A DNA stretch of 29,370 nt from a virus. The notes under the pieces were generated by a model. It saw only the letters and a list, made by a program, of their open reading frames with translations, searched no databases and was not told the DNA's origin. The stretch is from IMG/VR virus record IMGVR_UViG_3300017782_000132, positions 1 through 29,370 of that record; one strand, 5' to 3'. Both the position numbers and the translations under genes were made by a program. Positions 1 through 29,370 of the stretch are shown here, in pieces (position 1 is the stretch's first letter; every line of letters begins with the position of its first letter).

Positions 1-3000
1 CAGCAAGATGGTATCTATTATCTCTCTTGTTTACGTGGTAATGTCTCACCATTCCCACAGGGTGCTGGTGTTGCAGACAACTTCAAGAAGTTTAGATTCT
101 CACAACCAGTCAGCAGTCTCTATCCTCTAAACTATAAGAACGATCCTCTTTGGTTCCAGAAGAATGGTACAACTCAAGAAGAGAAAGATCTATCATCTCA
201 GTTAGTTGACCCCCCAGCAACATTCTGTGCTGCTGATAACTACATCCATGGTCTTGTTACAACTAACGATTATAAGAACTCCGTAACTAAGGAAGGTGTA
301 ATTGACTTAGTTGAGCAACCTGCATTTGCTGATAGAGATTATATCATTCAGGCACAAGAAGGAAACGCGGTATCTGGATCTGAGCAAAGAAAGATTAGTA
401 TTGCTGGTAGTAGTGCTGTTCTAACTGATCAGAAGTATTATGTTGAACTTAGAAGACCCTCTATTGCTCGTGCTGGTAACCATACGTTTGAGTATCTTGG
501 ATTCGGTCCAGGAAACTACTCCACAGGTCTCCCTGCGCGTCAGGAGATCGTCTTATCACCTACTGAGGACTTCTACGCCCAAAGTAAGAAACAAGACGCT
601 GGTATTGTCTTCTACACGGGTCTAAACTCCAACGGTGATCTCTATATTGGTAACCGTAAGATCAACGCTATTACAGGCGAAGAGACATTCCTTGAGCAAG
701 CAGTTCTTTCTGATAGTGGTGATGAAGATGAAGATGTAGGAAATCTCGTTACATCATTTGAAACACCTGTAACGTTTAACCAGAATATTACAGTTGTTGG
801 TGGTGATGGTTCACAACAGAACGTATTCCAGTCTCCTCTAATTGTTTCTGTACAAGATGATGACCTAACTGAAGTTAGAGATGTATTAATCATTCGCTCT
901 AATGTATCATCTGTTGATCCTGTAACAAATTTCGAGCAGGATGAGTCCCTTGATAGAACTAACTTCACTCCTCCTAATGGTGGTGATATTAGACTCAGTA
1001 AGAATAGAATTCAAGCTGCTGTCTTTGGATTTAATGCAAGACGTGACGGTCAATCATATCAGATTCAGACTCATATTGCTGGTGGTAATCCTTCCAACGT
1101 TTCTCCAAACAACTCTACACTTGTTGCTAGCGGTGGAACTAGAGTATTTGGTAACCAGTTCGTTGATTACAACGGTGTTACTGCTAAAGCAGGAGATATG
1201 CTCCTGAAAGGAAAGGAAGTAGGTAAGTCTGGATCTATTGGTTGGGTTTATGCTAACTTCTTCGATACAATTCCATCCAATCAAATCTTCCAGATTGAGT
1301 TTGTTGGAACTGAACTAGTCAAACTAGTATTTAAAGATGAGTTTGGTGTAGACGTTTCTAATAGTGCTATTGGAATTACTTCTGGTTCTCAGATTAGATT
1401 CAATAACTATCCTAATTCTCAGTTGAATGCTGTCTGGACAGTTGCTAGTCCAAATGGAGATGCATTCTCCCCTAACAACCCATATGTTCACTTCCAAGTG
1501 AATGTTGCTCAGGCAATTAATATCGTTAGTTGGAATGGTGCTGGTGGTATTATCAGTCAGTCTGGACAGGCAAATGTAGAGTTCTCTAATTCTAACTGGA
1601 AAGAAGTTGGAGTTGTTGGTGGCGAAACACTTAGAACTGATACTGAAAATTGGGGTGCATTTAAACTTGGTGTTAACACGATTGCTCGTGCATCACATAC
1701 TGCATCTCAGAATGGATACGTTTCTAATGAAACAATTCCTAGAGCAAACCTAGATGTTGTAGGTAATGCATTTATTAGCGGTAAAACAATTGACAATTGG
1801 TTGAATGAGAGCAGCACCATCAAGACAGAAACTAATCAAGATGATGCCTTCTTGGTTGGTGGTGATAGTGCTAATCCAAGCGATATCGCAACATTCAGAG
1901 TAATGACTACCAACGATGGTAGAGTTGGTATTAATACTGCTGTCCAAGATAATGTCAACCCATATAAGAGTCTTGACAAGACATTTGTTGTTGTTGGTGA
2001 TGCTAGAATTCACGAGAACTTAGAAATTACTGGTGATCTTGAAGTTAATGATGGTGATCTCACGACCACTAACGATACATTCAACTTTATTCCACAAAAT
2101 GCTAACATTCTAAACTTTGCTGGTGAAGGACAAATTCTCAACTTGATGGATAATACCACAATTGATCAGAATTTGAGCATCATGAATGCTTCTAGTAATC
2201 AGACTATTCAAATTGGTAATAGTGCTACTAGATCTGACTTAAGAATTCATAGAAATTCTCTAGATGCTACTGTTGATCTTGCAAGTGTTGGTAATGATGT
2301 TACTAGCAAGTGTGAAATTACTCTTGGTGGTGCATGGGGCAATACTGCATCCTACACTAAGATTGGTACACGTCAGACTCTAATTGCTGGTGAACTTGAG
2401 ATTGGTACGGGATATGGTGCAGGTACTAGTACATCTAGAATATTCACTCAGACTAGAACTGTTGACCTCTTTGATGGTGACCAGACTAATGTTGTTAACC
2501 TTGCACTTAACGCAACTAAATTTACATTAGGTTCTACTGGTGGTTCAACCGTCGTTAGAAACACTCTAAATGTCAACGCAAGTTGTGTTGTTGAAAGCAA
2601 TATTAGACTAGATGGTGGTCTTCTTGCTGGTATTATTGAGATTGAAAGAGGAAGATTTGGTACAACAATTGTTCCTCATGTTGTTGGTGGACTTGACAAT
2701 CCAAATATTGACTTCTACAAATATCTACTTACTGGAAGAGTAATTGATACTGGTGGTGTTTCAGCATGGGGTTCTACCGCATTCTTAGTTGGTGGTGGTC
2801 AAATTGCTGCTATTGATAATATTACTGGTGATAATGATGCAAACAGAATTCCTGCTACTTACACATTCTTGAATGCTAGTGGTGGTACTGGTGAAGGTGC
2901 TACATTTACAATTCTTGTAAGATTTGATGGCTCAATCGATATTTCAATCGAAAGTCCTGGTTCTGGATATACTAACGATGACATTCTTACAATTACTAAT

Positions 3001-4584
3001 GCTCAACTTGGTGGTGGAGTTGGAGCAGTAGATCTTACTTTCCAAGTAAATGGAACTAATGATGCTGGTACAGCATATATCCTTCCAATCAGTACACCTG
3101 TAATTACTGATTTCAAGGTTGGTGATCTACTCTTAATTGATAGAGGAGATTCTGCATCACCTGATGTTGTAGGTGTTGCTCCTAATCAGTTAACTGGTTT
3201 GAGAACTGAGTCAAAATCTGAGATCGTTCGTATTCTCGGTCTTGCTAACGTTGCTAACCCATCTGATCCACTTGGTTACAGACTAATTGTTACCAGAGGA
3301 CAAGAAGGAACTGGAACTTATACTGATCACCCTGATGGTTGTGTAATTGCCAAACTGAATAAGCAATCAGCTGCTTCATACATTACTGGTTCTGATATAG
3401 ATTTAGATGGTAATGTTGATATTCCAGAGACTGGAATTGGTGGCAATCCTGGAACAATCAGAATTGGTGTTGCTGAGTTTGGTGGTAGTATCTCTACTAG
3501 AGACTTCATTAGATTATCTGCTAGTGAAATTGTTTCTGTTGTTGATCTTATTAGTACTGCACCTCAATCTCTTAGTGTTAATGATGGCGGTTTCCCTGCT
3601 GCTGAGACATTTAAGGTTGAGTCTACAACTGGTAACACTTACATCTTCGGTAGCATCTTTGCTGGCAACGGATTTAATAAGTTTACGGTTGATGGACCTA
3701 GCGGTGATACTTTTGTTGAAGGAACTCTAACCACAGAAAATACATTAACGATTAATGGTTCTACTATTAATGAAACACAATGGTTTAGAATTACTAACGG
3801 TGGTGCTACTGGCACTCCACTTAGAACAACCTTAGAAGTTGATACTGCAACTGGTGATCTAACGATTAACGGTGGTAACATGGAGTTCTATGGAGTTGAT
3901 GGTACTACTCCAAGATTGACATTTGATAATTCTTCTGGTGACTTCCAAGTATATGGTTCATTCTCTGCTCTTGGTAATGGACAAGCATCGTTTGGTGGTC
4001 CTGTTATTATTGGTCAATACTTTGGTGTTGATATACCAGATGGATGGGACTATAATCCTGAGGCAGACTTAACGATTAACGGTGGAGATTTAACAGTTAA
4101 TTCTGGTGGAGAGACTGCATTCAAGGTTTCCAATAATGGTTCTCTGGTTGTTGCAAATATTCCAAACTACATTACATCAACTGGTGCTCCTAAGTGGAAG
4201 TATAAAGCAGACGCTGTTATTACAGGTGAAGTGAACCGTAGTTACTTCCTCAACTGCACAAACTCCAGTACATTATTCCTTCTCCCTGCTGCTCAAATGG
4301 GCGATACGATTCGCATTATAGATATAAGTGGATCCCTGACATTTAACAAGACTTTAATTGTAAGAGCACTTGCAAATACTAAAGTTATGGGTGATACCTC
4401 TAATACAGGTTCTACTCTCTTGGGTGGTATTCCACCATCACAGTATGGTGGATGGAGCGGTGGTGAGTTGGTTGTACAAACACCATCTGCAGCATTCTCC
4501 TTAGTCTATGCAGGACCATCGGATCCAGATGGTGATGAAGGAACTACAGGTTCCTTAGTTGGTTGGTATCTAATGGACGTTTAA
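1..4584 (+). CDS. Giant virion structural / tail-fibre-like protein, 5' end missing
   Basis: The frame is open without a stop from the first base, so the gene starts upstream of the window and the ATG at 1198 is only internal; at least 1527 residues are present. It is probably a baseplate or tail-fibre structural protein of the type found in T4-like cyanophages, but no single T4 homologue can be named by eye. The protein is rich in G, N, T, D and beta-strand patterns, with repeated segments such as ITGDLEVNDGDL (about codons 674-685) and LTINGGDLTVNSGG (about 1357-1370), suggesting a beta-solenoid-like shaft. An acidic patch (SDSGDEDEDVG) lies near codons 237-247. Codons in the first 1.1 kb end in C more often than the rest. 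It is followed 4 nt later by a tail-collar gene, which supports a tail role. Confidence 0.75.
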   Translation, partial: QQDGIYYLSCLRGNVSPFPQGAGVADNFKKFRFSQPVSSLYPLNYKNDPLWFQKNGTTQEEKDLSSQLVDPPATFCAADNYIHGLVTTNDYKNSVTKEGVIDLVEQPAFADRDYIIQAQEGNAVSGSEQRKISIAGSSAVLTDQKYYVELRRPSIARAGNHTFEYLGFGPGNYSTGLPARQEIVLSPTEDFYAQSKKQDAGIVFYTGLNSNGDLYIGNRKINAITGEETFLEQAVLSDSGDEDEDVGNLVTSFETPVTFNQNITVVGGDGSQQNVFQSPLIVSVQDDDLTEVRDVLIIRSNVSSVDPVTNFEQDESLDRTNFTPPNGGDIRLSKNRIQAAVFGFNARRDGQSYQIQTHIAGGNPSNVSPNNSTLVASGGTRVFGNQFVDYNGVTAKAGDMLLKGKEVGKSGSIGWVYANFFDTIPSNQIFQIEFVGTELVKLVFKDEFGVDVSNSAIGITSGSQIRFNNYPNSQLNAVWTVASPNGDAFSPNNPYVHFQVNVAQAINIVSWNGAGGIISQSGQANVEFSNSNWKEVGVVGGETLRTDTENWGAFKLGVNTIARASHTASQNGYVSNETIPRANLDVVGNAFISGKTIDNWLNESSTIKTETNQDDAFLVGGDSANPSDIATFRVMTTNDGRVGINTAVQDNVNPYKSLDKTFVVVGDARIHENLEITGDLEVNDGDLTTTNDTFNFIPQNANILNFAGEGQILNLMDNTTIDQNLSIMNASSNQTIQIGNSATRSDLRIHRNSLDATVDLASVGNDVTSKCEITLGGAWGNTASYTKIGTRQTLIAGELEIGTGYGAGTSTSRIFTQTRTVDLFDGDQTNVVNLALNATKFTLGSTGGSTVVRNTLNVNASCVVESNIRLDGGLLAGIIEIERGRFGTTIVPHVVGGLDNPNIDFYKYLLTGRVIDTGGVSAWGSTAFLVGGGQIAAIDNITGDNDANRIPATYTFLNASGGTGEGATFTILVRFDGSIDISIESPGSGYTNDDILTITNAQLGGGVGAVDLTFQVNGTNDAGTAYILPISTPVITDFKVGDLLLIDRGDSASPDVVGVAPNQLTGLRTESKSEIVRILGLANVANPSDPLGYRLIVTRGQEGTGTYTDHPDGCVIAKLNKQSAASYITGSDIDLDGNVDIPETGIGGNPGTIRIGVAEFGGSISTRDFIRLSASEIVSVVDLISTAPQSLSVNDGGFPAAETFKVESTTGNTYIFGSIFAGNGFNKFTVDGPSGDTFVEGTLTTENTLTINGSTINETQWFRITNGGATGTPLRTTLEVDTATGDLTINGGNMEFYGVDGTTPRLTFDNSSGDFQVYGSFSALGNGQASFGGPVIIGQYFGVDIPDGWDYNPEADLTINGGDLTVNSGGETAFKVSNNGSLVVANIPNYITSTGAPKWKYKADAVITGEVNRSYFLNCTNSSTLFLLPAAQMGDTIRIIDISGSLTFNKTLIVRALANTKVMGDTSNTGSTLLGGIPPSQYGGWSGGELVVQTPSAAFSLVYAGPSDPDGDEGTTGSLVGWYLMDV

Positions 4585-4588
4585 GGAA

Positions 4589-5902
4589 ATGAGTTTCTAT
4601 CAAAGTTTAAGAAGTATGAAAGCTGCTGTCATCGGCACCATTATGCCGTGGACAGGAGCTATCTCGGAAATCCCAAAGGGGTGGATTATATGTGATGGTA
4701 CACAAGTAGATGGACGTGATTTTCCTTTACTTGTTCAGGTAATTGGTGACACTTACAATACTACTGGAGAACCATCTCAATTAGGTGGCAATTTTCCAGC
4801 ATATACTGGTAAGTTTTATATTCCTAATTTAATTAATGGTAAAGCATTAATGGATTTAGAACCTGGTTACTTTGCTTCTGCAGCTGCTGGTGGAACTGGT
4901 AAAGCTGTTGATACAGATCCTGATGCCAGAAACTTAATCGAACCTTATATCGGAGCAAATAGAGACGAATCAGTTCCAACCGTATTTACTGATGTACGTA
5001 CTGATGTTGAATTTTCATTAAATGATAGAAATGACTATCAAGGTGTTATTAAAGGTAATACTATTATTGATGGTCAAGGAGAGAGAGTTATCTTTATTGG
5101 CGGTAGAAAATTAGGACACACCCATATTCAATCACACCCACATACGGGTGCATATGAAACTATTAATAGCAATCCAGGTACAAAACCAGGATTGGGTGTT
5201 ATTCCATGGGATAATGTTGAGTACTCTTTTAAGGGTGCCGTTACTGATATTGAAAGTGATGGTGATTCGGATGATCCACAGACCTATGACCGTATTGACG
5301 GTGCATTTGTTCAAACCTATCAAGGTATTGTTTTAAGAGCGTCAAGCGAAGGATTTTCTTATATTGAGGGAGTTGCTAATAGTGGATTTGGTGGTGGTAG
5401 TCAAGGAAGAGTAGTTGCTGGTATTAATACAGAAAATCCTCCTGTTAATATTAAACCTGCTGGTGTCTCTGCTAGTCCTATTGTATCATTAAATGGTTTT
5501 AATGCTGGAAATATTTCTGCTGGTAGGATGACAAGTGAAGCTAATGTTGAATATGGTGCATCTGGAACAGATTTTGAAATTCCTCAAGCACAGCAAAATT
5601 TCTTGTCTGATTATGATCCTAGTGTAATCTCTCCCGCCCCTGCTTATTTTGGAACTTTATTGAGTAACACGGGTAGTAGTTGGTTACTCGATGACCAAAA
5701 TCAAATTTTTGCACATACACACGATCCATTTACTGTGATATTTGAGCAAGGTAGTTTAAAACCTATATCTAGACTTTATCCTGTAGTTAATATTCCTGGC
5801 AATACTGATCTTGATAACGAATCTAATAAGGGAGCGTTTCAGATAGATATGAATACTGCTCAACCTTCGTTAACTTGCATATATCTCATTAGAGCATACT
5901 AA
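4589..5902 (+). CDS. Tail-collar domain protein (short-tail-fibre-like)
   Basis: 437 residues. Residues about 14-90 match the phage tail-collar fold seen in T4 gp12: GTIMPWTG, then IPKGWIICDGT, a spaced DFPLLVQVIGDTY segment and FYIPNLINGKALMD. Two later HxH clusters (H177-T-H179 with H183-P-H185, and H376-T-H378) resemble the histidines that bind a metal at the trimer axis in gp12-type fibres. The protein likely forms part of a trimeric receptor-binding or baseplate-attached fibre; that role is inferred from the fold. AAGG lies just before the start but very close to it, so initiation is probably coupled to the gene upstream. The stop is followed by a TAAAATG junction into the next collar gene, which looks like a distant paralogue. 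Confidence 0.8.
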   Translation: MSFYQSLRSMKAAVIGTIMPWTGAISEIPKGWIICDGTQVDGRDFPLLVQVIGDTYNTTGEPSQLGGNFPAYTGKFYIPNLINGKALMDLEPGYFASAAAGGTGKAVDTDPDARNLIEPYIGANRDESVPTVFTDVRTDVEFSLNDRNDYQGVIKGNTIIDGQGERVIFIGGRKLGHTHIQSHPHTGAYETINSNPGTKPGLGVIPWDNVEYSFKGAVTDIESDGDSDDPQTYDRIDGAFVQTYQGIVLRASSEGFSYIEGVANSGFGGGSQGRVVAGINTENPPVNIKPAGVSASPIVSLNGFNAGNISAGRMTSEANVEYGASGTDFEIPQAQQNFLSDYDPSVISPAPAYFGTLLSNTGSSWLLDDQNQIFAHTHDPFTVIFEQGSLKPISRLYPVVNIPGNTDLDNESNKGAFQIDMNTAQPSLTCIYLIRAY

Positions 5903-5903
5903 A

Positions 5904-6794
5904 ATGGCAAATTACACAAGACAAAAAGGAAAATTTGGAGGGGTTGTAGGTTCTATTATTGTGCATTCTAGTGCAGGTTTAGGATCAGCAAATGATCCTG
6001 ATTCTGTTCAATTTAAGGAAAAAATTCCTGCAGGTTATTTGCGTTGTGATGGTTCCGTTCTTAACTGCAAAGAATATCTGGCATTATCTAGAGTTCTTGG
6101 GGAAGGTACTACAGGAAGATTTGCAAAAAATAATTCTTCTATCAGAGATCCTGATATTGCTATAAATGATCTAGGTCAATTTCAGTTACCAGATCTAGGT
6201 TCTAAAGTAATTATTGGTGGTAGAGGAACAGGTATTTACAGTAATGATATTGTTGATCGTGGTATTGAAGAAACTAACCCTCTAACTAGAGTTGGACCAC
6301 AAGTTAGTATTGTTAGTAACTTTGGAGATAGAATCGAATCATTCTTTGACGGAAATGCTCGAATGACTCAACAGTCTGTTATCCAATTTATTGGTAATCC
6401 CAGATATAATGTTGAAAGATCTACTTCAGAAACAGAATTAAATATTGAGAACTTCCAGGGTCATGGTCACCAAACTGCAGGTCAAAGATTCTTGAATTAT
6501 ACTGCTAACCACAAAACTGGATTTGGTGGTGGTAAAGATAGAGGAAATCTTTCTGGTAATAGTGGAGCATATAACCAACTTGATGAAGTTAGACAATTTG
6601 GTCGCGAGTCAATCCACAAACATAATATTACTAGACCATTTGAATACAATCATGACTTTACTTACGGTTATGGTCAGCAAGAATTTGATATGAGTGGAGT
6701 TAGTGCATTTATTGACGTTGATGTTTCTAATGATGAAAAATTAGATGAACTTTCAACACCGTTTATTCTTGTAGAATACCTAATCAAGTTTTAA
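5904..6794 (+). CDS. Second tail-collar domain protein
   Basis: 296 residues. The collar domain occupies about residues 13-110: VGSIIVHSS, IPAGYLRCDGSVLNCKEYLALSRVLG, and FQLPDLGSKVIIG. Compared with the upstream protein it has a longer insertion between the first strand and the PAGYLRCDG segment. Histidine pairs H187-G-H189 and H238-K-H240 again suggest a metal-stabilised trimer. The start ATG sits one base after the upstream stop (TAAAATG) with no recognisable Shine-Dalgarno, which suggests translational re-initiation. It is likely a virion tail component; whether it is assembled with its neighbours into one fibre cannot be told from sequence. Confidence 0.78.
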   Translation: MANYTRQKGKFGGVVGSIIVHSSAGLGSANDPDSVQFKEKIPAGYLRCDGSVLNCKEYLALSRVLGEGTTGRFAKNNSSIRDPDIAINDLGQFQLPDLGSKVIIGGRGTGIYSNDIVDRGIEETNPLTRVGPQVSIVSNFGDRIESFFDGNARMTQQSVIQFIGNPRYNVERSTSETELNIENFQGHGHQTAGQRFLNYTANHKTGFGGGKDRGNLSGNSGAYNQLDEVRQFGRESIHKHNITRPFEYNHDFTYGYGQQEFDMSGVSAFIDVDVSNDEKLDELSTPFILVEYLIKF

Positions 6795-6795
6795 A

Positions 6796-8538
6796 ATGCC
6801 AGAATCTAGAGACTTTACAGCAGCAGGTGGTAATGCCTTTACCATTCCCGACAAAGTATACTCGTTAGAGATGACAATGTGGGCTGGTGGTGGAGGTGGT
6901 CAAGGAGTTACAGCATCATTAAGCAAACAAAACGGTACTAATGGTGGTAATAGTGTTGCTTTAGGATTCACCGCTGGTGGTGGTAAAGCAAATACTACAA
7001 ATGGTAATGGTGGAGTGAGAGGAACTGCTAGTGACACATTTGGGTGGAGTAGTCTTACGAATAGTCCAAGCTTCCTCACAAAAAGTGGAACTGCAGGAAC
7101 AAAAAGTAGTGGTGGTAATGGTGCTAATATAAACGGAACTATTAGAGGATCAGGTGGTAATGGTGATAATGGGTCTAGACAATATACAGCATCTTCAACC
7201 CATGTGTTTAATAATGAAACTAATATAACACAATTTACTACTACTAGTGGTGATATTAGTGTCAGTCCGCAGAATTTGTCAGCAGAAGGACAAAATGGTG
7301 ATAGACCATATAGCGGCAAATATTATAGCGTTTCTTTTAATAATTGCTACCAGGATTCAACCTGGACATATAGTATATCAAACTCTCAGCAAGCTGCTGG
7401 TGGTGGTACTGCTGGTTCTACATATAGTCACTCTGGATTTAGGGGTAAATCCCAATGTGGATTTGATATTTGGTTTCAAACTAGTGGTGGTGGTAATACT
7501 TTTATTAGAAACTTTACCATCACTTCTAATGGTACTAAACCTGCTGCTATAACTGGTGGTGGCGGTGGAGGAGCAGGTGTATATGCATTTTTCTCCAGAC
7601 AAAATTTAATTGACTCTATAACATATGCTCCTGGAACTAGTCATACTATAACAGTTGGTGATAAAGGAAGTAGAGGCAATTTTAACGCTGGTGTAGGAGA
7701 TGGTGGAATGGGAAGAGTAAGCATAAACATGCTTATAATTCCTACAGTAGTATTCACAGATCCAGATATTCCTCCTAGTGGAATATTTGGGGTTATTACT
7801 GGTACTCCAGTACTATTTACTTGGTATGTTACTGGTGATGCTAATTCTATTAGTTGGACTGAGGGACCTCTAGGAAATGGTCTTTTAACCAGTTCATCTA
7901 CACATACTCCATTAGAAACTACGACTTATACTGCTGTTGCTAATGGTCCTGCAGGACCATCTGCTCCTGCATCTATTACTGTATATGTTTGGCAAGTACC
8001 TACAGCTTCATTTACTCCACCAACTCAAGTTGACTATGGAGATACTATAACAGTTGCATATGCAACTGAATATGCAAATACTAGTATTACTCTTCTTCCA
8101 ACTTATGAATATATTGACGGGAGTACTCTTACTGGAAGTGCTATCACAATTACTGCTGCTACTAGTGCTGAAACTGATGCTACTGGATCAGTAGTTTCTG
8201 ATTCTGCATTAAATGTTCCTATTACATATAATACACTAGGTCCATCTAGAATTACATATCTTCTAACAGCTGTTGGATCTGGTGGTTCTGTAACTGCTAC
8301 TGGAACGACTACAGTCAATATTGATACTAGACCAGATAATTTGAACCTTGAAGAAATTGATGGTGTGTATAAAGATGCGGAGCCAGTATATAATCCTAAT
8401 ATTGTACCAGAACAAGTTTTACAATCTCAATTATATAAGATTGACGATATCGATATTCCAGTAGAAATTAAATCCAATTTTCCTATAGAAATTGATATCA
8501 ATCAAAATAATACTTGGAGTAAAGTAAGGAATATTTAA
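6796..8538 (+). CDS. Modular adhesin-like tail protein A (Gly-rich, Ig-like, shared tail module)
   Basis: 580 residues in three parts. Residues 1-310 are a glycine-rich domain beginning FTAAGGNAFTIP and containing runs such as WAGGGGGQG (29-37) and TGGGGGGAG (253-261), a pattern typical of glycine-rich phage tail proteins. Residues about 316-398 and 400-510 are Ig-like beta domains with TWYV, SISW and TTTYTAVA strands. Residues 512-580 form a module found again, without gaps, at the end of the next two proteins. It is likely a host-recognition fibre tip or decoration protein; the glycine-rich part could pack as polyglycine-II helices, as in the gp38 adhesins of T-even phages, which is inference. 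There is no Shine-Dalgarno and the junction upstream is TAAAATG. Confidence 0.7.
   Translation: MPESRDFTAAGGNAFTIPDKVYSLEMTMWAGGGGGQGVTASLSKQNGTNGGNSVALGFTAGGGKANTTNGNGGVRGTASDTFGWSSLTNSPSFLTKSGTAGTKSSGGNGANINGTIRGSGGNGDNGSRQYTASSTHVFNNETNITQFTTTSGDISVSPQNLSAEGQNGDRPYSGKYYSVSFNNCYQDSTWTYSISNSQQAAGGGTAGSTYSHSGFRGKSQCGFDIWFQTSGGGNTFIRNFTITSNGTKPAAITGGGGGGAGVYAFFSRQNLIDSITYAPGTSHTITVGDKGSRGNFNAGVGDGGMGRVSINMLIIPTVVFTDPDIPPSGIFGVITGTPVLFTWYVTGDANSISWTEGPLGNGLLTSSSTHTPLETTTYTAVANGPAGPSAPASITVYVWQVPTASFTPPTQVDYGDTITVAYATEYANTSITLLPTYEYIDGSTLTGSAITITAATSAETDATGSVVSDSALNVPITYNTLGPSRITYLLTAVGSGGSVTATGTTTVNIDTRPDNLNLEEIDGVYKDAEPVYNPNIVPEQVLQSQLYKIDDIDIPVEIKSNFPIEIDINQNNTWSKVRNI
8329..8535 (+). repeat. 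Shared C-terminal module, copy 1 (protein A)
   Basis: Codes for RPDNLNLEEIDGVYKDAEP... to ...WSKVRNI (69 residues). It aligns without gaps to the modules at 9827 and 13107. The core DDIDIPVEIKSN is identical to copy 2. Confidence 0.85.
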
Positions 8539-8539
8539 A

Positions 8540-10036
8540 ATGGGATATCAAACCGCTCACTATAACAGACATGGAAACCCAAATGATTGTGTTGCTTTTA
8601 CGATGTATGTTCCCGATGGTGGGAATTTAAGATCACAAATTAGTAATGTTTATTATCAGCTATTTGGTAGATGGGGTGAACCAGGTGGAGTACAAGGTTG
8701 GGTTAATGTATGGAATTCGCCAAATAATGGTGGATTTTCTAGCGTTTATTCGATGGTTCTTAGTGGCGCTGGCGGAGAACTAGCTAGCGTTAATGCACTC
8801 GGTAAACACACAAATCTCGGGGCTGGTAGTTGTCCTCCCCCACCTGTTTATGGTTGTACAGATCCGAGTGCTACTAACTGGAATCCAAGTGCAAATGTTA
8901 ATGATGGATCTTGTAATTACACCATTTTTGGGTGTATGGATAACAAAGCTTCAAATTATAATTCAAGTGCAAATACTTCTGATGGTTCTTGCACATATGT
9001 TACACCAAGTATTACTATAAGTTGCTCCCCTGCTGCTGTTAAGAGAGGAGAAATATCTACAGTATCTTGGTCAGTTAGTAATTCTACATCCAGAACTTTA
9101 ACTGGTCAAGGTAGTGTTGCAGCAGTTGATAGTGCTGAGGTGAGTCCTGATAATAGTACTACTTATACTCTAGATGCAAGTTATTATAGTTATACTAGTA
9201 ACTCATCCTCGACAACTTTAACTGTTTACATTCCACCAACATTTCATATTGAGGCTGAGAGTACTAGTATTGCTTTAGGTGCTGAAACAACTCTTACTTG
9301 GTATGTTGATGGCGATGGTGATGCTATTTTTTGGACCTCTGGTGGTCTAACCAATAATCTTGTTTCAAGTAGTTCTAATGTAACACCTACAGATACAACA
9401 AATTATTGTGCATATGCAACTGGTCTAGGTGGAGAATCTCCTATAGCCTGTGCAGAAGTTATTGTCAATCAACCACCATCTATTGTATTATTTGATGCTC
9501 CTCTAGAAATTGAATGGGGAGCACAAGGACAAGTAGAAATTGAATATGACTATGTTACCACTAGTGCAGAATTGGAAATGCTTTATGACTTTGAAGATGG
9601 AGAAGGTTTCCAATTACAAGAAACATTAGAATTAGGTATTGCTAGTAGTGCAGAACTTTCAGCATCTGATGCTAATAAAAAAGTAACTGAATCAATTACT
9701 ACTGCTATTACATATAATGATAGTGAGATCCCATATGGACCAAGAAAAATTAGTTGGCGATTAAACCTAGTTGGTGCTGGTGGGACAGCATTTCTAGAGG
9801 TTTTTACAATAATTCTTATTGATGAAACCCCAGATAATATAGCAATTCAAGAAACTGATGACAAATTTGCAACTCAAGAACCATTATATACACCAGATAT
9901 TGCAGCAGATCAGGTAACTATGTCTGATCTATATAATATTGATGATATCGATATTCCAGTAGAAATTAAATCAAACTATCCTATTAAAGTTGATTTAAAT
10001 TTGAATGATAATTGGAAAGATGTAAGGGAAATGTAA
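8540..10036 (+). CDS. Modular adhesin-like tail protein B (Cys repeats, Ig-like, shared tail module)
   Basis: 498 residues. The N-terminal 95 residues are unlike those of proteins A and C. Two tandem cysteine repeats follow at 105-127 and 131-153, with pattern GCxDxxAxNxNxxAnxxDGSCxY (C106/C125 and C132/C151), a motif known from marine bacterial surface proteins. Ig-like domains follow at about 155-230, 232-309 and 312-428; the middle one (LTWYVDGDGDAIFWTSGGL...C...C) is closely similar to one in protein C. Residues 430-498 are the shared tail module. AAGGA lies nine bases before the ATG and the junction is TAAAATG. It is likely a virion adhesin; function is inferred from architecture and position. 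Confidence 0.7.
   Translation: MGYQTAHYNRHGNPNDCVAFTMYVPDGGNLRSQISNVYYQLFGRWGEPGGVQGWVNVWNSPNNGGFSSVYSMVLSGAGGELASVNALGKHTNLGAGSCPPPPVYGCTDPSATNWNPSANVNDGSCNYTIFGCMDNKASNYNSSANTSDGSCTYVTPSITISCSPAAVKRGEISTVSWSVSNSTSRTLTGQGSVAAVDSAEVSPDNSTTYTLDASYYSYTSNSSSTTLTVYIPPTFHIEAESTSIALGAETTLTWYVDGDGDAIFWTSGGLTNNLVSSSSNVTPTDTTNYCAYATGLGGESPIACAEVIVNQPPSIVLFDAPLEIEWGAQGQVEIEYDYVTTSAELEMLYDFEDGEGFQLQETLELGIASSAELSASDANKKVTESITTAITYNDSEIPYGPRKISWRLNLVGAGGTAFLEVFTIILIDETPDNIAIQETDDKFATQEPLYTPDIAADQVTMSDLYNIDDIDIPVEIKSNYPIKVDLNLNDNWKDVREM
8852..8998 (+). repeat. Tandem Cys repeat (two units) in protein B
   Basis: Two 23-residue units, GCTDPSATNWNPSANVNDGSC-NY and GCMDNKASNYNSSANTSDGSC-TY, separated by three residues. 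Each unit has one Cys near each end, suited to a disulfide or a small Asp/Asn-lined calcium site. Confidence 0.8.
9827..10033 (+). repeat. Shared C-terminal module, copy 2 (protein B)
   Basis: Codes for TPDNIAIQETDDKFATQEP... to ...WKDVREM (69 residues). A 29-nt stretch (9944-9972) is identical at DNA level to 8446-8474 in copy 1, so the copies could recombine. Confidence 0.85.
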
Positions 10037-10037
10037 A

Positions 10038-13000
10038 ATGTCAACAGAAACAGCATTAACTTCTAGTATCCCAGCTGATGCTATTATTACAAATTTTACA
10101 AGTAATGGTACTTTAGTTTTACCTGCTGGTGCTGTTGATGTTAACTATACTATTCATGGTGGTAAAGGTGGCCAGGGTGGTCCTGCTAGCACCCGTGTCA
10201 ATACTAGTGGTGCTGCTGGTGCTAGAGGACAAAAAATTACTGGAGTTTTAGCTGGTGTTGGTGGCACAACACTCACAATAACTTTAGGTGGCAACGGATC
10301 TAGATGTTTTGGAGATTCTGGCGCTAATGGTGGTGGTGGATATTGGAATGGTGGACGTGGTGGTAATAATGGTTCCTACGATAGTGAAAGTGGATGGAAT
10401 GCTGGTGGAGGTGGCGGCGGTGGCGGTGCTTCTGTTATTCGTATTAATAGTACTGCATTAGCTGGTGCTGGCGGCGGTGGTGGAGGAGCGTGTATTTGTT
10501 ATTCTAGCAACGGCGCTCTAGACGCAGGTCAGACATCTACTACTATTAATACTAGTGGTGGATCTAATGGCGCTAATGGAATGAATTCTGGTGCTGCATG
10601 GAATGGAGGCGGCGGCGGCGGTGGTGGAGGATTCCCTGGTGCCACAGTAGGGTATGGTTCAGGTGGATATGCTTGGGCTGCTGGTAATGATGGTAGTGGA
10701 TTTGGCGGTGGTGGTGGTGCTGGATTACGCAATGCTTCGTATCATTCTGGTACTTCTTCGACTAACACACCAGACTCAGATACTTCTTATTGTACAATTT
10801 GGTATCGAAATCCCATACCTGAGGTAACTTTAACTACTAGTAGTGAGACAATTGATAGAGGTCAGACTATAACTCTTACTTGGACTTCTACTGCTGGTGC
10901 TGATATTACTAGAACTTTTACAGATGATTCTGGTAACACAATTGTTACCGATCCTATCGCTAGCGGATCTATTGATGTAACACCACCAACTGGCACAACC
11001 ATTTATACATTTGAAGCTTCAAATGTTGCTGGCACTACTGATGCATCAGTAACAGTTGTTACTACTCTTCTTGCACCAACAGCATCTCTAACGACAGATG
11101 ATATTGATAACGTTATTCTTAGTGGTCAAGAAGTAGAACTCACATGGAGTGGTACTGGATATGATGTTTCTAGTTACACCATGACTGGTGTAGCAAATCC
11201 AGGAGTAAGTGGTAGTGATTTAGTAATGCCAACTGCTACAAAAACATACACATATACTGTTGTTAATGCTACTGCTACTCGCAGTAGTTCAAAGACTCTT
11301 TCTGTCATTTATCCACCAACATTTACTTTAAGTGCAAACAAATCAAGCATAACTCCTGGAGAACAAGTTAATTTAACATGGAGTACTAGTGGTACTGCAA
11401 GTACAATTGTGTGGGTTACAACGGCACCTCCAAGCTCTAGTAATATTTCTGGATCGGCAAGTGTTTTTCCAGGTGAAACAACACAATATTGTGCTTATGT
11501 TACTGGTTCTGCAGGAACTAGTTCGACTGTATGTGCGAATATTTTTGTACAGGGAGAGCAAAGTGCAACAAACTATAATGATACTTACACTTCTAATGGT
11601 TCTCATACTGTTCCTGGTAATGCTTATGGTATAGCACTTACAATTGCTGCAGGTAGTGGTGGAGTTGGTGGAAATGATTCTGCACCAGGAGGACAAGGTG
11701 GAGGTGGTCGTAAAACAGTATTATATTTTCCTGATTATGTAGCAAGAACAATTAGTTGGGTTTTAGGTAGTAAGGGTGGTAATGGTTTTGGGTGTGTTTC
11801 TAACTCAGGCGCTGGCGCTGGTGGAGGTGGTGCTTCTAATGGTGGTAATGGAGGTAACACTGGTCCCCAAGGTTGCTCAGGTGGTGGTGGAGGAGGAGGT
11901 GGATCCTCTAAAGTCACCGCCAATCCAGGTGGAACAATTGCTATCGTTGGAGGTGGCGGTGGCGCAGGCGGTGGTTCTCATCCAGGTGCGAGTTTAAGAG
12001 GTGGTAATGGTGGTTCTGGTCTTGGAATGACCAGCGGAAACGGATCTCTTTCAAATGGTAGTACTGGAACCAGTCAGGGTTATGATGGCGCTGGCGGCGG
12101 CGGTGGTGGTGGCGGTGCCCCAGGTGGTGGCGGTGGACGTGAAGGTGCTGACGATAGAGCAGGAAACTATCCATCAGGTGGTGGATCTGGAGGAGCTAGT
12201 TGGTACAATAGTAGTGTAGTTTCATTCGTTACTAATTCTGGTACTTTAAATTTTGGGAATGGATTTGCTGCTATTTCATATCAGTTAGCACCTCCTACTG
12301 TTGATTCTTTTACTGTTAGTAATAGTGCTTTTATTAGAGGAGGTTGTACTACATTAACATGGACATCTTCGTTTGCTCTTGCTGCTGAGATGTCAAATAT
12401 AGGATCCGTTGCAGTAAATGGAAGTGAGGAGGTTTGTCCACTTGTTACTACAACATATACACTTATTGTATATGGTTATGGTGGCACATTTGATTCTTCA
12501 AGTAAAACTATTACAGTTTATATTCCACCTATTCTTATTCTTTCATCTGAAAACGCAAGTATAGTTGTGGGTGGAAGTACTAATATAAGTTGGACTAAAA
12601 ATGCAGATGGTGATGCTGATACTCTCTATTGGACTAGTGGAGGTTTATCTAATAGTTTAATCACTAGTAATCAAAATGTCAGTCCATCTGATACGACAAC
12701 ATACTGTGGTTATCTTACAGGTTTAGGTGGAACTAGTCCTACAGCTTGTCTAACTATTACCGTATTCCAGATACCATCAATCGAAGACTTTCAGGTTCCT
12801 GACGAGTTGTTTTATGGTCAACAGGGTTCAGTAATAGCAGAGTATTTGTATGCAAATAGTTCAGCAACAATAAACATATATTTCTCTTATCTTGATGGCA
12901 ACCCACCAACATTACATAAGAGTGAAAGTTTGACTCCTTCTGGTAGTGCTGAACTTAATGGACTTAATACTTTGGTAGGTGCTCAGATTAACACTCAGGT

Positions 13001-13316
13001 AGTATATAATGATTTTGGACCAAGAGAAGTCATTTATGAGTTAACTATAGTTGGTAGTGGTGGTTTCCGATCAGAGACTAAAACTGTTCCAATTATTATT
13101 GACGAAACCCCAGATAATATGAATTTTGAAGAAACTGATGAAAAATTTGCTACTGAAAACCCAGTATACACACCTGATATTATTCCAGAGCAAACTTTAG
13201 AATCTGACTTATACAAAATTAAAGATATTGATATTCCTGTGGAAATTAAATCCAACTATCCAATCAAAGTAGATATCAATAAAAATGATAGTTGGGATGA
13301 TGTAAGATCAATATAG
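10038..13316 (+). CDS. Modular adhesin-like tail protein C (two Gly-rich and several Ig-like domains)
   Basis: 1092 residues. Domain order: glycine-rich domain 1 (about 18-255, starting FTSNGTLVLPAG), three Ig-like domains (about 259-510), glycine-rich domain 2 (about 512-750, starting YTSNGSHTVPG), three more Ig-like domains (about 750-1020), then the shared module (1024-1092). The two glycine domains contain runs of 7-9 glycines and repeat the same strand pattern, so the protein looks like a head-to-tail duplication of protein A's layout. Two Ig-like domains carry paired cysteines (TQYCAYV...STVCANI; TTYCGYL...PTACLTI). AAGGG precedes the ATG by eight bases. A role as the longest of three related adhesins is inferred. 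The glycine codons create GGC/GGT-rich DNA whose minus strand holds spurious proline-rich frames. Confidence 0.72.
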   Translation: MSTETALTSSIPADAIITNFTSNGTLVLPAGAVDVNYTIHGGKGGQGGPASTRVNTSGAAGARGQKITGVLAGVGGTTLTITLGGNGSRCFGDSGANGGGGYWNGGRGGNNGSYDSESGWNAGGGGGGGGASVIRINSTALAGAGGGGGGACICYSSNGALDAGQTSTTINTSGGSNGANGMNSGAAWNGGGGGGGGGFPGATVGYGSGGYAWAAGNDGSGFGGGGGAGLRNASYHSGTSSTNTPDSDTSYCTIWYRNPIPEVTLTTSSETIDRGQTITLTWTSTAGADITRTFTDDSGNTIVTDPIASGSIDVTPPTGTTIYTFEASNVAGTTDASVTVVTTLLAPTASLTTDDIDNVILSGQEVELTWSGTGYDVSSYTMTGVANPGVSGSDLVMPTATKTYTYTVVNATATRSSSKTLSVIYPPTFTLSANKSSITPGEQVNLTWSTSGTASTIVWVTTAPPSSSNISGSASVFPGETTQYCAYVTGSAGTSSTVCANIFVQGEQSATNYNDTYTSNGSHTVPGNAYGIALTIAAGSGGVGGNDSAPGGQGGGGRKTVLYFPDYVARTISWVLGSKGGNGFGCVSNSGAGAGGGGASNGGNGGNTGPQGCSGGGGGGGGSSKVTANPGGTIAIVGGGGGAGGGSHPGASLRGGNGGSGLGMTSGNGSLSNGSTGTSQGYDGAGGGGGGGGAPGGGGGREGADDRAGNYPSGGGSGGASWYNSSVVSFVTNSGTLNFGNGFAAISYQLAPPTVDSFTVSNSAFIRGGCTTLTWTSSFALAAEMSNIGSVAVNGSEEVCPLVTTTYTLIVYGYGGTFDSSSKTITVYIPPILILSSENASIVVGGSTNISWTKNADGDADTLYWTSGGLSNSLITSNQNVSPSDTTTYCGYLTGLGGTSPTACLTITVFQIPSIEDFQVPDELFYGQQGSVIAEYLYANSSATINIYFSYLDGNPPTLHKSESLTPSGSAELNGLNTLVGAQINTQVVYNDFGPREVIYELTIVGSGGFRSETKTVPIIIDETPDNMNFEETDEKFATENPVYTPDIIPEQTLESDLYKIKDIDIPVEIKSNYPIKVDINKNDSWDDVRSI
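13107..13313 (+). repeat. Shared C-terminal module, copy 3 (protein C)
   Basis: Codes for TPDNMNFEETDEKFATENP... to ...WDDVRSI (69 residues). By eye it is closer to copy 2 than to copy 1. The preceding 100 or so residues (an Ig-like domain with a Y-N-D/T-x-G-P-R/S segment) are also related in all three proteins. Confidence 0.85.
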
Positions 13317-13320
13317 GGTA

Positions 13321-13328
13321 AATAAATA
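13321..13328 (+). promoter_or_regulatory. T4-type late promoter box (AATAAATA)
   Basis: AATAAATA matches the NATAAATA late motif described for T4-like cyanophages (T4: TATAAATA) and lies in the only real gap between the structural genes, 28 nt before the fibre gene at 13356. A six-codon frame, MTGTVS (13331-13351), lies between it and the start. It would let this fibre be expressed independently of the upstream chain. Confidence 0.55.
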
Positions 13329-13355
13329 ATATGACTGGAACTGTAAGTTAAAGGA

Positions 13356-16300
13356 ATGACATATTCATTTGCGCCTAGCAATCAACCACTGTTTGTCAAA
13401 GAAAACGATTACGTCCAGTTTCGTTTTAAGGCACCACCAAGTTGGAATACTACACTTACAGTTACTGTACAAATTGGTGACTTAACTCAGTATTGGTTAA
13501 TCACTACAGTTCCAGAGGATTTTACACCAGATCCTTATCCATTTCAAGAAATTCCTGCCGATCCTGGAGCAGAGCTTGATACTTTATACACATATGCTGA
13601 TGGTAATAGGGCAGGTGAAGAGATTGTTACTGTTACTGGATTAACTCCAACAACACAGGCATCTATTGGACTTGGTTGCAACCTTACTGGTGGCATCGAG
13701 AGTTTTGCGATGCGTATTGATTATAATGGTAATGGTACATGGGATACTGGATGGATTCAAGGTGATGGTTCTGAAGCTGTAGAAAATGGTGCAAAGGTTC
13801 AGGTAAGAGCAAAAACTCAGCAATTTGTTCAAGCTGCTACAAGATTAACACTTGTTATTGGAACTTCAAATGAAGTTTGGGTTATCAATACAAAACCACT
13901 TCCAAAAAATGAACCAACACCATTCCCAAATTTTACTGATTTGGTTGGTCAAGGAGCAAACCTGTTTGCATATACTACTGAAATTATAAGAATTCAAGGA
14001 TTAACAACTACTGCTGATTTCTTTATAACAAATAATGCTCAATGGGCAAAATCTTCTAATAATAACACCAGTACAAATGCTGATGGATATGAAGTATTAT
14101 CTGGTGCAACATTTTCAGGGAGTAATGGAACTGTAAGTAATGGCGATTACATTCAATTGAGAATGCTTACTTCAGCCAATTCAAATACAGCTGTCGATAC
14201 TGGTATTACAATTGGTGATGCATCTTCTCAATTTAATGATGATGGCGCTGATGAATGGGAAGTTGAAACTGGTAATCTCCCATCTTTAACTCCAAATCAA
14301 TTTTCTTTCCCTGATAAATTTGATCAGTTAGAAGATGCAATTATTGGATCTGCTGAGAGAACAATTGCGGGACTTAGTGCTGGAATTAAAGTACCAGTAA
14401 CTTTAGTTAGTACTAGTGCAACTGAGGCTTATGTTAAGATCAATAATGGATCTGTTGGTTTATTTCCTACCGAAGTTGAGAATGGAGATGTTATCTCAAT
14501 TTACTTAAGGTCATCACCACTGTTTAATGATGACAGAGACATGACTATTAAAATTGGAACTCAACAAATTTCAACATGGACTGTTTTTACTAATACTGGA
14601 CCAGATTATGATGCTATATTTAATCCACCATTAAACAAGACAGGGCAAATACCATCTACATTTGTTAGTAGTGCTCCCATAGTTATTGAAGGTATCAATA
14701 GACCAATTACAATTGCAAATACTGGTGGATATCCAGCATTAATTTCTATTGATTTTGATACTCCAGTATTAGGTCCACGTACATTTGATCCTGCTGTCAA
14801 TACCAGTATTTACTTACTTGTCTTTAGTGCTGATCAACTTGCAACAACAGAAAATACAACAATTGTTATTGGTACAGAAGCAACTAATGTATCCGCAGTT
14901 ACTTTCACATGGTCAGTTACTACTTACGCTACTGTACCACCAGGAGCGGATAATTTAGGTACTTGGTATAGTAAAAAAACTGAGAAGTTTGATGGATATG
15001 ATGTTGGTTCAGTTGTTCCAATTCTAAAAGAAGGTGTTGGTGGATATGGAGATCTACAGGGTGGTCTTGGATCTAGATATGCTGGATGGATTGAATGTGA
15101 TGGTAGATCTGTAAATGTAGCAGACTATTTTGATCTATATGGAGTAATTGAAGATCATTATGGTGGAAATAATATTAATATATCGTATAATTTAAATGGA
15201 GATTTAGTTTCGGTTAGTGGAACATTTAACTTACCAGACTATCGTAATAGAAGATTATGTGGAATTGGTATTGTTGATTCTTCTAGAGGAAACTCAGCAC
15301 AATTGGATATTACTACCTCTGGTGGAAATATTAATACTCCTGGTAGTGAAGGTGGTTTCTGGTACTTTGATAGAGTATCTGTTGATGGATCTCCTCCACT
15401 AGAACAAATTCAGGGTACAACTGAATCTTCAACTGAAGGAACTCTTAGTAGATTCTTTAGTCTTGGTACTGTAAGAATTCAAGGTTTGGAAACAATTACA
15501 GATTCTGTTTTGTTTAGTATTGGTGGTAGTGTTACAGCAAAGATTGGTCCTCTTCAGGAAACAGGTGTTTCTGTTCCTGAGCATAGTCATTCATATGTTA
15601 CTGCTGTTGTTGAAGGTGATGGTGGTGCTCCTCTTATTAGATGGGGAACTAGAGCATTAATGGCTACAGGTAAAGGAAAACCAAATCCAGATGGATATAG
15701 TAACAGTTTTACTTCATTCCAAAATGATCCTACAGTTAAAACAACGATTGGATCATTACCTCAAATTGATCCTAGTGATTCTGGATTTACAAACGCAGTT
15801 GTTGGTGTATGGAACACTTGGATTACTGCTAACTTATCTTCTAACTTCCAAGCAGAATTATCAAGAGCTGATCCTAATTGGACAAGCTTGACACAATGGA
15901 TTACTGATAATGTTCCGACTAATGCATCTGGTCTTGCAATAAATGAAGCTTCTATTGTTAACTTTAGCGTTAAAACCACTTCGTTTATGGTTTGGTTTAC
16001 AAGTCCTATTTCTGAACTTAGTGGAACTCCACTTGGTGGTCTAGGTGGTGCGCGAGCAGGTATGATTGATACAGAAGAATCATCATTCTTTGTTACTCCT
16101 TCACAATCAGTAGCTGGTATTACTAACACTCACTCACATATTATTACTGAAAATGTTGTTGGCAATCCAAATACTGATTTTAGTGGTGGTAATGTTTCTG
16201 GTGCAGGTACTAGAGGTGCTCCATTTGGATCTGGACTACAAGGTACAAAGACAGGAGCAAATCTCCAAGTTACATTTAATCAGACAGAACTATTCATGGA

Positions 16301-16433
16301 TATGACTGAAGGTACATTTGAATTTACTAGTTCATTCAAGAAACCAATACCTAGTGTTACCATGAAAGCGCAGCGACAGGTTCCAATTCTCAACCCATTC
16401 CACAAAGCTAAATACATCATTAAAGCATATTGA
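13356..16433 (+). CDS. Repeat-containing tail fibre with collar domain
   Basis: 1025 residues. About residues 1-545 contain four to five tandem beta-rich repeats, each with a segment like NGDxIxxR, an IGT/IGD turn, then W-x-V/I-x-T followed by a Pro/Phe-rich linker (PDPYPFQE, EPTPFPNF, TPNQFSFPD). A tail-collar domain follows at about 548-635 (GSVVPILKEG, AGWIECDGRSVNVADYFDLYGVI, FNLPDYRNRRLCGIG). Histidine pairs H743-S-H745 and H926-S-H928 match the HxH metal signature of collar fibres. It is likely a distal fibre or a baseplate short-fibre analogue. Unlike the tightly joined genes upstream it has a 39-nt leader with a late-promoter-like box, and AAAGGA touching the start, so it may be transcribed separately. 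Confidence 0.78.
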   Translation: MTYSFAPSNQPLFVKENDYVQFRFKAPPSWNTTLTVTVQIGDLTQYWLITTVPEDFTPDPYPFQEIPADPGAELDTLYTYADGNRAGEEIVTVTGLTPTTQASIGLGCNLTGGIESFAMRIDYNGNGTWDTGWIQGDGSEAVENGAKVQVRAKTQQFVQAATRLTLVIGTSNEVWVINTKPLPKNEPTPFPNFTDLVGQGANLFAYTTEIIRIQGLTTTADFFITNNAQWAKSSNNNTSTNADGYEVLSGATFSGSNGTVSNGDYIQLRMLTSANSNTAVDTGITIGDASSQFNDDGADEWEVETGNLPSLTPNQFSFPDKFDQLEDAIIGSAERTIAGLSAGIKVPVTLVSTSATEAYVKINNGSVGLFPTEVENGDVISIYLRSSPLFNDDRDMTIKIGTQQISTWTVFTNTGPDYDAIFNPPLNKTGQIPSTFVSSAPIVIEGINRPITIANTGGYPALISIDFDTPVLGPRTFDPAVNTSIYLLVFSADQLATTENTTIVIGTEATNVSAVTFTWSVTTYATVPPGADNLGTWYSKKTEKFDGYDVGSVVPILKEGVGGYGDLQGGLGSRYAGWIECDGRSVNVADYFDLYGVIEDHYGGNNINISYNLNGDLVSVSGTFNLPDYRNRRLCGIGIVDSSRGNSAQLDITTSGGNINTPGSEGGFWYFDRVSVDGSPPLEQIQGTTESSTEGTLSRFFSLGTVRIQGLETITDSVLFSIGGSVTAKIGPLQETGVSVPEHSHSYVTAVVEGDGGAPLIRWGTRALMATGKGKPNPDGYSNSFTSFQNDPTVKTTIGSLPQIDPSDSGFTNAVVGVWNTWITANLSSNFQAELSRADPNWTSLTQWITDNVPTNASGLAINEASIVNFSVKTTSFMVWFTSPISELSGTPLGGLGGARAGMIDTEESSFFVTPSQSVAGITNTHSHIITENVVGNPNTDFSGGNVSGAGTRGAPFGSGLQGTKTGANLQVTFNQTELFMDMTEGTFEFTSSFKKPIPSVTMKAQRQVPILNPFHKAKYIIKAY

Positions 16434-16438
16434 TTGTT

Positions 16439-17107
16439 ATGGCGGTTGAACCATTTCGTCCCCTTGAGTTGATGAAAAATAAAGACTTCACGAAGTCTGA
16501 TTTTACTGATTTTATAGGGGTTTGGGAGAATTTTGTTCCTAAACCCCTTTGTGAAGAGATTATGGCATATGCGGATAAGATTTATGATTATGCAGGATCT
16601 TACTCTAATAATTCAGAAGTTGTTCCTCAGTCTAAGTATCAAAACTATGTCTATGATTCTTCTGAAGCATATGCTGGAGCATTAAACAGAAAAGATACTG
16701 TTTTTATTATGGATTATGCAGAGAAAGATTTATCATATAAAGTTAACGCATGTTTAACTGCTTGCGTTAAACACTATGTTTCAGAGTATCCTTCTCTGGT
16801 ACAATCAAATCTAATGTCAACTGACATTAAGTTTCAGAAAACTCCTCCTGGTGGTGGTTATCACATCTGGCATTATGAAAATGCTGATATGGCTCATTCT
16901 ATGCGTGATGTTGTTTGGATGATTTATTTAAATGACATGCCTGATGGTGAAGCAGAAACTGAGTTTTTGTATCAGAGAAGGAGAATCAAACCATCTCAAG
17001 GCACGGTAGTTATCTGGCCTGCTGGTTATACTCACACCCATAAAGGAAATACAGTCCTCAGTCAAGATAAATATATCTTGACAGGATGGTACATCAAAGC
17101 AAAATAA
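16439..17107 (+). CDS. 2OG-Fe(II) oxygenase, P4H-like (HxE variant)
   Basis: 222 residues from the ATG at 16439; a TTG at 16430 is in frame but overlaps the upstream stop and is less likely. The protein has the shape of prolyl-4-hydroxylase-like dioxygenases: F-I-G-V-W-E-N-F-V-P near residue 25, a PPGGGYHIWHYE segment giving H145-x-E147 as proximal metal ligands, VVWMIYLNDMPDGEAETEF as the core strand, and VVIWPAGYTHTHKGN with H199/H201 as the distal ligand and K211 as a candidate 2-oxoglutarate contact. Such enzymes hydroxylate peptide or small-molecule substrates; the substrate here is unknown. It follows the fibre gene by 5 nt, so it could be expressed late with structural genes. Confidence 0.8.
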   Translation: MAVEPFRPLELMKNKDFTKSDFTDFIGVWENFVPKPLCEEIMAYADKIYDYAGSYSNNSEVVPQSKYQNYVYDSSEAYAGALNRKDTVFIMDYAEKDLSYKVNACLTACVKHYVSEYPSLVQSNLMSTDIKFQKTPPGGGYHIWHYENADMAHSMRDVVWMIYLNDMPDGEAETEFLYQRRRIKPSQGTVVIWPAGYTHTHKGNTVLSQDKYILTGWYIKAK

Positions 17108-17111
17108 ACTC

Positions 17112-18032
17112 ATGGACGAAAGAATATCTGTTTTAGAAGTTGATTTTATCAATAATTGGGTCGCTTTTGTTCCTGATTGGTTTACTGGTATGGTAATGCC
17201 TGCTGATAGACCAAAGAGAATAAGATGCGATGCAACTATTGCAGAAAGATTTCTTAATGGTGCTGTAGCAGAACTATGGCATGATGCATCAAAAGATAAG
17301 ATGGAATTTTTCCAATATTTCTCGACAGGTCATTATTTCTGTCAACGATCAAAGAAAGTATATGACTTTGCATCGGAAACAAGTTATTGGAAAACTTATT
17401 CTTTTAAAGGTGCTACTAATGCACAAGCAGAAGAACTTTATAAGTTGATGATGGATTACTATGATGTTTCTTTAGAAGTTAAAGAACTCAAAGTAAGAGA
17501 GAATATCGATGCAATTGACAAAGAGGCAGTCTATTTTGAAGATAGATACATGAAACTGAGGCGTCAGAAAGATGAAATGCTGACGATGACAGATTGGCGT
17601 GTTCTTCCAGATATTGAAGATAAGTATGAGGGAGAGAAAGATCTTTGGATGAAGTGGAGGAAATATATTAGAGAATCTATTTGTGAACGTCCAGATGCTT
17701 ATGAAAACAATCTAGCATATTTCAAAGCAACATATGAAAAGAAGTTTCCAGTTGATCCAGAGGTCTACAGAGCAAAATATGATGGTGTAACTGATGCACC
17801 TGAATATATGGATGCTAATGACCCAAAACAGTGGGTCGGACATGATAGTGAAGCATCAAAAGATTTCATGCATAATAGAGAACTTAGCATTTATAATATG
17901 GCAGATAGTTATACTGCATCTCGTAGAAAAGTCAGACAAGCAGTTATTGATATTCTAAAACTTGTAGATGCAGAAGATGTTGTTCCAGTCGATTGGAGCG
18001 TATATTATGTACATGATTCTGAACTTGAATGA
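17112..18032 (+). CDS. Tail-assembly-chaperone-like protein
   Basis: 306 residues. Residues about 148-190 (KLRRQKDEMLTMTDW, then VLPDI and WMKWRKYIRESI) match the pattern R-x-x-x-L-x-x-TDW-x-x-LPD...W-x-x-YR found in phage tail-fibre assembly chaperones (Phage_tail_APC type). Similar motifs usually sit directly behind fibre genes, which fits this location. The N-terminal 110 residues (RFLNGAVAELWHDASKDKMEFFQYF) are unrecognised and the C-terminal part is charged and helical. The real role could be folding or tip attachment of the large fibres upstream; this is inference from one motif plus position. The stop overlaps the next start (ATGA). Confidence 0.5.
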   Translation: MDERISVLEVDFINNWVAFVPDWFTGMVMPADRPKRIRCDATIAERFLNGAVAELWHDASKDKMEFFQYFSTGHYFCQRSKKVYDFASETSYWKTYSFKGATNAQAEELYKLMMDYYDVSLEVKELKVRENIDAIDKEAVYFEDRYMKLRRQKDEMLTMTDWRVLPDIEDKYEGEKDLWMKWRKYIRESICERPDAYENNLAYFKATYEKKFPVDPEVYRAKYDGVTDAPEYMDANDPKQWVGHDSEASKDFMHNRELSIYNMADSYTASRRKVRQAVIDILKLVDAEDVVPVDWSVYYVHDSELE

Positions 18033-18511
18033 TACACGAAATTGATTTACTAGATGATGATCAACTAAAATATATTACTCAATACTTCAAATACATGAAG
18101 TTTGATAATGGTATACTAAGTCACCCTGGTTCAGATAAGGTCTGTGAGACAGTATTTGATGGACCAGGGCATTTACATATGAATGATTATTGTAGATCTA
18201 TAGTAGAAACTAAACTACCTATCAATTTGAGTAGAGTATCACAGATATATTTTGTCAAATATGATGTTGGTGGTAAATATGAAAATCACTATGATGCTAA
18301 TCCATGTGGTGGTGTGAGATCAGACTATAGTATGACTTGTTTTCTTAATGATGATTATGATGGAGGAGAGTTAGTGATAGAGAATGAACATAGTATTAAA
18401 TTATCAAAAGGTAAAGCAGTAATATACCCAGGTAATTTACTTCATAGAGTGAATGCGGTTACTTCTGGTAGACGAGATGTATTTGTATGTTGGTTAGAAT
18501 GTAATGGATGA
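18029..18511 (+). CDS. 2OG-Fe(II) oxygenase, PKHD/P4H family
   Basis: 160 residues, a compact complete double-stranded beta-helix dioxygenase. The signature is clear: YFVKYDVGGKYENHYDAN with H87-x-D89, then SMTCFLNDDYDGGELVI, KGKAVIYPGNLLHRVNAV with distal H139, and R149 in SGRRDVFVCWLE positioned to bind 2-oxoglutarate. Family members hydroxylate proline or other residues of proteins, or act on small molecules; the substrate here is not predictable. The start overlaps the stop of the gene before it and the end overlaps the start of the next oxygenase by 8 nt, indicating a translationally coupled operon. Confidence 0.88.
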   Translation: MIHEIDLLDDDQLKYITQYFKYMKFDNGILSHPGSDKVCETVFDGPGHLHMNDYCRSIVETKLPINLSRVSQIYFVKYDVGGKYENHYDANPCGGVRSDYSMTCFLNDDYDGGELVIENEHSIKLSKGKAVIYPGNLLHRVNAVTSGRRDVFVCWLECNG

Positions 18512-19019
18512 TATTAAATCATATAATAAGGTATTTTCAGAAAACGATTGTAAGTTGATATATGATCGTATGGAGAGTCATAATTGGTATTTTGGTCATG
18601 GGTCTCGTATTGTTAACAATCGTCTTGTAGGAACACCATTTTGGAGGATGGACTTGAAAGATGATGAGTTCTTCAACAAATATCTTCTAAATATGATTGA
18701 AGAGAAGACTCAACAACACTATGAATTGTATGATGTGTATGCTAATGGACATACATTTGGAACAAGTGGTTCCTTTCATGTAGATTGGCATGATGCATCA
18801 GGAAGAACTTTTCTTTTTTATGCAAATCCTTTTTGGAGAATAGAATGGGGAGGCAAAACTGTATTTGATGTAGATGGAGAATATCATTTCACCATACCTA
18901 AACCAAATTCAGCAATACTATTTCCTGGTATAATCCCACATGCTGCAGAAGGAACATCTAGATCATTTGTAGGTTTACGTACAACAATTGCTTGGAAACT
19001 AATACTTAAAGACTCATGA
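18504..19019 (+). CDS. 2OG-Fe(II) oxygenase, third in cluster
   Basis: 171 residues. SGSFHVDWHDASGRTFLFYANPFWRIEWGGKTVF carries H92-x-D94 and the core strand; ILFPGIIPHAAEGTSRSFVGLRTTIAWK provides distal H146 and R153 or R159 as the 2-oxoglutarate partner. The fold assignment to Fe(II)/2-oxoglutarate dioxygenases is good, although the protein is more divergent than its upstream neighbour. The aromatic-rich NPFWRIEWGG segment is distinctive. Substrate unknown. It overlaps the previous gene by 8 nt and the next gene by 4 nt (ATGA). Confidence 0.8.
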   Translation: MDDIKSYNKVFSENDCKLIYDRMESHNWYFGHGSRIVNNRLVGTPFWRMDLKDDEFFNKYLLNMIEEKTQQHYELYDVYANGHTFGTSGSFHVDWHDASGRTFLFYANPFWRIEWGGKTVFDVDGEYHFTIPKPNSAILFPGIIPHAAEGTSRSFVGLRTTIAWKLILKDS

Positions 19020-19363
19020 ACTCAGACTACGAAATTTTCTATTTTGATAATTTTATAGAAAGGTATGCTATTGCTAAAGAAACAGCAGTCGTGTACTTTA
19101 GATCTTTTGGTTGGAACAATAGCACAGACGTAGATGCTATCAATAAATCAAGAGAATTCTATAAGGATATACTTCCTCTAGATATTTGGACTGCATTAGA
19201 CAATTCTGAATTTGCATTCATGGAAGTCTCTAATATTGAAGAGACGATGGATTGGTTAGATTCTAACTTCCCTTCAACACAGGAAGGACTACCAACACCT
19301 GAGAATTATATTCATTATTCCTTGTTTAATGCCAAGGGTCAGATAATCTTTGATAATAATTAA
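19016..19363 (+). CDS. Hypothetical protein in oxygenase cluster
   Basis: 115 residues, not recognised. It is acidic and aromatic-rich (YEIFYFDNFIERYAIAKETAVVYFRSFGWNN), with no cysteines or obvious catalytic motif, and mixed helix/strand propensity. The ATGA overlap with the upstream oxygenase and a 1-nt gap to the downstream start show it belongs to the same operon. It could be a partner or small subunit of one of the enzymes around it, but nothing in the sequence proves this. Confidence 0.65.
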   Translation: MNSDYEIFYFDNFIERYAIAKETAVVYFRSFGWNNSTDVDAINKSREFYKDILPLDIWTALDNSEFAFMEVSNIEETMDWLDSNFPSTQEGLPTPENYIHYSLFNAKGQIIFDNN

Positions 19364-19364
19364 G

Positions 19365-20219
19365 ATGTTTTCGGATACTTTTTCACTAACAGATAAATAC
19401 GATCTCTCTACTGGTGAGAAAATCTCAACTATTGAGAGAATGCCACGTAGATTTACATCTCTGAAAGAGTGGCAATATCTCCCTGCTCTTGATCAGGATA
19501 TTGTAGACAAGTTGAATCTATACTTTGATTTCAAGTTCATCGATCAAAGTTATCCTATGCTAGAAGCATATAGATATTTGGATATTGCATATAATGACGA
19601 TGGTATTCAATCATTCTATAGTATCAATAATATTGGTTGGAGTGCATTAAATTCATCTCCAAACACATGGAAACTTTTTTGTAAAAAGATTGGGTGTCCT
19701 GAATTAGAGTTTGATAAAGAAAAGATTGATGAGATGACTTGCGCCTCTGATGCTCCATATACATCACTATCAGGTATCTTGTACGATAAAGATGCAAACT
19801 ATAGTGGATTGCGTATCCATGATTCAACATATGATTTGCAGAACTATTCTAATGAGTTAATTGTGAAACTCAACGACTTTGCAAAGACTAGTTCACTTAC
19901 GAAGGGAACTGTTAGTTTCTTACATGGAAGTGGTCTTATTGGATATAGAAGTTTGTTTGATTTTATTAATCGTCATGTTAATAAGGGTGGATACTTAGAA
20001 TCAGACACGCTATTATTAAAGACTAGAGAATATCTTTTGAATAAGTTAGTTGATAATGATTTTATTACTGAAGATGATAGATCTTTCATTCAGGATAAAT
20101 GTATAGGTCATAGTTATTACTCACTAGAACATGTTGTCACATCTAATGGTGAGTTGCAAGGCAAATACTTCTTACATCACAAAGTAGATAACTTTTCTGA
20201 CTTGACAACAATTCAGTAG
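19365..20219 (+). CDS. Hypothetical protein between oxygenases and halogenase
   Basis: 284 residues from the ATG at 19365; a TTG 15 nt earlier is in frame but overlaps the upstream stop. No family was recognised. The chain has evenly spread charged and aromatic residues, segments such as RRFTSLKEWQYLPALDQDIVDKL and SGILYDKDANYSGLRIHDSTYDL, and a C-terminal helical part (FINRHVNKGGY..., LLLKTREYLLNKLVDNDFITEDD). There is no signal peptide or membrane segment. Its last codons overlap the -35 box of a promoter for the next two genes, so it probably closes the oxygenase operon. Confidence 0.65.
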   Translation: MFSDTFSLTDKYDLSTGEKISTIERMPRRFTSLKEWQYLPALDQDIVDKLNLYFDFKFIDQSYPMLEAYRYLDIAYNDDGIQSFYSINNIGWSALNSSPNTWKLFCKKIGCPELEFDKEKIDEMTCASDAPYTSLSGILYDKDANYSGLRIHDSTYDLQNYSNELIVKLNDFAKTSSLTKGTVSFLHGSGLIGYRSLFDFINRHVNKGGYLESDTLLLKTREYLLNKLVDNDFITEDDRSFIQDKCIGHSYYSLEHVVTSNGELQGKYFLHHKVDNFSDLTTIQ

Positions 20220-20243
20220 CATGGTACGATAGCGAGATTCGCT
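20202..20243 (+). promoter_or_regulatory. Sigma70-like promoter plus small hairpin before the halogenase operon
   Basis: TTGACA at 20202-20207 is separated by exactly 17 nt from TACGAT at 20225-20230. A perfect 5-bp inverted repeat (AGCGA-GAT-TCGCT, 20231-20243) follows at the expected transcription start and could be an operator or a 5' RNA hairpin. The start codon of the 76-residue gene is at 20251. The -35 lies in the end of the preceding coding region, so the halogenase pair can be transcribed independently by a host-type RNA polymerase. Confidence 0.5.
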
Positions 20244-20250
20244 GATCTAT

Positions 20251-20481
20251 ATGAAAGTGCCAACCCAAGTACATTTGCAGCATATGCAATTGCAAGCGAT
20301 GTTGCGTGATAATAATATTCCAGAGTCAGAGTTGATGTATTGTGGCGAACGTGAGTATACTACAGACTATGCTGCCCATCCAGAGTATCATGGACAGTTA
20401 ATGCACTGGTACATGATCGCTGGTGAGCATGAAGTTCCTGTGTGTGATATTCAATCTGTTGATAGAGTTGATGAAGAATGA
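20251..20481 (+). CDS. Hypothetical small protein upstream of the halogenase
   Basis: 76 residues, not recognised. It is polar, with several Met, His and Tyr residues (QVHLQHMQLQAMLRDNN, PEYHGQLMHWYMIAGEHEVPVCDI), no transmembrane segment and an acidic C-terminus. It lies directly behind a sigma70-like promoter and its stop overlaps the halogenase start (ATGA), so the two are co-expressed. A link to halogenase function, for example as partner or flavin-supply factor, is only guilt by association. Confidence 0.6.
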   Translation: MKVPTQVHLQHMQLQAMLRDNNIPESELMYCGEREYTTDYAAHPEYHGQLMHWYMIAGEHEVPVCDIQSVDRVDEE

Positions 20482-21599
20482 AGATCGCGATTGTAGGTAG
20501 TGGTAATGCAGGATCTATTACTGCATTAAACTTTGGTTATTATGGTGGAAAGTATGGTAATAACATGGTTGAGATTGACTTATATCATGATCCAAACTGT
20601 CCTATTGAAAAGGTAGGACAAAGCACAACACCTGATGTATTAGAGTTGATCTCTTCATCACTCAATATTGACTGGTACAATAATGATATTGGTGCTACTG
20701 TCAAGTATGGTATATGGTATGAGAATTGGGGTAAGAAGAACAAGAACATTTATCATAAGTTCTACATGCAGAATATTGCATGTCATTTCCAAACACACAG
20801 ACTATCAGAGAAAGTAAGACAGTCTGAGTATGTTAATACAATTGAGAAGTGTGTCTTAGATCCAGAGTCAGAGATTGATGCTGATTATATCTTTGATTGT
20901 CGTGGTAAGCACTATAACAATTGGGATGATTACAATACTCTGATCAATCCACATAACTCAGCAATTATTGCTTTCGCTGATGGTGCTGATCCAGATCTAC
21001 GTGATACTAAATGTGTTGCGACACCACATGGTTGGACATTTGTTATTCCTAATCATGATAGTGTTTCGTATGGTTATTTGTATAATAATACTATAACTAC
21101 AGATGAGGAAGCAAGAGCAGATTTTCTTGAGAGATTTGATGTAGGTGAACACGAGATTGCTGATACTCTGAGATTTCGCAATTATATTGCTAAGTCTATG
21201 TTTGAGGGTGAGAGAACTATTCTTAATGGTAATAGATTTGCATTTCTAGAACCACTAGAAGCAACGTCAACTACATTCTATCGTAATGTTGCTGGTCATG
21301 CATGGGATTATATCTTTAACAAGCGTACAAAGCAACAGCAAGACGATAACATACATCAAATGATGAAAGATATTGAGACGTTCATCCTGTGGCACTATCA
21401 GTATGGGTCTCAGTTTGATACACCATTCTGGGACTATGTGAAAACACTACCATTCAATCCAGATTCTAGATTCAAAGAATTACTACAGGAGTCTATCACA
21501 ACTCCCCATGTTGTGCTAAACTGTCACAGTCTGACATCTCCTACATATGGCATTTGGCCACGAACTAGTTTCAAAATATGGCATGAGGGTGCAGTTTAG
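20478..21599 (+). CDS. prnA-like: Compact tryptophan-halogenase-like flavoprotein
   Basis: 373 residues, well below the roughly 500 or more usual for flavin-dependent tryptophan halogenases. The Rossmann start MKIAIVGSGNAG has GSGNAG at residues 7-12 for FAD. EKVGQSTTP (44-52) aligns with the conserved flavin-loop region, K76 in ATVKYGIWYENW sits where the catalytic lysine is found, and EPLEAT (258-263) matches the catalytic-glutamate segment. The hallmark W-x-W-x-I-P is present as WTFVIP (186-191), with phenylalanine in place of the second tryptophan. Such enzymes use FADH2, O2 and halide to halogenate indole rings. PrnA-like genes are known from cyanophages, but substrate and activity here are unproven. 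The catalytic alignments are by eye. Confidence 0.8.
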   Translation: MKIAIVGSGNAGSITALNFGYYGGKYGNNMVEIDLYHDPNCPIEKVGQSTTPDVLELISSSLNIDWYNNDIGATVKYGIWYENWGKKNKNIYHKFYMQNIACHFQTHRLSEKVRQSEYVNTIEKCVLDPESEIDADYIFDCRGKHYNNWDDYNTLINPHNSAIIAFADGADPDLRDTKCVATPHGWTFVIPNHDSVSYGYLYNNTITTDEEARADFLERFDVGEHEIADTLRFRNYIAKSMFEGERTILNGNRFAFLEPLEATSTTFYRNVAGHAWDYIFNKRTKQQQDDNIHQMMKDIETFILWHYQYGSQFDTPFWDYVKTLPFNPDSRFKELLQESITTPHVVLNCHSLTSPTYGIWPRTSFKIWHEGAV

Positions 21600-21612
21600 C
21601 AACTGTCCCTCA
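21584..21612 (+). terminator. Strong hairpin spanning the halogenase stop codon
   Basis: TGAGGG (21584-21589) pairs with CCCTCA (21607-21612) and CAGTT (21592-21596) with AACTG (21601-21605), leaving a small internal mismatch and a five-base loop that contains the TAG stop. No T-tract follows, so it is not a textbook intrinsic terminator. It could still protect the 3' end of the transcript or cause pausing. Confidence 0.35.
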
Positions 21613-21659
21613 AATATAAAGAAACTATGACATTACGCTAAAATCAGACTTGGATCATC

Positions 21660-21665
21660 TAAAAT
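21660..21665 (+). promoter_or_regulatory. Possible -10 element (TAAAAT) for the small-gene operon
   Basis: TAAAAT lies 21 nt before the ATG at 21687, the same placement as better-supported -10 boxes further on. No convincing -35 hexamer is found 16-18 nt upstream, so this is weak. It sits in an 87-nt gap after the halogenase hairpin, where a new transcription unit would be expected. Confidence 0.25.
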
Positions 21666-21686
21666 ACTAAAGTACGAACACCTCCT

Positions 21687-21881
21687 ATGGACTGGAACGA
21701 AAACACTAAACAAGAGAAACGTAAGGATGCATTTCACATCTTTTATGAAAGTGTACTGAAACCAGACCATGAACTACGTCAGGATGCACATGAGCAATCT
21801 TGCTATCATGAACTGCTAGAATGGCGTGGTGAAATTATTGAGTATCTTGACAACCGACGCAACGAAGAATTTAATCGATGA
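21687..21881 (+). CDS. Hypothetical small acidic protein
   Basis: 64 residues, not recognised. It is highly charged and helical (MDWNENTKQEKRKDAFHIFYESVLKPDHEL...), with no cysteine pattern beyond one Cys and no membrane segment. It starts after an 87-nt gap and overlaps the next start by ATGA, so it leads a run of at least four coupled small genes. The leader reads CACCTCCT before the ATG and has no Shine-Dalgarno. Confidence 0.55.
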   Translation: MDWNENTKQEKRKDAFHIFYESVLKPDHELRQDAHEQSCYHELLEWRGEIIEYLDNRRNEEFNR

Positions 21882-22171
21882 CAACCGAAGGACACCCATT
21901 CATTACAAACACAAGTTATGCAGAACAGCGCAAAGATCGTATGCAAGATGCGATCGATGATTATCTCCAAGATGATAAAGTATCAGCACGACAAACGTAT
22001 GAAGAGATGCTATCTAGCGTCGATGATGTGATAAAATATCACAAGACATCCATGGAACGTGCTGTTGATCTCAAAGAACTTATGTTAGGTCATCGTGCGG
22101 TTGATGCTATGGAAGCATGGGGTCACAGCGATCTCGAATACCTATCTCAAAATCTACCCAAACGTTATTGA
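21878..22171 (+). CDS. Hypothetical helical protein
   Basis: 97 residues, unknown function. Predominantly charged helix with heptad-like spacing (QRKDRMQDAIDDYLQDDKVSARQTYEEMLSSVDDVIKYHKTSMERAVDLKELM), consistent with a coiled-coil or helical-bundle protein. There is no signal peptide. It overlaps the upstream stop by ATGA and ends 1 nt before the next start. It looks like one of the conserved small accessory proteins of cyanophages, but this could not be checked. Confidence 0.6.
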   Translation: MTTEGHPFITNTSYAEQRKDRMQDAIDDYLQDDKVSARQTYEEMLSSVDDVIKYHKTSMERAVDLKELMLGHRAVDAMEAWGHSDLEYLSQNLPKRY

Positions 22172-22172
22172 C

Positions 22173-22370
22173 ATGAATGAAGAACAATTTAGAGAATCCA
22201 TCAACAATATGTTGATGATGCAGAATAACAATGATCACAACTTTCAGATCCTACAAGCACAGATCGATCGTCTACAAAAGCAATTAGATGATCTTAATGA
22301 CTTGAAGGAAATGTTCCGTCTCCCACGCCCAGAGAACAAGGATCGCAAACTATTCGATGAAAAAGACTGA
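22173..22370 (+). CDS. Hypothetical coiled-coil protein
   Basis: 65 residues from the ATG at 22173, chosen over an in-frame upstream ATG at 22095 that lies inside the previous gene. The middle (NFQILQAQIDRLQKQLDDLNDLKEMF) has clear heptads of L/I and is very likely a coiled coil, probably an oligomerisation segment. Function unknown. Its last 14 nt overlap the start of the next gene. Confidence 0.6.
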   Translation: MNEEQFRESINNMLMMQNNNDHNFQILQAQIDRLQKQLDDLNDLKEMFRLPRPENKDRKLFDEKD

Positions 22371-22668
22371 CTTTGAATTGCTCCAACCTGTTGAGTATCA
22401 CAATCTCACAGGTTATATCACCTTCATAAGTGAATACTATATCAGTATTTGCTTTATTGATAGACCCTTACCTGAGGAAGAACACTCACGTTGGGGTCGT
22501 TATTACACTAACATCGTTGTCTATCCCCCCTATTGGCATGAAATACGCAGTCGTTTGGATGAAGTCAAAGAAGAAGAGTCAGAGTCGCCAAGAAGCGATC
22601 TTCTACAATTTGGAAGACGCCGCAGCATGGGAGCAGCACATAAACAAAACCGTACATGCAAAAACTAA
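22357..22668 (+). CDS. Hypothetical protein with overprinted C-terminus
   Basis: 103 residues, unrecognised. Residues 1-62 look like a folded beta-rich domain (FELLQPVEYHNLTGYITFISEYYISICFIDRP...RYYTNIVVYPPYWHEI). The remaining 40 residues are low-complexity and charged, and are encoded in DNA that also carries the 52-residue gene at 22538 in another frame, a 131-nt overlap. The tail may therefore be a recent extension after loss of an earlier stop. It overlaps the upstream coiled-coil gene by 14 nt. Confidence 0.55.
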   Translation: MKKTDFELLQPVEYHNLTGYITFISEYYISICFIDRPLPEEEHSRWGRYYTNIVVYPPYWHEIRSRLDEVKEEESESPRSDLLQFGRRRSMGAAHKQNRTCKN

Positions 22669-22696
22669 CATCATCCCCATCTTTGGTGACACTTGA
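22538..22696 (+). CDS. Small protein overlapping the previous gene
   Basis: 52 residues in the +1 frame relative to the gene at 22357. It begins MKYAVVWMKSKKKSQSRQEAIFYNLEDAAAWEQH, a regular strand-helix pattern more protein-like than the overlapping tail of its host gene, which is why it is called real. A longer frame from 22430 exists, but only the ATG at 22538 gives a plausible N-terminus. Function unknown. The stop lies 13 nt before a terminator hairpin, so it is the last gene of its operon. Confidence 0.5.
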   Translation: MKYAVVWMKSKKKSQSRQEAIFYNLEDAAAWEQHINKTVHAKTNIIPIFGDT

Positions 22697-22709
22697 TGAA
22701 CTGTCTACT

Positions 22710-22732
22710 AGCGCCCCACAAGGGCGCTTTTT
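22710..22732 (+). terminator. Intrinsic terminator
   Basis: A perfect 7-bp stem, AGCGCCC (22710-22716) with GGGCGCT (22722-22728), has a CACAA loop and runs directly into a T-tract ending at 22732. It closes the small-gene operon that starts near 21687. This is the clearest Rho-independent terminator in the window. Confidence 0.8.
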
Positions 22733-22739
22733 CATGTAT

Positions 22740-22745
22740 TATATA
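22740..22745 (+). promoter_or_regulatory. Possible -10 element before the nuclease-like/methyltransferase pair
   Basis: TATATA lies 20 nt before the ATG at 22766, just behind the terminator, where a new unit is needed. The leader GAGTCAAAGCAACAACCCC is purine-poor at the ribosome-binding position. No -35 is evident, and the expected place falls in the terminator stem, so this remains weak. Confidence 0.3.
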
Positions 22746-22765
22746 AGAGTCAAAGCAACAACCCC

Positions 22766-23377
22766 ATGATCCGCGACATCCTAGAAGACTCCTGCAACAT
22801 CCTTACAGAAAAGTTTGATGGTGGTGTGGGTCTCACTTCTACTCCTCTCAAGGCATACTCTGGTCCTGCTCTAGAAGAGTGGTCCGAGTTGACTATTAAA
22901 CTCATTATTTCTTATCTGAATGAAAAGTATCCTGATGCTGTGATTGAGTGGGGTAAAGGTTATCTTGACTCAGACTTTGATGGTTTCGGTCGAGAGCGTC
23001 TTGATCAGCATGTGAAGGTTAATGGTAAGTATGCTTATCTGCAGGAAGATCGTGCTTGGGTGGACAAACCCTTCTACACTCTGAAACGTGCTGTCATTCG
23101 TAACATCATGATCTCATGTGATTCTCAAATGCATGAGAATGTGAAGTTCGGTCTTGTTGGTTACTCCATCGACATTAGGCAAGATCTTGTTAATACTTGC
23201 AACCACACTCAAGGTTATGGTGATCGTATTGAGCGTTTTTCTCTTACTGGTCGCCCTCGCAACAAAAAAGTGAACGGCAAAACTGTCAATTGGTTTGAGA
23301 CTGGTTTTGTTGACACTACTGTGCTAAACTATATTGAATACGTATACAAATCTCTGGAGGATGCTATTCTTGCCTGA
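22766..23377 (+). CDS. Unknown protein paired with a methyltransferase; possible restriction nuclease
   Basis: 203 residues, family not recognised. The pairing with a DNA methyltransferase (16-17 nt overlap) suggests a restriction-modification partner. A segment D80-QHVKVNGKYAYLQ-E94-D-R96, followed by AWVDKPFYTLKRAVIRN, loosely resembles a PD-(D/E)xK core with Arg in place of the usual Lys; length fits a type II enzyme. This is a hypothesis only. Alternatives are a methyltransferase accessory protein or an unrelated small phage protein. It begins right after a terminator, with a CAACCCC leader lacking a Shine-Dalgarno. Confidence 0.6.
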   Translation: MIRDILEDSCNILTEKFDGGVGLTSTPLKAYSGPALEEWSELTIKLIISYLNEKYPDAVIEWGKGYLDSDFDGFGRERLDQHVKVNGKYAYLQEDRAWVDKPFYTLKRAVIRNIMISCDSQMHENVKFGLVGYSIDIRQDLVNTCNHTQGYGDRIERFSLTGRPRNKKVNGKTVNWFETGFVDTTVLNYIEYVYKSLEDAILA

Positions 23378-24233
23378 TCTCACTCTCTACAACGGTGACT
23401 GTTTAATTGAAATGGATAAGATTGAGGATAATTCCGTCGATCTTATCTTGTGTGACTTGCCGTATGGTACAACTGACCGCAAGGGCATCAAAAAAACAGG
23501 TGATAACCGTTTGTTAGCGTGGGATACTGTCATTCCTCTTGATAAGTTGTGGGAACAGTATAAACGTGTGCTCAAAGATTTGGGCACCGTTGTACTCACA
23601 GCAGATCAACCATTCACTAGTATGCTGATCATGAGTAATCTTGATTGGTTTAAGTATGAGTGGATATGGCAGAAGAAAAAGACAACTGGTTTCCTATTGG
23701 CAAACTATCGTCCTATGAAACAGACTGAGGATATTGTTGTGTTCTCTCCTGGTGGTGCTGCTGCAGCATCACGTAATGGTGGCAACATGACATATAATCC
23801 TCAGGGTCTGATTGAGAAGAATGTAAAGAAGAAGAATAGTGCTAAGCGTTTGGGTAAGTTCTTACACAATCCTGAACATATGGGTGCTGGTAACAAACTA
23901 CTGCATGAGACTGAGTATGAGCAGAAGTGGACCAACTATCCTAGTGAGTTGATTGAGTTTGGACTTGATAGGAATGTTATTCACCCCACACAGAAACCAG
24001 TTGCTTTGATGGAGTATCTCATTCGTACATATAGTGATGAGGGTGAGACTGTGCTTGACAATTGCATGGGATCAGGTACAACTGGTGTGGCATGTGTGAA
24101 TACTAATCGTAATTTTATTGGTATTGAGATGAGTGACGAATACTATTCCGCATCATGCGAACGCATACGCGGAACTGTGCCACTTCAACAACCTGCACAC
24201 ACCACCGTCACGGACCACCTTGAGGGTGTATGA
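23361..24233 (+). CDS. DNA N6-adenine (or N4-cytosine) methyltransferase, beta class
   Basis: 290 residues from the ATG at 23361; GGAGG touches this ATG and would be better spaced for a TTG at 23370, so the exact start is uncertain. An earlier in-frame TTG at 23334 is disfavoured. Motif IV DLPYG (32-36) is N-terminal, and the SAM-binding motif DNCMGSGTTG (233-242) with GIE (254-256) is C-terminal, the beta-class order. HPTQKP (208-213) is the usual motif before it. It transfers a methyl group from S-adenosylmethionine to DNA bases, probably protecting phage DNA from restriction. The target sequence cannot be read from the protein. It overlaps the possible nuclease gene upstream. Confidence 0.88.
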   Translation: MLFLPDLTLYNGDCLIEMDKIEDNSVDLILCDLPYGTTDRKGIKKTGDNRLLAWDTVIPLDKLWEQYKRVLKDLGTVVLTADQPFTSMLIMSNLDWFKYEWIWQKKKTTGFLLANYRPMKQTEDIVVFSPGGAAAASRNGGNMTYNPQGLIEKNVKKKNSAKRLGKFLHNPEHMGAGNKLLHETEYEQKWTNYPSELIEFGLDRNVIHPTQKPVALMEYLIRTYSDEGETVLDNCMGSGTTGVACVNTNRNFIGIEMSDEYYSASCERIRGTVPLQQPAHTTVTDHLEGV

Positions 24234-24257
24234 TTACAAAGTAATCGAGACACACCC

Positions 24258-24500
24258 ATGCAACTCACCACCAACGTCACCGTCGTTGATTTCTTTCCTG
24301 AGGCATTCATCGCTGATGAGGGTGTCAAGCGTTTCCAGAAGCGTGTCACCTGGCGTTCTAATGGTCTCAAGTCCTACAGCACAGTCACCATGCTCACAGC
24401 ACGTAACGAGTGGGCATCACGTATTGCTAACGGTGCTGAGGTTACTGGTTACAACATGGATAAGATGCCTCGCTCTGAGTACCTGCCTATGGGATGCTGA
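24258..24500 (+). CDS. Hypothetical small protein
   Basis: 80 residues, not recognised. Basic centre (GVKRFQKRVTWRSNGLKSYSTVTMLTARNEWASRIANG) with alternating strand pattern. TATGAT at 24229-24234 overlaps the methyltransferase stop and could be its -10. The leader GAGACACACCC before the ATG has no Shine-Dalgarno. Codons end in C more often than in the structural region. Confidence 0.5.
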   Translation: MQLTTNVTVVDFFPEAFIADEGVKRFQKRVTWRSNGLKSYSTVTMLTARNEWASRIANGAEVTGYNMDKMPRSEYLPMGC

Positions 24501-24542
24501 GAGGCGTCTAGAAGCGTCCCTGAGACCTCTGAACTGTTTATC

Positions 24543-24728
24543 ATGACTCTACCCACTAATGTCCCCTTAACGCCGTCAGAGATCCGTTTTCTAATGGATC
24601 TAATGATGGGATGCTCTTTAGGCATGACCAAACTCCATTCTTACAAGAATAATGTTGTAGACTCTGAGGTCTACGACCAGTTAGACAGGTGTCTACCAAA
24701 CCCACCAGAACCAACTGAGGTTTGGTAA
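24543..24728 (+). CDS. Hypothetical small protein
   Basis: 61 residues, unrecognised. MTLPTNVPLTPSEIRFLMDLMMGCSLGMTKLHSYKNN looks like a short helical protein; the hydrophobic stretch is too short and interrupted for a membrane segment. It starts 42 nt after the previous stop and lacks a Shine-Dalgarno. Its stop lies at the edge of the promoter-like region for the next tiny gene. Confidence 0.5.
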   Translation: MTLPTNVPLTPSEIRFLMDLMMGCSLGMTKLHSYKNNVVDSEVYDQLDRCLPNPPEPTEVW

Positions 24729-24741
24729 GATACATTCATCA

Positions 24742-24755
24742 ACACAAACACCATG
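24742..24755 (+). repeat. Shared 14-nt leader/start element, copy 1
   Basis: ACACAAACACCATG, containing the start codon of the 58-residue gene, is identical to 25415-25428 ahead of the 150-residue gene. It is A/C-only apart from the ATG, so it is not a Shine-Dalgarno. It may be an unstructured leader that favours ribosome binding, or a trace of duplication. Confidence 0.5.
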
Positions 24756-24929
24756 TTCACTAAAGACGACAACGACTTTCTCGATTTTCTTTTCAGCAAA
24801 CTAACATGTTTGGATCGAGACATGATTGATCTACATGACGATGACACATGCTGTGATCATCTTGAACTAGAACGTCGTGCTGAACAACTTGAGATGACCG
24901 TGGATGATATGCTCCACGCTGATCTCTAA
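24753..24929 (+). CDS. Very small acidic protein (58 aa)
   Basis: 58 residues, reading MFTKDDNDFLDFLFSKLTCL... to ...MLHADL. It is strongly acidic and helical with a CC pair (C33-C34). It was called because it has the same leader type and spacing as its neighbours and fills an otherwise empty stretch. A possible -10 (GATACATTC) lies about 20 nt upstream. Function unknown; acidic phage proteins of this size are often inhibitors of host factors, which is only a general expectation. Confidence 0.45.
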   Translation: MFTKDDNDFLDFLFSKLTCLDRDMIDLHDDDTCCDHLELERRAEQLEMTVDDMLHADL

Positions 24930-24947
24930 TTCAAACTATTAACAAAC

Positions 24948-24960
24948 AACACACACACAC
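24948..24960 (+). repeat. Short AC dinucleotide repeat in a leader
   Basis: About six AC units sit in a 39-nt A/C-rich leader just before the 44-residue gene. It is the extreme case of the purine-poor, Shine-Dalgarno-free leaders in this region. Confidence 0.6.
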
Positions 24961-24968
24961 AAACTAAC

Positions 24969-25103
24969 ATGATGGAAGAAGTAATGCTCGATCGCTGGTT
25001 GCTTGAGCAACTGGACTCCATGGATGATGACATGACCATGGATATTGACAAGGACATGCCAACTGAGGAACTGTCATACGAGGCGTTGGAATTGCTCTCC
25101 TAG
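24969..25103 (+). CDS. Very small acidic protein (44 aa)
   Basis: 44 residues: MMEEVMLDRWLLEQLDSMDDDM... to ...LELLS. It contains many Asp/Glu and Met residues and is probably helical. It starts after an AC-repeat leader; the second codon is also ATG, so the start could be 24972. Its 3' end overlaps the -35 box of the next promoter. Function unknown. Confidence 0.4.
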   Translation: MMEEVMLDRWLLEQLDSMDDDMTMDIDKDMPTEELSYEALELLS

Positions 25104-25113
25104 GCCCTATACT
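25086..25113 (+). promoter_or_regulatory. Sigma70-like promoter
   Basis: TTGGAA (25086-25091), a 16-nt spacer and TATACT (25108-25113). The following ATATTCATC resembles the sequence after the other -10 boxes nearby. The ATG of the 83-residue gene is at 25140, giving a leader of about 20 nt. Confidence 0.55.
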
Positions 25114-25139
25114 ATATTCATCAGCAAGGGACACCACCC

Positions 25140-25391
25140 ATGACCGTCACCATCGTCAAGCACTCCTTCTACAAGATCGAGATCGACACCCACGAGGCAC
25201 CACAGCAACCCATCATCTATTTCCGCAAGGAAGGCAAGTGTACGACTGCTAAGGGCATGGATCGTCAGCATGACCGTATTGTGATGGAGACTGTTGAGGC
25301 ATGGCGTCCATTCTCTCAGCAGATCCGTCGCTATACTGTCTCTCGTGTGCCAGCTGACGTAGTGGTCGGTGGCGAGATCCGCAAGGCATAA
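25140..25391 (+). CDS. Hypothetical small basic protein
   Basis: 83 residues, unrecognised. The N-terminal half is strand-like (MTVTIVKHSFYKIEIDTHEAPQQPIIYFRKEG), followed by an R/K/H-rich region (KGMDRQHDRIVMETVEAWRPFSQQIRRYTVSRVP), which would suit nucleic-acid or protein binding. It sits behind its own promoter, with a GGGACACCACCC leader. Codon use is GC-richer than the structural genes. Confidence 0.55.
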   Translation: MTVTIVKHSFYKIEIDTHEAPQQPIIYFRKEGKCTTAKGMDRQHDRIVMETVEAWRPFSQQIRRYTVSRVPADVVVGGEIRKA

Positions 25392-25398
25392 TCTGCCC

Positions 25399-25404
25399 TA
25401 TACT
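25399..25404 (+). promoter_or_regulatory. -10 element (TATACT)
   Basis: GCCCTATACTATTCA repeats the CCCTATACTAT core at 25106-25115 almost exactly and lies 21 nt before the ATG at 25426. No good -35 is present at 16-18 nt, so it may be weak or activator-dependent. Confidence 0.45.
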
Positions 25405-25414
25405 ATTCACATCG

Positions 25415-25428
25415 ACACAAACACCATG
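25415..25428 (+). repeat. Shared 14-nt leader/start element, copy 2
   Basis: ACACAAACACCATG is identical to 24742-24755 and includes the start codon of the 150-residue gene. The proteins that follow are unrelated, so the similarity is in the leader and not due to coding. Confidence 0.5.
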
Positions 25429-25878
25429 ACTGCCACCTTCGCTGACTACGTTGCCACACAGGATGCTCGCAACGACATTCAACTCAAAGCACGTGAGTAT
25501 TGCCTGATGCTTTGTGAAGCACTAGAGCAAGACTTCAAGAAAGATAGCATTCGTCGCGCTAACTTCTTCAACCATACTGATCCTGAATACAAGGCACAAC
25601 GTCTTGCTCAGATTGAGAGTGGTGAGTGTCTCTACAAGTTCTATATTGAGAGTGGTCGTAAGTATCACAAAATCATTATGGAGACTGATAGTGGCAATCG
25701 TAGCGTACATGCATTCATTAACATGAAGACTGGTGAGTTGCATAAGGCAGCATCATTCAAATCACCAGTCAAAGAAGCGCGTTTTGATCTTCGTGTCATC
25801 AAAGAGCGTGAGTTTGTCCTTGAGAATGCTGATTGGAGCGGCGGTTATCTCTACAAGAATGCATATTACGCGGGTTGA
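25426..25878 (+). CDS. Conserved-type phage protein of unknown function
   Basis: 150 residues from the ATG at 25426; the frame extends upstream to 25369 but that part overlaps the previous gene and the promoter. The C-terminal half (YKFYIESGRKYHKIIMETD, then SVHAFINMKTGELHKAASFKSPVKEARFDL) follows the pattern SVxxFI-xx-TG-x-xxKxASxKxPxKxxRxxL seen in a widespread family of small viral proteins without known function. The N-terminal part is helical. A -10 box and an A/C leader precede it. The family link is by eye. Confidence 0.65.
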   Translation: MTATFADYVATQDARNDIQLKAREYCLMLCEALEQDFKKDSIRRANFFNHTDPEYKAQRLAQIESGECLYKFYIESGRKYHKIIMETDSGNRSVHAFINMKTGELHKAASFKSPVKEARFDLRVIKEREFVLENADWSGGYLYKNAYYAG

Positions 25879-25903
25879 CACCCTGCCTCATACATAGTAT
25901 ACT
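25875..25903 (+). promoter_or_regulatory. Consensus sigma70 promoter
   Basis: TTGACA (25875-25880), a 17-nt spacer and TATACT (25898-25903). This is the best promoter in the window. The -35 overlaps the stop codon of the upstream gene. The ATG of the 78-residue gene is at 25927, about 17 nt after the predicted transcription start, with a CTTTCACTCCC leader. Confidence 0.7.
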
Positions 25904-25926
25904 CTATTCACCCTGCTTTCACTCCC

Positions 25927-26163
25927 ATGTTCTACCTCGTTGCTGCTGGTAATGCGTATGCGATGGATCATTCAAGTGATACCATGTATGGCATGACGTG
26001 TTATGATGATCAAACAGTTGATATTGACGACTGTTACGACATCGCTTATGATGAAGTCGATGAAGAAGAGCAAGAATACCTTGCTCACGTTGCATATCAC
26101 ATGCAACAAATTGCCAAACTAACTGAAGAACACCGTAAACTCAACGAGGTATTTGTCAAATGA
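25927..26163 (+). CDS. Hypothetical acidic protein
   Basis: 78 residues, unrecognised. MFYLVAAGNAYAMDHSSDTMYGMTCYDDQTVDIDDCYDIAYDEVDEEEQEYLAH has a strongly acidic middle, followed by a helix (HMQQIAKLTEEHRKLNEVFVK). The first gene after the consensus promoter, it overlaps the next start by ATGA and so leads an operon of at least four genes. Confidence 0.6.
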   Translation: MFYLVAAGNAYAMDHSSDTMYGMTCYDDQTVDIDDCYDIAYDEVDEEEQEYLAHVAYHMQQIAKLTEEHRKLNEVFVK

Positions 26164-26408
26164 ACATGCTAGCAGATCACATCAAAGAGTACATCAATCC
26201 ATTCCCCAATCGTTATACTCCTGGTACATGGGAGATTCGTGTATTACCACATGAAGATCTAGATTATGATGGTGTTCAAAAGTATTGGCGCTTCTTCAAG
26301 AAGTTTCCTAACGATTTCGCTGCTGCTGCCGTCTCTTTACTCCCTAAGGATGTAGAATTCATTCAATACGATCATCTCGCTAACATCCTCTTCGCCAAAA
26401 AACTATGA
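26160..26408 (+). CDS. Hypothetical protein
   Basis: 82 residues, unrecognised. Aromatic-rich (INPFPNRYTPGTWEIRVLPHEDLDYDGVQKYWRFFKKFPNDF) with a small hydrophobic helix (AAAAVSLLP). No signal peptide or membrane anchor is evident. ATGA overlaps at both ends show tight translational coupling within the operon begun at 25927. Confidence 0.6.
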   Translation: MNMLADHIKEYINPFPNRYTPGTWEIRVLPHEDLDYDGVQKYWRFFKKFPNDFAAAAVSLLPKDVEFIQYDHLANILFAKKL

Positions 26409-26650
26409 GTTATTCCTACACAGACAACAAAGACATTACTGAGCGCCTATCACAACAACGTGATGACATCTATGACTATGTTGTAGAGCGTTTCCGTCAT
26501 CATATGGCAAATGAGGATATTGATAGTGCATTAGCACTTGCTGATGAGTTCTTTGAATGGATGGACCCTGATAACATGGAGAAGGAAGAGACTGCATTCT
26601 ATAATGAGGATGATCTCTTGAACTTGTATCTCTCACTTCAGCTGAAGTGA
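26405..26650 (+). CDS. Hypothetical acidic helical protein
   Basis: 81 residues, unrecognised. A tract of charged helix (DITERLSQQRDDIYDYVVERFRHHMANEDIDSALALADEFFEWMDPDNMEKEE) resembles a helical repeat or adaptor. The stop is followed with no gap by the ATG of the next tiny gene. Confidence 0.6.
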   Translation: MSYSYTDNKDITERLSQQRDDIYDYVVERFRHHMANEDIDSALALADEFFEWMDPDNMEKEETAFYNEDDLLNLYLSLQLK

Positions 26651-26800
26651 ATGACTGATATCAATATCTCTCCTGAAATGCGTAAACTCATCCTTGATTA
26701 CATGACAGCATGTAATGAGGGTGAATATGCTAAATCTGAACTCTTATTACAACAAATCAAAGAACAAGGTGCAACTGATCATGAAAAACGTTCTACTTAG
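26651..26800 (+). CDS. Very small protein overlapping the metallopeptidase start
   Basis: 49 residues: MTDINISPEMRKLILDYMTACNEGEYAKSELLLQQIKEQG... . It starts exactly after the previous stop (TGAATG) and its last 20 nt overlap the metallopeptidase start at 26781. The sequence is a well-formed amphipathic helix pair. A longer frame that would fuse it in another phase to the peptidase is not used. Function unknown. Confidence 0.45.
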   Translation: MTDINISPEMRKLILDYMTACNEGEYAKSELLLQQIKEQGATDHEKRST

Positions 26801-27458
26801 TCTACTCACCGCAGCATCACTTACTACAGCATCTGTAGCACTTGCTAATGAAGATAAGATTACGCAAGGTTTTAAATCATATGATGCTATGGGTTGTATG
26901 CTACTCAGAGAGTGTAAAGAGGATGTAGATGAAGTGTTCTCTCTATTGGATATCTCTGCAGAGTATCCTAATACAGAAGCATTTACATCATACTCAACAG
27001 AGTTCAACATGATGTTGATGACACTCAATCAAATTGGTGTTAATGTATATCTTGCTGATAGCAGGTATTTTCCACCTATGCATCGTGGTGTCTATCATAC
27101 TGTCACTAATAACTTCTATCTCAACAGGGATTATATGGGTGATCCTGGTGTATTGATGATGTTAATGAGACATGAAGGATGGCACGCTGCTCAAGATTGT
27201 ATGGCAGGTACAATTGATAATAGTATGATTGCTATTATTATGCCTGAAGATAGTGTCCCTATGTTATGGCGTACACTTGCAGAACGCACATACCCATCAA
27301 ATGCTGTGCCATGGGAAGCAGAAGCACAATGGGCTGGTAGAACTGAAGGCATGACTATTAAAGCACTTCAATCCTGTGCTAACAATACCATGTGGACAGA
27401 TTATGAACCGACTCCTCTCACTTATAAATGGTTAAAAGAAAATAATTATGTGAAATGA
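26781..27458 (+). CDS. Exported HEGWH zinc metallopeptidase-like protein
   Basis: 225 residues. The start at 26781 is preferred over the in-frame ATG at 26715 because it puts a classic signal peptide first: MKN, a hydrophobic core LLSLLTAASLTTASVA and cleavage after ALA (about residue 22). The zincin motif HExxH is present as H131-E-G-W-H135 in MLMRHEGWHAAQDC, with E179 or E181 in PWEAEAQWAGR as candidate third zinc ligand. Several cysteines (39, 45, 140, 199) could form disulfides outside the cytoplasm. It likely acts in the periplasm or thylakoid lumen of the host, or on the cell envelope. Peptidase activity is inferred from the motif; target unknown. Confidence 0.7.
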   Translation: MKNVLLSLLTAASLTTASVALANEDKITQGFKSYDAMGCMLLRECKEDVDEVFSLLDISAEYPNTEAFTSYSTEFNMMLMTLNQIGVNVYLADSRYFPPMHRGVYHTVTNNFYLNRDYMGDPGVLMMLMRHEGWHAAQDCMAGTIDNSMIAIIMPEDSVPMLWRTLAERTYPSNAVPWEAEAQWAGRTEGMTIKALQSCANNTMWTDYEPTPLTYKWLKENNYVK

Positions 27459-27721
27459 TTAAGTACACTAACACCGCAGTTGATTCTATTCAAATTGAAT
27501 GGGATGAAAATGATCCAATTGAATCAGTTTTTAATACTTGGACGCAAATAGAATTCACTAATGCATTACGTGAGTATGCATGGCATCAACTCTGTGATCA
27601 TGATCCAGATGTTGATCCTAATAAGTGGAATCCATCTGCTATTAATAAATGGTTACTACGTCCTGAATTTGATTATGATGATGCTTTACTAACTATTGCT
27701 AAACAACTTCAACATGAATAA
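27455..27721 (+). CDS. Hypothetical protein
   Basis: 88 residues, unrecognised. Acidic and tryptophan-rich (IQIEWDENDPIESVFNTWTQIEFTNALREYAWHQLCDHDPDVDPNKWNPSAINKWLL). The regular spacing of Trp residues suggests a small folded helical domain. It overlaps the peptidase stop by ATGA and the next gene by 8 nt. Confidence 0.6.
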   Translation: MIKYTNTAVDSIQIEWDENDPIESVFNTWTQIEFTNALREYAWHQLCDHDPDVDPNKWNPSAINKWLLRPEFDYDDALLTIAKQLQHE

Positions 27722-28031
27722 TATTACTATTCTTCAAGATGACATCACGCAAGACCTCTTTATCGAAATCCCCCAAGAAATCCTTAAACAACTCAACTGG
27801 GGCGAAGGTACAATCATCGACTGGCAAATCAAAAACGAAAGCATCATCATCTCTAAAATCCAAAACACAATCCAATCTCAAGAAGAATCAATCCAAACTA
27901 ACTACGACTGGTACACCATTAAAGAAACGTACATCCAAGACTACATCCAAGAAACAAACACTAATCAAAGTATCGAACTCTCGCAAAATAGAGATGTTCC
28001 CTTACCTACAAACTTTCCCCATTTTCCTTAA
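27714..28031 (+). CDS. AbrB/MazE-like swapped-hairpin protein
   Basis: 105 residues from the ATG at 27714; an upstream in-frame start at 27696 lies within the previous gene. Residues 1-48 (ITILQDDITQDLFIEIPQEILKQLNWGEGTIIDWQIKNESIIISKI) match the SpoVT/AbrB fold: a strand, IPxEIxxxLxWxxG, then two strands. Proteins of this fold are DNA-binding regulators or antitoxins. The second half (about 55-105) is a polar Q/T/N-rich tail of unknown role. No toxin gene is evident next to it, so a regulatory role is favoured. The coding strand is markedly A/C-rich from here on. Confidence 0.6.
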   Translation: MNNITILQDDITQDLFIEIPQEILKQLNWGEGTIIDWQIKNESIIISKIQNTIQSQEESIQTNYDWYTIKETYIQDYIQETNTNQSIELSQNRDVPLPTNFPHFP

Positions 28032-28143
28032 AAACGAAACAGAAAACAAACGTTGTTGGTTCTGCTGTATTGAACATGCACAAAAATACATCGATCGATA
28101 CAAACCCAAATACAAATGTTACCAATACACAGGTAAACAATGA
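27994..28143 (+). CDS. Small Cys-rich protein, possible metal-binding knuckle
   Basis: 49 residues in a different frame from the AbrB-like gene, overlapping it by 38 nt. KRCWFCCIEHAQKYIDRYKPKYKCY holds C21, C24, C25, H28 and C42, enough for a small zinc site. A longer frame upstream exists but lies within the AbrB-like gene and is low-complexity. The stop overlaps the next ATG (ATGA). Called with moderate doubt. Confidence 0.45.
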   Translation: MFPYLQTFPIFLKNETENKRCWFCCIEHAQKYIDRYKPKYKCYQYTGKQ

Positions 28144-28310
28144 ACTTCACCCTATCCATGGATGATTACATTATGATCATTAACTCCTTACACTACTACA
28201 AGAAAGTAGAGAAGTACCCTGAGTTTCAACACTATACAACAGATCGTATTAATGAACTAAGAGATAAGATGGCACAACAACTCATACCATCACGTAATAT
28301 CCTTGAGTAA
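28140..28310 (+). CDS. Very small protein (56 aa)
   Basis: 56 residues: MNFTLSMDDYIMIINSLHYYKKVEKYPEFQHYTTDRINELRDKMAQQL... . It reads as two helices with an acidic/basic pattern. It starts in an ATGA overlap and its end overlaps the next gene's TTG start. Function unknown. The continuous chain of overlaps supports it as real. Confidence 0.5.
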   Translation: MNFTLSMDDYIMIINSLHYYKKVEKYPEFQHYTTDRINELRDKMAQQLIPSRNILE

Positions 28311-28500
28311 ATACGATCTCGGTGGATTAGAACGTCACCCTGCTAACATACTACGTCTCATCTCTGATCTTGAAGGATCATACCAACTATGTAAATGGAT
28401 GGGGTTTGAAGATGACATGAACACACTCGATCAAATGAAGAAACCTTACTACAAACTATACTTCAAAACAAAGAAAGAGTATGACACCAACAACAACTAA
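28303..28500 (+). CDS. Hypothetical protein with a TTG start
   Basis: 65 residues if TTG at 28303 is the start; this gives (M)SKYDLGGLERHPANILRLISDLEGSYQLCKWMGFEDDMNTL. The next in-frame ATG would delete most of the protein, so TTG is preferred. It overlaps the previous stop by 8 nt (TTGAGTAA) and the next gene by 20 nt. Function unknown; helical. Confidence 0.5.
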   Translation: MSKYDLGGLERHPANILRLISDLEGSYQLCKWMGFEDDMNTLDQMKKPYYKLYFKTKKEYDTNNN

Positions 28501-28687
28501 CAACACCTGGTTTACATCAACATCAGACAAACCATACGATAGACATTATTACACCATAGACAACATAAGGTTTGATGATTATGAACAACTCAGAGCATAT
28601 TGGTGGCAACAAACTATTACTAACCAAACAGTAATAGTTCATGACTATACAACTACCAAGCGCACCAGTACAGCACAGGGTTTTTGA
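28481..28687 (+). CDS. Hypothetical protein, last of the small-gene operon
   Basis: 68 residues, unrecognised. Thr/Asn-rich start, then a strand/helix core (HYYTIDNIRFDDYEQLRAYWWQQTITNQTVIVHDYTT). No signal peptide. It overlaps the TTG-start gene by 20 nt and is followed by the longest gene-free stretch in the window. Confidence 0.55.
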   Translation: MTPTTTNNTWFTSTSDKPYDRHYYTIDNIRFDDYEQLRAYWWQQTITNQTVIVHDYTTTKRTSTAQGF

Positions 28688-28736
28688 ACCATTCTCCCCC
28701 CTCGGTGAATATATTATTAAATCATTAAAAAAATAT

Positions 28737-28810
28737 AGTGTAGTAGCTCCATAGATACCGTGAAGTTACTCTAAGGGCGCTCCACGATGTTGGCTTAGCG
28801 TGCTACCACT
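28737..28810 (+). ncRNA. Candidate structured RNA (about 74 nt)
   Basis: The ends pair over nine base pairs: AGTG (28737-28740) with CACT (28807-28810) and GTAGC (28743-28747) with GCTAC (28802-28806), with a two-base bulge. Inside, CTAAG (28771-28775) pairs with CTTAG (28794-28798) and CCA (28782-28784) with TGG (28791-28793). The stretch is GC-richer than its surroundings and carries no reading frame. Class unknown; strand assumed from the genes. No promoter directly ahead is obvious. Confidence 0.3.
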
Positions 28811-28861
28811 CGAAAGTCAAGGAAACATGTGACAGACCTCCAAGTGGCACACAGACCCCCC

Positions 28862-28912
28862 AGAAACCCTCAAAAGCACGTTATAATACATTCATGGAAA
28901 CACAGGGTTTCT
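28862..28912 (+). repeat. Perfect 9-bp inverted repeat around a -10 box
   Basis: AGAAACCCT (28862-28870) and AGGGTTTCT (28904-28912) are exact reverse complements separated by 33 nt, with the TATAAT box in between. It may be a regulator-binding site, or arms that pair in RNA read from upstream. Confidence 0.55.
28882..28887 (+). promoter_or_regulatory. -10 element (TATAAT) with a nine-codon frame behind it
   Basis: A perfect TATAAT followed by ACATTCATG, similar to the sequence after the other -10 boxes. No -35 match is present. The predicted transcription start falls at a tiny frame, METQGFSKS (28894-28923), just before a hairpin, so the product may be a short untranslated or leader RNA, or the transcript of the gene at 29026. 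Confidence 0.4.
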
Positions 28913-28921
28913 CAAAATCTT

Positions 28922-28946
28922 AAAAAGTCAAAAAAACGACTTTTTT
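28922..28946 (+). terminator. Hairpin with T-tract, A/T-rich terminator
   Basis: AAAAAGTC (28922-28929) pairs with GACTTTTT (28938-28945); the T run extends to 28946. The stem is perfect but A/T-rich, and the A-tract/T-tract symmetry would work in both directions. Confidence 0.55.
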
Positions 28947-28952
28947 AATAAT

Positions 28953-28988
28953 TTAAGAAACTGAGAAAGTTTAATTTCTTAAGTTTTT
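28953..28988 (+). terminator. Second hairpin with T-tract
   Basis: TTAAGAAA (28953-28960) and TTTCTTAA (28975-28982) form a perfect 8-bp stem, followed by G and TTTTT (28984-28988). An alternative inner stem AAACT/AGTTT is possible. Together with the hairpin just upstream it makes a tandem terminator. Confidence 0.5.
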
Positions 28989-29025
28989 CCATTTTTTCCT
29001 ATTAAATCACTTCATTTAACTACAA

Positions 29026-29271
29026 ATGACTAAAATGTATGACAATTTGATCTCTACTGCTATTAATAGTGTAGAAATCGTTGATAATACTGTTAAAGTA
29101 ACCTATTATAGTAATAAAGACAAAGAATATACATTTAACTGTACTAATATACAGTCATTTGAAGATAGTCTATGTAAAGAACTGATTTCGATTGAATTGA
29201 AGACTGGAGGATCAATTGGTAAGTTTCTTCACAATCAAATCAAAGAAGGTTTGATTGTTGAATCTAAATAA
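29026..29271 (+). CDS. KTSC-like domain protein
   Basis: 81 residues. INSVEIVDNTVKVTYYSNKDKEYTFNCTNIQSFEDSLCKELISIELKTGGSIGKFLHNQIKEG follows the KTSC-domain layout: two strands ending in an aromatic Y-x-F, a helix with an S-x-G-K-F segment and a final N/H-x-x-I-K. The family occurs in phages and bacteria and has no established function. The leader is T/A-rich with no Shine-Dalgarno, behind tandem terminators, so its promoter is unclear. Confidence 0.6.
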   Translation: MTKMYDNLISTAINSVEIVDNTVKVTYYSNKDKEYTFNCTNIQSFEDSLCKELISIELKTGGSIGKFLHNQIKEGLIVESK

Positions 29272-29308
29272 TCTTGCCATCAATTGAGTTAACAATTCAA
29301 ACAAGACA

Positions 29309-29370
29309 ATGAGTAAACGATCCAATCAATCTGACAATCCAAAGCAACAATTCATCGATGACTTTGAAGA
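29309..29370 (+). CDS. Start of a gene cut by the window end
   Basis: ATG at 29309 opens a frame MSKRSNQSDNPKQQFIDDFE that runs off the window without a stop. The start follows the previous stop by 37 nt. Only 20 codons are visible, so no function can be given. Confidence 0.5.
   Translation, partial: MSKRSNQSDNPKQQFIDDFE

Follow-up and report, generated by a model that had tools for sequence, protein, structure and literature searches.

We analyzed a 29,370-nucleotide stretch of DNA from a marine cyanobacterial virus (IMG/VR record IMGVR_UViG_3300017782_000132; hereafter, the window), in which positions 16439–21599 encode three predicted 2OG-Fe(II) oxygenases (ox1, ox2, and ox3) and a flavin-dependent halogenase, located 3' of a collar-type fibre gene. 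A preliminary reading made from the letters alone (hereafter, the sequence-only reading) had given these coordinates and gene calls, which proved correct on re-check. The genes listed next all lie on the plus strand. The anchor gene of the cassette, a collar-type or short-tail-fibre gene (13356..16433; 1025 aa; phrog_4924, PHROG E = 0), is followed by ox1 (16439..17107; 222 aa; P4H-like, HxE...H...K; phrog_61, 1.6e-53), a tail (fibre) assembly chaperone (17112..18032; 306 aa; phrog_4697, 8.4e-96), ox2 (18029..18511; 160 aa; PiuC/PKHD-like, HxD...H...R), ox3 (18504..19019; 171 aa), and two conserved cassette proteins, p4883 (19016..19363; 115 aa; phrog_4883, 4.6e-50; syntenic in most loci) and p4851 (19350..20219; 289 aa). 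A small conserved protein, p2020 (20251..20481; phrog_2020, 2.4e-29), and the short halogenase (20478..21599; 373 aa) come next.

The sequence-only reading had described the oxygenases as lying directly downstream of fibre genes and as coupled by ATGA-type overlaps. That position holds for ox1 only, as the chaperone gene, which had been missed, separates ox1 from ox2. ATGA overlaps were found at the chaperone/ox2, ox3/p4883, and p2020/halogenase junctions; ox2 and ox3 share 8 nt (ATGGATGA), and ox1 overlaps no neighbouring gene. The genes p4883, p4851, and p2020, likewise passed over, are part of the conserved block. Hits in a scan for promoters and terminators were no more frequent than in shuffled sequences.

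The residues expected to bind metal and 2OG are conserved in all three oxygenase families: H145-x-E147, H201, and K211 were kept in 111/111 distinct homologues of ox1, H87-x-D89, H139, and R149 in 94/94 of ox2, and H92-x-D94, H146, and R159 in 77/77 of ox3, so that the basic residue for the C5 carboxylate of 2OG (K211, R149, and R159, respectively) is invariant in each. These residues predict that ox1, ox2, and ox3 are members of the 2OG-Fe(II) oxygenase superfamily, and the expectation of three intact active sites was borne out, with triads virtually invariant across 77–111 distinct homologues. The 2OG-FeII_Oxy_3 profile (PF13640) matched ox1 (1.5e-9) and ox2 (5e-13) above its curated cut-off; the match of ox3 (8e-5, 23.9 bits) fell below that cut-off of 27 bits. 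In public records the ox3 family (phrog_274) is labelled 'DNA endonuclease V', a name we rejected on account of the invariant HxD/H/R residues of a 2OG enzyme. Modification or repair of nucleic acids by the oxygenases, for which these record and PHROG names and an earlier suggestion of 2OG enzymes in DNA repair (cited in PMC3037559) might speak, seems very improbable to us: ox3 combines those invariant residues with a weak 2OG Pfam match, and among solved structures, ox1 and ox2 are most closely related to P4H- and PKHD-type hydroxylases.

The order fibre–ox1–chaperone–ox2–ox3–p4883–p4851 recurs in S-PM2, ACG-2014e/j, S-RIM32/44, and scores of viral contigs. In a fibre-anchored scan of the best 80 fibre loci, which are fairly close to the window's fibre type, a 2OG gene came next in 68/68 testable loci and was followed by the chaperone in 67/67. 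Anchoring on the chaperone instead placed a 2OG gene immediately upstream in 63 of 72 loci; another gene, mostly a large one, took that position in the remaining nine, indicating that the chaperone does not need a 2OG gene. In the S-RSM4 type, the upstream structural gene is largely different, a phrog_30655 gene in which only a short stretch matches phrog_4924, yet ox1 and the chaperone still follow it. Some cassettes lack ox2 and ox3 (L026, L035, L047, and L174–L177), and more distant relatives of ox1 occur away from fibres, as in L082, where one adjoins a sugar-nucleotide epimerase. The comparison of gene neighbourhoods that the sequence-only reading had proposed as a check thus found ox1 fixed between fibre and chaperone, with its remote relatives in other settings.

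Sequence distances within the block correlated with those of the fibre (chaperone 0.93, p4851 0.90, ox1 0.89, ox3 0.88, p4883 0.81, and ox2 0.70), whereas the outside references p495 and p535, two short genes (64 and 97 aa) about 1.5 kb further on, gave 0.28 and 0.26. The module has a sharp boundary: the block co-diverges with the fibre, and nearby outside genes do not. These patterns bear on an explanation by auxiliary metabolism, in which the substrates of the oxygenases are free metabolites of the host, or their target is 2-oxoglutarate itself as part of nitrogen-stress signalling, and the position of their genes behind the fibre reflects no more than the clustering of late or accessory genes. 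A 2OG/NtcA model has been proposed for cyanophages (PMC3037559), 2OG oxygenases are many and scattered in such phages (e.g., 24 in S-SCSM1; PMC10665884), and remote ox1 relatives do occur away from fibres. We nevertheless consider this explanation unlikely, as it accounts neither for the placement between fibre and chaperone in all 68 loci, nor for the persistence of ox1 after the upstream structural gene changed type, nor for divergence in step with the fibre, which nearby genes do not share with the oxygenases. The sequence-only reading had treated virion modification and host metabolism as equals; the placement and co-divergence shift the balance toward a link with the fibre for the oxygenases, and that parity is not kept. 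Together with the invariant metal and 2OG residues, this evidence favours fibre modification over a free-metabolite role for ox1, and less so for ox2 and ox3. Gene neighbourhood cannot by itself reveal a substrate, and joint movement of host-specific genes could be the reason that the enzymes travel with the fibre.

The fibre adjoining ox1 contains no collagen-like run of at least four Gly-X-Y units, and four short glycine-rich runs occur in the gene at 10038–13316. We therefore rejected a collagen-like substrate in the adjacent fibre. HxE replaces the HxD of prolyl 4-hydroxylases in all 111 ox1 homologues. Proline hydroxylation and tryptophan halogenation, the specific modifications once envisaged for the fibre, received no direct support. 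Two HxH pairs of the fibre (H743/H745 and H926/H928) were invariant among six aligned fibres. The chaperone family matches PF16778 (Phage_tail_APC) in 4/7 members, with a best E of 2.5e-13 and an E of 0.43 for the window member alone. Fusions of an oxygenase with the fibre or with the chaperone were sought among the ORFs of the first 245 sequences, and none was found.

We propose that positions 13356–20219 represent a tail-fibre module that encodes a collar-type fibre together with its assembly chaperone and a set of enzymes devoted to it, that the oxygenases of this module modify the fibre, and that the halogenase joined the module later; we assign this reading a probability of about 0.5. In such a module, ox1, probably together with ox2 and ox3, would most likely hydroxylate side chains in freshly synthesised fibre protein, either while the chaperone holds it or before it folds with the chaperone, by means of 2-oxoglutarate, O2, and Fe(II) from the host. 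The modification may alter folding, stability, or receptor binding of the fibre. The short halogenase would be a later addition at the 3' end of the module and, in some lineages, probably shares a substrate with the neighbouring oxygenase. Here we infer the fibre as substrate, the residues modified, and the effect of modification; a search of the mostly open-access literature returned no report of hydroxylated or halogenated cyanophage fibres or of modified virion peptides.

An unannotated protein of the module, p4851, is predicted to adopt a prenyltransferase-type PT-barrel (ABBA) fold. Its AF2 model (pLDDT 88) retrieved prenyltransferases as all 50 entries listed in a structure search (Z 13.0–9.9). 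Searches of Pfam, NCBIfam, and PDB sequences yielded no match to a prenyltransferase, and we did not retain p4851 as a prenyltransferase recognisable by sequence. Few basic residues are conserved in the sequence alignment (K16, 96% basic; R/K75, 85%; R34, 74%), with no convincing conserved diphosphate site, and prenyl transfer is therefore doubtful.

The assignment of the last gene as a tryptophan-halogenase homologue was confirmed (PF04820, 1.5e-36). The GxGxxG dinucleotide motif reads GSGNAG, with G7 and G9 invariant. Alignment to RebH/PrnA maps K76 and E261 onto the catalytic Lys (K79) and Glu (E346) of PrnA/RebH, and neither residue varies in two alignments, one of 60 and one of 56 sequences. 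Because K76 aligns with K79, we rejected the idea that the catalytic Lys is lost. In place of WxWxIP the enzyme has WxFxIP, and W186 and F188 are likewise constant in the two alignments. Its 373 aa compare with 490–550 aa for larger enzymes, and sequence alignments stop near residue 330; in the predicted structure (AF2 model, pLDDT 91.7; Z 37.7 to AbeH), the last helix still aligns to residues 450–480 of the larger enzymes.

Related short halogenases are found in diverse settings: of 90 ORFs, 21 belong to loci that carry a chaperone gene and 69 to loci that do not, some of the latter adjoining psbA, talC, gp33, or gp23. In a tree, the cassette halogenases form one group except L222, so that the halogenase apparently entered the fibre cassette once. 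These distributions are compatible with a halogenase that is a passenger, unrelated to the fibre and halogenating free aromatics, as VirX1, the characterised cyanophage relative, does by iodination in vitro (PMC8407142). We regard this as a serious alternative at somewhat less than even odds. On the other side, related short halogenases adjoin a 2OG oxygenase (±1 gene) in 15/52 loci, compared with 0/72 for psbA and 0/17 for talC (0/89 for the two, controls that are other AMGs and not random genes), and the presence of a 2OG gene within two genes of the halogenase forces at least eight label changes on the tree. The closest relatives of the window halogenase (L166 and L168) abut a 2OG gene within a fibre–chaperone locus, and halogenases that modify Trp residues of peptides and proteins exist (MibH and ChlH; PMC12518702). 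The psbA and talC counts also led us to reject the notion that any accessory gene sits beside 2OG genes.

Short halogenases lie near tail fibres several times. In L222/L223, a separate short-halogenase lineage about 43% identical to that of the window, the order fibre–2OG–tail-fibre-assembly-type protein–halogenase is repeated, and in L206/L215 a 2OG gene, a halogenase, and a 2652-aa fibre are consecutive. Tail fibres were not clearly closer to 2OG-adjacent halogenases than to the others (7/20 versus 5/32). The earlier idea of fibre halogenation has a weaker case than the fibre link of the oxygenases: relatives occur repeatedly near 2OG genes and fibres, but most (69/90) lie outside the fibre cassette, and VirX1 uses free aromatics.

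The recurrent pairing also suits another explanation, in which the oxygenases and the halogenase decorate a host surface polysaccharide or a small molecule and the link with the fibre reflects a shared part in recognising the host or in keeping rival phages out. For a cyanophage cluster that combines carbamoyltransferases with 2OG oxygenases and an amino-acid halogenase, capsule decoration or a secondary metabolite has been proposed (PMC7824862), and metaviromic islands carry Fe(II)-dependent oxygenases that have been classed under host recognition (PMC3909814). We hold such tailoring to be improbable here, as the conserved neighbours are the fibre and its chaperone, and our searches of the window's cassette identified no sugar, carbamoyl-, or small-molecule methyltransferase gene. 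Similarly speculative is an extension of fibre modification, by which hydroxylases, a halogenase acting on in-protein Trp, and an aromatic-binding or prenylating PT-barrel protein would tailor a fibre with a dedicated chaperone in a RiPP-like manner. If true, a host-recognition protein would carry modified residues beyond its encoded sequence.

Of the gene families in marine cyanophages that await an explanation, 2OG oxygenases are one of the commonest, and published guesses at their roles comprise nitrogen signalling, DNA repair, and polysaccharide work. The constant position of such a gene between a fibre gene and the gene for that fibre's chaperone suggests a concrete alternative, in which the receptor-binding apparatus is modified after translation; if this is true, host range would reflect chemistry as well as fibre sequence. 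Public genomes already show the components and the order of the genes; the quantified linkage, the halogenase–oxygenase pairing, and the PT-barrel partner appear to be new.

Known systems resemble parts of the window. In P4Hs a Lys lies 10 residues past the distal His, and ox1 has the same spacing (H201/K211); it differs in having HxE rather than HxD and an adjacent fibre without a collagen-like motif, and its match to prolyl 4-hydroxylases is weak (PDB 5c5t, E 0.015). The PKHD-type hydroxylases PiuC and Sbal_3634 share with ox2 the HxD...H...R core (E 2e-12 to 1e-11 over ~80 residues), but ox2 has 160 aa against their 225–243 aa, its C-terminal part being missing; the ox2 homologues in S-PM2 and S-RIM32 have ~231 aa, and the S-PM2 homologue is annotated PiuC. 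With the ABBA/PT-barrel aromatic prenyltransferases (NphB, AmbP1, KgpF, PagF, and PatF), p4851 has in common the fold of its predicted model, but neither a profile match nor more than a few conserved basic residues. Relative to PrnA/RebH, the halogenase is a short variant from which ~70 residues are missing between positions 97 and 100 and, judged by sequence alignment, the C-terminal region as well. VirX1 of cyanophage Syn10 (PDB 6qgm) has a similar fold (Z 29.4, 348 aligned; sequence E 7.8e-12) and likewise keeps the family's catalytic Lys and Glu, but has 531 aa, the window enzyme apparently lacking the greater part of the C-terminal region and some of the substrate-binding region. The jumbo-cyanophage S-SSM6a cluster (PMC7824862) also places a halogenase beside several 2OG oxygenases, whereas we identified neither a carbamoyltransferase nor a small-molecule methyltransferase nor a sugar phosphatase in the window's cassette, where the partners are a fibre and a chaperone. 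The same order, fibre–2OG–chaperone–2OG–'endonuclease V' (2OG)–small protein, is found in S-PM2, S-RSM4, ACG-2014e/j, S-RIM32, and S-RIM44; p4851 is also recognisable in ACG-2014e/j, and S-RSM4 differs in its largely different upstream structural protein and in a small additional gene that separates ox2 from the chaperone. All six lack a halogenase there, and that of the window occupies the place of a further 2OG gene or a helicase in these relatives.

The nearest relatives of the 29,370-base window in this IMG/VR virus record are Synechococcus T4-like phages, and its genes from 1198 to 16433 match tail-fibre and virion-structural families. A structural protein in this region (10038-13316) is 18.9% glycine with poly-Gly tracts and is possibly a polyglycine-type adhesin; in the collar-type fibre that follows (13356-16433), HxH pairs at residues 743/745 and 926/928 are invariant in six fibres and are reminiscent of the His pairs that bind metal in T4 gp12/gp37. 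After 16433 come, in order, a 2-oxoglutarate (2OG)-Fe(II) oxygenase gene (ox1, 16439-17107), a tail assembly chaperone (17112-18032), two further oxygenase genes (ox2, 18029-18511; ox3, 18504-19019), three cassette genes named by PHROG (p4883, 19016-19363; p4851, 19350-20219; p2020, 20251-20481) and a short halogenase (20478-21599), with small genes and a DNA methyltransferase (phrog_67, 23334-24233) farther 3'. The sequence-only reading gave correct coordinates but overlooked the chaperone between ox1 and ox2, which alters the picture because ox1 then sits between the fibre and the fibre's expected assembly helper.

This cassette order is repeated in six annotated phage regions. Among 182 ox1-family ORFs in the first locus set, which includes overlapping loci and a few fibre misses due to gene-picking errors of the script, 127 were flanked by a fibre upstream and a chaperone downstream, and the chaperone was also present with a further 27. 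A second scan used the fibre as anchor, which removes the bias towards ox1; it found a 2OG gene next in 68/68 testable loci and a chaperone after that in 67/67, while anchoring on the chaperone placed a 2OG gene upstream in 63 of 72. The ox1-chaperone pair persists even behind an upstream gene of largely other type (phrog_30655). Across 33 non-redundant loci, distance correlations with the fibre were high for the chaperone (0.93), p4851 (0.90), ox1 (0.89), ox3 (0.88), p4883 (0.81) and ox2 (0.70) compared to only 0.28 and 0.26 for two genes further downstream, a contrast that is indicative rather than exact since these reference genes are short. This pattern indicates that the block evolves as a unit ending after p4851; the halogenase is outside it. 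We propose, with a probability of about 0.5, that the oxygenases modify the fibre as their putative substrate, a reading that we rank ahead of action on free metabolites, which we regard as unlikely. Virion modification and host metabolism had earlier been given equal weight; we prefer the former for the oxygenases, and halogenation of the fibre, while possible, is not favoured.

Catalytic residues are virtually invariant among 111, 94 and 77 distinct sequences of ox1, ox2 and ox3, respectively. Ox1 has an HxE motif and a Lys ten residues past the distal His, and its sole match to solved structures is a prolyl hydroxylase (weak, E 0.015); ox2 is closest to PKHD/PiuC hydroxylases. Ox3 is a member of phrog_274, a family that PHROG and public records name 'DNA endonuclease V'. 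Its members have an invariant HxD/H/R set of the 2OG-Fe(II) type, on which we reject this name as a propagated misannotation. The genes downstream of the fibre cassette include one annotated as ferrochelatase in S-RIM32 (L004, 10589-11179) and in S-PM2 (L005, 11791-12399); 2OG-ferrochelatase pairing has been reported in pelagiphages (PMC9599517).

The last gene of the unit, p4851, encodes a conserved protein that has no annotation in the public records examined. Its predicted model is confident (pLDDT 88), all 50 PDB matches listed are ABBA prenyltransferases (Z 13.0 to 9.9), among them cyanobacterial indole and cyanobactin-peptide enzymes, and structures predicted for its homologues from five Synechococcus phages are concordant. 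No sequence profile connects p4851 with ABBA prenyltransferases and few of its basic residues are conserved, so we claim a predicted PT-barrel (ABBA prenyltransferase) fold and not an activity.

The halogenase model (pLDDT 91.7) matched flavin-dependent halogenases with Z up to 37.7 and VirX1, the enzyme of cyanophage Syn10, with Z 29.4; K76 and E261, which correspond to the catalytic Lys and Glu, show no variation in the alignments. Because the protein is a shortened form with Phe at the second Trp position of the WxWxIP motif, 'tryptophan halogenase' is a family label that makes no statement about substrate. Every cassette copy except L222 falls in one supported group of the tree, suggesting that the halogenase joined the block once. 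Another lineage of the short family (L222/L223) again has the order fibre, 2OG gene, tail-fibre-assembly-type protein, halogenase. The closest relatives of the window halogenase (L166 and L168, 78-80% identity) share their locus with a fibre gene, a chaperone gene and, abutting the halogenase, a 2OG gene of another kind; ox1 is absent there. Outside the cassette, a 2OG gene occurred at +/-1 in 15/52 and within +/-2 in 20/52 non-redundant halogenase loci; the corresponding control counts were 0/72 and 3/72 (psbA) and 0/17 and 1/17 (talC). The tree requires at least eight changes of label, indicating that the pairing was gained or lost several times, and halogenase and 2OG oxygenase probably often act on a common substrate or in a common pathway. 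A fibre was nearby in 7 of 20 loci with a 2OG neighbour and 5 of 32 without, no clear difference, so a fibre is no more than a possible shared substrate. In seven loci (L194 and similar), the short halogenase adjoins or lies within two genes of a psbA-like D1 gene.

Our search of the open literature found no quantified fibre-oxygenase-chaperone linkage, recurrent short-halogenase/2OG pairing with controls, or PT-barrel protein p4851. Cyanophage 2OG oxygenases and prnA have long been known (PMC3037559, PMC2984593), oxygenases of host-recognition islands were tabulated in 2014 (PMC3909814), and a jumbo-phage cluster with a halogenase and 2OG oxygenases was described in 2021 (PMC7824862). VirX1 is an example of a cyanophage halogenase able to modify free aromatics (PMC8407142), and ChlH shows that such halogenases can work inside peptides and some proteins (PMC12518702).
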